From positions 1 through 64,000 of the forward strand of contig CALJGI010000021.1 in NCBI GenBank assembly GCA_938074045.1: a stretch of DNA of 64,000 nucleotides. Direction: 5' to 3'. A program made the position numbers and the translations under genes. How positions within the stretch are numbered: the first letter of the stretch is position 1; the number at the start of each line of letters is the position of its first letter. Below, piece by piece: positions 1 through 64,000 of this stretch. The notes under the pieces were generated by a model. It saw only the letters and a program-made list of their open reading frames with translations. It was not told the origin of the DNA and did no database searches. The DNA is from an uncultured Halieaceae bacterium (lineage in GTDB: Bacteria; Pseudomonadota; Gammaproteobacteria; Pseudomonadales; Halieaceae).

Positions 1-955
1 CATCATAAATCGGATCATTGCTACTGAACGCACTGGGCACATCCACCACACCAAACTCGGTTTCCAGAATCCAGTCACCACCGATGCGCCCGTTACCGGT
101 CAGATTGCTCGACGCGGCGATGTCGGCCGCCGTAACACCAGCAAGTCGATCGATAAATTCAAACCCGACTTCGCCGGATGAGAGATTACAGCCGTAAAAC
201 AGGATGTCACCGTCCTCAGAAAGAGACTCACCCCACGTGCGCAGCAGCGCCTCGTACTGACTCAGGTTGCTGCTATTCAGATCGACGTCGCCCAATTGCA
301 ATTCACCGGCCTGCGCGTGGCTCAGGACATGCAATGCTGCAACATCCTGCATCTCACCAAGAATACTGGCTATTTGTTGCAGACTGTTTGTGGAACCGCC
401 ATCACCCAACAGCACAACCGTCAGGCTGGAGTTTTCACCTTCCCAGGTGGCCATCTGCGACTTGGTACCGCTGATGCCCTCAAACTCGAGATCGCTCAGC
501 AGAGGACCCATAAAACGGTCCAACAGCAGATGATAGTCATCAATACTCGTGTCGACTACGACAACCTGATGACCAGACAATTGCTGTACGTAGTAAATAC
601 CTTCTTCGGAGGGTGCTACATAGCCGTCGGACTGTTCTTCGTCATTACTGGCGGCAAAGAGTTCCGGTAGCGCTTCGCGCTGCAGAGTGGGTACATCGTT
701 GGCGATTTCGGCCTCGAACAAGCCATTTTCAATAACCTGTTGCACCACCTGTTGGTGATCGAGGTGTTCGCGCAGCATCTGGTCCCCGGCAAAGGGTGCA
801 AGATCGGCAGACAGGAGGTATCTGGCCTCCATTTGTTCGGCCAGGTAACGATTCTTTCGTTTAGCTTTTGAAGCCTGAGAATTCCAGAGAAATTTTCTCA
901 ATTCCCGGCCGCGGGCGAATCGGGATTGAAATAATCGCGCGAATAAGTACTTCAT
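1..955 (-). CDS. Giant type I-secreted surface protein, N-terminal part (LEPR-XLL-like, DUF4347)
   Basis: This frame stays open for 318 codons from ATG at 955 to the left edge, so only the N-terminus of a probably very large protein is visible. The first 40 residues are basic and lack a classical signal peptide. Residues 42-52 read MEARYLLSADL, close to the LEPR-XLL motif (LEPRxLLSADL) at the start of huge repeat adhesins. Residues about 131-305 match DUF4347: VVVVDTSIDDY, LSHAQAGELQLGDVDLN, LFYGCNLSSG, then GGDWILE. In known proteins this domain precedes Ig-like, cadherin, VCBS or calcium-binding repeats and a C-terminal type I secretion signal, all of which would lie outside this window. 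The TolC-family gene 146 bp upstream on the same strand supports type I export. Family call is strong; total size and repeat content are inferred. Confidence 0.82.
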   Translation of the reverse strand, partial: MKYLFARLFQSRFARGRELRKFLWNSQASKAKRKNRYLAEQMEARYLLSADLAPFAGDQMLREHLDHQQVVQQVIENGLFEAEIANDVPTLQREALPELFAASNDEEQSDGYVAPSEEGIYYVQQLSGHQVVVVDTSIDDYHLLLDRFMGPLLSDLEFEGISGTKSQMATWEGENSSLTVVLLGDGGSTNSLQQIASILGEMQDVAALHVLSHAQAGELQLGDVDLNSSNLSQYEALLRTWGESLSEDGDILFYGCNLSSGEVGFEFIDRLAGVTAADIAASSNLTGNGRIGGDWILETEFGVVDVPSAFSSNDPIYD

Positions 956-1101
956 ATCAGCTATACCTTGACCGGTCCTCCTGAACTGACTCCGGTCGCT
1001 TGACATAGCTTCCGGGATCAAAAAATTAAGTCCTGAAGATGGCGGTTCTACCTGCTAGTTCAAATTAAATTCCATTTTTATCCAACAATGTCGCAATTGC
1101 C

Positions 1102-2436
1102 TTACTGCAACCAGCGACTCACTTCAGCGAGGTCTGGTTCCACCAGCACTCCTGCAGCACGTTTAAGCTTTAAAATATTGATCGCGAAATCGTAACGGGC
1201 ACCGATATAATTGCGCTGCGCATCAGCCAGGTCCCGCTGGGCATCCAGCACGATAAGCATGGTGTAAAGACCGGCCTGCTGGCCTTTCTTTTTATTGCGT
1301 AACACTTCTTGCTGGGAGGCTACCGTTTTCTCCAGGGCCATTACCTGGGCTATGTTGGCGACCACGCCCTGATACGCCGAACTTACATCCAGCTCAATGG
1401 CACGCATGATTTGAGTGAGGTCTTCCTGAGCCTTGTGCATCCGTTTAATGGCTTCACGGCGCTTGGACGAGGTATCACCACCTTCGTAGAGTGGAAAATC
1501 CAATTGAATGGCTGCTTCATCACGGTCGATTTCGCTGCCACCGCCAAATTGTGAATCACTCTGCTTGTCGGTGAACTTGCGCAAAACCAGATTCAGGCTC
1601 GGGTAGTGTCCTGCCGTCTGGGCCTTAACCTCCATCCGGGATTCATCAAGACCGAACTGTTGCGCCAACACATCGGGGTTGGTTTTCTGTCCAAGTTCAA
1701 TCCAGTGACTGGCATCTTCCGGCTGCGGCAATTCCATCGGCATATCATCACGCAGAGGCCGCAATTCTGGAGGCAACTCTCCTGTCATCTGCATCAGATT
1801 AAAGCGAGCGTCGTTCAACGCTTTGATAAAGGCAGCTTCTTCAGCAAGAGCCGTAAAGTAGCGGGCTTCGGTATCGACCACATCTGACAGCCGACCCAGT
1901 CCCGCACGACGACTCTTCACCGCATAATCCATATGACCTTCCAGTGCTTTCTTTTCAGCCTGGATAGCGCCCAGCTGTCCCTTCGTTTTCAAAACGACCA
2001 GGTATCGCTCGGCCACATTCAGCAACATATCCTGTCGTGCCTTGTCATACTCCACATCCGCGCGATTACGTATCACTTTGGATTGGCGGTAACGCACCCA
2101 GTCGGCATGGTTGTATATCGATTGATTCAGCGTGACGGCGGTATTGGTGGTGTTGTATTTGAGCTCATCGAGATCGAGAACGAGAGTCTCTGATTTAATA
2201 TAAGTGTCTTTGTTCTCTGTGCGCTCGGCGGTAAAGGCCAGGGAGGGAAGCAGTCGGGACCGGGCCTGGTTGACACTCTCCGCCACCGCATCCCGTTGAT
2301 GGCCCGCCCCAAGAAACGCTGGATCAGCCCGCTTGGCCTTTTCGAGAACTTCCAGCAAACCTTCAGCGCCCTGGGCTGTTGCAGCGATGAAAGACAATAT
2401 TACTACGGCGATTAAACCCGAGAATTTTTCACGCAT
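1102..2436 (-). CDS. TolC-family outer-membrane efflux/secretion protein
   Basis: A 444-residue protein with a signal peptide (hydrophobic residues 7-20, cleavage near AQG-A at about 23). Two homologous halves rich in heptad-like helices fit the OEP fold of TolC, in which a trimer forms the outer-membrane duct and periplasmic tunnel. Length is typical of the family (about 430-480). It ends WLQ, with no long extension. AGGGAAGGG lies just upstream of ATG 2436. The next gene on the strand is the giant DUF4347 protein, so this is probably the outer-membrane component of its type I secretion system. The inner-membrane ABC protein and HlyD-type adaptor are not in this window. A role in drug efflux cannot be excluded from sequence alone. 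Confidence 0.85.
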   Translation of the reverse strand: MREKFSGLIAVVILSFIAATAQGAEGLLEVLEKAKRADPAFLGAGHQRDAVAESVNQARSRLLPSLAFTAERTENKDTYIKSETLVLDLDELKYNTTNTAVTLNQSIYNHADWVRYRQSKVIRNRADVEYDKARQDMLLNVAERYLVVLKTKGQLGAIQAEKKALEGHMDYAVKSRRAGLGRLSDVVDTEARYFTALAEEAAFIKALNDARFNLMQMTGELPPELRPLRDDMPMELPQPEDASHWIELGQKTNPDVLAQQFGLDESRMEVKAQTAGHYPSLNLVLRKFTDKQSDSQFGGGSEIDRDEAAIQLDFPLYEGGDTSSKRREAIKRMHKAQEDLTQIMRAIELDVSSAYQGVVANIAQVMALEKTVASQQEVLRNKKKGQQAGLYTMLIVLDAQRDLADAQRNYIGARYDFAINILKLKRAAGVLVEPDLAEVSRWLQ

Positions 2437-2761
2437 TACGACCCTTCCCTATTGTTAAAATGCCCCGATTTCAGCCCCCTGGGCTATTGTTAAGCGGGGT
2501 AGCGCCACATCCATTCTGATGCGAGTGACACAAAGATATGTAACTATTTGTTTTATATACTTTTTTATCGCTCGCATTGTATGAATCGAAAGCGCGCGAC
2601 ACTCCAGTATAGACTCTGAACAAGCCAGATTCCTACCCCTTTCGTCACTTTTTGGTCAGTCTTTTGTATAACGTTACAAGGGTTGAAAATTTATACTGAA
2701 ACGCGCACTTTTGTTGACGATCTGGGACTTCTTGGGACTAACTTCGTTGCGAGATTTGCAG
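2437..2761. other. Intergenic stretch upstream of the tolC-like gene
   Basis: This 325-bp gap separates the 3' end of the PLP-enzyme gene from the start of the tolC-like gene; both are on the minus strand. The tolC-proximal half contains two copies of a 10-bp direct repeat and AT-rich sequence around 2540-2570 that may hold the promoter. No open frame with coding character, no tRNA-like fold and no convincing terminator hairpin were seen. Confidence 0.5.
2449..2493. repeat. 10-bp direct repeat in the tolC-like leader
   Basis: The sequence CTATTGTTAA occurs at 2449-2458 and again at 2484-2493, 35 bp apart. The copy nearest the gene directly abuts the ribosome binding site. Spacing of roughly three helical turns could place two binding sites on one DNA face. 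It could also be chance. No regulator can be named. Confidence 0.3.
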
Positions 2762-3886
2762 CTATCGGATTGTGGGCGTCAGCGCAGCCAAGACCAGGCC
2801 GATTTCATCAGCCGTGTTATATATGTGCGGGGAGAGACGAAAGCCGGTGCTGCGCTGATCATAGGCCACGCCTGCTGCGCTCAGACGCTCCGCTACAACA
2901 TGATGACCCGCGACCGGATTGACCACAGCGGTACCACCCCGTTCAGCAGCAATACGTGGAGAACCGATACTTTCCGCAGACAGTGCATTGACCATAATGT
3001 CCACCAAGGCCTGATTGTGCTCTCTGATAACATCAATTCCTCGCTCAAGTGCATGTTCTATAGCGGCACTGGCAACAGAGAAGGGTAATATCGAGGGCGT
3101 CCCTCCCCAAAATTTCAAGGCGCTGTCATGATACCGGAAGTCGTCCAACTTGAACTCAAAGGGATCAGCATGGGAAAACCATCCCACATCGCGGGGTTCC
3201 AGCGTATCGAGACAGCCTTCAGACACCCACATAAAGCCGGCTCCCGGCCCCCCGCATAGCCATTTAACACAGGATCCCAGCACTATGTCGCAGCCCCATT
3301 CTGAGACGGAAATTGGCACAACCCCCACGGATTGCGCAATATCCACTACGCTGAACGCACCCCGCTCCCGCAGCAGTCTGCAAATTGCCGCGACAGGTAG
3401 CAATTGACTGGTATTCGAATGTACATGGGTCACCAGCCCCAGTCGCACTCGCGCGTCAATATAATGACGCCAGGTTTCGGGGTCCTGGGGATCTGCGTCT
3501 GCCGGAATGACCCGCAGCTCAAACCCTTCTTTTTCCGCCTGACCGAGCACAAACCCCATGGAGGGAAAATCCGCGCCGTGGCACAGCAAAACGTTGCGCT
3601 CCGTGTCCAATGGTGTTGAATAAACGACCTTGGCCAGAGCGCTGGAAAGATTGGCCTGCGGACAGATCAGGCGAAACTCTGTTCCCAACAGGCGCGCCAC
3701 GGCACGCCGGAATTTATCAATTGCTTCAAACCAGGCCGGCCACACATCACCGCAAGCATCTATCCAGGGCACAAAGAAATCGTTGTTCGCTGCCGCCATG
3801 ACCCGCAGTGGCGGCCGTCCAACCGAGTGATTCAGCAGATAAATGCCGGGGAAATCTGCGTATCCCGATTCACGGTAGTCAGCCAT
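2762..3886 (-). CDS. Kynureninase/cysteine-desulfurase-like PLP enzyme (aminotransferase class V)
   Basis: A fold-type I PLP enzyme of 374 residues. The Schiff-base lysine is in GSCVKWLCGG (K208) and the pyridine-nitrogen aspartate is D182 in VVDIAQSVG. The GPGAGFMWV stretch and the C-terminal small domain match the class V family of kynureninases, cysteine desulfurases and isopenicillin-N epimerase-like proteins. ATG at 3886 is preferred over an upstream in-frame TTG at 3913 because GGACGAA precedes it; this gives an 8-bp overlap with the MarR gene. Co-transcription with that regulator suggests its substrate or product is sensed by it. Substrate unknown: kynureninase activity is only one option, and the L-kynurenine-binding residues were not verified. 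Confidence 0.8.
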   Translation of the reverse strand: MADYRESGYADFPGIYLLNHSVGRPPLRVMAAANNDFFVPWIDACGDVWPAWFEAIDKFRRAVARLLGTEFRLICPQANLSSALAKVVYSTPLDTERNVLLCHGADFPSMGFVLGQAEKEGFELRVIPADADPQDPETWRHYIDARVRLGLVTHVHSNTSQLLPVAAICRLLRERGAFSVVDIAQSVGVVPISVSEWGCDIVLGSCVKWLCGGPGAGFMWVSEGCLDTLEPRDVGWFSHADPFEFKLDDFRYHDSALKFWGGTPSILPFSVASAAIEHALERGIDVIREHNQALVDIMVNALSAESIGSPRIAAERGGTAVVNPVAGHHVVAERLSAAGVAYDQRSTGFRLSPHIYNTADEIGLVLAALTPTIR

Positions 3887-4358
3887 GCGCTTCGTCCGGC
3901 GTACCTGCTGCAATCGCCACCTGAAACTGTTTCAGTAAACGCAACAGAGTATCTCGCTCACCGAACGCCATGTGGGCACCTACCCCGGCTTCCAAACCTG
4001 CAAGTTTATCCGCCTGACGTCGCACCACGGCTTTCCCCTGTCGTGTGAGATAGACGGCCCGCGCCCGTCCATCACCTTCGTATGGCTTTCGCTGTATCCA
4101 CTGTTTTCGTTCACATTGATTGAGTAATGGAACCAGCGTTGAGCGATCAAGCTTGACACAGGATGCGAGGGTCGACTGCTTCTGCCCCGGGTTTTTGTCG
4201 ATCAGAGCCAGAATCATATACAAACCAGGTGAGACGCCATCCATACTATCCGCAGTAAATGCCTGTTCAGCCAAAATCTGGCAAATACGCAGCTCGACAA
4301 TGATCTGTTCCGGCAACTCGCCGAGATCAAGATCTGTTTCCGCGAGCTTCACCATCAC
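3879..4358 (-). CDS. MarR-family transcriptional regulator
   Basis: About 159 residues with the winged-helix layout of MarR proteins. Recognition-helix region is LDRSTLVPLLNQCERKQWIQ, followed by the wing EGDGRARAVYLT and a C-terminal dimerisation helix. MarR proteins usually repress neighbouring genes and are released by small aromatic or lipophilic ligands. Two adjacent starts exist, GTG at 4358 and ATG at 4355, both with a weak ribosome binding site. The gene is divergent from the reductive-dehalogenase-like operon, and a perfect 14-bp palindrome lies about 15 bp upstream of its start. It therefore probably controls itself, the PLP enzyme and the divergent operon (inference). Confidence 0.88.
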   Translation of the reverse strand: MMVKLAETDLDLGELPEQIIVELRICQILAEQAFTADSMDGVSPGLYMILALIDKNPGQKQSTLASCVKLDRSTLVPLLNQCERKQWIQRKPYEGDGRARAVYLTRQGKAVVRRQADKLAGLEAGVGAHMAFGERDTLLRLLKQFQVAIAAGTPDEAHG

Positions 4359-4372
4359 TCACATACTATTTA

Positions 4373-4386
4373 GTTTGATATCAAAC
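4373..4386. promoter_or_regulatory. Perfect palindrome, candidate MarR operator
   Basis: GTTTGATATCAAAC is a perfect 14-bp inverted repeat in the divergent region between the marR gene and the operon starting at 4448. Size, symmetry and AT-rich core match typical MarR-family operators. Binding by the adjacent regulator is inferred from position. Confidence 0.6.
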
Positions 4387-4447
4387 ATGTTGCAACCGTA
4401 CTACATAGGGTTGATACTCACAAGCTCGGCAGTACAGAATAAGAACC

Positions 4448-5614
4448 ATGAGGCACCGCAAACCCATTGACGAGCTTACGGGATTTCAGGTCTTGGACAA
4501 CTTCCAGACCTTTGATCAGCGCAATGATATTTACTGCCGCTCCCAGTGGGATCCGGAAATCCAGTCAGACAAGGCACGGGCTTTTTTTGAAGGCTATTTC
4601 ATGCCCAACGCACGCTCCCGACGCACGGACGGCTTCAGCCAACGGGACTATGCGCTGCGCAATGCCGCCTGGCATGTCACCAATATTCTGCGGGATGTAA
4701 ATCGTGAAGAAACCGGTCGCAAGGAAGGGTTCTTTGATCACTTCACATCCCACGAGGAAGGCTGGCCAGAACCCTACCCATTCGAGTCGACTGAGGAGGC
4801 CACTGCGGACCTGAAAAAGATAGCGCACTTAAGCGGTGCAGATTTATTTGGTGTCTGTGGCTACGACGAACGCTGGATGTACAGTGGCATCTTCGACGAG
4901 CGCGTTCTTGACAGCAAACCGCTGGATATTCCCGATGACCTGCCACACGTTATCGTGATTGGCGAATCCATGGACGTTGATTTGACCCGCACGGTGCCTT
5001 CTGCACTGTCGGGGAGTGCCACGGGACTCGGTTACTCCTATGACGCACTGACCCTGCTGACACTGGCACAATACATACGCAATCTGGGCTACCGCGCCTA
5101 CGCCACAATGAATGATTCATCATTGGGTATTCCCCTGGCGGTACAAGCAGGTTTTGGCGAGGTCGGGCGTCACAGTCTGCTGATTACCCCGGAATATGGA
5201 CCGCGTCTTCGCCTCGGACGAATCTTTACCGATTTGCCCCTGGACCATGACACACCGAAAAAATTCGGCGTCGAAGCCTTTTGTAACATTTGTGACCGAT
5301 GTGCAACCGGGTGCCCGCCCAAAGCCATACCTTTTGAGCCACCCTCGGACAAGGTTCACAACCGCTCGAATTTAATCGGGGTCGCAAAATGGACGGTAGA
5401 CGCGGAAAAATGCTTTAAATTCTGGGTCAATCAAAACACGGATTGCTCAATTTGTATTCGCGTGTGTCCCTTTAATCGCGACTATAAACGCTGGTATCAC
5501 CGACTCTGGTTACGCCTGGCAGGTTCCCCGTTGCGCCGCCTGGCGCTGTGGCTGGATGACAAACTGGTGGATAGAGGGCGGCATAAATCAAGCTGGTGGT
5601 GGCAATCCAGTTAA
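4448..5614 (+). CDS. Reductive-dehalogenase-like corrinoid/Fe-S protein (RdhA family, no Tat signal)
   Basis: A 388-residue protein related to the RdhA/QueG group. The central nitroreductase-like domain carries GYSYDALTLLTLAQYIRNLG (about 195-214), then GFGEVGRHSLLITPE and GPRLRLGRIFTDLPL, as in the B12-binding core of reductive dehalogenases. Two [4Fe-4S] sites follow: C279, C282, C285 and C289 in CNICDRCATGCP, and C322 with C333, C336 and C340 in CSICIRVCP. There is no N-terminal twin-arginine signal, so it is probably cytoplasmic. It is shorter than fused catabolic RdhAs that carry a reductase domain. The C-terminus is basic and tryptophan-rich. First gene of a five-gene operon under probable MarR control. 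Dehalogenation is a family-based inference; another cobalamin-dependent reduction is possible. A paralogue lies at 24015. Confidence 0.82.
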   Translation: MRHRKPIDELTGFQVLDNFQTFDQRNDIYCRSQWDPEIQSDKARAFFEGYFMPNARSRRTDGFSQRDYALRNAAWHVTNILRDVNREETGRKEGFFDHFTSHEEGWPEPYPFESTEEATADLKKIAHLSGADLFGVCGYDERWMYSGIFDERVLDSKPLDIPDDLPHVIVIGESMDVDLTRTVPSALSGSATGLGYSYDALTLLTLAQYIRNLGYRAYATMNDSSLGIPLAVQAGFGEVGRHSLLITPEYGPRLRLGRIFTDLPLDHDTPKKFGVEAFCNICDRCATGCPPKAIPFEPPSDKVHNRSNLIGVAKWTVDAEKCFKFWVNQNTDCSICIRVCPFNRDYKRWYHRLWLRLAGSPLRRLALWLDDKLVDRGRHKSSWWWQSS

Positions 5615-5625
5615 GGAGAAGACCG

Positions 5626-6546
5626 GTGTTGAAAACTTCTGTGCGCGGACTGTTTTGCAGTTGCCTGTTATTTGCGACCGGTGCATTTGCCGGAGCGGCG
5701 CAGAACGATATCACCTTCGTGGTTGCCGGAAAAACGGCGAATTTCACACAGGTTGGCGATAGCGATCCCCGTGTGCTCAACTACCACTTCTTTGCCGAGA
5801 TTTTTCTAAAGGCCAACGGGAAGGTAAGCGATGCCAGCATCCGCACACCGGGAGTGACCGGCGAGGAGGCGGCTTTTGAAGACGCTGGTTATGCCCTGGA
5901 ATGGCATGGCGGCCGCTACCGCAGCGAAGCAGAACTGGAACAAAACTACCCTGACGGAGACTATCGCTTCCGCTATCACACGCCATCGACCGGGACGACT
6001 GAACAAACCGTCAACCTGATCAATTCTCGCAGTGCTGGTTCAGCGCTTCCCAGGGCGCCCAAAATTTATCTGTACCAGAATGACGTGCGCGTTGCGGTGG
6101 ATGGGGTGAACCCCGAACTGGATCTGGAAGTTCGCTGGAGCAACTTTGAGCACGGACGCGCCGACCCCCTGAACATCATGAATGACCTCTTATTTGTCAT
6201 CATGGGCGACTGTCACGGGCAACGGCAAGCGCACAGTGGTCGACCCTTTGAAGGAACTCCCTATCTGGATTTTTCGACCACAAGTTATACCATCCCGGCG
6301 GAAAGCCTGATCGCGCAAAGTGCCTATCAACTCTCCGTCGAGCACGCGATCCTCGATACCAGCATACACCTGGGTGTACCGGGGTTCGCCACCTTTGCCA
6401 CCACCACATTTATCGAACTTTCTACTACAGGAATCGCTGCGCCGGGCACCGCCTGCCCAAAGCTGCTGCAACCCTTTGATCCCGGTCAGGCCGATCTACA
6501 ATCACCCACAGACAATGACCCACAGACAGTGACCCACAGTCAATGA
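5626..6546 (+). CDS. Secreted protein of unknown function
   Basis: A 306-residue protein whose N-terminus (basic, hydrophobic residues 8-20, cleavage near AFA-G at 22) is a clear signal peptide. The rest is beta-rich and hydrophilic with few long helices. No family was recognised. GTG at 5626 is chosen as start because AAGGAGAAG sits at optimal distance; a farther GTG at 5596 would overlap the upstream gene and disrupt the signal peptide. It lies 11 bp after the RdhA-like gene and 11 bp before a transporter, so it is probably a periplasmic or surface component of the same system. The last 15 codons are encoded by a 14-bp tandem repeat, so the C-terminal tail is probably not structurally important. 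Confidence 0.65.
   Translation: MLKTSVRGLFCSCLLFATGAFAGAAQNDITFVVAGKTANFTQVGDSDPRVLNYHFFAEIFLKANGKVSDASIRTPGVTGEEAAFEDAGYALEWHGGRYRSEAELEQNYPDGDYRFRYHTPSTGTTEQTVNLINSRSAGSALPRAPKIYLYQNDVRVAVDGVNPELDLEVRWSNFEHGRADPLNIMNDLLFVIMGDCHGQRQAHSGRPFEGTPYLDFSTTSYTIPAESLIAQSAYQLSVEHAILDTSIHLGVPGFATFATTTFIELSTTGIAAPGTACPKLLQPFDPGQADLQSPTDNDPQTVTHSQ
6502..6543. repeat. 14-bp tandem repeat, three copies, at a gene 3' end
   Basis: Units TCACCCACAGACAA, TGACCCACAGACAG and TGACCCACAGTCAA lie head to tail at 6502-6515, 6516-6529 and 6530-6543, followed immediately by the TGA stop. The unit is not a multiple of three, so each copy is read in a different frame. This is a probable replication-slippage product that extended the open frame. 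Confidence 0.75.
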
Positions 6547-6557
6547 CGATCAATTAG

Positions 6558-7886
6558 ATGAAATCGCCCGTCGCGATATTTCGTAATCTGGTTGGCCCTA
6601 CCGCCGTTATGGCCGCCGGAACCATGGGCGCCGGAGCCGCCTCATCCCTGATATTGGCCGGTGCCTGGTTTGGCTATAGCCTGCTATGGGTGATACCGCT
6701 GATGTTGCCGCTGTTCGTCATATCGGTGGACTCCGCTTCGCGCATCGGTCTGTTAAACCCTGACAAGGGAATGTTCAGGCTGATCTCGGAGCGCATACAC
6801 CCAGGCATCGGCTGGCTGATTCTGGCCATCAATGCGCCGGTACACCTGCTGATTGCCATGGGGCAAATGTCCGTCATCACCTCGGCTCTGCTTTCGCTCG
6901 CCGGCCTACATCCGCCTACTGGCGCAGAACAGGATACCGCGTACCAGGATACCTATCGGGTTCTGGAGATTGTGCTTTCCCTGGGTATGGGCGCGCTGCT
7001 GGCCTGGCTACTGACCAGTGGCGGCTATCAGCGCATGCAGAGCTGGATGACCGCACTGATGGTACTGATGTTTTTCACTTTCCTCATCGTGGCGATCAGC
7101 GGCCTGAGGGAGATTCTTGCGATTGCGCAGGGGTTTGTTCCCACCATTCCTGCATCTGTGATGGATCCGATGTCCGGAGAAACACGCATGGCGACCAGTT
7201 CCATCATCGCCATTATTGGCAGCGCGCTTGCGCCCGCGGCGCTACTGGGTATTCCCTACATGAGCGCCGAGTCCAGCACGGGCAACCCGGATCTCGCCTC
7301 TGAGACCCGCAAGTCGGTGATCAACCTGGGGGTGATATTTGGCTGCTACTCTGCCTTTGTCATCATTGCCGGAGGCTACGCACTTTTTCCGCTCTCGAAT
7401 CATGCCGGCATTGATACCGTTCACGAAGCCGGTCAGGTACTGGTGCACGCATTCCCCGCCGCCATAGATTTTCTGGGTCCGCTGGTGTTCACAGCCGGTC
7501 TGTTGGTTGCTGCCCTGACCACCTTCGTCGTGGTGGTGCAGGTAATGTGCTACTTCTGTCTCGACATGCTCGGGCGCGACTGGCACGATCGCAAGGAGAA
7601 CCCTGGATTCAAGAGAGCCATGCTGGTCTGGGTGCTTCTTCCCGCCCTGCTCGCCCCCTTCTGGTCATTCCCGGCGATGTTGAAGGTGGTTCTGCTGATG
7701 GGCTTTAACGCCATTGTAATACCGCTGGTGCTGGTTATCGTTATTTATCTCGTCAATCAAAAAACACTCATGAAAAACGGCCTTGCTGGTCCTGGCCGCA
7801 ACCTGATTCTGGGAGTAACCCTGCTGCTGGCCCTGTGGCTGACGGTAGAAAAACTGCCGGACTATTTTCGTCTTCTGGGCCTTTGA
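6558..7886 (+). CDS. Nramp-like (LeuT-fold) membrane transporter lacking the metal-binding motif
   Basis: A 442-residue polytopic membrane protein with about 11 predicted helices. The start (GPTAVMAAGTMGAGAASS, then GAWFGYSLLWVIP) aligns with helix 1 and 2 sequences of Nramp transporters (GPGFLVAxGYMDPGN, then GAQFGYxLLW). The signature DPGN that coordinates Mn/Fe is replaced by GAGA at residues 24-27, and the helix 6 metal-binding segment reads GIPYMSAES. It should therefore not be called a manganese/iron transporter without evidence. It may move an organic solute or another ion. It is third in the RdhA-like operon, so uptake or efflux of that pathway's substrate is plausible. Ribosome binding site weak. 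Confidence 0.72.
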   Translation: MKSPVAIFRNLVGPTAVMAAGTMGAGAASSLILAGAWFGYSLLWVIPLMLPLFVISVDSASRIGLLNPDKGMFRLISERIHPGIGWLILAINAPVHLLIAMGQMSVITSALLSLAGLHPPTGAEQDTAYQDTYRVLEIVLSLGMGALLAWLLTSGGYQRMQSWMTALMVLMFFTFLIVAISGLREILAIAQGFVPTIPASVMDPMSGETRMATSSIIAIIGSALAPAALLGIPYMSAESSTGNPDLASETRKSVINLGVIFGCYSAFVIIAGGYALFPLSNHAGIDTVHEAGQVLVHAFPAAIDFLGPLVFTAGLLVAALTTFVVVVQVMCYFCLDMLGRDWHDRKENPGFKRAMLVWVLLPALLAPFWSFPAMLKVVLLMGFNAIVIPLVLVIVIYLVNQKTLMKNGLAGPGRNLILGVTLLLALWLTVEKLPDYFRLLGL

Positions 7887-7890
7887 GTTT

Positions 7891-8886
7891 ATGTCACAGA
7901 AACAACTGTCCCTCGCCCTGCAAACTGACAAACCCCTGCCCCGATACGGCGAGTTGGCCGCGGCGGCTGAAGCCTGGGGCTTCGACCGTATCAGTGTCTA
8001 CAACGACCTGCTCTATCAACCCGCCTGGCTACCACTGATGGAGATAGCCAGACATACCACGCGGGTAGAAATCGGTGTGGCGGCCGTCAACCCATTCACC
8101 TGCCACCCCATCAATATTGCCGGAAATATAGCCCTGATAGACGAGGCATCCGCGGGCCGGGCATACCTGGGTCTGGCCAGAGGCGGCTGGTTGGAATTTC
8201 TCAATCTGGACACGCCACCAGCACCAGCTGCTCTGTGCGAGGCTCTGCAAATAATCCGACATCTCCTGCAGAAAAACACCGAACAACTTACACTCGAGCA
8301 TTTTTCCCTGGCGGGTGGAGACAGCTTACGCTGGCCCATATTGCGCCCTGATATTCCCTTCCTGCTTGGATCCTGGGGGGCTAAAACCATTGGCACATGC
8401 ATTGATCTTGTCAGCGACATTAAACTGGGCGGCACCGTCAACCCCAGGATCGTGCCCCACTACAAAAAACTCATGAGAAATGCAACGGATGGAGAACTCC
8501 CACAGCTCACACTGGGTGCAGTGACGGTGATAGATGACGACGGCCAGGCTGCACGGAAACTGGCCAAACGGGAAGTGGCTCTTTACCTGCCTGTGGTCGC
8601 TGACTTGGACCCGACACTGGACATCGACCCTGGCTTGATCGAACGGTTAAAGCAGCACGCATCGAAATTTGATTTCGTAACCGCGGGCGCTCTTATATCA
8701 GACGATATCTTGTCACTCTTCGCTCTGGCTGGCACACCTGATGACATCGCACAACAGGTGGAGGCGATTTTTGAAGCCGGCGCTGACCGCATAGAATTCG
8801 GCACGCCCCATGGCTTAACTCAGGACAATGGTCTCAAGCTTCTGGGGGAACAGGTTCTGCCCGCGTTAAGGGAGACGCTCAAATGA
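7891..8886 (+). CDS. LLM-class (luciferase-like) F420- or FMN-dependent oxidoreductase
   Basis: A 331-residue TIM-barrel flavin/F420 enzyme. The N-terminal region (GELAAAAEAWGFDRISVYND) and VEIGVAAVNPFTCHPINIA followed by IDEASAGRAYLGLARG are the characteristic strand 2-4 motifs of the MER-like branch of bacterial-luciferase-like monooxygenases and reductases. Members either hydride-reduce substrates with F420H2 or oxygenate them with FMNH2. Which cofactor applies here cannot be told, and no F420 biosynthesis gene is in the window. It starts 4 bp after the transporter and overlaps the next gene by 4 bp, so translation is coupled. A partner flavin reductase is not seen nearby. Confidence 0.85.
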   Translation: MSQKQLSLALQTDKPLPRYGELAAAAEAWGFDRISVYNDLLYQPAWLPLMEIARHTTRVEIGVAAVNPFTCHPINIAGNIALIDEASAGRAYLGLARGGWLEFLNLDTPPAPAALCEALQIIRHLLQKNTEQLTLEHFSLAGGDSLRWPILRPDIPFLLGSWGAKTIGTCIDLVSDIKLGGTVNPRIVPHYKKLMRNATDGELPQLTLGAVTVIDDDGQAARKLAKREVALYLPVVADLDPTLDIDPGLIERLKQHASKFDFVTAGALISDDILSLFALAGTPDDIAQQVEAIFEAGADRIEFGTPHGLTQDNGLKLLGEQVLPALRETLK

Positions 8887-9245
8887 CAGATAACAATCTA
8901 GATGACGAATTCGTCCTCTACGATCTTTGTGTAGCAATCGAGTCTATTGAGGGTGATTGCACTTGTTCTATGTCTGTAGGCGATTGCTTTTACCTGAGAA
9001 ACGGTAAGATCTCCCTGCCTGACGGGCAGGACTTTTGCCTCTATGCCCTGCAATCAGTAACACCATTGCTGCCCGCCAAACAGCGTACCCTGCACCCGGC
9101 AGACTGGATGGAAACCGATACCCGCGCTGTATGTCCGGACCCTCACTGCGGGCTGACCATGCATATTGATCGACTGAAAACCCGTCGCCTGAAGCACGAT
9201 GATGTAAGCCCGCTTAAATGGGATCTGAAAAAAAACGACTCCTGA
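8883..9245 (+). CDS. TIGR04076-family small protein
   Basis: A 120-residue soluble protein. Its layout matches TIGR04076: an N-terminal segment ending CSMSVGDCFYLRNGKI, a CLYALQSVTPLLPA segment, and the C-terminal CPDPHCGLTMHI core. Function of the family is not established. Several cysteines (SIEGDCTCSMSVGDC and CPDPHC) could bind metal, though this is not demonstrated. It overlaps the LLM gene by 4 bp (ATGA) and is the last gene of the operon, followed within 30 bp by a terminator hairpin. Its tight coupling suggests a direct role in the LLM/RdhA-like system. Confidence 0.75.
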   Translation: MTDNNLDDEFVLYDLCVAIESIEGDCTCSMSVGDCFYLRNGKISLPDGQDFCLYALQSVTPLLPAKQRTLHPADWMETDTRAVCPDPHCGLTMHIDRLKTRRLKHDDVSPLKWDLKKNDS

Positions 9246-9268
9246 TTCTTATAAAATCAGGCAGAAAA

Positions 9269-9290
9269 AAACCCGGCAAAAGCCGGGTTT
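9269..9290. terminator. Bidirectional rho-independent terminator
   Basis: A 9-bp perfect stem AAACCCGGC / GCCGGGTTT with an AAAA loop lies between the convergent operon end (9245) and TonB-receptor stop (9310). On the minus strand it is followed by a run of seven T; on the plus strand by TTTCTTAT. It should stop transcription from both sides, more strongly for the receptor gene. Confidence 0.85.
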
Positions 9291-9309
9291 CTTATCTGAT
9301 CTACCACTA

Positions 9310-11778
9310 TCAGAAACTGTAGGTCACGCTGCCACCAATAATGCGTGGGTGAGGACGAAGGCGCATACCGCTCACACCAAAGTTCTCCTGCGTGCCGGTG
9401 TAGTACTCTTCCTCATTGGCGTTCTGGATGTAACCAACAATTCTCCAGTTCTCCATATCGAAGCCCGCCCGCACATTCCACAGATCGTAGTCCGGGGTGC
9501 GGAAGGGGAAATCACCGTGGGTAGCAATCGAATTACGGGCCGGGCCACCATTGGGTGAAGGGCCATCCGTCTGCTTATAGGTCAAACCTTCGATGTCCGA
9601 GAACTGACCATCGCGTTTGATAAACTCAACCTGCACCCATGCTTCATGGTCGCCTACAGGCCAGCGGTACTCACCGCTGATATTGAAGGTCATTTCAGGT
9701 GCCTTTGGAATCTCCAGGCCACCCAGGTCAACCGTGAAACCACCGGTGATTTCAGCTCGTGTATCGCTGGTGATTTCAGTGTCGAGGAAGCCAAGACTTG
9801 AAACCACGGTGATGCGGTCAGTTACCGCAGCCAACAGTTCCAGCTCTATCCCGGTTGCTTCAGCATCTTCAATATTAATGGTCTGTTCAAAGTTGGATGA
9901 CAAATCACCCGGTGTGAGGAAGCGGAAAGATTCCATCTGCAGGTCTTCCCATTCCAGACGGAACAGAGAGGCGTTCAGGCGTACCCGGTTATCCATCAAC
10001 TCGCTCTTGAAGCCAATCTCATAGTTCCAGAGGATTTCTTCGTCAAAGGGACGCGTGAATCCAGGTTGTCCGTCGGCGTTGGTGTTGTTACCCACCGAGG
10101 TACCACCCGCCTTGTAGCCCTTAGAGATTGAACCGTACACGTTAAAATCATCTGTAACCTGATAGCGCACAACGAAACGCGGTGATATATCGCTGAAGTC
10201 GTCATCGCCACTGGCCGGTGGTCGCGGTGAATTGGCAAAGCTCTGGAAGAAGTCAAAGCCGGGCCCGCCAGGATAGCCGGGTGAACCGGGGAAGCAACAG
10301 GTTGGCCCGATACCGAAAGCCGTCACTTCGTTGGTGACATCATCCTGGGTATAGCGAGCGCCAAATATGACGTCCAACTGGTCATTCACATGCCAGTTGT
10401 AATCAGCAAAAATCGCGAGGCTCTCGACTTCCCAGTTTTTGCTGTTAAGCGCCAGGCCCAGACCTTCAGGGAAAGGAGGTAACCAACCAGCACCACTGAC
10501 AGTCGCCGTCGACTGGGTAGAGATAGCCACGTTGTTTTCCTGTTCCTGATCGTCTTCGGCGTACAAGATACCCGCTACAAAATCGTAGTTATCTTTGCTG
10601 ATCTCAAGTCGCAGTTCCGTGCTCCAGCTCTCACCGGTGTAGGAGTTGGTTCTAATCAGCGTGTCTGCGCCACCGGCCAGATCGTTATCAAAAACGCGGT
10701 CTAACTCGGCATCGATAAAGCCGGTGATAGATTTCAGCCGGGTATGCTCATTAATCTGATGCGTAATATTCAGAATGGCTACCGTGGACTTGTTGTCGGT
10801 ACCCTCATTCAAGTCGTGACTGAGCTTGTCCTGGTTGTAAGGCCAGAATCCCGTTCCCGGATCAAGCGCGGCGCTGAGTCCGAAACTGTCAATAGAGTCC
10901 AGATCCATCACGCCAGAGGGCACGTTCTCATCTGTTCCCTGCTCTTCGTCAGTGTAAAAAATAGACATCAGCACAGAAGTGTCTTCGGTCAAATCCCAAG
11001 CCGCATGCCCGCGCAGTGCCATTGTGTCATGACCACTGTCAGGCGCTCCGTTGGGCGTAAAACCATTTTCAGCTGCCGCCGGGCAGGAGGCACTGCCCTT
11101 GCCACGCGCACATACGTTACTTACGTAGCCATCACTGTCTTCATAATAGACTGAACCGCGTAACCTTAAGTTGTCCGTGACAGGCAAATTCATGATTAGA
11201 GTAGCGTTGTACTGATCACCGGCATCCTGGTAGGTCTCACCGCCCAGAGTGGCTTCAAGTTCGAACTCATCCGTGGGCTTTTTGGTAGTCAGGTTAAGTG
11301 CACCACCCAATGCATTACGGCCAAAGTAGGTCCCCTGCGGGCCGCGCAAAACTTCCACTCGCTCCATATCGGCAAGGTTGGGATTGGCTACCTGATTGGG
11401 CACCGATGCCACACTGAACTCATCCAGGTAAATACCGACCGAGTTTACGAAGGCGTTCTCGCCGGATACCAGATTATTGATACCACGTACCGCGATACCC
11501 AGACCACGACTACCGGTCTGGCCGTCTTCGGTAAAGCTCACATTGGGAGTAAGCGCCAGGTAATCGATAGCGCTTTTCACGTTGCGCTTCTCCAAGGCAT
11601 CGCCCGTGAAGGCGCTGACGCTTATCGGCACCTCCTGCAGATTCTGTTCGCGCCGCTGGGCGGTCACAACGACTTCTTCAAGTGTGATCCCGTCATCCTG
11701 GGCCAGAGCTGGGCTTGCCTGGAGCACCGCTGCGGTGATCAGCGCTAGGGGAAACACTTTTCGCATTTGTGTGTGCAT
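9310..11778 (-). CDS. TonB-dependent outer-membrane receptor
   Basis: An 822-residue receptor. The signal peptide ends at ALA-Q (residue 26), followed by a TonB-box-like segment (ITLEEVVVTAQRR) and a plug domain with the NLQEVPISVSAFTGD signature. The long C-terminal beta-barrel ends GGSVTYSF with the terminal aromatic residue needed for BAM insertion. ATG 11778 is preferred because AAGGAAGGA precedes it and a proper signal peptide follows; the same frame is open to 11991 but the extra residues look non-coding. This branch (FecA/iron-complex-like and orphan receptors) is expanded in marine Cellvibrionales and sphingomonads and takes up many ligands besides siderophores. The ligand is unknown. 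It sits next to the RdhA-like operon and may import that pathway's substrate, but is separately transcribed. Confidence 0.9.
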   Translation of the reverse strand: MHTQMRKVFPLALITAAVLQASPALAQDDGITLEEVVVTAQRREQNLQEVPISVSAFTGDALEKRNVKSAIDYLALTPNVSFTEDGQTGSRGLGIAVRGINNLVSGENAFVNSVGIYLDEFSVASVPNQVANPNLADMERVEVLRGPQGTYFGRNALGGALNLTTKKPTDEFELEATLGGETYQDAGDQYNATLIMNLPVTDNLRLRGSVYYEDSDGYVSNVCARGKGSASCPAAAENGFTPNGAPDSGHDTMALRGHAAWDLTEDTSVLMSIFYTDEEQGTDENVPSGVMDLDSIDSFGLSAALDPGTGFWPYNQDKLSHDLNEGTDNKSTVAILNITHQINEHTRLKSITGFIDAELDRVFDNDLAGGADTLIRTNSYTGESWSTELRLEISKDNYDFVAGILYAEDDQEQENNVAISTQSTATVSGAGWLPPFPEGLGLALNSKNWEVESLAIFADYNWHVNDQLDVIFGARYTQDDVTNEVTAFGIGPTCCFPGSPGYPGGPGFDFFQSFANSPRPPASGDDDFSDISPRFVVRYQVTDDFNVYGSISKGYKAGGTSVGNNTNADGQPGFTRPFDEEILWNYEIGFKSELMDNRVRLNASLFRLEWEDLQMESFRFLTPGDLSSNFEQTINIEDAEATGIELELLAAVTDRITVVSSLGFLDTEITSDTRAEITGGFTVDLGGLEIPKAPEMTFNISGEYRWPVGDHEAWVQVEFIKRDGQFSDIEGLTYKQTDGPSPNGGPARNSIATHGDFPFRTPDYDLWNVRAGFDMENWRIVGYIQNANEEEYYTGTQENFGVSGMRLRPHPRIIGGSVTYSF

Positions 11779-12169
11779 GATCGATGTCCTTCCTTTATGA
11801 GTTATTTTATCGCTTTTCACTGCGCTAAATCTAAATATAGCAATCCAGTGGATTGTACCCAACGGTGCAGCGCCAGAACGTGAATAGTTCATACGATTCG
11901 CGCGTATTCTTGTACCAGCCGCGGTCAGCGCCGCATCTTGTGGGGTTTCAGAAGGGCCGACCAGATACCGCACACACCGACAGTCCAGCACAACACATCG
12001 GATTAAATCCTATGATATAACCACTGTCAAGAATATTAACAGAGGCATCATATGAATAGGTTACCTTCATTATTACTTATAACTATTTGATGTATATATT
12101 TTTTTGGTTGTTTTTATTCGAAAAGACCCGTTTTCTATTTATCCCATAATTAAAACTAATTTCTCGAGA
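11779..12169. other. Intergenic stretch upstream of the TonB receptor
   Basis: This 391-bp gap holds the receptor's 5' region and the 3' flank of the DUF819 gene, both on the minus strand. It is AT-rich around 12050-12120. No clear terminator hairpin, operator palindrome or small gene was found. An in-frame extension of the receptor frame to 11991 exists but lacks a signal peptide start and is judged untranslated. Confidence 0.5.
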
Positions 12170-13300
12170 TCAGCTCAGGGCAGCAGTAACCATTACCCCA
12201 ATAAAGGTAGCGATGACATAACCGAAAATACCGCACATGATTCCCGGTGTGACGAGATGTTTCCAACCGCGAGAAATAGCAATAGCCGCGGTGACCGCGG
12301 GACCAACAAGTGCTGCCCCGGATGCAACGACAGCCTCAGCCAGATCAATGCCCAACAGCCTGGCACCCAGCAGGACAATAGCCAGGTGCGTCAAAATGAT
12401 GATCATCCCGTAGAAAAACAGCACCACAGCATCACCGAGAAACGAGGTGGCATCGGTACCCGCACCCACTATCACGAAAAACAGGTACATCAGCAGCATA
12501 CCCACCTCGAATTCCCCCTCCAGCTTGTGCATAGCCCCGGGAAACAGATTGGCGACCACTATCGTCAAAACGGTAATAAACAATATGGTGTATTGGCCCA
12601 TGCCAAGCGCGCCAGCGATTGCATCCGCACCAGCACAGATGGCAAAACTCAGGGCGACCGCGCCAGTTATATGGGTCAAGCGGACTCGCGGCGCGTCATC
12701 AGCTTCTGCAGTAATCCCTGAAGCTGTCGACTGACTCTCCTCCGACAGGGGTACGAATTTCTGCACCCAGGACAGCGTGGGAATCAGGATAAGCAACATC
12801 AAAGCGGTGATACTCACTACACTGCTCGCGCTGATGGCGACGCTGAACTCTGTCGGGGTCATCGCCACGGCTTTTGACACAGCGAGGAAGTTAACTGCGC
12901 CACCGATCCAGCCACCGGTGTACACACCCGCTGCCTTGGGGCCGATTTCCCCCAGGTCCAGCATAAAGAATCCCAGCAGGACACCCACCACCGTGGCGGA
13001 GCTCGCGATCAAGAAGGAAATCATCACACCCCCACTTTCGCGAAAGATTTTGCGCAAATCCCCCTTCAGTAAAAGCAGCGGAATTGCCAGGGGCACAAGT
13101 GATCCGCCAACAAAATCGTATACCGGACTGGCCAGTGGTATCAGGCCCAGATTGGAGCACACCATGGCCACCACCAACACCCAGACCACTCCGGAAGTTT
13201 TCTTACCGATGGGATGCCCATCGATCCAGAAACCCAACCAGGCCAGCGCGAATACGGCGGCACCCAGGGCGAAGATATTATCTGCAGAAATCAGGGGCAT
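12170..13300 (-). CDS. DUF819-family multi-pass membrane protein
   Basis: A 376-residue hydrophobic protein with about 10-11 helices. The segments GGSLVPLAIPLLLLKGDLRKI, GVYTGGWIGGAVNFLAVSKAV and VVASGAALVGPAVTAAIA are characteristic of the DUF819 (YjcL-like) family. That family resembles bidirectional organic-anion carriers, but no substrate is established. GGAGGAG precedes ATG 13300. It overlaps the 3' end of the MDR dehydrogenase by 10 bp and is last in the FadR-led operon. It may import or export the metabolite handled by the SDR, VOC and dehydrogenase proteins. Confidence 0.82.
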   Translation of the reverse strand: MPLISADNIFALGAAVFALAWLGFWIDGHPIGKKTSGVVWVLVVAMVCSNLGLIPLASPVYDFVGGSLVPLAIPLLLLKGDLRKIFRESGGVMISFLIASSATVVGVLLGFFMLDLGEIGPKAAGVYTGGWIGGAVNFLAVSKAVAMTPTEFSVAISASSVVSITALMLLILIPTLSWVQKFVPLSEESQSTASGITAEADDAPRVRLTHITGAVALSFAICAGADAIAGALGMGQYTILFITVLTIVVANLFPGAMHKLEGEFEVGMLLMYLFFVIVGAGTDATSFLGDAVVLFFYGMIIILTHLAIVLLGARLLGIDLAEAVVASGAALVGPAVTAAIAISRGWKHLVTPGIMCGIFGYVIATFIGVMVTAALS

Positions 13301-14307
13301 GGGGAGGCTCCTCCGGTCCAGTCAAACAGTATGCCGACAACGTTGTTGCGTGCCGAATCCGCAAGCTCATATGCGTAACGGCATTCTTCCGGCTGAAACT
13401 CTCGCTCAATTAAGCCATCGAGTGTGAAGCTGCCGCCAGTCACCTTCGAAAAAAAGTGCTCATCCACTCTGCGCTGGCTCCACCCGTCGCGATCATGGCT
13501 GTCGTGTACTGCCTGAATAGTTAACCCTTTCGTCATCACCGCTGAGCTGAGACACTGCCGGGAAGGGTAACCTGTATCACCAAGCAGAACGAGCTTGCCG
13601 AAACGAGCGGTCACACTCAATGCCTCACAGAACACGGCTGGGTTACCGGTACTGTCTACAATAATGTCAGGACCTGCGCCTTTATTGATGCCGGCGACCG
13701 CCCCGCAGCAAACCTCAAGTCCACCCGCTACAATCATGTTGGCGCCGCCGCGCCGCGCGTGTTCGAGGCGGTGCTCTGACAGGTCGGACACGGCTATGGT
13801 GGCGCAGCCCACCGCGGCAGCCCATCTGACCGCCATCTGCCCCACCGGGCCTGCACCTACGATCAGCACGTGCGCCCCCGCCGCAAAGGGCGCAATCCAG
13901 GCAGCACGAAAGGCGGTCTTGGCCAGCCCGGCCCAACAGGCCTGACGTAAATCCAAATGCGCCGGAACCGCCGTACACTGGTCCGAGTCTATGACATGAT
14001 GCGAGCCATGTCCGCGGCGAAGGAATACAATATTCCCGGGCGCAAATTCCTCTACGTTATCACCGACCTTCTCAACGACAGCGACAGTCTGCACGCCAGT
14101 CTGCAATTGGGGAAATGAAAACATATCAGCAAAATGCGTTTCCGGGTCGTAGCGTCGATGCAGAATTGTGGTCTCTGTGCCCGGACTCATCAGGCTGTAT
14201 AAGGAGCGCGCGCTCACCTGATCGGGATCTGGTTCCGATGGTCGCCAGCTGACCAACTCCACCTGACCAGGACTCGGGAAAATAATGCGCCTGGCTTCAG
14301 GGGACAT
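13291..14307 (-). CDS. MDR-superfamily dehydrogenase lacking zinc ligands (BchC/threonine-DH-like)
   Basis: A 338-residue medium-chain dehydrogenase/reductase. The N-terminal GroES-like half holds SARSLYSLMSPGTET and the Rossmann half has GAGPVGQ at residues 151-157 for NAD(P)H binding. The four-cysteine structural zinc lobe and the usual catalytic cysteine are absent, as in the BchC-like and other non-zinc MDR branches. ATG at 14307 gives an 11-bp overlap with the VOC gene; an earlier start at 14382 would extend far into that gene. Partner genes are SDR, VOC and DUF819, so a keto/alcohol interconversion step in the same route is likely. Substrate unknown. Confidence 0.8.
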   Translation of the reverse strand: MSPEARRIIFPSPGQVELVSWRPSEPDPDQVSARSLYSLMSPGTETTILHRRYDPETHFADMFSFPQLQTGVQTVAVVEKVGDNVEEFAPGNIVFLRRGHGSHHVIDSDQCTAVPAHLDLRQACWAGLAKTAFRAAWIAPFAAGAHVLIVGAGPVGQMAVRWAAAVGCATIAVSDLSEHRLEHARRGGANMIVAGGLEVCCGAVAGINKGAGPDIIVDSTGNPAVFCEALSVTARFGKLVLLGDTGYPSRQCLSSAVMTKGLTIQAVHDSHDRDGWSQRRVDEHFFSKVTGGSFTLDGLIEREFQPEECRYAYELADSARNNVVGILFDWTGGASPCP

Positions 14308-14710
14308 AGTCGATCCGGCACACACCACCCGTGTGCTGCATGCTTGATTCTGTGTATTGATGCAACTCGATGAATACACCATTGGGGTCGTTCAGCGTCA
14401 CCATCAACGTGTTATCGCCACCCTCAATACAGTCACTCACTTCGAGTCCGCCAGCCAACAACTGCTCGCGAAACTGATCCAGGTTATCCACCTCCAGGGC
14501 AAAGTGGGCCACCGCGCCCTGGTCCCGGGGGGCCGCCACCTTGACCAGCTCGATGTAACTTTCACCACCAAACCGCATGTACATGCCGATCAAGTCATCA
14601 GCCAGGTTTCGAAATTCAAATTGCCTTCGTGCACCCAGCAGTTCATAGAAGGTCTCACTGGCCTCCAGGTCAATCGTTTCAACACAAATATGCGCAAGGC
14701 GTCGCAACAT
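14297..14710 (-). CDS. VOC-family (glyoxalase/dioxygenase fold) protein
   Basis: A 137-residue vicinal-oxygen-chelate protein with the paired beta-alpha-beta3 modules: LRRLAHICVETIDLEASETFYELLG at the start and VAHFALEVDNLDQFREQLLAGG in the second half. It ends near DPNGVFIELHQY. Metal candidates are H7 of the first strand, E55 in SYIELVKV, H69 in VAHFALEV and E in FIELHQY, the usual glyoxalase positions. Methylglyoxal lyase, epimerase, or ring-cleaving or lyase chemistry are all possible. It starts 4 bp downstream of the SDR stop and overlaps the dehydrogenase gene by 11 bp. Confidence 0.82.
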   Translation of the reverse strand: MLRRLAHICVETIDLEASETFYELLGARRQFEFRNLADDLIGMYMRFGGESYIELVKVAAPRDQGAVAHFALEVDNLDQFREQLLAGGLEVSDCIEGGDNTLMVTLNDPNGVFIELHQYTESSMQHTGGVCRIDYVP

Positions 14711-14713
14711 ACG

Positions 14714-15586
14714 TCAATCCCTATCCTGCGGAGTTTCGCCCTGACTCCACCACTGCGTTCCTCCTGCCATCTGCAGAAAGGCATCTCGTTCCTGGTCAGA
14801 CTGTGCATGCAATGTAGTCAGCACATTTAGTGCAACTTCGTCCGCAGGCCAGCGCAGCTGACTGCCATCAGCGTCTGCCACCTGGAGCAACAGCTGTGCC
14901 ATATCTTCAGGGGCAAATGCACTTTGCAGGCCCTCAAGATTTTGTGCCCGCTTAAAAGCCACCAGTTCGGAGTAAATATCTGCCGCTGCATCCTGACTCT
15001 CGCCATCACTGTCGACCGCATCAAATAGCTGTGTGGTGTATTGTCCCCCGAGTACCAAGGCGACCCTGACCCCCCACCGATCCACCTCGTGGCGTAACGC
15101 TTCAGTTGCGCCTTCTAAGGCAAATTTGCTGGCGGAGTAGGCTACATCGCCAGCCAACCCCGCAATTCCGGACAGGGAGCTGATCATGATAATGCAGCCA
15201 CTACTTGCTCTTCGCATAACCGGGAGAACAGCGCGGGCCAATAACATTGGACCGAAAAAATTGGTTTCCATAACAAGCCGGGCATCGGTTTCGGAGATTC
15301 CCTCCCAACTGCCGTTACGCAAAACACCGGCATTATTGACCAAGACGTCAATCGAGCCGGATTCTCCATCGATTTGGCTCACAACGCTGGAAAAAGATTC
15401 CGGCACGGTAACATCCAGCAGCACTGTTCTGACATCCAGCCCCTCCTGCTGTGCAATGCTCTCCAACTGCTGACCACGCTCCTGCACTCGCACCCCGGCG
15501 TATACACGATCTCCTCTTCGCGCAAAGGCAAGCGCACTGGCCAGACCAATACCACTGCTCGCACCTGTTATCAGAACGATGGCCAT
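14714..15586 (-). CDS. Short-chain dehydrogenase/reductase (SDR)
   Basis: A 290-residue classical SDR. TGASSGIG at residues 7-14 binds NAD(P), NNAG is the strand-4 motif, and a serine in MISSLSGIAG with YSASK supplies the catalytic Ser-Tyr-Lys. The short C-terminal extension resembles the family of oxidoreductases acting on long or bulky alcohols. ATG 15586 is preferred over an in-frame TTG at 15595, leaving a 5-bp gap from the FadR gene. Part of the FadR-SDR-VOC-MDR-DUF819 operon. It probably works with the MDR dehydrogenase on the same hydroxy/keto substrate (inference). Confidence 0.87.
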   Translation of the reverse strand: MAIVLITGASSGIGLASALAFARRGDRVYAGVRVQERGQQLESIAQQEGLDVRTVLLDVTVPESFSSVVSQIDGESGSIDVLVNNAGVLRNGSWEGISETDARLVMETNFFGPMLLARAVLPVMRRASSGCIIMISSLSGIAGLAGDVAYSASKFALEGATEALRHEVDRWGVRVALVLGGQYTTQLFDAVDSDGESQDAAADIYSELVAFKRAQNLEGLQSAFAPEDMAQLLLQVADADGSQLRWPADEVALNVLTTLHAQSDQERDAFLQMAGGTQWWSQGETPQDRD

Positions 15587-15591
15587 GAGGC

Positions 15592-16311
15592 TCAACTCTC
15601 CCCTTCGAAGTGAACCCGATTTGCCTGTAGCATTTCCACGGTCAGGCTGTACGCTGACTTTTCCTTGCCAGTGGCAATCGCAAAGGCTATCTGATGGTGA
15701 CGTTCCAGATCAGCCGCATCCTCTTCTACGGATACCGATTGCCCCATGCGGGAATGGGCTTTCAAATAGGCAGCGATGGCATAGCGGAAATGATTGAGTA
15801 CTTCATTATGGGTTGCCCTGAGGATGGCCGAGTGAAACTCGATGTCGGCTTCCAACCGCAGTGGATCATCCGCCTGCGCCCCAGCCATCTTCTCGTAGCT
15901 GGCCAGTATAATGGCCACATCGTCTTTTTCCGCCCTGACGGCGGCCAGCTCAGCCGCCCTGGGTTCAACGATACGCCGCATCTCAATCAGGTCGAGCATA
16001 AAAGAGGCACTGGCGGTGTCCGGATCAGAATGCCAGCGCAAGACGTCGGGATCGAGCATATTCCACTCATCTCGTGGACGCACCCTGGTCCCGGCGCGCG
16101 GCGCCGTGGAGATCAACCCCTTGCCCGAGAGAACCTTGACCGCTTCCCGCAATGCATTTCTTCCCACTTCCAGGCTGTTGGCCAGGTCCTGTTCTATAGG
16201 AAGGACTTGACCGGCGGCATAGTGATTGGCTGCGATTCTGTATCCCAGCGTGTCGACCACTGCTGCCACCTGACCACGACTGGATTTTCTGGTGCTCATA
16301 TGCCGACTCAC
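15592..16311 (-). CDS. GntR-family regulator, FadR/FCD subfamily
   Basis: About 239 residues. The N-terminal winged helix (QVLPIEQDLANSLEVGRNALREAVKVLSGKGLI) and C-terminal all-helical FCD domain (MRRIVEPRAAELAAVRA, then DIEFHSAILRATHN) define the FadR subfamily, which binds small carboxylates or sugar acids with a metal. D and H residues in DIEFHSAI and the late HHQIAFAI fit the FCD ligand site. The start is uncertain: GTG 16311 or ATG 16299. It heads the minus-strand operon and is divergent from the nine-gene operon beginning at 16533, so it probably controls both. The divergent region contains a repeated 10-mer. Confidence 0.87.
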   Translation of the reverse strand: MSRHMSTRKSSRGQVAAVVDTLGYRIAANHYAAGQVLPIEQDLANSLEVGRNALREAVKVLSGKGLISTAPRAGTRVRPRDEWNMLDPDVLRWHSDPDTASASFMLDLIEMRRIVEPRAAELAAVRAEKDDVAIILASYEKMAGAQADDPLRLEADIEFHSAILRATHNEVLNHFRYAIAAYLKAHSRMGQSVSVEEDAADLERHHQIAFAIATGKEKSAYSLTVEMLQANRVHFEGES

Positions 16312-16341
16312 ATAACGTTTCCAAACAGTGTAGTTGTTTTT

Positions 16342-16503
16342 TTAATGGGATTAAAGCCGAAACTTCACGCATAAAAAATTCCAGATTATGCGCCCAACTC
16401 ATCCATTTCCGCATGGAATCACGCGGATTTAGCCAAAAATTTCTCGACTCAGCTATAGACTAAGGCAAATACCGCTAGCACTTGCATATTTTATTAATGG
16501 GAT
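16342..16503. promoter_or_regulatory. Symmetrically placed direct repeat in a divergent promoter region
   Basis: TTAATGGGAT occurs at 16342-16351 and 16494-16503, each about 30 bp from one of the two divergent genes (fadR-like and FAD oxidoreductase). The placement suggests paired regulator sites. It does not match the usual FadR-type consensus, so binding by the adjacent regulator is uncertain. Confidence 0.35.
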
Positions 16504-16510
16504 GAATAAT
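16482..16510 (+). promoter_or_regulatory. Candidate sigma-70 promoter for the 16.5-25 kb operon
   Basis: TTGCAT at 16482-16487 and AATAAT at 16505-16510 are separated by 17 bp, and a strong GAGGAGG ribosome site follows at about 16521, just before ATG 16533. The implied leader is very short. One direct-repeat copy overlaps the spacer. Confidence 0.4.
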
Positions 16511-16532
16511 ATCGCTTTCCCGAGGAGGAACT

Positions 16533-18116
16533 ATGACAGACTACGATGTAATCATCGCGGGTGGGGGCCACAATGGCCTGATCTGCGCGGCGATGCTGGT
16601 TAAAAACGGATTGAAAACCCTGGTATTGGAGCGCAACGACTGGGTTGGCGGCGGCGTCCTTACGCGGGAACTGACCGAACCAGGATTCAAGCACGACCCC
16701 TTTGGCTCGTCCCACGTATGGATACATCTCAACCCTGACTTCCAGGCCTTGCAACCGGAGCTAGAAAAATACGGCTTGCGGTATATCTGGTCTGAGGATC
16801 ACATCACGGGACATCCGAACCGCTATGAAGGCCAGGGCATCATCGTATACAAAGATGTCAACAAGACCTGTGACAGCATTGCCGAATACTCCCCGGCAGA
16901 TGCGCGACGATACCGCGAGATTCACGATGAATTCGGTGAGATCAAGGACGGAGTTGTCAAAGCAATGTTCGCGCCCCCTGCTCCACCGAGTTACCTGTTT
17001 CAGGGTCTGGAAAACAATCCTGAGGGTATGCGCAGACTCAGGGAATACCAACTGAGTTCACGCCAGTTTACCTTGGATAATTTCGAAAACGATCATGTGC
17101 GGGCATTCATTCTCGGTTGGGCCATGGCGCCACAAACGCTGCCAGATCAGCTGGGCACAGCGCAGGGTTTTTACGTGATGATTCCCAGCATTCACTATTA
17201 TGGGCAAGCCATACCCGAGGGCGGCAGCGGTATGCTGTCTGAGGCACTAAAAGCCTATGTGGAGGATAACGGGGGCGCCGTCATGACCGGCGCAACCGTG
17301 CGCAAGTTCCTGACTGAAAACGGCGCGTGTACCGGCGTACGCCTGGAATCAGGCGAGGAAATCATGGCCCGTACGGGGGTAGTCAGTTCCCTGGACCCCT
17401 ACCAGACCTTTTTACAGGGCTTCGATGAAGCGGATCTCCCATCCGGATTTGCAGAGCAGATCCGGCGTTTTAAATTTGGCGACATTACCATTGCCAGAGT
17501 GCACTACGCCCTGCACGAGGCACCGCGCTTTAAAAACGGTGCGGAAATGGACAAAACCGCCTACCAGCGAATTTTTGGCAACATGGCAGATATCGACAGG
17601 CAGTACCTGGAGATCGCTGCTGGCAAAGCGCCCTCGGATCCGTTCCTGTGGACCGCTGCCTGGACGCAAATGGACCCCACCCGGGCGCCGGATGACAAGC
17701 AAACTCTGATCATGGACACCTTTGTACCTGTGGACCTGGCCAGTGGAGAAGACTGGGAAGAAATCGGGCCGGCGTATTGCCGTGATGTATTACTAACTCA
17801 GCTGCAGCGGTACACCACCAATATGAAGGCGGACAACATTATTGCCGAATACGTAGAGACCGGGCCCTCGCTGGCGCGGGCCAATCTCTGTTTCCATCGC
17901 GGCGTGACCACCGGTGGCGAGCGTACCCTCAGTCAAATGGGTGCATTTCGCCCGCTGCCAAATTATGCCAACTACCGCGGCCCGGTAGACCGATTCTATA
18001 TGACCGGTCCCTCATGCCACCCCGGTGGCGGAATTTCGGGTATGGGCACTATCGCTGCCCGGGAAATATTGCAGGACCTTGGTGCCATTGACGACGATGA
18101 TGACTTCGATTTCTGA
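16533..18116 (+). CDS. Phytoene-desaturase-like FAD oxidoreductase
   Basis: A 527-residue flavoprotein. The ADP-binding motif GGGHNG (residues 10-15) and following LVLERNDWVGGGVLTRE match the phytoene dehydrogenase/amine-oxidase-like group. The C-terminal FYMTGPSCHPGGGISGMG is the second FAD-binding signature. The tail is very acidic (IDDDDDFDF). The GHNG version marks a bacterial clade annotated as phytoene-dehydrogenase-related but found without carotenoid genes; no carotenoid gene occurs here. Catabolic oxidation of an amine, alcohol or alkene is more likely. It has a strong GAGGAGG ribosome site, is first in the operon and is 15 bp before the nitrilase. Two relatives lie at 37365 and 38920. 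Confidence 0.85.
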   Translation: MTDYDVIIAGGGHNGLICAAMLVKNGLKTLVLERNDWVGGGVLTRELTEPGFKHDPFGSSHVWIHLNPDFQALQPELEKYGLRYIWSEDHITGHPNRYEGQGIIVYKDVNKTCDSIAEYSPADARRYREIHDEFGEIKDGVVKAMFAPPAPPSYLFQGLENNPEGMRRLREYQLSSRQFTLDNFENDHVRAFILGWAMAPQTLPDQLGTAQGFYVMIPSIHYYGQAIPEGGSGMLSEALKAYVEDNGGAVMTGATVRKFLTENGACTGVRLESGEEIMARTGVVSSLDPYQTFLQGFDEADLPSGFAEQIRRFKFGDITIARVHYALHEAPRFKNGAEMDKTAYQRIFGNMADIDRQYLEIAAGKAPSDPFLWTAAWTQMDPTRAPDDKQTLIMDTFVPVDLASGEDWEEIGPAYCRDVLLTQLQRYTTNMKADNIIAEYVETGPSLARANLCFHRGVTTGGERTLSQMGAFRPLPNYANYRGPVDRFYMTGPSCHPGGGISGMGTIAAREILQDLGAIDDDDDFDF

Positions 18117-18131
18117 TCACAGGATACAACC

Positions 18132-19283
18132 ATGAGAGAACGTGTAGAGCCTTATACAGCGCTGCTGATTCAGCCAGAAGTCACCGTGGTACAGGAACGC
18201 GCTGATATTCAAAAAAACCTTGATCGGGTCATGAACCTGATTCACTTCGGCGTTGGCTACTTTTGGGAAGTTCCGGTCAGACTGGTCGTACTCCCCGAGT
18301 ATTTTCTGCAGGGCGTAGGCACACCGGGCAAAGGCGAGAGCACCATCGATGATCAGATGAAAAAAGCTGTCACCATCCCTGGCCCCGAGGTAGATCAACT
18401 GGGAGAAATTGCCAAGCAATATGGATTATATATCTGTGGCGGCGGCGTGGTGGAGGAGGTGCCAGAGTTTCCAGACCGCTGGTTCAACACCAATTTTATC
18501 GTCGGCCCCACAGGAGAAGTGGTGCTCAAATACCATAAATGGCATATCAACGCGTCATTGGGGCTGGGTACCAGCCCTCATGATATTTTTGACGAGTACT
18601 GTAAATACTACGGGGGCGGCATCAAGGATTTGTTCCCCGTCATCGATACCGAGATCGGCAAGCTGGGCACCATGACATGCCACGACGGCTGCACGCCGGA
18701 GGTATCTCGCGCCCTGGGCTATAACGGCGCAGAAATCATCTGTCATCCAGGTGCAATTCAGGAAGTTGAAGGCGTCTCTGAACCCTGGGATTTCTGGAAA
18801 TTCACCCGCCGAACCCGAGCTCATGACAATATGTGCTACCTGCTGGGCGCCAACTGGGGCAGTGTCAACTATGATTACTACCCCAAGGGGTTCTGTCCCG
18901 GTCACTCCTTCGCCATCGACTATACGGGTATGGTATTGCGGGAAGCGCCCTACCCCGCTGAACAGGTGCTCTCGGTCACCATAGACATCGAGGCCCTGCG
19001 ACACTATCGCACACGCACCAATCACAACTGCTGGATAGACGTCAGAACCGAAGGGTTCCGGGATATGTATACGCGACCTATTTATCCCCCCAATCGTTTC
19101 CCGCCGGGTAAACCACCTCGCGCCCTGGTAGAAAAAATCGAAATATGTAAAGAAGTTTTTGATGATCTTTATGCACGGGGTCAGTTCACTCCGCCTGCAG
19201 GCATGGAACCGCATGAAGTATCCGGGCTATTGGCAGAGCGTATTGAGTATGCACAACGTACCGGACGCCTTAAGAAGACCTGA
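18132..19283 (+). CDS. Carbon-nitrogen hydrolase (nitrilase/amidase superfamily)
   Basis: A 383-residue member of the nitrilase superfamily. The catalytic triad is visible: E56 in VVLPEYF, K136 in KYHKWHI and C183 in MTCHDG. The length, with a C-terminal extension of about 90 residues past the core, resembles aliphatic amidases and nitrilases. Hydrolysis of an amide or nitrile C-N bond is expected; the sequence does not separate these. AGGA lies at a good distance from ATG 18132. It sits between an FAD oxidase and a TPP enzyme in the operon, suggesting amide or nitrile release early in the route. A truncated relative remains at 33021. Confidence 0.88.
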   Translation: MRERVEPYTALLIQPEVTVVQERADIQKNLDRVMNLIHFGVGYFWEVPVRLVVLPEYFLQGVGTPGKGESTIDDQMKKAVTIPGPEVDQLGEIAKQYGLYICGGGVVEEVPEFPDRWFNTNFIVGPTGEVVLKYHKWHINASLGLGTSPHDIFDEYCKYYGGGIKDLFPVIDTEIGKLGTMTCHDGCTPEVSRALGYNGAEIICHPGAIQEVEGVSEPWDFWKFTRRTRAHDNMCYLLGANWGSVNYDYYPKGFCPGHSFAIDYTGMVLREAPYPAEQVLSVTIDIEALRHYRTRTNHNCWIDVRTEGFRDMYTRPIYPPNRFPPGKPPRALVEKIEICKEVFDDLYARGQFTPPAGMEPHEVSGLLAERIEYAQRTGRLKKT

Positions 19284-19287
19284 TGCC

Positions 19288-19542
19288 ATGAAAGTAAAAA
19301 GCAAACTGGCTGATATCGATTTCGAATTCGGCCACTTCGAATACAAAAAAGACCACCTGATCGTGCACAGCCATGAGAGCCAGAGTATGCAGAGCAAGGT
19401 TTACATCAGCCCCAATGACGTCGTCTCAGCCCTGAGCAAAGCTCTGTCCAACCCCATGGTCTGGGTTTATCTGCTGGCCTTTCCGTTTTTTTTAATACGA
19501 TACCGACGGCGCCATGCGCGTACCAAGGAGAATAAGTCGTGA
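19288..19542 (+). CDS. Small membrane protein of unknown function
   Basis: An 84-residue protein. Residues 1-50 are hydrophilic and charged; one hydrophobic segment (WVYLLAFPFFLI, about 57-68) is followed by RYRRRHARTK, so it is probably anchored at the C-terminus with the basic tail in the cytoplasm. It begins 4 bp after the nitrilase stop and overlaps the TPP gene by 4 bp, strong evidence that it is a real operon member. The start at 19288 is taken as the first ATG after the nitrilase. No family recognised. Confidence 0.65.
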   Translation: MKVKSKLADIDFEFGHFEYKKDHLIVHSHESQSMQSKVYISPNDVVSALSKALSNPMVWVYLLAFPFFLIRYRRRHARTKENKS

Positions 19543-21182
19543 GTGAGCTGACCGGTGCACAGTCCATCGTCAAATCCTTGAAGGTCAACGGTGTAGACAC
19601 TGTATTTGCGCTGCCCGGTGGTCAACTCGACCATCTTTTTGATGCCCTCTATCACGAGGGAGAAGACATAAGACTGATTCACGCCCGTCACGAACAGGGT
19701 GTAGCTTACATGGCCTATGGTTATGCGCGCTCAACTGGCAAAGTCGGCACCTGTGCCGTCGTGCCGGGCCCAGGACTGTTGAATGCCAGCGCCGCCTTGT
19801 GCACCGCCTGGGCCAACTACACACCGGTGCTATGCATATCCGGCCAGATTATTTCCGGGGGTATTGGCAAGGGCTATGGTGAACTGCACGAGATTGATGA
19901 CCAACTGGGCATGATCAGCCATATCACCAAGTGGGCAGAGCGCATCGACAGCCCTGGGCTGGCACCTGAGAGCATAGAGCGTGCCTTTCAACAATTGGAG
20001 ACAGGTTGCCCGCGTCCAGTTGAAATCGAAATGGCCATGGATGTCATGGGCGAAAGCGCTGAAGTCGAACTCCTCCCACGAAAGACAGCTGCAGTAAGCG
20101 ACACGCCCAGCGCGCTTGCCATTGCAGCGGCGGCAGACATACTCAGCAGCGCAAAGCGCCCGCTTATCTACGTAGGATCAGGAGCAATGGCCGCCTCGAT
20201 GGAAGTGATAGCCCTGGCCGTGCTGTTACAAGCTCCTGTAGTCGCCTTTCGCGCTGGCAAAGGCATAGTCCCTGACGATCATTATCTGTCAGCAAACCTG
20301 CCTATGGGGCACTCACTGTGGGGCGAATGCGATGCGGTTGTCGCCGTGGGAACCCGTCTACACTGGCCATTGGTGATGTGGGGCAAGGATGATGATCTGA
20401 AGCTCATCAGAATCGACATCGACCCGGAACAAATATCGCGTATATGCGAACCTGAAGTAGGTATTGTCGCAGACTCTGCCGTCGCCCTGTCAGCCATCAC
20501 CACTCTGTTAAAACAAGCGTCATATGAGGCCGACTCACGGGAAGCAGAGCTCGTCGCACTCAGATCCAGGGTTGACGCTGAAATTCGCACCAAGGTCGGC
20601 CCGCAAATGGCCTACCTGGATGTCATTCGAGAGGAGCTGCCCCGGGACGGCATATTTGTCGATGAAGTCACCCAGGTGGGTTTTGTCTCCTGGTACGGCT
20701 TTCCTGTTTACGCACCCCGCCAGCATATCAGCGCTGGTTATCAGGGCACCCTGGGCTATGGCTATGCCACCGCTCTCGGGGTGGTCGCGGGCAATCCGGA
20801 CAAGCGTGTCATTCAGGTCAGCGGAGACGGCGGCATCATGTTTACTATTCAGGAGCTCGCCACCGCTGTGCAGTACCAACTGCCACTGGTGACCATTATC
20901 TTCAACGACCACCGCTATACCAACGTGCAGCGGCAACAGAAAGAATGGTTCGACGGACGGGTTATCTGCTCCGATCTGCATAATCCAGATTTCGTGAAAC
21001 TGGCGGAAAGTTTCGGGGCGACGGGTATCAAGGCACACGACCCCGAGTCAGTGCGCAGCGCAATCAAACTGGCGTTTACGATCGATGGCCCCGTCATTAT
21101 CGAAGTTGAGTTGGAGGAATTTTTCCCCGCTCCATGGCCATTTTTGATGTTGCCACAGAACCGTCGAGAGGTATGCCAATGA
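19539..21182 (+). CDS. Thiamine-diphosphate-dependent enzyme (acetolactate synthase/2-oxo-acid decarboxylase family)
   Basis: A 547-residue TPP enzyme with the three-domain layout of acetolactate synthase, benzoylformate decarboxylase and related proteins. E52 in HARHEQ activates the cofactor, GDGG at 429-432 and N456 in NDHRYTN bind the Mg-diphosphate. GTG 19539 with AAGGAG eight bases upstream is the start, overlapping the previous stop. The downstream aminotransferase and aldehyde dehydrogenase suggest decarboxylation of a 2-oxo acid to an aldehyde (Ehrlich-type route), not acetolactate synthesis; no regulatory subunit is nearby. Carboligation cannot be excluded. Confidence 0.85.
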   Translation: MSELTGAQSIVKSLKVNGVDTVFALPGGQLDHLFDALYHEGEDIRLIHARHEQGVAYMAYGYARSTGKVGTCAVVPGPGLLNASAALCTAWANYTPVLCISGQIISGGIGKGYGELHEIDDQLGMISHITKWAERIDSPGLAPESIERAFQQLETGCPRPVEIEMAMDVMGESAEVELLPRKTAAVSDTPSALAIAAAADILSSAKRPLIYVGSGAMAASMEVIALAVLLQAPVVAFRAGKGIVPDDHYLSANLPMGHSLWGECDAVVAVGTRLHWPLVMWGKDDDLKLIRIDIDPEQISRICEPEVGIVADSAVALSAITTLLKQASYEADSREAELVALRSRVDAEIRTKVGPQMAYLDVIREELPRDGIFVDEVTQVGFVSWYGFPVYAPRQHISAGYQGTLGYGYATALGVVAGNPDKRVIQVSGDGGIMFTIQELATAVQYQLPLVTIIFNDHRYTNVQRQQKEWFDGRVICSDLHNPDFVKLAESFGATGIKAHDPESVRSAIKLAFTIDGPVIIEVELEEFFPAPWPFLMLPQNRREVCQ

Positions 21183-22270
21183 GCATGGAGCCGCGAGCTG
21201 GCGTTCTACGCCTCGCGCCCTACCAGCAGGGTCAAAGTGAAATCGAAGGCGTGTCTGAACCGATCAAGCTGTCCTCCAATGAGTCCTCCCATGGGCCCTC
21301 CAGAGCCGCTTTAGCTGCCTACAGAGATGCAGCGAGTCAATTACATCGCTACCCCGATGGTTCGCAACGCTCCCTGTGCAATGCGATTGCAGAGGTGCAC
21401 GATCTGAAGCAGGAACTGATTATCTGCGGAAACGGCTCGGATGAATTGATCCAACTCATGGTGCGCTCCTATATCGGCGAAGGTCACGAAAGCCTGCAGA
21501 GTGAAAACGGTTTTGTTATGAGCCGAATACACTCAATAGCCCAGGGTGCGGACGTGGTGATCGCTCCGGAGAAAAATCACCGTATTGACGTGGATGCCAT
21601 GCTCAGCCGGGTCAGTGATCGCACCCGTTTTTGTACCGTTGCCAATCCCAATAATCCTACGGGTACTTACCTGACTGAAGATCAAATTCGGCGTCTGCAT
21701 GCGGGGCTGCCTGATAACTGTCTTTTCCTCATCGATGAAGCCTATGCGGAGTACGCGATGGCCCCGGACTACACCACAGCGCTCGCCATGGTAGAGGAAC
21801 ATGACAACGTCGTGGTCACGCGCACATTCTCAAAAATATACGCACTCTCTGCACTTCGCATCGGCTGGGCCTACTGCCCCGCCGCGATATACGACGTGGT
21901 GCAGCGCATTCGTACGCCCTTTAACACCAACGGGCCAGCACTGGCCGCGGCGGAAGCCGCGATACGAGATACTGACTACATCGCGGGAATCGCCAGTCAC
22001 AATGCCCTGTGGCGGGATCGCATTGCTGATGAATTAACAGCAATGGGTATTGAAGCCATTCCCAGCCAGGCCAACTTCTATCTGATGAGATTTCCGGACG
22101 ATTCAAACAAGAGTGGCACCGGGGCGGCGGCCTTTCTGCAATCCCGGGGCATCATTCCCAGACCAGCCGGCAACGGTGATCAGTTTCTTCGTGTCACTAT
22201 CGGTCTGGACGCAGAGAATGAAGCCGTTTTGAGCGCACTACGAGACTATATGGCAGCCAATGAGCAGTGA
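21179..22270 (+). CDS. HisC-like class I/II aminotransferase
   Basis: A 363-residue fold-type I PLP enzyme close to histidinol-phosphate and aromatic aminotransferases. K219 in TFSKIYALSALRIG forms the Schiff base; NPNNPTG is the conserved substrate/cofactor loop and IDEAYAEY supplies the aspartate and tyrosine. ATG 21179 overlaps the TPP gene stop as ATGA, with GAGAGG eight bases upstream; an earlier ATG at 21134 is less likely. No histidine biosynthesis genes are near, so an aromatic or other amino acid donor is favoured. Fits directly before the TPP enzyme and aldehyde dehydrogenase in an amino-acid degradation sequence. Confidence 0.85.
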   Translation: MSMEPRAGVLRLAPYQQGQSEIEGVSEPIKLSSNESSHGPSRAALAAYRDAASQLHRYPDGSQRSLCNAIAEVHDLKQELIICGNGSDELIQLMVRSYIGEGHESLQSENGFVMSRIHSIAQGADVVIAPEKNHRIDVDAMLSRVSDRTRFCTVANPNNPTGTYLTEDQIRRLHAGLPDNCLFLIDEAYAEYAMAPDYTTALAMVEEHDNVVVTRTFSKIYALSALRIGWAYCPAAIYDVVQRIRTPFNTNGPALAAAEAAIRDTDYIAGIASHNALWRDRIADELTAMGIEAIPSQANFYLMRFPDDSNKSGTGAAAFLQSRGIIPRPAGNGDQFLRVTIGLDAENEAVLSALRDYMAANEQ

Positions 22271-23756
22271 CACCTACACACCTACCCGCCAGGCAAGCGA
22301 ACGACTCTCTGGTACACAGAAACTGTATATCGGCGGGCAATGGCAAGTCGCCTCTGACAATAACGTTAGCGACGTCTACAACCCTTCCTCCGGTCAGGTC
22401 ATCAGCCATGCGGCGGTGGCCACTACGGACGATTGTGAAAGGGCTGTGGCGGCGGCTCGACGCAGCTTTGATCAGGGTGTCTGGACACGTTTAACTCCCG
22501 CCGCCCGAGGTAGAATACTGTGGAAACTGGGTGATCTGCTGGAGGAGAATGCTGATGAAATCGCCGAGCTGGAAATGCTCGATGGCGGCAAGGCTTTCGA
22601 CGGCGCCCGTCACGGTGAGATACCCTTTGCCGCAGAATGTTTCAGATACTACGCCGGTTGGTGTACCAAGATCGAAGGCAGTACCAAGCAATTGTCGACG
22701 GTCGCCGACGCTGAATTCCACATTTACACCAAGCGCGAGCCTATAGGCGTAGCGGCGTTAATCGTACCCTGGAACGGTCCACTGGTGCAGGCCGCCTGGA
22801 AAGTGGCACCGGCACTGGCCGCCGGTTGCAGTTGCATATTAAAGCCCGCCAGTGAAACCCCTTTGACCGCTGTGCGTCTGGCTGAGCTGGCGGCGGAAGC
22901 TGGAGTCCCCGATGGCGTATTCAATGTCCTGCTGGGCGGCGGCGCCAGCGTAGGTCAGTATCTCGCCGAACATCCACAGGTCGACAAACTTTCTTTCACC
23001 GGTTCAACCGAGGTAGGTAAAACGATCGTTGCCGCTGCCTGTAGCAATTTGAAAAAGCTGTCGCTGGAGCTGGGAGGGAAATCACCGATGGTTATATTTG
23101 AGGATGCGGATCTTGAGCAGGCCATCCCCGGTGTTGCGCAAGCCATTTTCTCCAATGCCGGCCAGGTCTGCGTAGCGGGTTCTCGTCTCTATGTGCAGGA
23201 GTCAATATACGAGGAAGTCGTAACTGGCATAGCCGACATTGCCAAAGGCATGACCGTCGGACCAGCCACCACCCCGGGGTACGACATGGGCCCGCTGATT
23301 TCCGCGCGCCATCTAAACAGCGTTGAACAACTGATAGAGCGCGGTCGCGAACAGGGAGCAAAACTTATTGCAGGTGGCAGCAGGACGGGCAATGGAAGCG
23401 GCTATTATCTGCAACCCACGGTATTTGCTGATGTAAACGGTACGATGGATATCGTGCGGGAGGAAATTTTTGGACCAGTGCTGGCCATACAATCCTTCAG
23501 GACCGAACAGGAAGCCGTACAATTGGCCAACGCCAGTGAATACGGACTTGCCGCCAGCGTCTGGACTCGAGATATGGGCCGCGCCCACCGCACGGTTGGC
23601 CAGATTCGTGCTGGCATTCAGTGGATTAATTGCCACGGCATACCTGACATGGCCGTGCCCTTCGGTGGCTACAAACAATCCGGCTGGGGTCGAGAGAACG
23701 GCTACGAGTCTCTGCTGCAATACACTGAACTGAAATCAGTTATTGCCAGCCTTTAG
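22260..23756 (+). CDS. NAD(P)-dependent aldehyde dehydrogenase
   Basis: A 498-residue ALDH. C304 in NAGQVCVAGSR is the catalytic nucleophile and E270 in LELGGKSP the general base; VPWNGPL and KPASETP are the NAD-binding and structural motifs. Length and motifs match the betaine/phenylacetaldehyde/general aldehyde branch. It overlaps the aminotransferase gene by 11 bp. Expected role is oxidation of the aldehyde produced by the TPP enzyme to a carboxylic acid. Substrate range is not readable from sequence. Confidence 0.9.
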   Translation: MSSDTYTPTRQASERLSGTQKLYIGGQWQVASDNNVSDVYNPSSGQVISHAAVATTDDCERAVAAARRSFDQGVWTRLTPAARGRILWKLGDLLEENADEIAELEMLDGGKAFDGARHGEIPFAAECFRYYAGWCTKIEGSTKQLSTVADAEFHIYTKREPIGVAALIVPWNGPLVQAAWKVAPALAAGCSCILKPASETPLTAVRLAELAAEAGVPDGVFNVLLGGGASVGQYLAEHPQVDKLSFTGSTEVGKTIVAAACSNLKKLSLELGGKSPMVIFEDADLEQAIPGVAQAIFSNAGQVCVAGSRLYVQESIYEEVVTGIADIAKGMTVGPATTPGYDMGPLISARHLNSVEQLIERGREQGAKLIAGGSRTGNGSGYYLQPTVFADVNGTMDIVREEIFGPVLAIQSFRTEQEAVQLANASEYGLAASVWTRDMGRAHRTVGQIRAGIQWINCHGIPDMAVPFGGYKQSGWGRENGYESLLQYTELKSVIASL

Positions 23757-23824
23757 CACGCCTCGACAAATCCAGCCAGATGACCATAGACTGACACAAA
23801 TTGTAAACCTGAAGGTCAGACAAC

Positions 23825-24031
23825 ATGGCGTCGTTCGAGGAACAGTTTTATCTCGAAAATCCAAGCCGATGGGATATCTTTAAAAGAGACCTCAGGCTCC
23901 TGCTCTACCTGATCCGCCCCGCTGTCGATTGGCTTGTGCGCGGCACCTTGATCAGACGCGCCTTGCGCAGGGCAAAAAATTCAGGACAACCCATGATACT
24001 TGAGGATGTGATCGATGGGCCGGCTGAATAA
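23825..24031 (+). CDS. Small protein preceding the second RdhA-like gene
   Basis: A 68-residue protein: acidic start (MASFEEQFYLENPSRW), an amphipathic/hydrophobic helix (DLRLLLYLIRPAVDWLVRG), then a basic RRALRRAK tract and an acidic end. At most one membrane-associating segment. It overlaps the RdhA-like gene by 17 bp. In classical systems a small membrane protein, RdhB, accompanies RdhA, but RdhB has about three helices, so this is not an obvious RdhB. It may anchor or chaperone the Fe-S protein (inference). AAGG lies upstream of ATG 23825. Confidence 0.6.
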   Translation: MASFEEQFYLENPSRWDIFKRDLRLLLYLIRPAVDWLVRGTLIRRALRRAKNSGQPMILEDVIDGPAE

Positions 24032-25019
24032 GTCCTCCTTCCCTTCTCCGGAGCTCTCCTTTCAATACAGAGAGAGACCCCGCTCTGGCAACGAGATCAA
24101 CGGGCTGGGGGAGGCGGTGGTGCGACGTGCCGTGCCCATCTTTCATGGCTCCGGCGCTCGCAAGCTGGAGTGGCAACACCTCGAAACTTTCTTCGCGCTG
24201 ATCAATCCCTGGCGCGTCTACTGGTTGAATATTGTCAACCGCTGGATGTTGAGAAATGCCGATGGCCCCATCGCCGAGAGGCAAGAGATAAATGCCGACC
24301 CGCGGGCGATGAGCACAGAGATTAAACAAACAGGGTGTTCCCTGGGCGCTGGCAAAATAGGCATTACCAAACTATCTGAACACGCACTTTATGAAGGGAA
24401 AACACCTGACTACAAGAACGCGATAGTCATCTTGTACCCCATGGACCCTGACGAAATGGCACATATAACCCAACCCAGAGCGGGCCTGGAAACCATGCGG
24501 GCTTATAACGAGATATCGCGGGTGACCATCGCCCTCGCCGCGCATATTCGTGACAAGGGGTGGCGTGCACGAGCCTACTGTGAGGCTGCTGACCTGCTCC
24601 ACATCCCGCTGGCAATTGATGCGGGCCTGGGCCAACTGGGCAAACACGGCTCCCTGATCTGTGCTGAATTTGGATCCAGTATGCGGATCGCAACCATTCT
24701 GACAGATTTGCCCATGGAGGAAGATCAACCGCTTGACCTGGGTGTTGAAGACCTTTGCGCCGGTTGTCGGCGTTGCACCATAGACTGCCCGGTTGATGCC
24801 ATCAGTGACGAAAAACAGCTGGTCCGTGGTATCGAGAAGTGGTACGTCGACTTTGATCGATGCGCACCGTATTTCACGGCTACGGTAGGATGCGGAATCT
24901 GTATCGAGGTATGCCCATGGACCATCCCGGGACGAGGTCCGTCGCTGTCAGCGCAGCTGCTGAAAAAACGCGACAAAAAAGATCTTCGAAATATGGAAAC
25001 GGTCAGGTCAGCAGATTGA
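24015..25019 (+). CDS. Reductive-dehalogenase-like corrinoid/Fe-S protein, second copy
   Basis: A 334-residue relative of the protein at 4448, without a twin-arginine signal. Core motifs are AGLGQLGKHGSLICAEFG and MRIATILTDLP, as in the B12-binding domain of RdhA. Two [4Fe-4S] sites follow: C248, C251, C254 and C258 in CAGCRRCTIDCP, and C283 with C293, C296 and C300 in CGICIEVCP. GAGG precedes ATG 24015. It is last in the operon and its 3' end overlaps the convergent NSS gene by 17 bp. If it dehalogenates, the substrate would be the amino-acid-derived compound handled by the operon. A QueG-like or other cobalamin-dependent reduction is the alternative. Confidence 0.8.
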   Translation: MGRLNKSSFPSPELSFQYRERPRSGNEINGLGEAVVRRAVPIFHGSGARKLEWQHLETFFALINPWRVYWLNIVNRWMLRNADGPIAERQEINADPRAMSTEIKQTGCSLGAGKIGITKLSEHALYEGKTPDYKNAIVILYPMDPDEMAHITQPRAGLETMRAYNEISRVTIALAAHIRDKGWRARAYCEAADLLHIPLAIDAGLGQLGKHGSLICAEFGSSMRIATILTDLPMEEDQPLDLGVEDLCAGCRRCTIDCPVDAISDEKQLVRGIEKWYVDFDRCAPYFTATVGCGICIEVCPWTIPGRGPSLSAQLLKKRDKKDLRNMETVRSAD

Positions 25020-26376
25020 AAATAAAAATAGCGCCTATCGCGACGGGCGCTACGATCCTTATTGACCACAGCCAGAGTAACCAACCGGTGCGGGACTGAA
25101 CACCCATATCTGTCTGCATAGTTGACTCCTTGATAGCCCATCCGGCGAACAAGGCTATCAGCAGAGCATTGAGCGGCAGAATAAAATTCGACACCCCGTA
25201 GTCAAGAATCGAAAAGACCGTCTTGCCCGCTAACTGGGGAATCATGTCCAATGGCGTAAAATCCTTCCAGATATTGAAAGAGAACACAGCGGCGAAACTC
25301 AGCAACCAAACCATAAATCCGGTTAATGCAGCCGCCCGGGGTCGGGTCAGCCATTGCTTTTCCTCTGCCCAGGAAACAAAGGGCTCCATCATGCCAATGC
25401 CGGAAGTGAAGGCCGCAAAGAACACTGTGAGGAAGAAAAGCGGCGCTATAATTTGCGATCCTGGCATTTGTGCAAAGGCAACAGGCAGCGTAATGAATAC
25501 AAGGCCCGGCCCTTCACCGGCATCGAATCCGGCAGCAAACACAATGGGGAAAATCAGCAGACCCGCCAGAATTGCCGCTGCCGTATCTGACAATGCGATA
25601 GTCCAGGCGGCTGCTCCGATAGATACTGAGCGCGGCAGGTAAGCCCCATAGGCCAGCAGTGCACCGGTGCCGACCGCAATGGAAAAAAGTGACTGGCCCA
25701 GTGCAATCAATATGGCGTCGGGACCCAGCCTGGAAAAATCCGCTTCAAACATAAAGGCCAAGGCCCGGGCGGAATCCCCGGTAATATTCGCATAAATCGC
25801 CAAGCCGACCAATAAAACGGCGAGCGCGGGCATCATAAATTTAGCCACGGTTTCGATGCCGCGGCGCAAACCACTGCCCACCACAATAGTGACGCCAGCT
25901 ATCATTAAAGTAGCCGCAATTTCCATACTCACCGGCGAGTTGAGCGTATCGGTAAACAGCTGCGCCGCCTCTTGCTGGCTGGTTTCTACAAAGCGCCCGC
26001 GGGCCGCTTCCAACAGATAGGTCAGGGACCAACCGCCGACCACAGCGTAAAAACTCAATGCCAACAGGGGCGCTACAGAACTCATCCAACCGATCGCGCC
26101 CCATGAGGGGGACCTGGATTCCTCGGCGGCCACGTTGAATATTGTAGATACAGGGCTGGCCTGGCCACGACGGGCAATGGTCAGTTCGGCCATCACCAGG
26201 GGGACCCCAACAACAAATACAAAGCCCAGGTAAACCAGAACAAAGGCACCACCGCCATTCTCCCCCGCCACGTAGGGAAAACGCCAAAGGTTTCCCAGAC
26301 CAACGGAGCAACTGATCGTTGCCAGCAAAAATGTGGTGGGGGACGACCAGGTTTGTTCCTTGCGTACACCGCTCAT
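25003..26376 (-). CDS. Sodium:neurotransmitter-symporter-family (NSS) transporter
   Basis: A 457-residue protein with about 11 helices. SVGLGNLWRFPYVAGENGGGAF in helix 1 is the substrate- and sodium-binding signature shared with LeuT, Tyt1 and TnaT. Bacterial NSS members couple sodium to uptake of amino acids such as leucine, tyrosine or tryptophan. It lies convergent to the nine-gene operon with a 17-bp overlap of 3' ends. A role in delivering the operon's substrate is likely by proximity, but it is transcribed separately. Confidence 0.9.
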   Translation of the reverse strand: MSGVRKEQTWSSPTTFLLATISCSVGLGNLWRFPYVAGENGGGAFVLVYLGFVFVVGVPLVMAELTIARRGQASPVSTIFNVAAEESRSPSWGAIGWMSSVAPLLALSFYAVVGGWSLTYLLEAARGRFVETSQQEAAQLFTDTLNSPVSMEIAATLMIAGVTIVVGSGLRRGIETVAKFMMPALAVLLVGLAIYANITGDSARALAFMFEADFSRLGPDAILIALGQSLFSIAVGTGALLAYGAYLPRSVSIGAAAWTIALSDTAAAILAGLLIFPIVFAAGFDAGEGPGLVFITLPVAFAQMPGSQIIAPLFFLTVFFAAFTSGIGMMEPFVSWAEEKQWLTRPRAAALTGFMVWLLSFAAVFSFNIWKDFTPLDMIPQLAGKTVFSILDYGVSNFILPLNALLIALFAGWAIKESTMQTDMGVQSRTGWLLWLWSIRIVAPVAIGAIFIFNLLT

Positions 26377-26549
26377 GCAGGTTGCTCCGACGCTCTATCG
26401 GTGATTGGCAGAGCCCGGGATGTCAAAGGGTCGCAAAAACCGCACATTTTTATCGCTACCTTGTTGTTCTATTATGGTTAGCCCATGTCAGGCAATGTAG
26501 CATATACATTCTATGAACCCCATCCTGTAAGCGAGAGCGTATAGCCGCT

Positions 26550-27608
26550 ATGTCCGAACCTGTTAGCCCCCGACTGAAACCCTACCGAGTAGATTTGGTA
26601 GACGGCGAACGTTATAGCTGGTGTGCTTGCGGGCTTAGCAAAGCCCAACCTTTTTGCGATGGTTCTCACCGGGATTCGTTCTTCAAACCCTTGCAATTTC
26701 ACGCCAGCACGACAGGACCTGCAGTCTTGTGTGGTTGCAAGCAGTCAAATACTGCCCCACATTGCGATGGCAGCCACAACAATCTCAGCGAAGCATACGA
26801 GGAGGATGAGCGCTCGGTGGCGGAGTTACTCAGCCTGACCTCCGAATCGCTGTTCAACGAGCAAGGGCGAGCGCAACTTGACGGTGGTTGCTACGTGCAG
26901 AGGCCCGAGGGACTTCAGTGGCACCTCATGGGCGGGCTGGAGGTAGCTCCCGTGATCACCAGTGTCGATGGCGCAATACACTTGAGCCAATATGCGGCGC
27001 GTCTAACATCAAAGCAAACAGAACACCTTAGCTGTGGTATGGGCGCAATGGTGATGTACGTGGATAAGGGTACGGTGACCTTACACCTGGAGGGCGCGGA
27101 GCTACCTCTCACAGAGCGAACGGGGGTTTACATCAAGCCCGGTGAAAGCTTTAGTCTTGAAGGCAGCGGCGAAGAAGCCGCACACTGTTTGTTCTGTATC
27201 TGCCCAGGATCCTTTAGTCTACAGACGGCGGAAGTGTCGAACAGTGGTGGCGTCGATGAACTGTCGAAGCGAGTGGTAGCCTATAATCCTGTGCTGGTTG
27301 AAGCGATGGCCGATCGGTTTTACCAGGTGCTGGTTGGAGAGGCCGTGGGCAGCAACGATATCAGCCAGTTCATTGGTCAAATTCCGCAATCCAAGGCCGT
27401 CCCCCACCGGCATCTCTACGAGGAAACCATACTGATTCTGAGTGGTCAGGGTATGTTGTGGACTGAAAACTATCGAGCGGCGGTGGCCCCCGGCGATTTT
27501 GTATTCTTACCGGCACAGCAGGAGCATTCTCTACAATGCCACAGCGAAGCTGGAATGGAACTGGTCGGACACTTTTACCCGGCTGGATCACCTACCATCA
27601 ACTACTAG
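26550..27608 (+). CDS. Double-CDGSH iron-sulfur / bicupin fusion protein
   Basis: A 352-residue fusion. Two complete CDGSH [2Fe-2S] sites occupy the first 80 residues: C25, C27, C36 and H40 in CACGLSKAQPFCDGSH, and C61, C63, C72 and H76 in CGCKQSNTAPHCDGSH. A linker follows, then two cupin barrels. The first (about 145-210) lacks a clear histidine set. The second has PHRHLYEE and a later EHSLQCH, so a 3-His/1-Glu metal site is probable. CDGSH proteins transfer electrons or clusters; a metal cupin could be a dioxygenase or isomerase, so an electron-fed oxygenase is a possibility. It is divergent from the NSS gene and convergent with the OMP gene at 27625. Confidence 0.85.
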   Translation: MSEPVSPRLKPYRVDLVDGERYSWCACGLSKAQPFCDGSHRDSFFKPLQFHASTTGPAVLCGCKQSNTAPHCDGSHNNLSEAYEEDERSVAELLSLTSESLFNEQGRAQLDGGCYVQRPEGLQWHLMGGLEVAPVITSVDGAIHLSQYAARLTSKQTEHLSCGMGAMVMYVDKGTVTLHLEGAELPLTERTGVYIKPGESFSLEGSGEEAAHCLFCICPGSFSLQTAEVSNSGGVDELSKRVVAYNPVLVEAMADRFYQVLVGEAVGSNDISQFIGQIPQSKAVPHRHLYEETILILSGQGMLWTENYRAAVAPGDFVFLPAQQEHSLQCHSEAGMELVGHFYPAGSPTINY

Positions 27609-27624
27609 CACCCCCAACTGCGCA

Positions 27625-28914
27625 CTACCAATAGTAAACCCAGCGCAGAAAAACCCGATCTGTACCCCCTGTGGTCGCCCTCTCAACCACGCTGAGCATC
27701 GGTATATCAATCGTACCGTACTCCTCACCTATTCCCCCGGTCGTTAACGTCATACCAAAATCAAGTCGCTGATTGTCGGAAGGGTCGATACTGATGCTGG
27801 TTTGCCAAAGGGATGAGTCATCATGCAGATTTGTTATGCCAACCAGAGTTTGCGTGATCAAAGGATGCCATTGGTAGGTAAAACCAACCGACAAATAGTG
27901 CTTCATCAGGCCAAATACTTCTCCTGCACTCAGCCGTGTTACCAGCGCTTCAGGCATTTGCGCCAGATTGATAACATCATCTTCAATACCGAATCCGTTG
28001 CGGTAATACTCCGCAAAAACATAGGCAGATCGTCCCGCCAGTTCAAGGCTGTAGTCAACACTGACAACCCCGGACAAGGCCCAGCCGCCGTCATTTTTTG
28101 CATCGGTTGCCAGCCAATCTGTCGACAGCATGGCGCCCTGCAGGGGTACTCTGTAACTGAGGCCGACGATGGTTTCATCGCGATGGCGACCAAGGACCAG
28201 GTCCACCTCCCTGTCATCCAGTAGCATGTGCCACCTGGTACCGTAAGAAGCTGATTCAATATTTCTATGGCCATCTCGGTCGCGACGTAAAACGGCCACC
28301 GCCTGTACATCATCTCCACCATCAAGCAAGCGATCCAGACGCACCAGGTCATCGCCCGGCTTAAAGTCGCGGTCCAGTGTGGTGGGAGCAAACGGCGAAA
28401 AGAGATCCATGGGGTTAAAGACCTTGCCGTTCCCCCAACTCAGGGCGTCACGCCCCACGGTAAGGCTGGTTTTCTGGCCCTGAAAAGTTATGGCTGCACG
28501 ATCAATGCGATGCGCAAATTGATGTCTTGCCCCATCATGCAGTTCCCAACTGAGATCCAGAGACCGGCTATTGTCGTCCAGTGTTACCTGGTCAAAACCA
28601 AGTTCACGGATGCCTGAGTCGAAGAAACTGTCACCGGAGATCAGCAAGGTCGTGTGATGCAATTCATAGGAGAAATTTTCACCTTGCCCACTAAACATTA
28701 AGCGCAGATCAGCACTCCCATCAATGGCTGGAGATCCTGTTTGCGCGCGTTGAATATCTGTGTCGGGGAGACTGGCAACCGCGGAGAAGAGCTTCACACG
28801 GGCATCGAATTCCTGGGCGTGCACGGTCTGTGAGCAGGTCAGCGACATGCCAGCAACAACAGCGACTATCCGGCTGCCCCGCGGGCGCGGCTGACGGCAT
28901 TCAGCCCTGGTCAC
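27625..28914 (-). CDS. Putative outer-membrane beta-barrel protein
   Basis: A 429-residue protein if started at GTG 28914, with AGGCGG upstream and a proper signal peptide (basic start, hydrophobic region ending near VHA-Q). ATG 28944 in the same frame is an alternative but leaves a 25-residue polar lead. The mature part is beta-rich with alternating hydrophobic residues and ends VFLRWVYYW, an aromatic C-terminus typical of outer-membrane barrels. The motif GRDALSWGNGKVFNPMDLF recalls DUF1302-type porins. It is the last gene of the Lol-like module and overlaps the ATPase gene by 14 bp. It may be the outer-membrane acceptor or exit of that transport system (inference). Confidence 0.7.
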   Translation of the reverse strand: MTRAECRQPRPRGSRIVAVVAGMSLTCSQTVHAQEFDARVKLFSAVASLPDTDIQRAQTGSPAIDGSADLRLMFSGQGENFSYELHHTTLLISGDSFFDSGIRELGFDQVTLDDNSRSLDLSWELHDGARHQFAHRIDRAAITFQGQKTSLTVGRDALSWGNGKVFNPMDLFSPFAPTTLDRDFKPGDDLVRLDRLLDGGDDVQAVAVLRRDRDGHRNIESASYGTRWHMLLDDREVDLVLGRHRDETIVGLSYRVPLQGAMLSTDWLATDAKNDGGWALSGVVSVDYSLELAGRSAYVFAEYYRNGFGIEDDVINLAQMPEALVTRLSAGEVFGLMKHYLSVGFTYQWHPLITQTLVGITNLHDDSSLWQTSISIDPSDNQRLDFGMTLTTGGIGEEYGTIDIPMLSVVERATTGGTDRVFLRWVYYW

Positions 28915-29608
28915 CCGCCTGGGTATCACTGACAATTTTGCCATCCTTTAATTGAATTCTACGCCTGGAAAAGGCCATCACGGCAGGGTCGTGTGTAGCC
29001 GTTATAATGGTCATACCCTGTTCTGTATTAATTTGTTGCAGCAGGTTGAGCAGATCAGCAGTGGCTGCGGAATCGAGATTGGCGCTGGGTTCATCCGCCA
29101 GCAGCAATAAAGGACGACTGACTATCGCTCTGGCCACTGCGACGCGCTGCTGCTGTCCTCCCGAAAGTTCTCCGGGCCTGCGGGTGGCGAGCTCGCCTAT
29201 CCCGAGAGCCTCCAGCATAGCCTCCGCTCGGGTATGCCGTTCCTCGGCATGAATGCCCTGCAATTGCATAATGAATTCTACATTCTCCAGCGCCGACAGA
29301 ACCGGTATAAGATTGAATGCCTGAAACACAAAACCAATTCGAGACAGCCGCAGATCGGCGAGGTCAGAACTATTGAGATCTCCAAGATTCACTCCGCCCA
29401 CTGACACGCTGCCACTACTGGGCTGGTCAAGGCCGCCTATGCAATTAAGGAGCGTGGATTTCCCCGATCCCGAGGGGCCAGCGAGGCTGACAAACTCACC
29501 AGATCTTACAGTGAGGTCGACGTCGCACAATGCCTCTATGGTGTTGGAACCATCGCGATAGCTGCGACCCAGTTTGGCGGTCTGCACAATGACTTCATCC
29601 CTGGACAT
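28901..29608 (-). CDS. ABC transporter ATP-binding protein (LolD/MacB type)
   Basis: A 235-residue ABC ATPase. Walker A GPSGSGKS is at 44-51, the signature LSGGQQQ at 148-154 and Walker B LLLLADEP at 167-174, followed by NLDS and the late H in ATHDPAVM. Size and motifs fit the LolD/MacB family that powers mechanotransmission to FtsX-fold permeases. Its start codon overlaps the last base of the upstream permease (29608), so the genes are translationally coupled. Confidence 0.93.
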   Translation of the reverse strand: MSRDEVIVQTAKLGRSYRDGSNTIEALCDVDLTVRSGEFVSLAGPSGSGKSTLLNCIGGLDQPSSGSVSVGGVNLGDLNSSDLADLRLSRIGFVFQAFNLIPVLSALENVEFIMQLQGIHAEERHTRAEAMLEALGIGELATRRPGELSGGQQQRVAVARAIVSRPLLLLADEPSANLDSAATADLLNLLQQINTEQGMTIITATHDPAVMAFSRRRIQLKDGKIVSDTQAGDQG

Positions 29609-30846
29609 TACTTTCTCATCGCCTCCAACGGGGTTATTTTCACCGCTCGCCAGGCGGGGTAAGCACTGGCAACAAGACCAAAAAAGAAGCTGGCTGACCC
29701 CACCATGACCAGATCCCTGACAAACAGTTTTGGCACAAGAAAACTCGATATATGGAAAGCTTCAACTCCCATCGCCCACTGGGTCAAGTCTATGCCGTCC
29801 CGTAACAGAGCAACTAGTCCCACGCCGATCAGTAATCCCAATGCCACGCCCACACAGACAATCATCAAACATTCAAGAATGACTTGTGAAAGCACCGCTG
29901 CGGGTTTCATTCCAACAGCCTGCAGCATTCCTATCTCCTTAACACGTTCCAGTACAGCCATAACCAGCGTGTTAATCAATCCAAACGCAAGTGCGGTCAT
30001 CATAATGGCAAACCATATGAGAATCGCAAAATCAGCATATTTGAACAGTGCCGCCGCCTGGGGCTGTAACTCGTCCCAACTAAGAACCGACATAACTGAG
30101 AATTCATCACGCATAGAATCAAGTAAACCTGGAAGATCGACCTCAGAAACCAGCCGGATCGAGATTTCAGTAACCTGCTCACTCTCCAGTAAGTCTTGTA
30201 GTGCGCTTCTTCCCGTTATGACAAAGGTTTTTTCAAGACCAGTTCCTTCGGCATCAAATACGCCAGCCACCCGGAAACCAGCCTCCTTGTTCTTGCCGTC
30301 CGCCCCACGACTCATCAAAACAATACGCCGGCCGGCGGTCGTTTCGATCCTCTCTGCCAGTGCCTTACCGACCAGCACGCGGCGATCCTCAGCTGACTTC
30401 AGCGATTCACCCGCAATTACCATCTCACTGAAGACGGACATACCCTCCTCTCGCAAAGGATCGATACCCAATAATTCTACTCCCCGGGTTTCACGCTCTG
30501 ACAGAATCACCCCGGGAACCCTGACTCGAGTAGTCCAACCCTTGATACGCTCAGATGCCAGAGGCGGTTGCCACTGCTCTGGGACAGAAAAGGACTCCTC
30601 CATGGATGGATCCGACTGATAACCGCTTGCCTGCACTTTGAGGTGGCCCGTGAAATTACCTATCACCGCATCGACCATATCCACCTGCCAACCGCGTATC
30701 AATGCATTAGCCAATACGATAGTCGCTACCGCTCCGAGAATGGCCAGAAAAATCATTCCATTACGTCTTCGTTGACGCCATACATTGCGCCAACTCATCT
30801 GCAACAGCAACTGCAGCGGTAACACTCGCAAGCTTTTATCACTCAC
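29608..30846 (-). CDS. FtsX/LolC-E-type ABC permease (second)
   Basis: A 412-residue permease. One N-terminal helix (MIFLAILGAVATIVLANALI), a periplasmic domain of about 200 residues, and three C-terminal helices give the MacB/LolCE arrangement. The helix after FGLINTLVMAVLERVKEIGMLQAVGM is the family signature. It ends WRAVKITPLEAMRK, the usual cytoplasmic end (P-x-x-A-L-R). Partner of the permease at 30839, with which it overlaps by 8 bp. Confidence 0.9.
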   Translation of the reverse strand: MSDKSLRVLPLQLLLQMSWRNVWRQRRRNGMIFLAILGAVATIVLANALIRGWQVDMVDAVIGNFTGHLKVQASGYQSDPSMEESFSVPEQWQPPLASERIKGWTTRVRVPGVILSERETRGVELLGIDPLREEGMSVFSEMVIAGESLKSAEDRRVLVGKALAERIETTAGRRIVLMSRGADGKNKEAGFRVAGVFDAEGTGLEKTFVITGRSALQDLLESEQVTEISIRLVSEVDLPGLLDSMRDEFSVMSVLSWDELQPQAAALFKYADFAILIWFAIMMTALAFGLINTLVMAVLERVKEIGMLQAVGMKPAAVLSQVILECLMIVCVGVALGLLIGVGLVALLRDGIDLTQWAMGVEAFHISSFLVPKLFVRDLVMVGSASFFFGLVASAYPAWRAVKITPLEAMRK

Positions 30847-32110
30847 GGCGCAGCGCTTCCACAGGATCTATGCGTAAAATCCTTCGTCCGGGGATGATAG
30901 CGGCAAGTTGGCACCCGAGGACAAACACTAAAGGGACCAACAGGAACTCTATTCCAAGCACTGCACCACGTATATGTGTTGGCAGCACAATGCCCTGCAT
31001 CATCTCCTCCATTCCATCAATTGGAATCCCCTGCAGAACCAACCAGACAAGGAGCGGCACAGCCAGCAGCACGCCGATTAATCCGCCGATAATCGCCAAC
31101 CAGAATGCCTCGATCTGCAGCATGCCGACAACACGCCAGGGCTTCATTCCGATCGCCATCAACATGCCGAGCTCTCTGGTTCGCTCGTAGAGAGTCATAA
31201 TGAACGTGTTCACAATACTGAACAAAACAATGCCACTGATAATGGCGTACATGATCCGCGCACTGATACGATCCAGTGAGATGCCCTGAACCACCTCCGG
31301 CAGCAGTTCCTGCCAGGTTCGTACCACAGCGCCTTCAGGTATCAAAGTGGATAGCGCGGGTGCAACCATCTCGGCGTCCGAAACGCTTTGCAGATTGATC
31401 ACGATATAACTGGCAGAGTTACCAAGAAAAAAGCCATCCTGGAAGGTCTGTAAGGGTATCTGCACCAGGCTGCGATCCAGTACCGCCTGTCCAGATTCAA
31501 AAATTCCCACAATATCTACTGCCAACGCAGCTACTCCACCTTCGGGTCCGCTGCCGAGAATGACAATTTCGCTCTCCAGGCCAACGTTCAAATTTTTCGC
31601 CAGCAGTGCTCCCATAACAATTTCGTTGCCAGCTGCCAGGTAACGGCCTTTGACAATCGCCGCCGGGAGCGATGACATCTCTAACTCGCGCTCTGGTTCG
31701 ACCCCTATGACCTGAACCCCAAAACTACGCTCACCAACCGAGAGCAGGGCAAAAGTCGCGGCTCTTTGCGACACCTGAGTAACGCTAGGATGGCCCAGAA
31801 TGCTCGCAGCCAATGCCTCACTATCATGCAGCAGATGTTCTAATCTGGGATCATCCAGATACTCCGGCGCTTGAATTTGCAGGTGGCCACTAAGCAGTTC
31901 AGTTGTGGCTTCAATCTGAGCAACGTAACTTCCCAGCTGCATACTGCGGGAAAACAAAAGCAAGACACAGGCAAATGCCACGCCCCCAGCCGTCAGCCAT
32001 GTACGCCGCGGATTACGCCATAGATTACGCCATGCAATCGCTGTAGCGGAAACGCCCCAGTCACCCCGAATTCCACCAGTTGATCTGGCTTCTGAATTAT
32101 CTTTACTCAC
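30839..32110 (-). CDS. FtsX/LolC-E-type ABC permease (first)
   Basis: A 423-residue permease with the same topology: N-terminal helix GGVAFACVLLLFSRSMQLG, large periplasmic domain, then three C-terminal helices with NTFIMTLYERTRELGMLMAIGM and IDPVEALRRE at the end. Two different permeases with one ATPase mirror LolC-LolE-LolD. It overlaps the LolA-like gene by 4 bp. Because the cargo protein is encoded beside it, this system is probably a dedicated paralogue of Lol and not the housekeeping set. Confidence 0.9.
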   Translation of the reverse strand: MSKDNSEARSTGGIRGDWGVSATAIAWRNLWRNPRRTWLTAGGVAFACVLLLFSRSMQLGSYVAQIEATTELLSGHLQIQAPEYLDDPRLEHLLHDSEALAASILGHPSVTQVSQRAATFALLSVGERSFGVQVIGVEPERELEMSSLPAAIVKGRYLAAGNEIVMGALLAKNLNVGLESEIVILGSGPEGGVAALAVDIVGIFESGQAVLDRSLVQIPLQTFQDGFFLGNSASYIVINLQSVSDAEMVAPALSTLIPEGAVVRTWQELLPEVVQGISLDRISARIMYAIISGIVLFSIVNTFIMTLYERTRELGMLMAIGMKPWRVVGMLQIEAFWLAIIGGLIGVLLAVPLLVWLVLQGIPIDGMEEMMQGIVLPTHIRGAVLGIEFLLVPLVFVLGCQLAAIIPGRRILRIDPVEALRRE

Positions 32111-32934
32111 CTTGCTACTTCCGACCCACCGGAGCGCAGGGAATAAACAGTAAACACGGCATCTTCAAGTTGCAGATCAAATTCTGCTTCCTGGTAACTG
32201 ATTTCAGTCCAACGGCCCTCCTCGTCAAATCGGGTCATACGCATTCGCGTCGCAAAGATTCGACCGCCCAGTTCAGCTATATCTATTGCCTTCAGGGACT
32301 TGATAAGGGCCATCTCCTGATCATAAAAATTGTGTTCCAGTAGTACGTAGTCTGACCGGAATACAATCACTTCCTTGCCCCACACGACTGGCGCCGACTC
32401 GTGTGGCACGGCTTCTATGGTGAACACTGTTACCCCATCATTTTCCACCGCGCTTGTCAGACGATGCTCATAATCCCTGAGCAGTGCATCGGTACGGGAC
32501 ATATCGTTGTAGGAAAAATCGGACCCGGCCCATCCCTGCGACATCATACTGTAGGGAAGTCTGATGACCCGATTGAGCCGAGGCGTATAAGTCCACATTT
32601 TCTCGCCTACCTTCAAGGTCGCGTTCCCCGCATCTCGTGCGGGCGCAACAAAGCGGATATAGCCTTCTTCACGGCCACGCGTCCAGGCTTCCAGTGAGCT
32701 GGTGCGCTCCCAATCCGGCCTGTGAATGGTCATTGACATTCGCACGTAGGAAGTCAGACCCCGGGTATGATCGATCACCCGCTCCAGCAGCGCGCGCGGA
32801 TCTACAGCAGGCTCACCTTTGACTTCTGACTGAGCCCCAGGAGTCCCTGCAAAGACCAGAAATATCGTCAGTGCCCAACAAGAACACGGCAAAAACCTCA
32901 CTAAATGAACGCTCCTATAAAATCGTGGTGCCAT
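32107..32934 (-). CDS. Outer-membrane lipoprotein-sorting (LolA-like) periplasmic protein
   Basis: A 275-residue protein with a signal peptide (hydrophobic stretch to about 30, cleavage near PGA-Q) and the half-barrel pattern of the LolA/PF17131-like family: LERVIDHTRGLTSYVRMSMTIHRPDW, MWTYTPRLNRVIRLPYSMMSQGWAGSDFSY and ALIKSLKAID. In such proteins a hydrophobic cavity carries lipid or lipoprotein. First gene of the five-gene module. Homologues of this type also partner MMPL exporters and DUF1302 proteins, so the cargo could be a lipid instead of a lipoprotein. Confidence 0.85.
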   Translation of the reverse strand: MAPRFYRSVHLVRFLPCSCWALTIFLVFAGTPGAQSEVKGEPAVDPRALLERVIDHTRGLTSYVRMSMTIHRPDWERTSSLEAWTRGREEGYIRFVAPARDAGNATLKVGEKMWTYTPRLNRVIRLPYSMMSQGWAGSDFSYNDMSRTDALLRDYEHRLTSAVENDGVTVFTIEAVPHESAPVVWGKEVIVFRSDYVLLEHNFYDQEMALIKSLKAIDIAELGGRIFATRMRMTRFDEEGRWTEISYQEAEFDLQLEDAVFTVYSLRSGGSEVAR

Positions 32935-33020
32935 TTTTATATGATTGTATCGGCAATCAACAAATTTAACATTGTACTACCTCAAACTCTCCAACACAGA
33001 GGGCTGCGAGGTATGATAAA

Positions 33021-33495
33021 TTGGCTAACTTCACTATCAGGATACGTTCTATACAATCTGTTCGCTTGGCCACTACGCAGTGCCGTACCACGAATAACAT
33101 AGCTGAAAATCTCGCTCAATTGGTTTCCCTTATTGAGCAAGCGGCTGAAGTTGGCACGCAACTTATCGTCACACCTGAGTTTGGCAACCGCACCATTTTC
33201 CATACGGATCAAAAAGAGGCCTGGGAGGTGTCTGTTACTCTGGATTCAGACTACGTCAGGACGGTGCAGGAGGCCGCTGCCACATCCGGCATCCATGCCG
33301 TCTTTAATGCCACGCGGCGCGGTGAGGACTCCCCTGAAATTTGTATCACCAATGGACACAACTCCTGTGCACTTGATGAGCCTTACAACCATATTCCGGT
33401 GCGAGCGGCAGCGATCACGCGACAAGGACTTGTTTGGCTTTGATCTGCAGGCCAGAAGGCGGCACGAGTTACACGACACCTTTCCTACCGTCTAA
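33021..33495 (+). pseudogene. Nitrilase-superfamily relic with internal deletion
   Basis: The frame from TTG 33021 gives about 110 residues matching the start of a carbon-nitrogen hydrolase: VRLATTQC, the helix before GTQLIVTPEFGN (catalytic Glu) and HAVFNATRRGED. The lysine and cysteine catalytic segments are missing. The frame then stops at 33443. In another frame, LFGFDLQARRRHEL (ending at 33495) resembles a nitrilase C-terminal tail. The simplest reading is an internal deletion with frame loss. An intact nitrilase is at 18132. A short expressed fragment cannot be ruled out. Confidence 0.6.
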
Positions 33496-33510
33496 CCACC
33501 AACGATATGG

Positions 33511-34899
33511 TCAACCCGCTTTAAGCAAACCCTCGCTGCGCAATTCCTCAGTAGCGGATGCGATACCGCGTCGGAGTGCGGTAACCAGATCATCAATCTG
33601 TTCCGTCGTGATTATCAGTGGCGGTGACATCACACAGAGATTGATTAACGGCCGCACCAACAAGCCGTAATCGTGACAGTGACGATCTACCAGTTCACCT
33701 ATCGCGTAATCTGTATCCAGGTCACCCTCTTCCTCTCCCGGTCGAATACGCAAAGCGACGGCAGCCATCAGCCCAACCCCCCTCACCTCACCAACCAGTG
33801 GGAGATCTTCCAGGGTCTTTAACTGCTGTTGGAAATAAGGTCCAACCTCACGAACATGGGATAACAGGCCTTCACTCTCTATGATGTCCCAACTTGCCAG
33901 CGCAGCGGCACAGCTCACGGGATTGGCGGACCATGTATAACCATTGGAATAGGCCACGCCACCCGCCTTTTCACCACTGATAGCCGCCATAAACGCGTCC
34001 GACACAGCGTAACCACCCAGGGGCACATAGCCAGAGGTAACACCCTTGGCGAAGGTAATGATATCCGGTACCACACCAAAGACCTCCTCGCTGGAGAACC
34101 AGTGTCCGAGGCGGCCAAACCCTGTTACGACCTCATCCGCAATGAACACAATGTCATACTTCTTAACCACCTCATGACAACGGCGGTAGTAACCTTCCGG
34201 AGGCACCAGTACGCCCCCGGACGCCAGAATTGGCTCGGCAATAAAGCACATGACATTTTGCGGACCAATCTCCAGTATTTTTTGCTCCAATTCATCGATG
34301 AGCAGATCGCAGTACTCAGACTCAGTGCACTCCCCCTCGTACAGGTAATAACTGGGAGCGCTGACAAAGTGCACCGTGTCCTTGATGCTGTCCATGGCGG
34401 TTTTGTCACGCCCCTTGCCGGTGACAGAAGCAGCGAGATAGGTACTGCCATGGTAAGCCCAGTCGCGGCTTATGATGTGCTTACGCTCCGGCTTGCCCTT
34501 GATATTATTAGCGAGCTGACAGAGGCGAAGAGCGGCATCGACGGCGGTTGAACCACCCGTGGTGAAAAATATCCGGTTCAAATCCCCAGGGGTCACACTG
34601 GCTATGCGCTGCGCCAACTGGGTCTCTACAGGATTAATCACACTGAATGGTGACGTGTACCCCAATTCCATTATTTGCGCCGCCACAGCATCGGCAATCT
34701 CCCGACGGCCGTACCCGGTCTGCATACACCACATGCCCGCCGGCCCATCGATCAGCTTGTTCCCCTTGTCATCAAAAATGTATATTCCTTTGCCCTTGAC
34801 GATAACCGAGGATGACTTATCTTCTCCCAGCTCGGGTAAATTAGCCCAGGGGTGGAGTACGTGCCGGTTGTACTTGTCAAGATTGTCTGATGCTGTCAT
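33511..34899 (-). CDS. Class III (omega) aminotransferase
   Basis: A 462-residue PLP enzyme of the class III group (beta-alanine/GABA/polyamine transaminases). D255 in FIADEVVTGFGR and K285 in TFAKGVTSGYVPLGG are the cofactor aspartate and Schiff-base lysine; GSTAVDAALRL binds phosphate. Such enzymes move terminal amino groups to pyruvate or 2-oxoglutarate. It overlaps the Rieske gene by 4 bp and is last in the operon. Expected to act on a primary amine left after demethylation, or on an amino-acid product (inference). Confidence 0.88.
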   Translation of the reverse strand: MTASDNLDKYNRHVLHPWANLPELGEDKSSSVIVKGKGIYIFDDKGNKLIDGPAGMWCMQTGYGRREIADAVAAQIMELGYTSPFSVINPVETQLAQRIASVTPGDLNRIFFTTGGSTAVDAALRLCQLANNIKGKPERKHIISRDWAYHGSTYLAASVTGKGRDKTAMDSIKDTVHFVSAPSYYLYEGECTESEYCDLLIDELEQKILEIGPQNVMCFIAEPILASGGVLVPPEGYYRRCHEVVKKYDIVFIADEVVTGFGRLGHWFSSEEVFGVVPDIITFAKGVTSGYVPLGGYAVSDAFMAAISGEKAGGVAYSNGYTWSANPVSCAAALASWDIIESEGLLSHVREVGPYFQQQLKTLEDLPLVGEVRGVGLMAAVALRIRPGEEEGDLDTDYAIGELVDRHCHDYGLLVRPLINLCVMSPPLIITTEQIDDLVTALRRGIASATEELRSEGLLKAG

Positions 34900-36155
34900 A
34901 GCGTTGCCTGTTTAAGTGTATTCAGGTACCAATCAATAAAGCACATTACCGTCTCTTCGAACTCAGGATGGTAGGGACCCGGCTCAAAAAACTGTGAGTT
35001 CACGCCTTCACTGTTTCTGGTAATGATGTACTCATCCTCCATTGATGTTTTATGCCAGAGAGAAGTCAATTTCTCCAGGTCGTAATCAATTCCCTCGACG
35101 GCATCTCCCTTGACAAACCAGACCAACTCCATGTCGGTGGCCGTCAAGCCACGGGGAATAAAGCGATACAACACACAGTGATCCGGGTAGTTCAGCATCG
35201 CCGCCATTGGTCCGAGCTGAAAATCACCGTAACCGCCATCATAGTCCTTGAACTGTCCCATTAGCGGAGCCAGAGGTAAACCATCCTCACTGCCAGTCAC
35301 GTAACCGTCGTACAACGCATAGCGACTGGCATAAACGCAATTACCGAATCCCTCAGCGTTACCGTAAACGCGGCGATAGTAGTTGGTAATACCCTTAATG
35401 CCTGTGCGCTCTTCCGCTCGCTCAAATACAGCCTTTTTAAGATCAGCCACCCGCTCATCGGGCTCGCGCATGGAGTGCATCTTGGCATACGCACGGTGAG
35501 CATTTGTACAATGGTAGCACTCCTGATAATTCTCCAGACAGAGTTTCCAATTCGCATCAATGCGATAGGTGTGCTTATGCGCAACCCTGGCATCACTCAA
35601 ACCATAGGCGCCCAACTGGATCTTGATGTTGGACAAGGGGGCAGCAAAATCATCTGCATCGGGGTCACAGTTAACGAAGATCAAGCCCTCGAATACTTGC
35701 AGGCGAACTGGTCGCAAACTGTATTCAACGGTATCAAATCCGTCGCGGACTTCCATTTCCCGGGCCGCCCGCAGGCTGCCATCCAGGTTGTAAACCCAGC
35801 CGTGATAGGGACAAACAAAGGTCTTGGTGTTACCCATGGCCGCGTCGCACACCCGCGCCCCACGGTGACGACAGACATTCATAAATGCCCTTATGCTGCC
35901 ATCGGCACTCCGGGTAATCAGGATGGCATCCTCACCGACCTCGAACTGGACAAAATCGCCAGATTTGGCTATTTCAGAACAGTGGGCGGCGTACAACCAA
36001 CTCTTGAAAACAAGCGATGAAAGTTCCTGCTGATAGACCAGATGGGACCGGTAAAAATAGCCGTCCAAACCAACACCACGGCGACCCTCCTGGGCGGTGA
36101 TCTGTGCCAGCAGTCGCTGCCGTGAATCGTCGACTATAGTGCTTATAGTTTTCAT
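34896..36155 (-). CDS. Rieske-type oxygenase large subunit (GbcA/choline-monooxygenase-like)
   Basis: A 419-residue oxygenase. The Rieske [2Fe-2S] ligands are C95, H97, C115 and H118 in CRHRGA and CPYHGW. The mononuclear iron site has H215 and H220 in ENYQECYHCTNAH, the spacing seen in GbcA, Stc2 and carnitine or choline oxygenases. ATG 36155 is chosen since upstream residues in frame lack family similarity. These oxygenases hydroxylate N-methyl groups, releasing formaldehyde. A ferredoxin reductase partner (GbcB type) is not beside it. Neighbouring GcvT-like and FAD proteins support a quaternary-amine role. Confidence 0.87.
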   Translation of the reverse strand: MKTISTIVDDSRQRLLAQITAQEGRRGVGLDGYFYRSHLVYQQELSSLVFKSWLYAAHCSEIAKSGDFVQFEVGEDAILITRSADGSIRAFMNVCRHRGARVCDAAMGNTKTFVCPYHGWVYNLDGSLRAAREMEVRDGFDTVEYSLRPVRLQVFEGLIFVNCDPDADDFAAPLSNIKIQLGAYGLSDARVAHKHTYRIDANWKLCLENYQECYHCTNAHRAYAKMHSMREPDERVADLKKAVFERAEERTGIKGITNYYRRVYGNAEGFGNCVYASRYALYDGYVTGSEDGLPLAPLMGQFKDYDGGYGDFQLGPMAAMLNYPDHCVLYRFIPRGLTATDMELVWFVKGDAVEGIDYDLEKLTSLWHKTSMEDEYIITRNSEGVNSQFFEPGPYHPEFEETVMCFIDWYLNTLKQATL

Positions 36156-36183
36156 CGCTACGGGGTGATCAACCTCTCGCTGT

Positions 36184-37368
36184 CTACATATCCAACGCTG
36201 GCGTTTGACGACGCCTGGCCGGATCGAAAAGCGGTTTTTCCAATACGGTGCAGGGCGCCATAACCTTGGTCCACTGCAGTTCACGCTGATAATAAATTTC
36301 AGCGGTGAGTTTTTGCCCGGGCTTACCATAGGCGTAATCAACCTGCGCAAAAGCCACGTTTGATTTCACCGTGGGACACCAGGCGGCAGAAGTCACGGTA
36401 CCCACCACTTTGTTCCCAGCCATAATAAATGAATTGTCGGCGGGTTTATTACCTGCAATATCGAGAATGACGAAACGATAGCGCGAGCCTTCTCGTTTCT
36501 CCTTAAGCAACGCCCGGCGTCCATTAAAAACTGGTTTTTCAAGGTCAACCAGCCAATCCAGTCCCAGCTCAAAGGGTGAGCGAGACCGCCCCGGCCGTAC
36601 GGTGTCCTCCGCGGGAACAAAGTCAATTCCCGCCTGCAGGAATCCCGCCTCAATACGGGCAAGCTCCAGAGCGTGGGCACCGAATGGTTTGATCAAGTAT
36701 AGCTCGCCTGCCTCGAAAACCGCATCCCACAATGCTTCCGCGGCTCCAGCATCGATCCACAATTCATAGCCAAGGTCACCGGTAAACCCCGTGCGACTCA
36801 CCATCAGAGTTTCTCCGGCAAACTCAAACCAGGCGATGCCAAATGGCTTCAGAGCATCCAGGCCCTGCAAACCCATTGCCTTCAGCGTTGCACAGGATGT
36901 CGGCCCCTGCACGGCGAGCGCCGCGACCTCCGCAGATTCATCAGTGATTTCCACATTAAAACCCAGTGCCGACCAACTAAGCCAATCGGTCATGCGCGCA
37001 TATGCACACAGGCGATAATCGTTTTCTCCGAGATGAAAAATAGTACCGTCGTCCATAACCTGGCCGGCATCATCACACCACACGGCATAGCCCACCCGGT
37101 CGCGACCGATTTTGGCGACGTTTCGAGTAACCAGACGGTTCAGGTACGCTTCCGCATCCGGACCGGTGATCCTGTACTTGTGCATGGGGGACAGATCGAG
37201 AACACCCGTGGTACTGCGTACGGCAAAATATTCCAGCTCCATATCAAAATAGGTATTAGGGGTTGTGTACCCCATCCACATACCCCAGTCGTTGGTAGCA
37301 CAGGCAGCAGCTACCCGGCTATGAAATGGAGTTTCGAGAACCATCGGCTCACTTGGATTTGCCATCAT
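36184..37368 (-). CDS. GcvT-like aminomethyltransferase
   Basis: A 394-residue protein with the folate-binding GcvT fold: MHKYRITGPDAEAYLNRLVTRN near the start, MVSRTGFTGDLGYELWI and a C-terminal GcvT_C barrel. In stand-alone catabolic versions it takes a methyl or methylene group from an N-methyl compound to tetrahydrofolate. ATG 37368 overlaps the previous stop by 4 bp and has GGAGGA nine bases upstream. Genomic partners (Rieske, FAD proteins) point to demethylation, not glycine cleavage; no gcvH or gcvP is nearby. Confidence 0.85.
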   Translation of the reverse strand: MMANPSEPMVLETPFHSRVAAACATNDWGMWMGYTTPNTYFDMELEYFAVRSTTGVLDLSPMHKYRITGPDAEAYLNRLVTRNVAKIGRDRVGYAVWCDDAGQVMDDGTIFHLGENDYRLCAYARMTDWLSWSALGFNVEITDESAEVAALAVQGPTSCATLKAMGLQGLDALKPFGIAWFEFAGETLMVSRTGFTGDLGYELWIDAGAAEALWDAVFEAGELYLIKPFGAHALELARIEAGFLQAGIDFVPAEDTVRPGRSRSPFELGLDWLVDLEKPVFNGRRALLKEKREGSRYRFVILDIAGNKPADNSFIMAGNKVVGTVTSAAWCPTVKSNVAFAQVDYAYGKPGQKLTAEIYYQRELQWTKVMAPCTVLEKPLFDPARRRQTPALDM

Positions 37369-38927
37369 GACGGCTTTCCTCCGTTTAAGATTTCCGCAGC
37401 GGCATTGTGGCCGGCCAATCCCATGAGGCCTCCCCCCGGGTGTGTCCCCGCCCCACACAAATACAGCCCGGGTACAGATGTTGCATACTGGCTTGCCCCG
37501 GGGAATGGTCGCATCATCAAGACCTGATCGAGACTGAGCTCACCGTGATGCCAATGACCTCCGTTTATGTGGAACTCCTGTTCGATGTCCAATGGTGTCA
37601 ACAACTCACTCGCTGTCACCAGATCAGCAAGGCCCGGCGCATATTGATCCAGCTGAGCAATCAGTTTTAGCACCAGCTGCTCTCGTGCGCCGTCCCAACC
37701 ACCCCGCAATTCGTAGGGCGCATACTGCACAATGGCCGACAGTACATGTTTTCCCTCCGGAGCAAGACTGGCGTCATGCACAGTAGGGATACTGATATCC
37801 ATGGCAGGGGCGATGGAATATTCTCCGTACTTGGCGCTGTTAAACGCACGTTCGAGATAATTCATATCCGGTGCAATCACCAGCCTTTGCCCATGCTCAG
37901 CCTCTGACAAACCTGTAAATGACGGCATTTCGTCCAGCGCCAGGTGAAGCTTGGCAGCGCTCCCCTGCATGCGGATCTGACTGACCCGGCGAGCCACGCC
38001 TGCCTCCACATGACGGAATCCCAACAATTTTTTGAACGTGGTAACCGGGTCAGCGCCAGAAATCACCAGGTCAGATTTTATCCTGTCCCCTGTAACCAGA
38101 GTTACCCCACTCATTTCACCCGCTTCCATATCTATAGAAGTAACACGTGACGCGAAACGAATTTCGGCACCGGCCGCCTGGGCGGAGGCAGCAAGCGCTT
38201 TACCCAGCGTGCCCATGCCGCCTTCTACCACCGCGGGACCCGCATAGCCAAATACCTCACCCACCCGACGATACAGGTAGGTGAAAACAGAATTGGGGGA
38301 GCGCGGCCCCATATGGGTGCCAAGAATACCGTCGATACTCAACAACGCCTTTAGCTGATCATTGTCAAAGCGCTCTTCCATTACGTCATACATATTGATC
38401 AGGATTAGGCGCATAAACTCGCTCATGTCCTCGCGACCCATGAGCTTTAACCCGAGCCCCAGTTTGAGCATATTCCAGCGATCGCTGAGATTGCCCTCCA
38501 CTACGGCCGGTGGACGGACAGCAAATAGTTTGGCCAGCAGCGTCGAGAATTTATTCGTAAGGCGATTAAACTCCTTCAGCGCAGCCTGATCTTCAACCGT
38601 TATCGAAGCACCAGAAACGGTGTTCCCGGACAGTGTGATATGTCCTCCATCACTACCGAGGGCAATCGAATCCAGATTCTGAGCTGCCAGTCGTAGTCCA
38701 TGGCTACCCAGTGACAACTTTTTCTCGACCTCCGGGTTGAACTGATACAGCCACTGGGCACATCCGGAAACCGAGAAGCCGTCGGCAAATTCGCGGGTTA
38801 CCGCGGCGCCACCGGGTGTTTCATTCGCTTCCAGCACCAGTACCTTGCGTCCAGCCCTGGCGAGTTCAGCAGCGCACACCAGACCATTATGGCCCGCCCC
38901 TACTACGATCACATCATAATCAGTCAT
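37365..38927 (-). CDS. Phytoene-desaturase-like FAD oxidoreductase
   Basis: A 520-residue flavoprotein with GAGHNG at 10-15, LEANETPGGAAVTREFADGF, and C-terminal LYLCGAGTHPGGGLMGLAGHNA. Same clade as the proteins at 16533 and 38920. ATG 38927 with GGAGGG nine bases upstream gives an 8-bp overlap with the upstream paralogue. Two adjacent genes of this kind could form a heterodimer or act sequentially. Its place between a second FAD protein and the GcvT-like gene suggests amine or methyl-group oxidation. Confidence 0.85.
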   Translation of the reverse strand: MTDYDVIVVGAGHNGLVCAAELARAGRKVLVLEANETPGGAAVTREFADGFSVSGCAQWLYQFNPEVEKKLSLGSHGLRLAAQNLDSIALGSDGGHITLSGNTVSGASITVEDQAALKEFNRLTNKFSTLLAKLFAVRPPAVVEGNLSDRWNMLKLGLGLKLMGREDMSEFMRLILINMYDVMEERFDNDQLKALLSIDGILGTHMGPRSPNSVFTYLYRRVGEVFGYAGPAVVEGGMGTLGKALAASAQAAGAEIRFASRVTSIDMEAGEMSGVTLVTGDRIKSDLVISGADPVTTFKKLLGFRHVEAGVARRVSQIRMQGSAAKLHLALDEMPSFTGLSEAEHGQRLVIAPDMNYLERAFNSAKYGEYSIAPAMDISIPTVHDASLAPEGKHVLSAIVQYAPYELRGGWDGAREQLVLKLIAQLDQYAPGLADLVTASELLTPLDIEQEFHINGGHWHHGELSLDQVLMMRPFPGASQYATSVPGLYLCGAGTHPGGGLMGLAGHNAAAEILNGGKPS

Positions 38928-40536
38928 CGGGGTAGCCCTCCGGTACGGTGTTTGTTCGTCGTAGATCGTGAAGAATTTCACGGGCGGCGTTAGCTCCCGG
39001 CGCCGCCATCACTCCACCACCGGGATGGGTACCCGATCCGCACATATACATCCCCTGTACGGGTCCACGATATTGTGCGTAACCCGGGAATGGCCGGTTA
39101 AACAACAATTGGTCAAAGGTCAGTTCGCCCTGAAAGATATTACCCTCGGTCAGCCCCACTTCTGCTTCAATCTCACGGGGTGTGCGAGTCTCACAATGCA
39201 GAATCAGGTCGCGAAAGTTTGGTGAGTATCTGGAAATCTGATCCAGCACCGACTTTTCAAAACCATCCTTGTCTTCATCCGTCCAATCTCGCCCCTCTAT
39301 CTTCGGGGGAGCATACTGAACAAACACAGACATCATGTGCTTTCCTGGCGGTGCCATGGTGGGATCCGCCATAGATGGGATCATCATGTCGAGATATGGA
39401 TCTTTGGACCAGGTCCCGTCTTTCCAATCATCATAGGCCCTCTCCATCCGCTCCATAGTGTCGGAGAAGTGCATATCCCCATACATGAGATTGCTCTTTG
39501 GATCGATACCATTGAACGTGGGCAATCCATCCAGTGCTATATTCAGTTTGCCTGAGGATCCCCGGATCTTGAAATTCTCGGCCTTTTTGATCACATCTTT
39601 CGGTAAATCGACAGGATCCATAATATCCAGAAATGTGCGCTTGGGGTCCAGATTGGAAACCACAATATCAGCAAGGTACTCGGTACCATCTTTAAGCGCT
39701 ACGCCACGAGCATGACCGCCGTGGACAATGATCTGATCGACATCGGCATCGGTGGCTATTTCACCGCCGTAAGATAGCAAAGCCTTGGTAATTGAAGCCG
39801 ATACCGCGCCCATTCCGCCGCGAGCGTAACCCCACGAACCGACGTTTCCATCAACGTCACCCATGTAGTGATGCAGTAAAACATATGCAGTTCCCGGTGA
39901 ATAAACGCCCAGAGCTGTGCCAATGATTCCACTGCCTGCCAGATGCGCCTTTATGACATCTGTTTCAAAATACTCATCGAGATAATCCGCAACACTCTTG
40001 GTCCAAAACCTGAGTGTGTCTGCAAAACCCTCTTCGCCCAATTCCAGAAAGGCACTGGCAAACTCAGTCAGATCACGTAGATCACGGAGTTTTAATGAGG
40101 TCGGATCCGGAGGTCGACGCAGCAGAAAGGAACGAATCAACCTGGTCTGCTTCATAACATCGGCGGTGTACCGTTCATAGGCATTAGCATCACGCTTGGA
40201 AAACCTGGCCATCTCACGATACTGCCGCTCATGATCAAAATGGTTACCGAAATGGTCACCATTCTGCATAAATGTCACACCACCCCCATAAGGGACAACC
40301 TGCAAGCCGTGACGAGGCAATTCCAGGTCTCGGGCCAATTCCGGCCGTAAAAGACTGCACACATATGAGCAGTTGGAATACGTCCAATCCGGATGTAATT
40401 CCCGGCTGACAGTGGCGCCACCCACGTAGGCATTTCTTTCCACCACCAGCACGTCCAGCCCCGCCTTTGCCAGGTAGGCCGCATTGGTCAAACCGTTGTG
40501 GCCGGCACCAATCACTATGGCATCGTATTTCTTCAC
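38920..40536 (-). CDS. Phytoene-desaturase-like FAD oxidoreductase, first of the operon
   Basis: A 538-residue flavoprotein starting at GTG 40536, with GGAG seven bases upstream; the longer frame from ATG 40647 begins inside a palindrome and lacks similarity. GAGHNG is at 10-15 and C-terminal MYMCGSGTHPGGGVMAAPG is the second FAD signature. It is first in the five-gene minus operon and divergent from the TetR gene. It resembles its neighbour at 37365, so the pair probably arose by duplication. Confidence 0.85.
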   Translation of the reverse strand: MKKYDAIVIGAGHNGLTNAAYLAKAGLDVLVVERNAYVGGATVSRELHPDWTYSNCSYVCSLLRPELARDLELPRHGLQVVPYGGGVTFMQNGDHFGNHFDHERQYREMARFSKRDANAYERYTADVMKQTRLIRSFLLRRPPDPTSLKLRDLRDLTEFASAFLELGEEGFADTLRFWTKSVADYLDEYFETDVIKAHLAGSGIIGTALGVYSPGTAYVLLHHYMGDVDGNVGSWGYARGGMGAVSASITKALLSYGGEIATDADVDQIIVHGGHARGVALKDGTEYLADIVVSNLDPKRTFLDIMDPVDLPKDVIKKAENFKIRGSSGKLNIALDGLPTFNGIDPKSNLMYGDMHFSDTMERMERAYDDWKDGTWSKDPYLDMMIPSMADPTMAPPGKHMMSVFVQYAPPKIEGRDWTDEDKDGFEKSVLDQISRYSPNFRDLILHCETRTPREIEAEVGLTEGNIFQGELTFDQLLFNRPFPGYAQYRGPVQGMYMCGSGTHPGGGVMAAPGANAAREILHDLRRTNTVPEGYPDD

Positions 40537-40630
40537 TACCCACTCCGTTGCGGTTCGAACACAGGTCCAAACCATGCTGATATCGACAGCGTTACAGCAT
40601 GCCATGGAGAGTGTAAATTGTCTAGATATG

Positions 40631-40648
40631 AATGAATGATCATTCATT
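40631..40648. promoter_or_regulatory. Perfect 18-bp palindrome, candidate TetR operator
   Basis: AATGAATGATCATTCATT is a perfect inverted repeat between the divergent FAD operon (start 40536) and the tetR-like gene (start 40734). Its TGAATGA-TCATTCA core resembles TetR-family operators. It lies 95 bp from one start and 86 bp from the other, well placed to control both. Binding is inferred. Confidence 0.65.
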
Positions 40649-40733
40649 GCTAATTTAGAGGAAATGGCGTACTGTTAAATTCCTGACTGACAGCGAATCT
40701 GTCAACTCTATCTCAGCAGCGGGACCCACCTCG

Positions 40734-41426
40734 ATGGCAACGTTTCAGCAATCCTCAGACCTACCCAGGACAGCAGCTAAACGCTCCCGGCCACCGGCTC
40801 GCACCTCACGGCGCTCTGAGCCACCCGAGGTAAGACGCAAGCAACTTATCAGTGCAACGATGCACAGTATTGCCAAAAACGGCCTTAGCGGCACGACCAT
40901 GGCTACCATTACTCAAGAAGCGGGCCTCAGCCTGGGCATCGCCAATCTGCACTTCAAAAGTAAAGAAAAACTGCTCCTCGCTACGCTGGAAGCTATCGCC
41001 GGTGAGTACAACTCTGGTCAGGCTGCCGTGCTCGCTGATCGCGATCACGAGAACCTGGTACACAAGCTCAACGACCTCGTCGATTTCCATTTCAGCAAGA
41101 ACATTACTCAGAAAAACAAACTGGCCGTCTGGTTCGCTTTTTTTGGCGAATCCAAGGTAAGGCCTACCTATCAGCGAATTTGGTCCGGACACGATATCCA
41201 GTCAGTAGCTGCAATCCGCGATTTTTTTGAGCGTATAGTCGCAGAAGGTAACTATCAAACTGCACATGCAACATCGATAGCCCGGGGCTATACCGCCATG
41301 ATCGATGGCCTGTGGCTGGACCTCCTTATCGCACCGCGGGAATTGAATCGCCTTCAGGCCAAGCAGGTTGCCTGTCATTATCTGGCAAGCGTCTTTCCAA
41401 ATCATATGAGTATCGGATCGGAATGA
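40734..41426 (+). CDS. TetR-family regulator, BetI-like
   Basis: A 230-residue regulator. A basic, disordered tail of about 33 residues precedes the HTH: RKQLISATMHSIAKNGLSGTTMATITQEAGLSLGIANLHF, closest in pattern to BetI, the choline-responsive repressor. The C-terminal helical domain should bind the inducer. It is divergent from the operon at 40536 and 78 bp before the TMADH-like gene, so it probably regulates both. BetI relation supports a choline/betaine-like inducer but does not prove it. Confidence 0.87.
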   Translation: MATFQQSSDLPRTAAKRSRPPARTSRRSEPPEVRRKQLISATMHSIAKNGLSGTTMATITQEAGLSLGIANLHFKSKEKLLLATLEAIAGEYNSGQAAVLADRDHENLVHKLNDLVDFHFSKNITQKNKLAVWFAFFGESKVRPTYQRIWSGHDIQSVAAIRDFFERIVAEGNYQTAHATSIARGYTAMIDGLWLDLLIAPRELNRLQAKQVACHYLASVFPNHMSIGSE

Positions 41427-41503
41427 CCTGAGCACGCGGAAATTTTTGGTAGACTCTGTAAACACGCACCATCAGGCGCCATATTGGCATTCCAGGGATT
41501 TAA

Positions 41504-43591
41504 ATGACGACCAACCCCCGCTATGAAGTTCTGTTCGAGCCAGTTCAGATCGGTCCGGTAACGGCTCCCAATCGCTTTTACCAGGTGCCCCATGCCAGTG
41601 GCATGACAGAAGCAAATCCACGCGTGCGCGCAGCCTTCCGTGGCACCAAAGCTGAAGGTGGCTGGGGGGTGGTATCAACCGGTGCTGTTTCTACCCACCC
41701 CTCTTCCGACGACAGTCCCCTCCCCTTCGCGCGACTCTGGGATGACAACGACATTCGTTCCCATGCACTGGCCTGCGATGCGATACATGAGCACGGTGCT
41801 CTCGCTGCAGTGGAACTCTGGCATGGTGGAGCCGCCGTCATGAACAGGACCTCCCGCATTGCACCCTACTCGCCCTCAGGCATTCCCTGGATGGCCACCC
41901 ATGTCGGCTTCATGGGCAATCAACGCCCCCGCACGATGTCCGCCGAAGATATTCGCCAAGTTCTGAACTGGCAGGCGCAGGCGGCCAGAAGAGCACACAG
42001 TGCTGGCTACGACATCGTTTATGTCTATGCGGGAATGGGCTATCTGGGCTACGAATTTTTGCTTGAGGAATACAACCATAGAACCGACGCCTACGGTGGT
42101 AGTGTCGAAAACCGTGTGCGCTTCGTCAAAGAGCTATTGGAGATCAGCAAGGAAGCCGTCGGAGAAGATTGCGCTGTGGCGCTGCGCATCAGTCTGGAAG
42201 AACTGCGTGCAAAGCCCAGTGATAATTATGCCTCCCAGGCACATGAGGTAGTCTCCCTTATGAGCGACATTCCTGATCTATGGGACGTAAAAATGGATTC
42301 CAGCCCCACCGACTGTGGTGCCTCACGCTTTCGAGCGGAGGCCGCCCACGAGCCGGTCATCGACTTTGTAAAACAGGTAACTGATCGCCCTGTCGTGGGC
42401 GTCGGACGCTTTACATCTCCCGACACTATGGTCTCGCAGATAAAGCGCGGGGTCCTGGATTTGATCGGGGGTGCGCGGCCCTCTATCGCTGATCCCTTTT
42501 TGCCCAACAAAATTCGGGAGGGGCGTGAGGACGACATCCGGGAGTGTATTGGCTGCAATATCTGCATCTCCAGTTGGCATGACGGTGTTCCAGTGCGCTG
42601 TACACAAAATGCCACCGCCGGCGAGGAGTGGCGTCGGGGATGGCATCCTGAGCACTTCACCCCTACGTCCAGCAGCGCAGCATTGCTCGTGGTCGGTGGC
42701 GGTCCCGCGGGACTGGAAGCAGCTCTGATTGCGGCTCGGCAGGGTTTTTCCGTAACGCTGGCAGAGCGAGGAACAGAGCTGGGGGGCAGACTTTTGTTCG
42801 AAACTTCCCTGCCCGGCCTGAGCACCTGGGGCCGGGTGCGGGACTACCGACTGCAAGCCCTGCAACAAATGCCCAACGTAAATCTGTACCTCGACAGCGA
42901 ATTATCGGCTAAGGATATACTGGAACTTGAGCACCAGCATATCGCCATTGCAACGGGAGCGCGCTGGACACGAATGCTATATTCCAGCCTGGAAATTCCT
43001 GTGGGGCACCTGAATGTGCCTGGCGTATACACTCCCGATGATCTTGCTGCAGGAATGCTACCGCAGGGTCCCACGCTGGTTTACGATTTCGACAACTATT
43101 ATCTCGGCGGCGTTATCGCAGAACACCTGGCCACCCTCGGAAGAGAAGTTAGCTACGCTACCCCGGCGGGGCACGCCTCAGCATGGACCATCATGACCAA
43201 TGAGCAACCGTTTGTTCATCAGGCGCTCCATCAGCATGGAGTAAAGGTTCACACGCTACAGTTGCTCAAAAGTTTTCACAATGGGGAAGCAGAAATGGCG
43301 AATATCTTTACCGGGGATACATCGCAATACGCCTGCCAGTCCATCGTGATAGTCGGCCACAGAAGCCCACGAGATGAGCTTTACCAGCAACTACAGTCAA
43401 GCTCTGGGGATTTCGAAGCAATGGGAATACACTCTGTCAAGGTCATTGGGGACGCACATGCGCCGGGAGCGTTGGTTCACGCGGTGCACTCAGGCCATTC
43501 TTTTGCCAGGTCATTAGAGCAGGATTCCGATACGTTGTATTTGCGGGACATTCCGGTCACTGACTTTCCACCTGGACACGCGGCCACGTAA
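41504..43591 (+). CDS. Trimethylamine-dehydrogenase-like FMN/Fe-S flavoprotein (DgcA/OYE family)
   Basis: A 695-residue protein with an N-terminal old-yellow-enzyme barrel (FMN), a [4Fe-4S] site and C-terminal ADP/FAD-type domains. The cluster ligands are C348, C351, C354 and C366. W358 sits where an aromatic-bowl tryptophan (W355) lies in trimethylamine dehydrogenase. GGGPAG (about 400) begins the nucleotide-binding domain. Family members oxidise tri- and dimethylamine, histamine or, for DgcA, dimethylglycine; others reduce enoyl compounds. Location beside a BetI-like regulator and Rieske/GcvT genes favours an N-methylated substrate. AGGGAT precedes ATG 41504. Confidence 0.83.
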   Translation: MTTNPRYEVLFEPVQIGPVTAPNRFYQVPHASGMTEANPRVRAAFRGTKAEGGWGVVSTGAVSTHPSSDDSPLPFARLWDDNDIRSHALACDAIHEHGALAAVELWHGGAAVMNRTSRIAPYSPSGIPWMATHVGFMGNQRPRTMSAEDIRQVLNWQAQAARRAHSAGYDIVYVYAGMGYLGYEFLLEEYNHRTDAYGGSVENRVRFVKELLEISKEAVGEDCAVALRISLEELRAKPSDNYASQAHEVVSLMSDIPDLWDVKMDSSPTDCGASRFRAEAAHEPVIDFVKQVTDRPVVGVGRFTSPDTMVSQIKRGVLDLIGGARPSIADPFLPNKIREGREDDIRECIGCNICISSWHDGVPVRCTQNATAGEEWRRGWHPEHFTPTSSSAALLVVGGGPAGLEAALIAARQGFSVTLAERGTELGGRLLFETSLPGLSTWGRVRDYRLQALQQMPNVNLYLDSELSAKDILELEHQHIAIATGARWTRMLYSSLEIPVGHLNVPGVYTPDDLAAGMLPQGPTLVYDFDNYYLGGVIAEHLATLGREVSYATPAGHASAWTIMTNEQPFVHQALHQHGVKVHTLQLLKSFHNGEAEMANIFTGDTSQYACQSIVIVGHRSPRDELYQQLQSSSGDFEAMGIHSVKVIGDAHAPGALVHAVHSGHSFARSLEQDSDTLYLRDIPVTDFPPGHAAT

Positions 43592-43633
43592 GCTCAGTGA
43601 GAAGTGTCTGACCCTATTGGATGTGCCGGCATA

Positions 43634-45835
43634 TCAGTCAGCGGCCGTAGCGTTGTCCAGAGTACCGAGGATAAATGCGAACTCCCTGGCGTAAGCCCAT
43701 TGCGCCTGATAACGCCCGCCAACGCCCGCATGCCCACTGGACATATCCGTTAACAACAAAAGCTGTTTGTCATCTGTTTTATGGGCACGCATTTTGGCCA
43801 CAAATTTTGCCGGTTCATAGTACTGTACACGCGCATCGTGGAGACCAGCATAGACGTACATATTGGTGTACCGCCGACGCGCGATCTGATCATAAGGGGA
43901 GTAAGACAGCATGTACTCATAATCACTGCGTAATCGGGGATCTCCCCACTCCTCATACTCATTGGTCACCAGTGGAATGGATTCATCCAGCATAGTGGTA
44001 ACCACGTCCAGGAAGGGTACACCCAGTATAACCCCGCGATACAAATCCGGGCGCTGCGTAGCTACTGCACCCATCAGTGTGGCCCCGGCACTGGCACCAC
44101 TGGCAAAAACCTTGCGTGAATGCGCATAACCACGTCGGACCAATTCTTCGGTCACGTCGATAAAATCATTGATCGTGTTCTTTTTATTCCGACGACGACC
44201 CGCTTGATACCAGTCTGGCCCCATCATACCGCCACCACGCACATGCGCGATGGCAAAAACAAAGCCGCGATCAAGCATTGGCATGATGGCAGGCCAGAAA
44301 TTCGCTTCCTGATTAAGTCCGTAGGCGCCGTAGGCATACAGATACATGGGATTGCTGCCATCTTTGTGAAAAAGCTGCTTTTTGTAGACTAAAGAAACAG
44401 GGATGGCGGTATTGTCTCGCGCGGGCAGGAACAATCTTTCACTGGTGTAAGACGCTGCATCAAATGATCCTCGGACGGTAGTTTTCTCGATCAAATTGCG
44501 CTGGCCCGTTGCAAGATCAAATTCATATAAGCTGACCGGAGTGGTCAGGCTTTCATAAGAGACAAGCAATTGCTGACTAGATGGTTCCAGATTGAGTTCA
44601 GTAATCGCCGCTGTTTCTGTATCAGCGCCAATGTAGACGGCATAGGCGTCTTCATCGAACTCCAGTAGCTTTTCTTTACCATTATGTCTGTCGATAACCC
44701 GAAACTGAACTTGTGCATTTGTTCGCTCCTGCAAAACAATGTGGCGGTCCAATACCAGAACTGTTTCTAAAATTACGTCCGGGCGGCCGGGAACAATTTC
44801 CTGCCAGGTCGAACGATTGGTTCTCGTTGCTAAATCCACTTTCATCAGGCGAAAATTTCCTGCCCCCCAATTTGTGCGGATAAAGTAATCCGATCCCGAT
44901 TTGTAAAATTCGTATCTGTGTCCCTCTTCCAGAGGTATAAACGGCTCAAAACTTCCCATCGGTTTATCAGCCGGCAGTATAGAAGCGCCTCCCAGAGTCA
45001 CGCCCTGATGATAGATGTAGATAAGCGAGTCATCAGCCGATTTGTAAAGCCAGGTATGCAAGCGTTTGTCCTGCTCTTCGTATACCAACACATCATCATC
45101 TTGGTAAGTGCCCAGCGTGTGTCGATAGACCTGATCACCCAGCAGGGTCTCCGGGTTTCTTTTGATGTAAAAAATTGTTTGATTGTCATTCGCCCACACC
45201 ACTTGAGACACCGTGCCTACCAGGGTTTCAGGGAGATCCAAACCGGTTTCAAGGTCACGAAATCTGACGGTGTATAGCTCTCGACCCAGATTGTCGACGG
45301 TGTAGGCCATATATTGATTGTTCAGCGTTATGCTATATCCACCCAGCGCAAAATAGTCATGTCCTGCCGCCAGCAGCGCTTCCCGAAGAATGGTTTCTTC
45401 GGCTGCGGATTCCGCGTCAATCGCCAAGATTTTCTGCCGTGTGTGTACAGGATAATCCGCTCCCTTCTCATAACGCTTCCGGTAGCGATAACCGTTTTTT
45501 TCGACTGGCAACGTAAGTGGTGCACTAGGTAGCAGATTCACTATTTCGGTATATAGCTGTTCCTGCAGCGATTGCACGGGCCTGAGCATCGCTTCTGCGT
45601 AACTGTTCTCAGCTGCAAGATAGCCAAGGACTGCCTCGTCAGAGCGCGTATCATCCCGCAGCCAGTAATAATCATCGATCCGATGTTCCCCATGAACCGA
45701 CACGTTGTGAGGTATTTTCTTGGCTATAGGCGTTTGAGGGCGGGTTAGGCGTGCATCGGTCGTAAGTATCGACGAATGGCAGGCAGCAAGGTACGCAGCG
45801 CCAAGCATGACCGCAAATCGTTGCACTTTCTTCAT
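43634..45835 (-). CDS. Oligopeptidase B-like S9 serine peptidase, lipoprotein
   Basis: A 733-residue prolyl-oligopeptidase-family enzyme. The catalytic triad is S582 in FASGASAGAT, D667 in AGLHDARVQY and H702 in SSGHAGVGG, behind a beta-propeller. It resembles OpB, which cuts short peptides after Arg/Lys. Unlike cytoplasmic OpB, it begins with a signal peptide ending in a lipobox (YLAAC, Cys19), so it is probably anchored in the envelope. The M20 peptidase gene ends 2 bp upstream, so the pair may degrade peptides in sequence. Confidence 0.88.
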   Translation of the reverse strand: MKKVQRFAVMLGAAYLAACHSSILTTDARLTRPQTPIAKKIPHNVSVHGEHRIDDYYWLRDDTRSDEAVLGYLAAENSYAEAMLRPVQSLQEQLYTEIVNLLPSAPLTLPVEKNGYRYRKRYEKGADYPVHTRQKILAIDAESAAEETILREALLAAGHDYFALGGYSITLNNQYMAYTVDNLGRELYTVRFRDLETGLDLPETLVGTVSQVVWANDNQTIFYIKRNPETLLGDQVYRHTLGTYQDDDVLVYEEQDKRLHTWLYKSADDSLIYIYHQGVTLGGASILPADKPMGSFEPFIPLEEGHRYEFYKSGSDYFIRTNWGAGNFRLMKVDLATRTNRSTWQEIVPGRPDVILETVLVLDRHIVLQERTNAQVQFRVIDRHNGKEKLLEFDEDAYAVYIGADTETAAITELNLEPSSQQLLVSYESLTTPVSLYEFDLATGQRNLIEKTTVRGSFDAASYTSERLFLPARDNTAIPVSLVYKKQLFHKDGSNPMYLYAYGAYGLNQEANFWPAIMPMLDRGFVFAIAHVRGGGMMGPDWYQAGRRRNKKNTINDFIDVTEELVRRGYAHSRKVFASGASAGATLMGAVATQRPDLYRGVILGVPFLDVVTTMLDESIPLVTNEYEEWGDPRLRSDYEYMLSYSPYDQIARRRYTNMYVYAGLHDARVQYYEPAKFVAKMRAHKTDDKQLLLLTDMSSGHAGVGGRYQAQWAYAREFAFILGTLDNATAAD

Positions 45836-45837
45836 AT

Positions 45838-47268
45838 TCAGTGCCGAGTATCAGACAACCTGCGTATCAACTGATACCAATGTTCAAGATCGGCATGAAA
45901 GGATTCAATGGATTGTCTTTCATCCTTGCCATGGCGACGTGCGTCTCCCGATTGAAATGCGTATCCCGAAATACCCAATGTTGGAATACCAGCCCCTCTG
46001 AAGAAAATAGCGTCACTGGCACCGGGGCTCATCTCGGGCGTAATTTTGATCTCACCAAAGCGATCTTCAATGACTTCCGCAAGGGCGTCCATGACCTCGG
46101 GAATCATTTCCGAGGAGGAGTTAGGCGGGGACACGTAATATTCCTTGAATTCTACACCCCCACCTCCCGCGGCATTCTTGAGCCGCTCCCGGATCAACTT
46201 TACTGGCTCATCGGGATAGGCTCGACAATTGATCACCAGTTCAACGCTGCGGGGTTGTGCATTGCGCCCATGTCCACCGGAAATCATGGTGGGAATACAG
46301 GTGGTTCGTGTTCTTCCCACCAGTTCAGGCACATTGAATAAAACATCTGCTGCGGCTTCGTCATCAGGATTATCGGCGTAGCGACGCATAGCTTCGCCTA
46401 CCTCACCTTCGTAGAGATCGGCATTATCACGCAAAAACTGCAGCGTCGATGGCGTGCGTCGCGCCGGGAAGCGATAAGCCTGCAAACCCTTGATCACATC
46501 TGCAATATCGTAAATAGCATTCTCCGGCTTGGGCCGGGAACTGTGACCGCCCGGGTTACGTATTGTCATCGCGAAATCAAAATAGGATTTTTCTGCAACT
46601 TGCACATAATAACGCGTACCTTTGCTGGTATATCTGGCACCGCCGCCATCTGCACTCAGCGCGTAACCCGCATCCACCAATGCGCGATGGTCACGCACGA
46701 CAGTTTGCGCAGCTCGGCCCGTGGTTTCTTCATCGCCAGTAATCAGTAAGATAAAATCCCGACTTGGCACAAACCCTTCCTTACGCAAGCGCAGAAAACT
46801 GACCAGCAGTGCAGTAGCGGGCCCCTTATTATCTAGCGACCCGCGACCATGCAAATAGCCATCTATCTCCATCAACTTGTATGGGTCAGTGCTCCATTCG
46901 TCTGCCACCGCATCCACAACATCCGAGTGTGCAGCCAACAGCACTGGCGACCCGCCTGAGCCATTACCCCGATAGCGCACAACCAGGGCTGAAACTTCGG
47001 GCTCAGTATGGATCAGGTGAACATCAGCCGGATCGAAGCCACCTGCCAGCATCCGTTCAACCAATTTGTGGTGCAAGGCATTGACCTGATTCTGACCTTT
47101 TACGGTGCGGTATGAGATCATCTCAGCCAATAATTCGCGAGCCACCTGCTGATAATCGGTGTCCACACCCGCCCGGGCCGGAGCGACGACAAAAAAAACC
47201 TGGGACAGTAAAACCGCAAATGCCGTGTTGCGTACCCATTGTTCTGCAATTACTTCTCTACATCTCAT
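45838..47268 (-). CDS. Secreted M20-family metallopeptidase
   Basis: A 476-residue zinc peptidase with a signal peptide (hydrophobic 15-28, cleavage near ARA-G). Metal ligands and catalytic residues are visible: H114 and D116 in AAHSDVV, D146 in GRGSLDNKGP, E180-E181 in GDEETTG and the late HGKDER. The dimerisation domain lies between. M20 enzymes remove amino acids from di- or tripeptides or deacylate N-acyl amino acids. Its start abuts the isomerase-like stop and its end precedes OpB by 2 bp, so a coupled periplasmic peptide pathway is likely. Confidence 0.88.
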   Translation of the reverse strand: MRCREVIAEQWVRNTAFAVLLSQVFFVVAPARAGVDTDYQQVARELLAEMISYRTVKGQNQVNALHHKLVERMLAGGFDPADVHLIHTEPEVSALVVRYRGNGSGGSPVLLAAHSDVVDAVADEWSTDPYKLMEIDGYLHGRGSLDNKGPATALLVSFLRLRKEGFVPSRDFILLITGDEETTGRAAQTVVRDHRALVDAGYALSADGGGARYTSKGTRYYVQVAEKSYFDFAMTIRNPGGHSSRPKPENAIYDIADVIKGLQAYRFPARRTPSTLQFLRDNADLYEGEVGEAMRRYADNPDDEAAADVLFNVPELVGRTRTTCIPTMISGGHGRNAQPRSVELVINCRAYPDEPVKLIRERLKNAAGGGGVEFKEYYVSPPNSSSEMIPEVMDALAEVIEDRFGEIKITPEMSPGASDAIFFRGAGIPTLGISGYAFQSGDARRHGKDERQSIESFHADLEHWYQLIRRLSDTRH

Positions 47269-48144
47269 TCAACTGCTCCCATCGGCCAGATTCTGTCTGG
47301 AAAATTCGTCATCAAGTTCAGCCCATATGGCTTCTACCCAGCCCTTTATGGTCAGAGCCTCCTGCCAGCGGTCAGAAAGCTCCATTCCTTGCGCGTCGGT
47401 GATGGCATAAGGAGGAGGTCCCAACTCGCAGAGAAAAACTAATGTGGCGTCAGCAGCATTGCGCCGCCGCCATTGCCGAATTCCGGATTTCCACCAATCG
47501 CGAAATATGTTTACCCACTCCTGATGCTGGGGAAAATCTATTTGAATCTGAACTTGTTCCCTGTTCGCAATCCGTCCCTGAAAACAATCTGACCGTTCAA
47601 GAATCCGCTGTACATAGGCCTGGTCTCGATCAGGTACCGGGCTCCAGAATTCTCTATCTACTACAAAATGCGAAAGATCAGCACACAATCTGAGTTCGGG
47701 TATGGAATCAACCACCTGCAATGTGTAATAGAGATCATTGAGGATGCCGTCCCGGTGCGTCTCAAGCAACAACGGCATGCCCAGATTATCCGCCTCTTCC
47801 ATCCATCGATAAATTACAGGAATGGCGCCGGCGAGCGTTATCGGCATAACACCGCCAATAACGTTAACCATGCAGGCATTAAACTCTTTGGCCATTTCGA
47901 GTACCGGTTTGAGGTCCTTCACCCGATAAGGGAATGCATTGACCATACAGCCGAGTTCAAACTCGTCAAACAATGTCTGTTTTTTCAGAAATTCAGGGAT
48001 TTCGTCTGCGGAAAGATCAATACAGGCACCGTCAAAACCTGCTTCTCGTATCATGGTGAAACAATCGCGATCTGATCGTTCTTTCAAACCCGGCTGGCGT
48101 AGCTCCATCCCCCAGAGTGACTGATACACCTCGAGTTTTTGCAT
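47269..48144 (-). CDS. Sugar phosphate isomerase/epimerase-like TIM-barrel protein
   Basis: A 291-residue member of the xylose-isomerase-like (AP_endonuc_2) superfamily: FTMIREAGFDGACIDLS near the start, LLLETHRDGILND and LCADLSHFVV in the core supply glutamate, histidine and aspartate metal ligands. Members isomerise or dehydrate sugars, hydroxypyruvate or inositol derivatives, and some act on unrelated ligands. First in a tight operon with two peptidases, an unusual partner set, so its substrate is not predictable. Confidence 0.78.
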   Translation of the reverse strand: MQKLEVYQSLWGMELRQPGLKERSDRDCFTMIREAGFDGACIDLSADEIPEFLKKQTLFDEFELGCMVNAFPYRVKDLKPVLEMAKEFNACMVNVIGGVMPITLAGAIPVIYRWMEEADNLGMPLLLETHRDGILNDLYYTLQVVDSIPELRLCADLSHFVVDREFWSPVPDRDQAYVQRILERSDCFQGRIANREQVQIQIDFPQHQEWVNIFRDWWKSGIRQWRRRNAADATLVFLCELGPPPYAITDAQGMELSDRWQEALTIKGWVEAIWAELDDEFSRQNLADGSS

Positions 48145-48165
48145 ATCAAGTAATTCTCTGGAGGT

Positions 48166-49227
48166 TCAGAAGGAAGTCAGAAATGAAGCGGCATTGCCCC
48201 CATCTACTTCCGCACGCTGCGCTGCAAGCAAGTAAGGGCGTCCAAATGGGGCGTCTTCACCCAGGTCCGTATGAAGAATGCGAGACACCCTGCAGCGATG
48301 AAACATCACCAGTTGCGGCCATAGCGGGATAACCGTGGCCGGATTGTCGCCAAACAATTCCCGATGCAGTTTTGGCAACTTGTACCAGGGGGTGGTTGGT
48401 CGCGCATGATGAGCATTGTGATACCCAAAGTTCAGAATAATCCAATTCGGCCAATCATACTTCCAGGAAATAATCGGGCTGAAGGTATGCTCCTGTTCCC
48501 ATTCAAGGTCACCCTTGTGTTCTGATACAGGCCCCTCGAACAGATTGGTGTGGTATCCATAATCATGCTCCAAGCCATCCACAAAGCGCAGTATTGTCAT
48601 CATCAGGATATAGGCGACCACGTATAGAATCGCCACCTTGGGGAAAAACCACACCAGAAACGCAAAAATACCGCCACGTAAAATCAGTGATATAAGATTA
48701 TGCCGGCGTTGGTCACGGCGAGCGGGTATGAGAAAAGAGGTAAAAGCCATCATACCGTGCATGATAAATTCATGGGCCGGTATGTAGCACCATTCCAGTG
48801 CGCAGGTGATCTTGTAGACAACAGGATAATCCACAAACAGTTTCTCGTAGTCGAACCACACCACATCATCGTTATCAACGTGATGCCGGAAGTGCTTGTA
48901 GCGAACATCTTCGTAGGTACCGTAACTGGCTCCGCACAACCACAACAGGAAAGCACCCAGGCGCGCATTATCGACCTTTTTACGAAACACCGTGTTATGA
49001 CCACACTCGTGCACCAGGTATGCGGCTATAGTCATCGAATGTCCCAGCAATAGTGTTGAAAACAGGTTCACTACCCATGAATCTGCGAACAATCCAGCAA
49101 ACCCCGCCACATACCCAATGACGGCATAGCTCAAGGCGAGCCCGTGATACAAGAGGCCCGCTGGTTCTTTTAGTCGACTGATTAGAGTACTCATCACTAC
49201 ATTCTGTATAACATTAGTTCCTGCCAT
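48166..49227 (-). CDS. Fatty-acid desaturase family membrane di-iron enzyme
   Basis: A 353-residue membrane protein. The three histidine boxes are HECGH (73-77), HFRHH (112-116) and HNAHH (270-274), with hydrophobic hairpins between. This is the di-iron core of desaturases, hydroxylases and related beta-carotene or alkane enzymes. Start uncertain: ATG 49227 or ATG 49194, neither with a good ribosome site. It lies 21 bp upstream of the isomerase-like gene. Regiochemistry and substrate cannot be read. Confidence 0.87.
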   Translation of the reverse strand: MAGTNVIQNVVMSTLISRLKEPAGLLYHGLALSYAVIGYVAGFAGLFADSWVVNLFSTLLLGHSMTIAAYLVHECGHNTVFRKKVDNARLGAFLLWLCGASYGTYEDVRYKHFRHHVDNDDVVWFDYEKLFVDYPVVYKITCALEWCYIPAHEFIMHGMMAFTSFLIPARRDQRRHNLISLILRGGIFAFLVWFFPKVAILYVVAYILMMTILRFVDGLEHDYGYHTNLFEGPVSEHKGDLEWEQEHTFSPIISWKYDWPNWIILNFGYHNAHHARPTTPWYKLPKLHRELFGDNPATVIPLWPQLVMFHRCRVSRILHTDLGEDAPFGRPYLLAAQRAEVDGGNAASFLTSF

Positions 49228-49354
49228 GATAGCGCAGCCATCAGGTTACCTGCCAGCGCATTGGTGCTAATATCCCTGCTGCAAATTACCCCGGATTGAG
49301 TACCGACCCGGCAGCAATTCGTGCGTGACCATCGACAAAGGAATATAGAAATAC

Positions 49355-50818
49355 ATGAGTAGCGAACAGTTCCAGCCATTACCGCAGATCGCCGATTACC
49401 TGAAAACGGCCGAGTACACCGAATCTGGTTTGCTTAAGAATTTTGGCACAGCCCGGCAACCCAGCAAAAATCAGGTGCAGACAATGCTTCACCATACTCA
49501 CCAGGCCTCAGCATTGAGCGCACTGGTGCGCCTGTTTCTGCTGGCGCTGGACATACCAGCCAAGACTGCAAATGATTTGCTGGGGTCAGACTTTCTTCAG
49601 CTCTGCGAAAAATTCGATTTCGTTCAACGGGATGAAGAACGCGTACGACCACTGGTTGTCATCACACCACTGGACGATTTTCTGTTTGTGTCCGATTCTT
49701 ACCACAGCCTGGCATCAGACGAAGCAGCCGAATTTGTGCTACCCGCAAGTACCCACTCAGCCAGTTTTCTGCGGCAGTTAATGATCAGGGAGCCAGTTGA
49801 AGACGCACTGGATCTCTGCTGCGGCTGCGGCGTGCATGCCATTTATGCCAGCACCTTCAGTAAGCGGGTCGTCGCCACCGACATCAGCGAGCGAGCGCTG
49901 GGTTATGCCAAGATAAACGCCAGCCTGAATTCGCGGGACAATATTGAGTTTGTAGCCGGCGACCTGTTTTCCGGTGTCGCTGACAAAGCTTTTGATCTGA
50001 TTGTTTCTAACCCACCATTCGTGGTTGGACCCGCTCAGGAGTTCGTATACCGGGACAACCCCATGGTTCTGGATACTTTCTGCCGACACTTGATCAAGGA
50101 TGCCCCGCAGTTTATGAAGCCCGGCGCTCACCTGCAAATGTTGTGCGAGTGGGTGGAAGTAGAAGACCAGCCCTGGTACGAGAGACTGGCAGAGTGGTTT
50201 GCGGATACGGGATGTGACGCATGGATACTGCGCAGCTCTCCTCTACCCCCGGCGGGTTATGCAACTGCCAGGCTGAACGATATCACCGGACCTGGTATCG
50301 ACCCGCAAATGGAATACGCCGCCTGGATAAGCAATTTTGCTGCACACCGGGTAACCGCCATCCACCCTGGCCACATCGTACTGCGCAAACGCGAGGGAGA
50401 AAACTGGATACATGCGCGCAACCTACCTAGAGACATCTTCGAATCTGCAGGCGGGGCTGTTTTGTCGGCTATTGCCGCCTGCGATGCTGTACAGGACCTT
50501 GGCTCAGATGATGTCCTGATGAATAGTACGCTCAAGCTTTCTGAACAACTTGACTTACAACAATCGTTTCAACGCAAGGAGAATCACTGGGCAATGGACA
50601 AGATTACGCTGTCTTTCACCGGGGTGCTGCCACTGGATGGAGAGGTCGATATGCCAGTGATGGCTTTTCTCAATCTCTTCGATGGTAGCGCGACCGTAGC
50701 GGAATGCCTGGAAAAATTCAGTGCATCTACCAAGGCAAACCCGGATCAGATCCGTAGCCAATTTCTGCCGATTATACGCCTGTTTGTCGGTAAGCAGTTT
50801 ATTGAGGTAATAAGCTGA
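49355..50818 (+). CDS. Class I SAM-dependent methyltransferase (PrmC/RlmG-like)
   Basis: A 487-residue methyltransferase. DLCCGCG at 153-159 is the SAM-binding motif I, DIS (176-178) follows, and NPPF at 219-222 is the amino-methylating (N-MTase) motif used for glutamine, adenine or guanine. An N-terminal helical domain of about 120 residues and a C-terminal region of 150 residues flank the core, longer than PrmC or RlmG. It could modify a protein, rRNA or small molecule. It is monocistronic and divergent from the desaturase. Confidence 0.82.
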   Translation: MSSEQFQPLPQIADYLKTAEYTESGLLKNFGTARQPSKNQVQTMLHHTHQASALSALVRLFLLALDIPAKTANDLLGSDFLQLCEKFDFVQRDEERVRPLVVITPLDDFLFVSDSYHSLASDEAAEFVLPASTHSASFLRQLMIREPVEDALDLCCGCGVHAIYASTFSKRVVATDISERALGYAKINASLNSRDNIEFVAGDLFSGVADKAFDLIVSNPPFVVGPAQEFVYRDNPMVLDTFCRHLIKDAPQFMKPGAHLQMLCEWVEVEDQPWYERLAEWFADTGCDAWILRSSPLPPAGYATARLNDITGPGIDPQMEYAAWISNFAAHRVTAIHPGHIVLRKREGENWIHARNLPRDIFESAGGAVLSAIAACDAVQDLGSDDVLMNSTLKLSEQLDLQQSFQRKENHWAMDKITLSFTGVLPLDGEVDMPVMAFLNLFDGSATVAECLEKFSASTKANPDQIRSQFLPIIRLFVGKQFIEVIS

Positions 50819-51121
50819 CGCCTTCCGATACTCAGGCCGCTGCTCAACAAAGTGGTTTTGGCCAGCCCACAATATAGCCTTACATACAGACGACGCCTAT
50901 CTCACACAGCACATCGTAAGAAATCCCATCTGTATTGGGAAATCAACCGGTACATTCTTCAAATAGCTGAATGCGGTAAGTCTGCTACAGCAATCAAAAA
51001 GTGAGAACTGATATCCAAGCTCGCCCCTTTTATAGTAGTAGCGGGCATGATCGAGGTTGGAAATAAAAGAAAAACAGCGGCCGAGGCCGCTGTTTCTTTG
51101 CGAGGGGTTCAGCTTGGCGTA
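50819..51121. other. Intergenic gap with a terminator
   Basis: This 303-bp stretch lies between the convergent methyltransferase and TonB-receptor genes. Apart from the terminator at 51072-51095 nothing coding or structured was found. Confidence 0.6.
51072..51095. terminator. Rho-independent terminator of the second TonB receptor
   Basis: AAACAGCGG and CCGCTGTTT form a 9-bp stem around a CCGAGG loop. On the minus strand the hairpin is followed by TTTTTCTTTTATTT, a good termination tract 27 bp downstream of the receptor stop. On the plus strand the tail is only TTTCTTTG. Confidence 0.8.
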
Positions 51122-53518
51122 TCAGTGCCAACGATAACTGAAGCTGACGCCGTATTCGCGGGGTCGGTTGGTTGTAATACGGTCATTGCCGAAATACGTA
51201 TTATGGAAAAAGACATTGTCATACAACTCGGCACGCTCATCGCTCAAGTTATTAACATAGGCCGTCAAATCCCACTGCTCTGTCGTCAATCCCAGTTTGA
51301 AGTCAGTAATGCTGTATGCGCCCTGTTCTCTATGGGGTGTTCCAGAATCCGGGGCGAACTCTTCGAGCTGATTCACACTCTCATCCTGATGGCTGTATTG
51401 CAGCCGTGCAAACATTTCACCACCATCCACAAGGTTCGAAGGCCAGCTGTATTGAGCGTAGGCATTCAATTTGAACTCAGGTACATTTGGCAGCCTGGTT
51501 CCCTTCTCAACAATGTCAGTTACTTCAAAAGTCTCTGCTGTTTCCGCCTCCAGGAACAACATATTCACACCCAATTCCCAATTCGCAGTGGGAGCGGCTT
51601 TGATATCCAGTTCCAGCCCGGACTGTTCTGCGTCACCCACATTACCCACAACAACCTGGAATGGCTGTGCACAGGAATCGATCTCTGGCACTTCTCCGGC
51701 TTCACAAGGCTGGAAGCTCGGATCGATCACTTCCACCTGATAATCTTCCCAGGTCATAAAGAAGTAGGTCGCATTGACCTGCAAGCGGCCATCCATCCAC
51801 CGGGACTTGGCACCCACTTCATAGTTTGTCAGCGTATCTGGGTCATAGGAGTTGGGGAATTTGCTATAGGGCGTTCGGTTTCGGTTAATACCGCCTGCTC
51901 GGAAGCCTTCGGAAAACAGGGCGTACACCATTCTTTCGTCGTCAAAATTGTAGGTGACCGAGGCCTTGGTCACCACATCATCGGTTTTACCTTTGGAGAT
52001 GAAGCGATCAGGCCAATTCGGGGAAATAATAAATGGCTTATCTACCCAGTAATTTCGGTCCTGCTCCACCTCAAACCACCGCACACCAATCTCGGCGGAC
52101 CAATGCTCGTTGAAATCGTATGCAAAGTTGCCGAATACCGCTTTTTGCGTCCAGTCAGAACTATCTGCAGAGAGCCACCATGAGGGGTCAACGCCTGATG
52201 GCTCGTAATAGGTCAGCCATGATTGATAAGACAGGGTATCCAAAAATTCCGGGGTAATCGCCCGGTAAACCCAATCTTCTGACTTATCTTCGTAAAATGC
52301 ACCCAACACCCACTGATAATTATCTTCGTTTCTGGATAGACGAACTTCCTGCGTGAAGCGGCTATTTTCCTGCTCCAGGGTATTAAAACCGACTGTATCT
52401 TGATCGTAACGGGTCTGGCCGGACCAGCAGTAGTAAGCGTAGTAAGGGCAAAAGTTGACGTTGAAGTATGCGGAGTATTCAGTCCGGTCAAAGACGTAGT
52501 CGATTTCGCGCTCGAAGTAACTCGTTGTCGACAATACATCGATATTACCGATGGTGCCTTCCACCGTCAGCGCAGTCTGCCACCATTCGTCATCACGGGT
52601 ATCTTTGTAAAACTTGACCGTCTTGAGGTCGCCTACCAATGGGTCGTAGTCGTTTCTGCCTTCTGCCTCATGCTTTTGATACATAGCTGAGAGGGTTGCG
52701 GACCAATCGTCATTGATATTCCAGCGTGCTGAAACACGGCCGCCGCGATGATCAACGCTATTGATGTCCTTGCCGACTACATTGCTGTTGTCTTTGGTTC
52801 CAAGCTGTGGTGACACGCCAAACACATTGTCGACGAAACCGCCGTCTTCAGCGGAGAAGCCCACCAGACGTATCGCAAACTTGTCCTCTACAATCGGAAT
52901 ATTCAGGACCAGACTGACATCATGGCTTTCGGAAGATTCGGATCCGGTTTTGGCAGAAATATCCAATTTGCCCATAAACTCTGTGGGATCGGCCTTATTG
53001 GTGATGATACGCAAGGTGCCAGACTGTGAGCTGTCACCGTAGAGCGTTCCCTGAGGGCCAGCCAATGACTCTACCCGTTCAATATCTACCATGCGGGGTT
53101 CAGGGTTGATGGCAAACTGTGTAAGTGGTTGTTCGTCGATATACAGCGCGGCAGATGATGCAGCGATAAAGGTTTCAGCGGAATCAGAAACGCCACGGAA
53201 AATCAGCTTGTTCGCACCAGCGGTGCCGCCCACGTGGGATACGCTGGGGAGGAACCGTATAACATCCTCCATATTCTGGAGACCCTGGCGTTCCAATTCA
53301 TCACCGGTAAATGCCTGAACACTGGCAGATACATCCTGCAGGCTCTCAGCTCGCTTACGTGCGGTTACGATAACCTCTTCGAGACCGCCCTGAGCACCCT
53401 CTTCCTGGGCGATGACAACACCGGTCTGGCTGGCGAGCGCAACGGAAACCGCCGCGGCCATGGTTCCTTTCTGGGGGATAGCTCCCTGCGTCATTGATCC
53501 ACGTGCTTTACTATTCAT
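51122..53518 (-). CDS. TonB-dependent outer-membrane receptor, second
   Basis: A 798-residue receptor. ATG 53518 has GAGG ten bases upstream; the mature start is after a signal-peptide-like VALASQTGVVIAQ. A TonB-box-like LEEVIVTARKR precedes the plug (LQDVSASVQAFTGDEL), and the barrel ends YGVSFSYRWH rather than the usual terminal Phe, a slightly unusual C-terminus. Ligand unknown. Its upstream region is shared with the hydroxylase gene, and TPR-sulfotransferase follows that gene, a grouping that may mark a modification-linked uptake system. Confidence 0.88.
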   Translation of the reverse strand: MNSKARGSMTQGAIPQKGTMAAAVSVALASQTGVVIAQEEGAQGGLEEVIVTARKRAESLQDVSASVQAFTGDELERQGLQNMEDVIRFLPSVSHVGGTAGANKLIFRGVSDSAETFIAASSAALYIDEQPLTQFAINPEPRMVDIERVESLAGPQGTLYGDSSQSGTLRIITNKADPTEFMGKLDISAKTGSESSESHDVSLVLNIPIVEDKFAIRLVGFSAEDGGFVDNVFGVSPQLGTKDNSNVVGKDINSVDHRGGRVSARWNINDDWSATLSAMYQKHEAEGRNDYDPLVGDLKTVKFYKDTRDDEWWQTALTVEGTIGNIDVLSTTSYFEREIDYVFDRTEYSAYFNVNFCPYYAYYCWSGQTRYDQDTVGFNTLEQENSRFTQEVRLSRNEDNYQWVLGAFYEDKSEDWVYRAITPEFLDTLSYQSWLTYYEPSGVDPSWWLSADSSDWTQKAVFGNFAYDFNEHWSAEIGVRWFEVEQDRNYWVDKPFIISPNWPDRFISKGKTDDVVTKASVTYNFDDERMVYALFSEGFRAGGINRNRTPYSKFPNSYDPDTLTNYEVGAKSRWMDGRLQVNATYFFMTWEDYQVEVIDPSFQPCEAGEVPEIDSCAQPFQVVVGNVGDAEQSGLELDIKAAPTANWELGVNMLFLEAETAETFEVTDIVEKGTRLPNVPEFKLNAYAQYSWPSNLVDGGEMFARLQYSHQDESVNQLEEFAPDSGTPHREQGAYSITDFKLGLTTEQWDLTAYVNNLSDERAELYDNVFFHNTYFGNDRITTNRPREYGVSFSYRWH

Positions 53519-53663
53519 GGGCAATACAACCTCAGTTGTTACAGTGACATTTAATCCTCCTTTATAGCCGATGCGCAGTCGACTGGCAATATACCAATGC
53601 CACTTATTCGACGTAATCACCTTAGCCCGTAAGTCTGACACGATCAGATAGCCTCTATTCCTC

Positions 53664-53682
53664 GATAATTATGGTAATTTTC
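53664..53682. promoter_or_regulatory. Weak candidate Fur box
   Basis: GATAATTATGGTAATTTTC shares 14 of 19 positions with the consensus GATAATGATAATCATTATC. It is between the receptor (start 53518) and the divergent hydroxylase (start 53774). Iron control of this receptor would fit, but the match is imperfect. Confidence 0.3.
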
Positions 53683-53773
53683 ACAATCTTCGAGTCATTC
53701 TCAGGTGCTGACTTATTGCTGGATGGACAGTACCATCGATCGCCTCCTCTGCGAATGAATCATCAGACCTTAC

Positions 53774-54343
53774 ATGGACATTGAACAACTCTGCAAAAGC
53801 CTGGGGCCCATCGATATTGACGACCTTCGCACCGCGATTCTCGCTGAAGCGCAGGAAGCCTGGTTCAGCAATACAGAACGGCAAAACAGCTATGAAGTGC
53901 ATCGACAGACCAGATCGATGGTATTGGTGTTTTGTGATGGGCCAATGCATGACCTGGAAGTGAGTAAGGAGACTGCCTGGGACAGACTGGCGTCCTCCGC
54001 TGTCCCTGTTATGCACGAGTTAATAGCTCGTTGCTATCCTCCCGGTGGAACCATTATTCGTGCCATGGCGGCTAACCTGCCGCCCAAGGGGCGAATCAAA
54101 ACTCACTATGATGCCCACGCCAGTTTTCGCTATAGCCACAGAATCCACGTGCCGATTACAACAAATCCACGAGTCCGTTTCATGATTGACGGACGTCCTC
54201 ACCAGTTGTCAGTGGGCGAGGCCTACGAAATCAATAATCAAAAGATGCACAGCGTGATGAATACCGGTCAAGAAGACCGTATCACATTTATTTTTGATTA
54301 CCTGCCTCCCGGGGCCATTGCTCAATCCCAACAATCTGCATAG
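53774..54343 (+). CDS. Aspartyl/asparaginyl beta-hydroxylase-like 2-oxoglutarate dioxygenase
   Basis: A 189-residue protein of the Asp_Arg_Hydrox family. H111 and D113 in HYDAH, H159 in QKMHSVMN and R169 in DRITFIF fit the iron (His-x-Asp...His) and 2-oxoglutarate (Arg) ligands. The family hydroxylates aspartate or asparagine side chains or free arginine derivatives; small bacterial members have unknown substrates. It is convergent with the sulfotransferase (stop adjacent) and divergent from the TonB receptor. Confidence 0.84.
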   Translation: MDIEQLCKSLGPIDIDDLRTAILAEAQEAWFSNTERQNSYEVHRQTRSMVLVFCDGPMHDLEVSKETAWDRLASSAVPVMHELIARCYPPGGTIIRAMAANLPPKGRIKTHYDAHASFRYSHRIHVPITTNPRVRFMIDGRPHQLSVGEAYEINNQKMHSVMNTGQEDRITFIFDYLPPGAIAQSQQSA

Positions 54344-56380
54344 TTACGTCTGGGTCAGTGTGGTAAAGCACTTTGGCTGCCACTCTTTCGGCAAATCTCG
54401 CAGCACGGGTTCGAGCACTTCAATCAAAGGGGCAAGATGCGCCTCAAAATTGCGCCAGGATTGGACCGAGGTGCTATAAATCGGCTGCCTGACCTGCTCA
54501 GAGCTGGCGGTCTTTACTGCCCGCTGGGTCTCATAAAATGCCAGGCAGGACTCCTCAAAAGGCAGGTCACAATACTCCAGGATACGTTTCACCTGCCCAT
54601 CCAGATCCGCAACCACCTCCTCATACTGCACGCGCAACACTTTCGCCGGCAGCACAGACTCCCAATAATCCATGACCCGCAGATACTCCAGATAGAACTC
54701 ACCCAGTTCGTAGAGATCGTAGGTAAAAGGCTGACCACGGGCAAACAGCTGTTTGTAACTGCCAAAACAACTGTCCAGAGGATGGCGCCGGGCATCGATG
54801 ATTTTCGCGTTGGGCAGGGTAAGGTGAATAAAACCGACATGGGCAAAATTATTGGGGAGTTTGTCCGTAAATCGTGGCTTTTCCCCAGCGCGATGTCGCT
54901 GTGCTCGATGCACATAGTCCTCGCCAAGTGTAGCAAAGGCGCTAACATCCAGTGCCAGGACGCTTTCCGGGTAATTTTTACCCTCCTCGCTGAAACGCCT
55001 CGTTGTCTTGGCGACGCGACTCAACTCCGGCAGTTCATGGGTTCCCTCCACTTGGGAGTGACTCGCCAGTATCTGTTCCTGCAGCGTGGACCCTGAGCGC
55101 GGCAGCCCGACAATAAATATTGGGGCGTCTGCGGTGTGCCCGGCGCCCTGATGGCGCTGCAAAAATTCTGCGGAAAATACTTCGATAAACTTGTCGTGAG
55201 TATCCAGGGTATTTACCGGATCGTAGGACTCCCATTGCCGTCGAACTGCATTGCCTTCCTGGTAAAACTCGAATGACTGATCGTAGTCTCCACGGTCTTC
55301 ACTGGCCTTTCCCAGCGCAAAAAGAATATTGGCACGGGGTTCGTCACCCAGCTCTGGTCGAGCAATCTGCTCTTCCATGGCGGCAATTTCAGCGTCCTCA
55401 AAGCGGAAGGTCTTGAGGTTTGCCAGACTCCAGTAAGCTTCTCCATGACCCGGATTATGCTGTGCACACCGCCGATACGCAGAAATAGCCTCTTCGTTGC
55501 GACCAATTGTCTTTAGCACATGCCCCATTCCGGCCAACGCACCGGCGTGTCCCTCGTTATGCACCAGGGCCTTGGCAAACATCTCGCTGGCCTCTTCCTG
55601 GTTACCGCGCAGGGCGGTAATAGTGCCCATGGCGGTATAGGCATTCGGCTTGCGCGGTTCCAACTGCAGCGCCCTTTGTAAGGCGGCCATAGCGTCATCA
55701 AGCTCATCCTGTTCCTGATGAGCGAGCGCCAGATCCATCCAACCCTGGAAGAAGTCCGGTGCCAGCGCCAGCGCTTTTTCCAACAATACCGCGGCATCAC
55801 CCCATTGTTTGGCTTTCATGGCAATGCCTGCCATGAGACGCAGGGCATCGACATCTTCAGGGTTGCGGGCCAAAACCGAGCGGTATATTTGCTCCGCTTC
55901 GCGCGGATTTCCCATGCGCTGCTGACGCAAGCCCTCGATCAATTCTTCCCGGTACGGAGTGAGTTTGAAGGATGCCTCAAACGCCTCTCCCGCATCTTCG
56001 TCCCGACCCAGACCAGCGAGCACACGCCCCAGTTTCAACTTGATCGATCGACTATCCGGCTCAAGTTTTTCCGCCGCCAACAGACATTCCCGGGCGGCAG
56101 ATAATCGACCCTGCAACATAAAAACTTCCCCCAGCCCTTCATGCGCCCGGGAAAAATCAGGAAACAACTTCGCCGCTCGTGACAATGGCCGCTCAGCCTG
56201 TTCTATTTTGTGTTGCTTGATAAGACTGGCACCGAGCAGACACAGGAGATTAGGGTCTTTGGGCGTCTCCTGTAGTGCTCTTCGGCACACCTTTTCAGCC
56301 GTCTCGGCGTCGCCGCCCTGCATAAAGGTAGCAGCACGCTCAAAAGATTGTCGAGCTAGCTGTTGTTCTGAATTGTCCAC
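54344..56380 (-). CDS. TPR-repeat sulfotransferase family protein
   Basis: A 678-residue protein. Residues about 1-370 hold roughly ten tetratricopeptide repeats (typical unit AYWSLANLKTF or GDAAVLLEKALALAPDFFQGWMDLA). The C-terminal third is a sulfotransferase with the PAPS-binding loop GLPRSGST at 425-432 and HPLDSCFG further on. No signal peptide or membrane segment, so it is cytoplasmic. TPR-sulfotransferases may sulfate proteins or carbohydrates; the substrate is unknown. Linkage with the hydroxylase and TonB receptor is suggestive. Confidence 0.87.
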   Translation of the reverse strand: MDNSEQQLARQSFERAATFMQGGDAETAEKVCRRALQETPKDPNLLCLLGASLIKQHKIEQAERPLSRAAKLFPDFSRAHEGLGEVFMLQGRLSAARECLLAAEKLEPDSRSIKLKLGRVLAGLGRDEDAGEAFEASFKLTPYREELIEGLRQQRMGNPREAEQIYRSVLARNPEDVDALRLMAGIAMKAKQWGDAAVLLEKALALAPDFFQGWMDLALAHQEQDELDDAMAALQRALQLEPRKPNAYTAMGTITALRGNQEEASEMFAKALVHNEGHAGALAGMGHVLKTIGRNEEAISAYRRCAQHNPGHGEAYWSLANLKTFRFEDAEIAAMEEQIARPELGDEPRANILFALGKASEDRGDYDQSFEFYQEGNAVRRQWESYDPVNTLDTHDKFIEVFSAEFLQRHQGAGHTADAPIFIVGLPRSGSTLQEQILASHSQVEGTHELPELSRVAKTTRRFSEEGKNYPESVLALDVSAFATLGEDYVHRAQRHRAGEKPRFTDKLPNNFAHVGFIHLTLPNAKIIDARRHPLDSCFGSYKQLFARGQPFTYDLYELGEFYLEYLRVMDYWESVLPAKVLRVQYEEVVADLDGQVKRILEYCDLPFEESCLAFYETQRAVKTASSEQVRQPIYSTSVQSWRNFEAHLAPLIEVLEPVLRDLPKEWQPKCFTTLTQT

Positions 56381-56482
56381 ACTGGATCACTTGGCTATGT
56401 CGGGAGCCTGCAGATTCTATAGCATATTCGCTGTCGCGGGATATACTCTGAGCCTGTTCTTCATAGTTGGCGGTTCCACAGA

Positions 56483-57367
56483 TTGAAAACCTTCACCCAG
56501 GCCCTCGATTTAACAGAGTTGGCCATTACGGCAGAACTGCCGCTTACACCGGACAGCGACAGAGCCTCAATTCTTCGTGAGATTGAGCCAGCGCGTTCGC
56601 TGGTGGACGCCGTGCACATCCCCGACAATCGATTTGGGCGAATCCATATGTCACCCCTGGCCGTCGCCGCAATGCTACTTTCGGAACAGATTGATCCGGT
56701 GGTGGAATTCAGTTGTCGGAACCGTAATCGCGTCGCCCTGTTAAGTGACTTATTGGGAGCGCGCGCTCTGGGCGTGACCAGTCTCATGCTGGTACGTGGG
56801 AAAAAAGCACCCCAGGAGTATATGCCCCAGGCGAAATACCTGGTCGATACCAACGTCACTGAACTGATTGAACTGGCGAAAAATGTATATGCAGATGAAG
56901 AGCTGGGGCACACCATCAACTACTTACTCGGAACAACTGCCACAGTGCACGAGCAACTGGAGGACTGGAATCCGGAAAGAATCGGCGCAAAGTCCCAGGC
57001 CGGTGCCGGATTCATTCAAACCCAGCCATGCTTTAACGCAGAGGCGCTCGCTGCCTATGTCCGTCACCTGATCACTCATCGCGTCACACACAACGTCAGT
57101 ATCGTAGTCAGCACTACGCCACTCGCATCTTACGATGAGGCATTACAGCTACTGGATGGGAGAACGCACCTGCGTATTCCTGCCTCTATCCTTGACCGGC
57201 TGAAAAATGCCGCCAATCCCCAACAGGAAGGCATCGATATCTGTGCCGAGTTCTTACAGGAAGCTGCCGCGATTCCTGGGGTGTCAGGGGTTCATCTGTG
57301 TGGAACGAATTCACTGCAGTCCGTTGCTGAAACGCTGCTCCAGTCTGGGATCTGCCGGGGTGACTGA
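56483..57367 (+). CDS. Methylenetetrahydrofolate-reductase-like protein
   Basis: A 294-residue protein with the MTHFR TIM-barrel pattern: an early Glu in AITAELPL (E19) in the catalytic position and GAGFIQTQPCFN at the strand that binds flavin and folate in MetF. The rest of the sequence is divergent and the FAD contacts are only partly kept. It may reduce methylenetetrahydrofolate or act on another C1 folate. TTG 56483 is the apparent start. Linking it to the demethylation genes at 33-43 kb is an inference from chemistry. Confidence 0.72.
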   Translation: MKTFTQALDLTELAITAELPLTPDSDRASILREIEPARSLVDAVHIPDNRFGRIHMSPLAVAAMLLSEQIDPVVEFSCRNRNRVALLSDLLGARALGVTSLMLVRGKKAPQEYMPQAKYLVDTNVTELIELAKNVYADEELGHTINYLLGTTATVHEQLEDWNPERIGAKSQAGAGFIQTQPCFNAEALAAYVRHLITHRVTHNVSIVVSTTPLASYDEALQLLDGRTHLRIPASILDRLKNAANPQQEGIDICAEFLQEAAAIPGVSGVHLCGTNSLQSVAETLLQSGICRGD

Positions 57368-57410
57368 AGATCGCAGGCAGTCAGTAAAGGTGAGCTGGCG
57401 GGTGGACCAC

Positions 57411-57584
57411 ATGCTTAAGCTGACAGTCAACACCACGCTGGCACTCATGTCCCTCTACCTGCTCCCACTGCCAGGCTTCTGGAATACCGCCCTGTTGCTA
57501 CTGGCGACTCCAGCAATAACCGTCTGGTGCCTGCGCAGATGGCCGCCCTGGACTTTTTCACAGAGTAACCGCATAAGTCAGTGA
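57411..57584 (+). CDS. Small hydrophobic peptide (uncertain)
   Basis: A 57-residue frame with two hydrophobic segments (TLALMSLYLLPLPGFW and TALLLLATPAITVWCL). It follows the MTHFR-like stop by 43 bp, or could start at GTG 57360 overlapping it. GGTGG precedes ATG 57411. No family recognised; could be non-coding. Confidence 0.4.
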   Translation: MLKLTVNTTLALMSLYLLPLPGFWNTALLLLATPAITVWCLRRWPPWTFSQSNRISQ

Positions 57585-57611
57585 TATCCGGTGTCGCGCA
57601 CTGGGGCTGCG

Positions 57612-58511
57612 CTACTGATCATCCCGGGTGCGGTAATCACCAAACGCCTGATCACGCTCCTGCAAGGCGTCAGTAAGTTTGGTCCCGCCTTCAGTTGCCT
57701 CCAGGAATGCCTTGAACGTGGGTTGATGGGTAGCCAGGGCACATATTTCCGTTCCCTGACGCAGACCATCGCGCAACCCCATGATTTCCATTTGCCTGTG
57801 CACGGCTCGCTTGTTCAGCGCCAGGATATCGGCAGGTACCTGAGCTATTCTTTCAGCCCGCTGGAGCACATGGTACTCAAGATCTTCCTCGGGAAAGGAA
57901 GCGGTGGCCCAGCCGTAGTTCACCGCTTCTCGCCCGCTGATGGCATCACCAGTGAGTAGCATTTCCATGCCCTTGCGCATACCCACCAGCCATGGATGAA
58001 ACTGCATATCAGGGACCCCGAAGCGCACTGCGGGATATCCAATCTGGGCGTCGTCAGCCACATAAACAAGATCACAGCCGGTAGCCAGTTCACTGCCGCC
58101 GGCGAGACAATAGCCGTGCACCTGGGCAATGACCGGCTTGCTCATGTCCCATATTTTCATCCAACCCTCCACCACATGTCGCGGCCATTGACTGTCACCG
58201 CCAGCCGTGTAGAAAGGATAATGTTGCCCCGCGTTACCGCCCCCGAGATCGTAGCCCGCCGAAAAGCAGTTGCCCGCACCACGGACAATCATAATGCGGA
58301 CGTTTTCATCGGCGTCGGCGGTCTGCAACGCATGCAGTAATTCCCCGCGCAGCTGATGATTAAGTGCATTGCGTTTTTCTGGTCTGTTCAGCGTCATGCG
58401 CCGAACGCCAGCGCTGGGCTCATCGATCAGCAGAACTTCGTAGCCATCCTCCCCATACCGAGGGACACCGTGATCGCGACGCTTAGCGTGGTTAGAATAT
58501 TCTTCTGTCAT
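57612..58511 (-). CDS. Enoyl-CoA hydratase/isomerase family (crotonase) protein
   Basis: A 299-residue crotonase-fold protein. The oxyanion-hole strands are visible in NCFSAGYDLGGG and GYCLAGGSELATGCDLV; MTLNRPEKRNALN begins the domain. E129 and E149 equivalents of E. coli-type hydratase were not confirmed, so it may be an isomerase, dehalogenase or other CoA-thioester enzyme. The N-terminal extension of about 30 residues is longer than usual. It is monocistronic, 24 bp downstream of the aminopeptidase gene. Confidence 0.87.
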   Translation of the reverse strand: MTEEYSNHAKRRDHGVPRYGEDGYEVLLIDEPSAGVRRMTLNRPEKRNALNHQLRGELLHALQTADADENVRIMIVRGAGNCFSAGYDLGGGNAGQHYPFYTAGGDSQWPRHVVEGWMKIWDMSKPVIAQVHGYCLAGGSELATGCDLVYVADDAQIGYPAVRFGVPDMQFHPWLVGMRKGMEMLLTGDAISGREAVNYGWATASFPEEDLEYHVLQRAERIAQVPADILALNKRAVHRQMEIMGLRDGLRQGTEICALATHQPTFKAFLEATEGGTKLTDALQERDQAFGDYRTRDDQ

Positions 58512-58535
58512 TTTTGTCCTCCAATTGGACAGTAT

Positions 58536-59579
58536 TCAATGGATCAGCTCCCGGAGAGCCCGTTGGCGCTGCGGGTAATCCAGTTCGGCGAGAGCCTTAC
58601 AAGCCAAAAAAAACTCCTGCATGGTCGCGCTGTTTGCCAGTAGCGCCTCGAACGGCGGCACCAGTTGATTGTAGGCCGCCACAGAGTTCAATTTGGCGTT
58701 GTTGATCGACCCGTTCACCCAGGCAGAGAAAGGCGAATCTCCTCCCCAGTTCTGGACCAATCGAGCATACTTTTCCCGGAACTCGTCTATGGTTTGCTTC
58801 TTGGCTTTTTCCATTTCAGTGAGCGCTATCGCTTCTTCAAACAGAACCGCCAGATCATCTCGGAGCTCGGCAACCAGTCCCGCAAACTCTTCTCGTTGGC
58901 GCCTTTCGCGCTGAAAGTCAGCGTGTTCCTGCGTCTTACCCCGTTTTATCAGCCACTGTCGAACCCCTTCTGCCGCGGTGGCGGTGGCAAAGCTTTCATT
59001 GAACGTGGTATCGCCCGCCACATATAGCACCTGGTGGGCGAGCTCATGGAAGATCAGTTCCGCCAGCCTGGCCTCACCTCGATACACAAAAGTATTCAGC
59101 ACAGGGTCGCTGATCCAACCAAGAGTCGAGTAGGCTGCCACCCCTCCCACATAGGTATCAAGTCCTTCGCCTGCCAGAGCGCCTGCAAATTCCTCTGCAC
59201 TATCCCGGCTGAAATATCCGCGATAGGCGGCACAGCCCACGATTGGATAACACCAGGTATGTGGGTCCAGAGAAAAGGCATCCGTGGCGAAAACATTCCA
59301 GACAACAAAGGGCTTGCCCGTGTCGACATAATTCATGTACTGACCCTCTGACTCCAGTGACAGCTCCTGGCTGGCAAAGGCGGTCAGCTCCTGGACCAGG
59401 CGGAGTTGGGTCCGAAGTTCCGTTTCGGTGTTCGGGTCTTCGAGCAGTTCCTGTATTGGGGTGGCAGTACGCATCAGGGCCAGTTGGCCCTGCAGGGCCT
59501 GACCGTAGTAACCCAGGGTTTCGCAGGCACTCAACCCCAACAGAACAGGCACCAGGAAAAGCAGTCGCAAGCGCGTCAT
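58536..59579 (-). CDS. Lipoprotein zinc aminopeptidase (PF10023-like)
   Basis: A 347-residue protein whose signal peptide ends in a lipobox (LGLSAC, Cys19). The zinc motif HELAH is at 178-182 with NESFAT (E195) as third ligand. The family is annotated as putative aminopeptidase. ATG 59579 overlaps the ABC1-kinase stop by 4 bp (ATGA); an earlier start would hide the signal sequence. Role in envelope peptide turnover is probable. It is coupled to two ABC1 kinases, so lipid or quinone-related functions are also possible. Confidence 0.82.
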   Translation of the reverse strand: MTRLRLLFLVPVLLGLSACETLGYYGQALQGQLALMRTATPIQELLEDPNTETELRTQLRLVQELTAFASQELSLESEGQYMNYVDTGKPFVVWNVFATDAFSLDPHTWCYPIVGCAAYRGYFSRDSAEEFAGALAGEGLDTYVGGVAAYSTLGWISDPVLNTFVYRGEARLAELIFHELAHQVLYVAGDTTFNESFATATAAEGVRQWLIKRGKTQEHADFQRERRQREEFAGLVAELRDDLAVLFEEAIALTEMEKAKKQTIDEFREKYARLVQNWGGDSPFSAWVNGSINNAKLNSVAAYNQLVPPFEALLANSATMQEFFLACKALAELDYPQRQRALRELIH

Positions 59580-60886
59580 AAAACCCGATTCACCACCAAT
59601 GTGTGCAAGTCCACCCTGGCTCCCAGTCGACCCGCCATCATAAACATGCCACCCAATTTGCGATGAAAGAATACGCTCTCCGTGGGCGGTGCCTGCCACG
59701 CATCTCTATATTCCCAGGCCGATTCACCGAATTTATTCATACGTTCCGGCAGATCAGATGCTCCAAAGTCGTAGGCACCATCGAACAGCATCGGTTCCAG
59801 CGCCAATTCAAAAGCCGACAAAACAAATTCCTGATAATCCTTTTTGTCATCCTCCATCAGATAACCAAGCCTGGTTGCCGCACTCAGCAAACGCCCACGA
59901 TCACCACTGAATGCAGCTTTCAACATACGTCGGTACCCGTTAACAAATTTGGCCTGGAATTTGCGACTTGCCCCAAAATCCATCAGCACCACGCGCCCGG
60001 TATTCGGCTGATAACCATAATTGCCAAAATTGGGATCTGTTTGCACCGTACGCAACTCAAAAAATTCGCGCAGCATAAGATCAAACATCACGGACATCAC
60101 TTCGTCACGCACCTCTTGTGACATGGCATTCAATTCTTCTATTGGCGCACTCTCCACATAACCCATCGCAAGCACCGTTTCCCGGCTCAGCGCGGGGAAC
60201 ACCTCAGGTACAACGAATCGCTCGTCCTCACACAACCACTCGCCGAACTGGGCGAGATATCTCGCCTCTGTCAGATAATCTGCCTCTGCATGCAATTGCT
60301 CAGTAGCCGCCGTCAGCAGAGGTTCTAAATCGATGTTTTCGGGGAGCAATCCGGACAGCCTCAACAGCGCAGCAATATTGTTTACATCACTGTCTATGCT
60401 TGCCGTTACTCCCGGATACTGAATTTTCAAAACGATTTCCTGTCCATCCGGAGAATAGGCCCGGTGCACCTGCCCAATAGAGGCCGCCGCCAGCGGCCGG
60501 TGATCGAAGCCATAGAACAAGGTTTCCCAATCCTCACCATAGGCATCAGTCATCGTCTGGTTTAACTGTTGCGGTGGCATTTCGACCCCGTCGTCCCGCA
60601 ATTTTGCAAGAATATCTGTGAGTTCACGGGGCAGGATAGTGCCAGTATCCATGGACAAAATCTGCCCCAGCTTCATGGCGGCGCCACGCAAATTTGCCAA
60701 CTCATCAGTAAGACGCTGCGCATTTGCAGGCGTTAACAGCATGTCCCCTGCACTGGGGCGTTCTCCCCGTCTCAATCGACGCGAGCCCTCGGCCATCATG
60801 CCTCCGGCAACGCCCCCGGCGAGCTTTACTACCCGCGCGAATCGACCCAGCCTCGAACTGGGTACCCTGGATTGTTTCCTAGACAC
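59576..60886 (-). CDS. ABC1 atypical kinase (UbiB/COQ8-like), second
   Basis: A 436-residue ABC1/AarF-family protein when started at GTG 60886 (8-bp overlap with the upstream paralogue; ATG 60943 is a longer alternative). The family's KxGQ motif is at 72-75 (KLGQ), the A-rich loop is AAASIGQVHRA, the metal motif is QTDPNFGNY, and MDFGAS carries the DFG-like element. The proteins act in ubiquinone biosynthesis or lipid homeostasis. No membrane segments at the C-terminus, unlike UbiB, so a dedicated role is possible. Confidence 0.87.
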   Translation of the reverse strand: MSRKQSRVPSSRLGRFARVVKLAGGVAGGMMAEGSRRLRRGERPSAGDMLLTPANAQRLTDELANLRGAAMKLGQILSMDTGTILPRELTDILAKLRDDGVEMPPQQLNQTMTDAYGEDWETLFYGFDHRPLAAASIGQVHRAYSPDGQEIVLKIQYPGVTASIDSDVNNIAALLRLSGLLPENIDLEPLLTAATEQLHAEADYLTEARYLAQFGEWLCEDERFVVPEVFPALSRETVLAMGYVESAPIEELNAMSQEVRDEVMSVMFDLMLREFFELRTVQTDPNFGNYGYQPNTGRVVLMDFGASRKFQAKFVNGYRRMLKAAFSGDRGRLLSAATRLGYLMEDDKKDYQEFVLSAFELALEPMLFDGAYDFGASDLPERMNKFGESAWEYRDAWQAPPTESVFFHRKLGGMFMMAGRLGARVDLHTLVVNRVL

Positions 60887-62279
60887 TCCCGCTGCCCCCG
60901 TCACAATAACGTTGTGCGATAGCCGCTCCGTCGAACTCAGCATTCAGGACGGCGATAAAGGTGAACACTCCGGACAACTTGCGGGTAATCAATGCGAAAT
61001 CCCGCCCTGGCACGGTAAAATGCCTGGACATCGCATTCTCCGCCGCCTTTTTTGCCGCGCGATTCATTAAGCCGGATGTCGCCCACTGATAGTGGCCGTC
61101 GGCATTCAGACAGGACGCCGGAATTTTTTCCTTGCTCTGCAACGGTTCAAGCAGGTGTTCACAGAAATCCAGGAACAACTGCCGCGCCTCGGGCTCACTG
61201 CTGGTAGAGAGACAACCCAGCCCTATCAGGCCGTCGACAATCTCTTCCTCGTCCCCAGCCAGACCACTGACAATAACCCGACACAGTTGCTCCAGAAACC
61301 GCTGCTCTGGCCGCAACACCGAGCCGAAATCCAGCAGCACCAGTTCCTCTCCATCGGCAGTGGTACGTATCAAATAGTTGCCAAAATTCGGATCGGTTTG
61401 AATCAGCCCCCAATCAAATAGCTCGATGAAGAAAAGATCGAGCATTGCGCTACCCAGCTCGTTTCGAATTTTCAATGGCAGAGCCTGAACGTAATCGGCC
61501 CCCACGCGATAACCGTCGATGTACTCCAGCGCTAAAACGTGGCTGCCACTGTATTGCGAGTATACCTGGGGCACAGCCAACCTGAGACGGGATCGATCCA
61601 GCACCTGTGTGTATTGGCGAATCTCCCTCGCTATGGCCGCTTCCCGGTGGTAGTCGATTTCATTGTGCAAATGCTCCCGCAGAGAACACAACCAGTCATC
61701 AAAGTCTCTGCCAGCGGGCAGCCACTGGGCCAATTTCAGCAGTCGCACCACAGCATCGAAATCTGCATCGATGACCTCGGCTAATCCTGGATACTGAATT
61801 TTCAGGCAAATTTGTTCCCCCGTCGCGATGATGCATGCGCGATGGACCTGTGCCAGTGAAGCTGCCGCGATCGCCGATGGATCTATTTCAAGTTCATCTG
61901 CCCGATGGCCCAGATCGCGATCCAGCAATGGTTTGATCTGATCCCACGGCAATGGCTCGGTGTTTGTATCAAGATGATGCAGGGCCTCGGTCAGTACCGA
62001 TGGCAGAAAATGTTCACCAAACAGCGCCATCATCTGGCCGACCTTCACATAGGTGCCCTTGAGTCGCCCCAGTTCCTCTACAAGGCGACGAGCCTCTTTC
62101 TTCGCAAACCTGGATGCATTCGCATCTTCAGCATTCTTACCACGAAGGCGCCGAATAACACCATCTGCTGCAAGTACGGTGCCGGCTCGCAACCCAGCCA
62201 TACCCGCGCTCACATTTCGCGACCAGGCATTCCGATTCATTGGCCCGCTTGTCCGCTTCTTTTCATTCTTCGTCGACAT
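60879..62279 (-). CDS. ABC1 atypical kinase (UbiB/COQ8-like), first
   Basis: A 466-residue relative of its neighbour with KVGQ in place of KLGQ, A-rich loop AAASLAQVHRA, IQTDPNFGNYL and LLDFGS. ATG 62279 is chosen; a later ATG at about 62240 is possible. Tandem copies differ enough to have distinct roles. It starts the three-gene unit with the second kinase and lipoprotein peptidase. Upstream gap is long (370 bp), so it has its own promoter. Confidence 0.87.
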   Translation of the reverse strand: MSTKNEKKRTSGPMNRNAWSRNVSAGMAGLRAGTVLAADGVIRRLRGKNAEDANASRFAKKEARRLVEELGRLKGTYVKVGQMMALFGEHFLPSVLTEALHHLDTNTEPLPWDQIKPLLDRDLGHRADELEIDPSAIAAASLAQVHRACIIATGEQICLKIQYPGLAEVIDADFDAVVRLLKLAQWLPAGRDFDDWLCSLREHLHNEIDYHREAAIAREIRQYTQVLDRSRLRLAVPQVYSQYSGSHVLALEYIDGYRVGADYVQALPLKIRNELGSAMLDLFFIELFDWGLIQTDPNFGNYLIRTTADGEELVLLDFGSVLRPEQRFLEQLCRVIVSGLAGDEEEIVDGLIGLGCLSTSSEPEARQLFLDFCEHLLEPLQSKEKIPASCLNADGHYQWATSGLMNRAAKKAAENAMSRHFTVPGRDFALITRKLSGVFTFIAVLNAEFDGAAIAQRYCDGGSGSV

Positions 62280-62649
62280 GACGACATTATGCGGTGCGAG
62301 CCTGTGTTTGCCCACAAGATCATCAAACAAAGGGTCTGCACGGGCGGCAGTGAAACTCCAACCTCTGCGTGAGTACTGCAAACGCGACTCGGGTCAGGGT
62401 GAGTATCAACATGGACAGTGGGCTACACATATCCGGATGGGATAGCTTTGCTTTCGCTGGCTGAGAGCCAATCCGTCGAACAGTTTAAGTGTAGATCAAT
62501 GGTTTCTTATAGACTGTCCCCGCAGCTCAGCGAGTAGGGTTCACCCCGTTCCTGGCTTTGCCTGCGTGTCAGAGAGTAATATCACTGGACCGTGTGGTTG
62601 CCAGCTCTTTCAACTGCACTGACCTATCAATCATACAGAGGTATAGCGA
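62280..62649. other. Divergent intergenic stretch
   Basis: This 370-bp gap separates the ABC1-kinase operon and the MAPEG gene. AGAGG lies eight bases before the MAPEG ATG. No hairpin terminator, tRNA or further gene was seen; both promoters should lie here. Confidence 0.5.
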
Positions 62650-63066
62650 ATGTCAGCTACGATACTTACACCTGTTTTGGCCCTGATCTGCTGGACTCTG
62701 CTGGTCTGGCTATGGATGTACGCCCTGCGTATTCCCGCCATGCAAGCGGCAAACATAGATCCAAACAACGCCCAACACCCCGGTTCACTGGACATACTGC
62801 CCAATCCAGCCAGACAGGTCGCCGATAACTACAATCATCTGCACGAACAACCGACGATTTTTTACGCCCTGATGTTTTACCTGCAGCTTTCCGGGCAGGC
62901 GGACAGCCTGGCAGTGACGTTGGCATGGGTTTATGTGGGAATACGGGTAATACACTCGCTGGTGCAGGGGACAGTGAATCTGGTCATGCTGCGATTCGGC
63001 ATTTTTGCCTTGTCATCTATCACGCTCATCGTCTTGACCGTCCGAGCTGTGCTGGCTGCCATCTAA
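62650..63066 (+). CDS. MAPEG-family membrane protein
   Basis: A 138-residue membrane protein with four predicted helices. DNYNHLHEQPTIFYAL is the MAPEG glutathione/eicosanoid-binding signature (RxxxNxxExxP-like). Bacterial members include glutathione-dependent transferases and peroxidases; substrate not known. RBS is good. It is convergent with the arginase-like gene. Confidence 0.87.
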   Translation: MSATILTPVLALICWTLLVWLWMYALRIPAMQAANIDPNNAQHPGSLDILPNPARQVADNYNHLHEQPTIFYALMFYLQLSGQADSLAVTLAWVYVGIRVIHSLVQGTVNLVMLRFGIFALSSITLIVLTVRAVLAAI

Positions 63067-63087
63067 CCTGGCCAGAATTACTGCATC

Positions 63088-64000
63088 CTACTGGCGTCGG
63101 CACCCCGGTAGGCTGCAGAGCATTTCGAAAACCATGTTTGCAGCCAGTAGCGCCGTGTTGCCCGAAGTATCGTAGGGAGGAGAAACCTCCACCAGATCAC
63201 AGCCAATCAGATTCAAGCCCCAACTGCCACGAATAATTTCGAGGCCCTGGGCGGCAGAAAGTCCGCCAGGTTCGGGCGTGCCGGTGCCCGGTGCCACAGA
63301 GGGATCCAGACCGTCGATATCAAAACTCAGATAAACCGGAACATCGGTCCCTGTGCGCTGCCTGAATTCCATCATCAACGGGGCGAGTGACTGGTACCAA
63401 CATTCTTCCGCCGGAACCACCTGTGCACCATGCCCCCGCGCCCAGTCAAAATCTTCTGCGGCATAGCCGGTAGCCCGCAGGCCAACCTGCATCATCCGGG
63501 TGGGGTCGACTAGTCCCTCTTCAATGGCGCGGCGAAAAATCGTGCCATGGGTGACTTTTTCACCAAACATCTCATCATTGGTATCGGCGTGGGCATCAAC
63601 ATGAATCAATCCCATCGGACCATGGACTTTGTGTAGCGCGCGAAGTATCGGCAATGTGATGGTATGATCCCCGCCCAGCGATACCGTTTTTACGCCGGCG
63701 GCAAGCACCTGATCAAAGTGTGACTCTATCAGCGCAACCGATTTCTCCAGGCTATAGGTGTTCAATGCAACGTCGCCGGTATCCGCGACCTGGAAAGAAT
63801 CAAAAGGCGCTGCTCTGGTCGCCATACCGTAGGGCCTTACCAACACCGATTCAGCCCGAATCTGTCTGGGCCCATAGCGCGATCCGGTACGATTACTCGT
63901 CCCGATATCCAGAGGCACACCGACTATGGCGACATCCAGATCATCTGTTACTGGCTGGCTGGGTAAACGAAACATGGTCGCCGGTCCTGCAAAGCGCGGC
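63088..64000 (-). CDS. Ureohydrolase (agmatinase/arginase family), 5' end beyond the window
   Basis: The visible frame includes GGDHT, DAHADT and SFDIDGLDP, which supply the binuclear manganese ligands of arginases and agmatinases, plus GTGTPEPGG. ATG 63975 could start it, but the frame is open to 64000 and the upstream codons read PRFAGPAT, matching the conserved PRFAG-ATF start of agmatinases. So the true N-terminus lies outside. Guanidino substrates are likely: agmatine, guanidinobutyrate or guanidinopropionate. Stop at 63088. Confidence 0.87.
   Translation of the reverse strand, partial: PRFAGPATMFRLPSQPVTDDLDVAIVGVPLDIGTSNRTGSRYGPRQIRAESVLVRPYGMATRAAPFDSFQVADTGDVALNTYSLEKSVALIESHFDQVLAAGVKTVSLGGDHTITLPILRALHKVHGPMGLIHVDAHADTNDEMFGEKVTHGTIFRRAIEEGLVDPTRMMQVGLRATGYAAEDFDWARGHGAQVVPAEECWYQSLAPLMMEFRQRTGTDVPVYLSFDIDGLDPSVAPGTGTPEPGGLSAAQGLEIIRGSWGLNLIGCDLVEVSPPYDTSGNTALLAANMVFEMLCSLPGCRRQ

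Follow-up and report, generated by a model that had tools for sequence, protein, structure and literature searches.

The window, a stretch of 64,000 nucleotides from an uncultured Halieaceae bacterium, contains a gene island with a near-invariant core of three genes, encoding a CrtI/CrtO-like FAD oxidoreductase (FADox), a formamidase-like CN-hydrolase (NIT) and a small membrane protein (small1), often followed by genes for a TPP-dependent enzyme, an aminotransferase (AT) and an aldehyde dehydrogenase (ALDH). We tentatively read the island as a GntR-controlled system for the TonB-dependent import and catabolism of an amino acid conjugated to a hexose or hexonic acid, which we regard as quite possible, though short of probable. 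A previous sequence-only reading of this DNA is supported in calling the region a catabolic island, but it overlooked the small membrane protein, the TonB receptor and a whole branch of D-mannonate/KDG/KDPG metabolism.

Organization and conservation of the island

A tight plus-strand operon of eight genes occupies positions 16533-25019 of the window. The order is FADox (16533..18116), NIT (18132..19283), small1 (19288..19542), the TPP-dependent enzyme (19539..21182), AT (21173..22270), ALDH (22260..23756), small2 (23825..24031; 68 aa) and an RdhA-like protein (RDH; 24015..25019), with intergenic gaps of 15, 4, −4, −10, −11, 68 and −17 bp. For AT, the start at 21173 was adopted as likelier than that of the listed ORF (21134). 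The sequence-only reading had described a nine-gene plus-strand set; the tight plus-strand operon stands, but it has eight genes, two of them small, and the NSS-type sodium symporter (SNF; 25003..26376, PF00209) lies on the minus strand, convergent to the operon. The gene classes it had named (AT, TPP, ALDH, FAD oxidoreductase, CN hydrolase, RdhA-like, NSS and divergent GntR) are all found within the range that it had delimited.

The minus strand also encodes a FadR-type GntR regulator (15592..16311; FCD PF07729 and GntR PF00392), an SDR oxidoreductase of the divergent operon (14714..15595; PF00106), a VOC (glyoxalase-fold) protein (14297..14710; PF00903), a Zn-type MDR dehydrogenase (13291..14382; PF00107), a DUF819 membrane protein assumed to be a transporter (12170..13300; PF05684, 225.9 bits) and the TonB-dependent receptor of the island (9310..11991; PF00593 and PF07715).

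Relatives of the island were found via the amidase (n=38), whose homologues are 69-91% identical across the set. When distinct loci that cover 90% or more of the amidase are considered (n=34), FADox lies directly upstream of NIT in 32 (35/37 if the re-fetched copies L087, L088 and L090 are counted), more than chance would give; both remaining loci end at a contig boundary. Well-flanked loci number 21, or 19 distinct ones once L087 and L088 are removed. Downstream of NIT, small1 is present in 20/21 of them and weak or missing in L069. SDR matches occur in 17/21, some at only about 30% identity, and DUF819 in 18/21. Receptors 57-74% identical to that of the island are found in L039, L040, L042, L044, L046, L048 (partial), L054, L067 and L089. 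The carriers are gammaproteobacteria, apart from two MAGs, one labelled Sphingomonadales and the other Emcibacteraceae. The named isolates among them are, we assume, marine, while L066 (RIFCSP series) presumably originates from a terrestrial aquifer. The gene set is patchily distributed and apparently transferred between bacteria, its holders apparently being scattered and mostly marine.

The core oxidoreductase and amidase

FADox matches PF01593 (Amino_oxidase) and the CrtO model NF045689, with 275 bits against a cut-off of 1000. The best PDB fold for its AF2 model (mean pLDDT 80.1) is gamma-carotene desaturase 4rep (TMq 0.72), followed by CrtI and amine/nicotine oxidoreductases. We know of no amide-making enzyme with a CrtI/CrtO fold, which counts against the splitting of a conjugate by the core.

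NIT is a member of the CN-hydrolase superfamily (PF00795, 120.8 bits; cut-off 23.2), and its triad Glu56, Lys136 and Cys183 is invariant in an alignment of 15 rows. The label "nitrilase" given by the sequence-only reading does not fit: the nearest solved structures are formamidases (5g3o, E 1.9e-21; profile 5e-22), with which NIT has the PEY, YxK (YHK) and CHDG motifs in common. Nitrilases proper (superfamily branch 1) have Cys-Trp-Glu around the catalytic cysteine; in NIT, C183-H-D-G is invariant in the 15 rows, and assignment as a nitrilase proper was rejected. By sequence, NIT is probably an amidase, and its score against the formamidase equivalog PRK13287 (80.4 bits, far under the cut-off of 406) does not support assignment as a formamidase proper.

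The third core protein, small1 (84 aa), has one C-terminal hydrophobic helix, with a hydrophobic stretch at residues 52-70; the longer ORF containing it has no Pfam match.

The proposed amino-acid arm

The proposed Ehrlich-type trio holds up as a companion of the core: among the 19 distinct well-flanked loci, the TPP enzyme occurs in 17, AT in 16 and ALDH in 11. The TPP enzyme, assumed to be a 2-oxo acid decarboxylase, belongs to the PRK08266 subfamily (NF006122, 729 bits; cut-off 571), with AruI as the second-best model (380.5 bits, under its cut-off of 500). Assignment as the acetolactate synthase large subunit was rejected (TIGR00118, 323 bits vs cut-off 538); the acetolactate synthase of the genome is a different gene (866.5 bits). 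AT is HisC-like: it scores 283 bits with the HisC model TIGR01141 (cut-off 276.55), but a second HisC on contig C11 scores higher (311.6 bits), and the best PDB match of AT is the putative Phe aminotransferase 4r2n. ALDH is StyD/BADH-like (PF00171, 581 bits; StyD, 573 bits, under the cut-off of 850).

L067 and L059 come from genomes in which the TPP and AT genes adjoin ABC permeases, in the case of L067 together with a family-3 solute-binding gene, an arrangement that fits amino-acid use. The absence of ALDH near the core in 8/19 distinct loci and the location of the TPP gene away from the core in L054, L056, L059, L067, L069 and L070 count against the sugar-conjugate scheme.

The D-mannonate branch

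A D-mannonate dehydratase, either ManD or the unrelated UxuA, is a partner by homology in 12/19 distinct well-flanked loci, partly accompanied by KDG kinase (KdgK) and KDPG aldolase (Eda). One representative of each dehydratase was scored against its equivalog, and both pass (ManD of L067, 747.6 bits, cut-off 550; UxuA of L071, 514.7 bits, cut-off 199.55); the remaining assignments rest on tblastn homology. The two never occur together in one locus. This exclusion holds only within a locus: the genome of L039 (G142) combines a UxuA in the locus with a ManD that exceeds its cut-off and lies on a different contig. ManD exceeds its cut-off in just 19/194 genomes of the order.

Seven distinct loci have neither dehydratase nearby. 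In six of their genomes ManD was sought, and it was found for L059; the same search, for ManD alone, found none for L042, L044, L053 and L054 and no match over cut-off for L040 (G185), which counts against the sugar-conjugate scheme. The MAGs of L059, L062 and L064, whose core loci lack ManD, have it elsewhere in a run Eda-KdgK-SNF-ManD, which in one of them (G513) shares a contig with TPP and AT. Homologues of SNF (49-51%) adjoin ManD/KdgK in L133, L134 and L135, and others are present in L065, L066 and L067.

The island in the window has no ManD/UxuA, KdgK or Eda of its own; neither KdgK nor Eda turned up in the window or the fetched parts of contigs C21 and C22, a point against the sugar-conjugate scheme, and no close ManD was found in the genome. 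UxuA (49%) is present only on contig C22, beside UxaC and a mannitol-dehydrogenase-family gene assumed to be UxuB.

The gene orders TPP-AT-ALDH-UxuA-KdgK (L051, L052, L071 and L074) and TPP-AT-ALDH-KdgK-UxuA-Eda (L045) can be read as one linear pathway, as can the motif common to Eda and ManD in some loci (see below). FADox and the amidase would then prepare a sugar-like C7 amino acid that AT, the TPP enzyme and ALDH convert one after the other, via manno-heptulosonate and D-mannose to D-mannonate, and the ALDH product would pass straight to UxuA/ManD. This is unlikely: in L113, TPP and AT are accompanied by ABC permeases and a gene for a family-3 solute-binding protein, which points to an ordinary amino acid. 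To our knowledge, no sugar-like C7 amino acid is a natural nutrient.

Sulfatase genes, present in 8/21 well-flanked loci (7/19 distinct), have no role in the sugar-conjugate scheme and count against it, as does the fact that no glycosidase was seen among the core neighbours scanned. Together with the UxaC-UxuA-sulfatase set of the own genome, the sulfatases favour a (sulfated) uronate amide-linked to an amino acid, from which the amidase would free the hexuronic acid for conversion to D-mannonate by SDR, ADH and Gfo enzymes. We consider this improbable, since it leaves FADox without a role and no UxaC/UxuB was seen among the scanned core neighbours.

GntR regulator and candidate operator

A perfect palindrome WTNATGGGATTAW is present in 20/21 loci with the GntR gene vs 2/19 without it. 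The motif, which was defined post hoc, has 83 sites with at most one mismatch in 562 kb vs none for the reversed pattern. The window contains a perfect candidate operator TTAATGGGATTAA at 16342..16354, a second with one mismatch at 16494..16506, and a weaker candidate (one mismatch to WTNATGGGATTAW) at 12138..12150, which precedes the TonB receptor gene by 147 bp. In various loci the motif precedes the core (GntR//FADox or GntR//ManD), the TonB receptor, DUF819, ManD and Eda, which suggests that the island genes form one regulon under the FadR-type GntR protein. The control by the divergent regulator proposed previously thus gains backing from a common candidate operator.

In another reading, one amino acid would reach the same acid by parallel routes: FADox (as an amino-acid 2-monooxygenase) and the amidase would form a route of the indole-3-acetamide type, AT-TPP-ALDH one of the indole-3-pyruvate type, and the sugar genes would be regulon neighbours serving a second nutrient. 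The amidase and the Ehrlich triad do share one operon, and the FADox fold is amine-oxidase-like, the putative L-amino-acid oxidase 7eme ranking 34 among the matches listed. However, no tryptophan or lysine monooxygenase is among the best 50 structural matches listed, two such routes in a single operon would be redundant, and ManD lies directly upstream of FADox with a common promoter in several loci. We regard these parallel routes as unlikely.

The RdhA-like protein

RDH scores 113.6 bits against TIGR02486 (family cut-off 160.35). Its AF2 model (mean pLDDT 75.3) matches NpRdhA (TMq about 0.7) and PceA (TMq about 0.6). In alignments the tyrosine is kept and an Arg stands at the Lys/Arg position, both of which we take to be catalytic, and two 4Fe-4S motifs are present; Arg552, the third of the NpRdhA residues, is not conserved. 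By fold and residues, though not by family score, RDH resembles reductive dehalogenases, with B12 and two 4Fe-4S clusters as predicted cofactors. A close homologue is found near the core in three loci only (window, L066 and L067), with small2 homologues adjoining it in L066 (35%) and L067 (44%); we read RDH as a lineage-specific add-on to the island.

The previous reading had proposed breakdown of an amino-acid-derived nitrile or oxime or of a halogenated amino acid. The AT-TPP-ALDH triad and the RdhA-like gene do share an operon, and a second RdhA and a kynureninase-like gene lie about 11-13 kb upstream of it. This second dehalogenase module (2762-7886) has no operator in the motif scan, and with so few RdhA homologues near the core a halogenated core substrate is unsupported; nitrile/oxime chemistry is unsupported because the CN hydrolase is formamidase-like. 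We consider this reading very improbable.

Proposed function

The sequences show the gene content, its conservation, the within-locus alternation of ManD and UxuA and the common motifs; the reactions, the conjugate, operator binding and the effector of the sugar-conjugate scheme are inferred. The conjugate would enter through the TonB receptor and then cross the inner membrane by way of DUF819, the NSS symporter or both. FADox would oxidize the carbon or amine that bears the sugar, yielding an amide, and the amidase would split that amide into D-mannonate and the free amino acid. AT, the TPP decarboxylase and ALDH would convert the amino acid to a carboxylic acid one carbon shorter, while D-mannonate would be dehydrated to KDG by ManD or UxuA (in the own genome, by UxuA on the other contig). 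KdgK would phosphorylate the KDG, and Eda would split the product into pyruvate and glyceraldehyde-3-phosphate. The regulator GntR, assumed to be a repressor, would bind TTAATGGGATTAA-type operators, with a pathway intermediate as effector.

A mannosylated tryptophan, either C-mannosyl-tryptophan or an N-mannosyl analogue, is a long shot as the substrate. FADox would then act on the sugar-bearing carbon, the formamidase-like enzyme would cut the acyl-nitrogen bond, AT-TPP-ALDH would process either the side chain of tryptophan or the 2-oxo acid left over, and the carbon skeleton of mannose would exit as D-mannonate. Hints in this direction are the D-mannonate-specific dehydratases, the aromatic-type nearest matches of AT and ALDH, and the presence of an NSS symporter and of Trp/Tyr permeases close to some loci; one lineage further has PrnB-like and kynureninase-like genes next door. 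C-mannosyl-tryptophan has been found in marine ascidians, according to a passage of one report (PMC6423288), and a passage of a 2026 review (PMC12990085) calls the mechanism of bacterial growth on it unknown; a mannosyl-tryptophan substrate, if true, would explain such growth.

A highly conserved, patchy and apparently transferred gene set suggests that the substrate is a common nitrogen compound, either dissolved or host-derived, for which we found no description of a breakdown route. With the motif and the mannonate branch as guides, the class of substrate is narrow enough for direct growth tests in cultured strains.

Comparison with known systems

Agrobacterial mannityl-opine catabolism also uses a sugar-amino-acid conjugate as nutrient, like the proposed substrate of the island; D-mannonate is not known to be an intermediate there. 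Similar to formamidase AmiF, NIT has PEY, YxK and CHDG motifs, but it exceeds the formamidases in the PDB by some 40-50 residues. RDH resembles NpRdhA and PceA in fold, catalytic Tyr and Fe-S cysteines, and at 334 aa is shorter than both. As in the hexuronate/D-mannonate pathway, the dehydratase and Eda representatives of the relatives score above curated cut-offs, and a KDG-kinase-like gene is present, these genes being partly under the same motif; unlike in that pathway, the core neighbours scanned showed no UxaC/UxuB, and mannonate would apparently come from a nitrogen compound. Ehrlich-type and AruH-AruI catabolism use the transaminase, 2-oxo acid decarboxylase and aldehyde dehydrogenase classes that the island combines in one operon, and AruI is the best model for the TPP enzyme after its own subfamily, below cut-off. 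In contrast to those systems, the AT of the island is HisC-like, its TPP enzyme falls in PRK08266, a subfamily with no named function, and the triad is tied to FADox and the amidase and, in relatives, to D-mannonate genes.

Organization and conservation of the island

The window (C21:1-64000) lies in a genome of 4.14 Mb. On its plus strand, an operon at 16533-25019 encodes a CrtI/CrtO-like FAD oxidoreductase (FADox), a formamidase-like CN hydrolase (NIT), an 84-aa protein (small1), a PRK08266 TPP enzyme (TPP), a HisC-like aminotransferase (AT), an aldehyde dehydrogenase (ALDH), a 68-aa protein (small2) and an RdhA-like protein, with intergenic gaps, in order, of 15, 4, -4, -10, -11, 68 and -17 bp. 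The gene of an NSS symporter (SNF; minus strand, 25003-26376) is convergent to the operon. The divergent genes are GntR, SDR, VOC, MDR dehydrogenase and DUF819, followed by a gap and a TonB receptor. DUF819 was considered as a keto-acid carrier and set aside; passages in PMC12671195 do no more than put a gene of this type in a variant of a cluster.

Further along the window, a protein at 26550-27608 combines CDGSH iron-sulfur motifs with a cupin domain, and a partial CN_hydrolase match at 33063-33362 (profile positions 1-93 of 256) is perhaps a gene remnant. The stretch at 33511-43591, which contains a class-III aminotransferase, a Rieske ring hydroxylase, a GCV_T protein, a BetI-type TetR, an OYE-like flavoprotein and two further CrtO-like FAD proteins (30-33% to FADox), looks like a second amine-type cluster for betaine or N-methylamine use.

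A scan of 84,980 species genomes for NIT returned 38 loci, including one from Parahaliea mediterranea (Halieaceae), with identity of 69-91% over near-full matches. With locus L089 added and the re-fetched copies L087 (L039), L088 (L040) and L090 (L055) removed, 34 distinct loci carry at least 90% of NIT. FADox is directly upstream in 32 of the 34 (35 of 37 before duplicate removal), and NIT lies at a contig end in the other two. Raw locus counts overstate independence because several loci are near-identical (L042, L043, L044, L046 and L047; L063 and L064), and L052 and L073 look alike. The NIT set is rare: at E<=1e-60, and counting the own genome, it occurs in 5 of 390 genomes from the order. 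Transfer of the set is suggested by a tree of 35 NIT rows, which places Paraglaciecola arctica (Alteromonadaceae) inside a Cellvibrionaceae group with support of 98/93.

L046 carries a second, truncated NIT (3-530; 80% over 176 aa) at the locus start, 9.5 kb from the first, and L075 carries a divergent FADox-small1 pair (3918-5707; 55% and 36%) beside an ADH/Gfo/SDR/VOC set, a hint of a paralogous system.

Core enzymes

The solved structures nearest to NIT are formamidases (5g3o). Its triad motifs, P-E-Y, Y-H-K and C-H-D-G, are unvarying across 15 aligned rows. By its nearest structures and these motifs, NIT does not belong to the nitrilases proper, and the nitrile chemistry proposed by the sequence-only reading was dropped in view of this formamidase-type signature. 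Because the score of NIT against the formamidase equivalog is far under the cut-off (80.4 versus 406), we call the predicted enzyme no more than "amidase-type". The AF2 model of FADox (mean pLDDT 80.1) has the CrtI/MAO fold; its top match is gamma-carotene desaturase (4rep, TMq 0.72), followed by CrtI and by putrescine, nicotine and monoamine oxidases.

Amino-acid branch

The triad of aminotransferase, TPP enzyme and aldehyde dehydrogenase recognized by the earlier reading stands. TPP scores 729 against the PRK08266 model, above the cut-off of 571, and is well below the acetolactate synthase cut-off. It is not the housekeeping acetolactate synthase, since the genome has a separate one above cut-off elsewhere (866.5 bits). 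AT is barely above the HisC cut-off (283 versus 276.55); that it is the sole HisC is ruled out by a stronger HisC on another contig, C11. The top PDB match of AT is a putative phenylalanine aminotransferase. The models nearest to ALDH are StyD and BADH, and it scores under both cut-offs. In the genomes of L067 and L059, TPP and AT adjoin ABC transporter genes, with permeases in both (loci L113 and L114) and a family-3 solute-binding protein among the genes scanned in L113, which favours an amino acid as the probable substrate of AT.

In four MAG loci (L059, L060, L063 and L064), a PhyH-family dioxygenase gene comes after the core (FADox-NIT-small1), or after as much of the core as the contig carries; all except L060 have a TonB receptor in the interval. 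No AT, TPP or ALDH match was found within these four loci. UbiD, amidohydrolase, MFS and like neighbours show no consistent presence.

D-mannonate branch

Neighbour clustering and family scans identified two unrelated D-mannonate dehydratases at the loci. ManD, whose representative in L067 scores 747.6 bits (cut-off 550), precedes FADox in L050, L055, L056, L058, L061, L065, L066, L067 and L089; in L065 a sulfatase lies between them, and in L066 the ManD gene is broken across two frames. L069 and L070 have ManD nearby. UxuA (representative in L071, 514.7 bits, cut-off 199.55) is 3' of ALDH in L039, L041, L045, L049, L051, L052, L071 and L074. KDG kinase (KdgK) homologues and KDPG aldolases (Eda) accompany ManD or UxuA in part of the loci, a KdgK homologue lying between ALDH and UxuA in L041 and L045. 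The Eda representative is above its curated cut-off (224.2 versus 156.05), and that of KdgK is near but under the equivalog cut-off (334 versus 400).

Among well-flanked loci, defined by a minimum of 6 kb before NIT and 5.5 kb after it (21 loci, 19 distinct), seven of the distinct ones have ManD, five have UxuA, none has both and seven have neither. Of 194 genomes from the order, only 19 have ManD above cut-off; chance therefore does not explain its position next to NIT. The exclusion between ManD and UxuA holds only within a locus, because in the genome of L039 (G142, one of these 19) UxuA belongs to the locus and ManD is on a separate contig.

Of the seven loci that carry neither enzyme, all but L046 were covered by a genome-wide ManD search. 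ManD is on another contig in the genome of L059, is absent at E<=1e-80 for L042, L044, L053 and L054, and has no match above cut-off for L040 (G185). ManD is likewise found elsewhere in the MAGs of L062 and L064, where the core locus is truncated. In these two MAGs and that of L059, ManD lies in a run Eda-KdgK-SNF-ManD with a TonB receptor beyond Eda, where KdgK and Eda were called by 33-41% homology; the contig of the run in the L059 genome also carries TPP and AT. This two-part layout, core and ManD set apart, is that of the three MAGs examined. The UxuA of the own genome (49%) is on contig C22, where its neighbours are UxaC, a gene of the mannitol dehydrogenase family and a sulfatase.

A candidate operator

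The regions between GntR and the divergent FADox or ManD have a common palindrome with the consensus WTNATGGGATTAW. In the window, the divergent promoter contains a perfect TTAATGGGATTAA at 16342-16354 and a site with one mismatch at 16494-16506, and a weaker candidate is at 12138, before the TonB receptor. Sites, some with one mismatch, are also found before the TonB receptor or DUF819 (L039, L040, L041, L042, L044, L046, L048, L051, L052, L053, L054, L056 and L073), before Eda (L051, L052 and L073) and before ManD (L055, L056, L058 and L089).

The motif TTAATGGGATTAA was found post hoc from 8-mers common to these same regions, with the reversed pattern and the loci without GntR as controls. 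The 38 loci (561,977 bases) contain 83 sites with at most one mismatch, 50 of them perfect, versus 0 and 0 for the reversed pattern, counts that are inflated by near-identical loci. Of the 21 loci with GntR, counting the window, 20 (all except L050) contain one or more perfect sites; of the 19 that lack it, 2 do, L038 and L055, both short contigs starting close before the core. By number, the two sites of the window are no more than chance would give there (1.12 expected); it is their position alone that counts. The own genome has 14 sites with at most one mismatch versus 3 for the reversed control; only those of the window front island genes, and the remaining 12 fall within or next to ORFs not identified as island genes. 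The FadR-type operator consensus is TNGT..ACNA; it was rejected here, having no match in the window region and occurring only in L053. Taken together, the predicted sites suggest that the core and its branches are apparently regulated by one regulator.

RdhA-like proteins

The RdhA-like protein of the operon scores under the RdhA cut-off. In the alignment, it keeps the Tyr of NpRdhA (SMRAY/TMRAY), has Arg at the position of Lys488, as does PceA, and does not keep Arg552; we take these to be residues with functional roles in NpRdhA. Its model (mean pLDDT 75.3) matches NpRdhA and PceA. More distant RdhA-like proteins (31-40% over at least 240 residues) occur in several genomes of the family and are not tied to the core.

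At 2762-7886, the window has a kynureninase-like gene, MarR, a second RdhA (TIGR02486, 168.3 bits, above cut-off, with a PceA-like alignment), a protein of no assigned family and an NRAMP-family gene. L042, L044, L046 and L047 repeat this order 3' of the core, to the extent that their contigs or loci reach, with the addition of a PrnB-like gene (PF08933) and a Trp/Tyr permease. This is possibly a halotryptophan/halokynurenine module.

Degradation of halogenated amino acids, the other function suggested from sequence alone, was dropped as the role of the core. Specifically, only three loci (the window, L066 and L067) have the RdhA-like/small2 pair with the core, so that we regard the pair as added to it, and the motif scan of the loci found no site before the kynureninase/RdhA2/permease module.

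Proposed function

Both branches, the one for D-mannonate and the one for the amino acid, co-vary with the two constant enzymes, the FADox oxidoreductase and the amidase. In the simplest scheme, oxidation and amide hydrolysis would together release D-mannonate and an amino acid from a conjugate, and each product would be degraded by its own branch. A linear route, with D-mannonate as the product of ALDH, fits equally well in some loci, where gene order agrees with it as well as with the splitting of a conjugate.

Hossain et al. 2018 is reportedly the original report on bacterial growth with C-mannosyl-tryptophan. Two later papers state that bacteria can grow on this compound by an unknown mechanism (PMC8433626, PMC12990085), and a passage in a third mentions it in marine ascidians (PMC6423288). 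Among the papers listed by our searches, none is on a mannopine-mannonate link by title. Term searches likewise returned no relevant work on such an island by title; subscription papers were mostly outside their scope, and absence is not proven. The island is real and conserved and, from its predicted operators, apparently co-regulated. As far as searched, it is undescribed as a unit, and it is built of known enzyme families.
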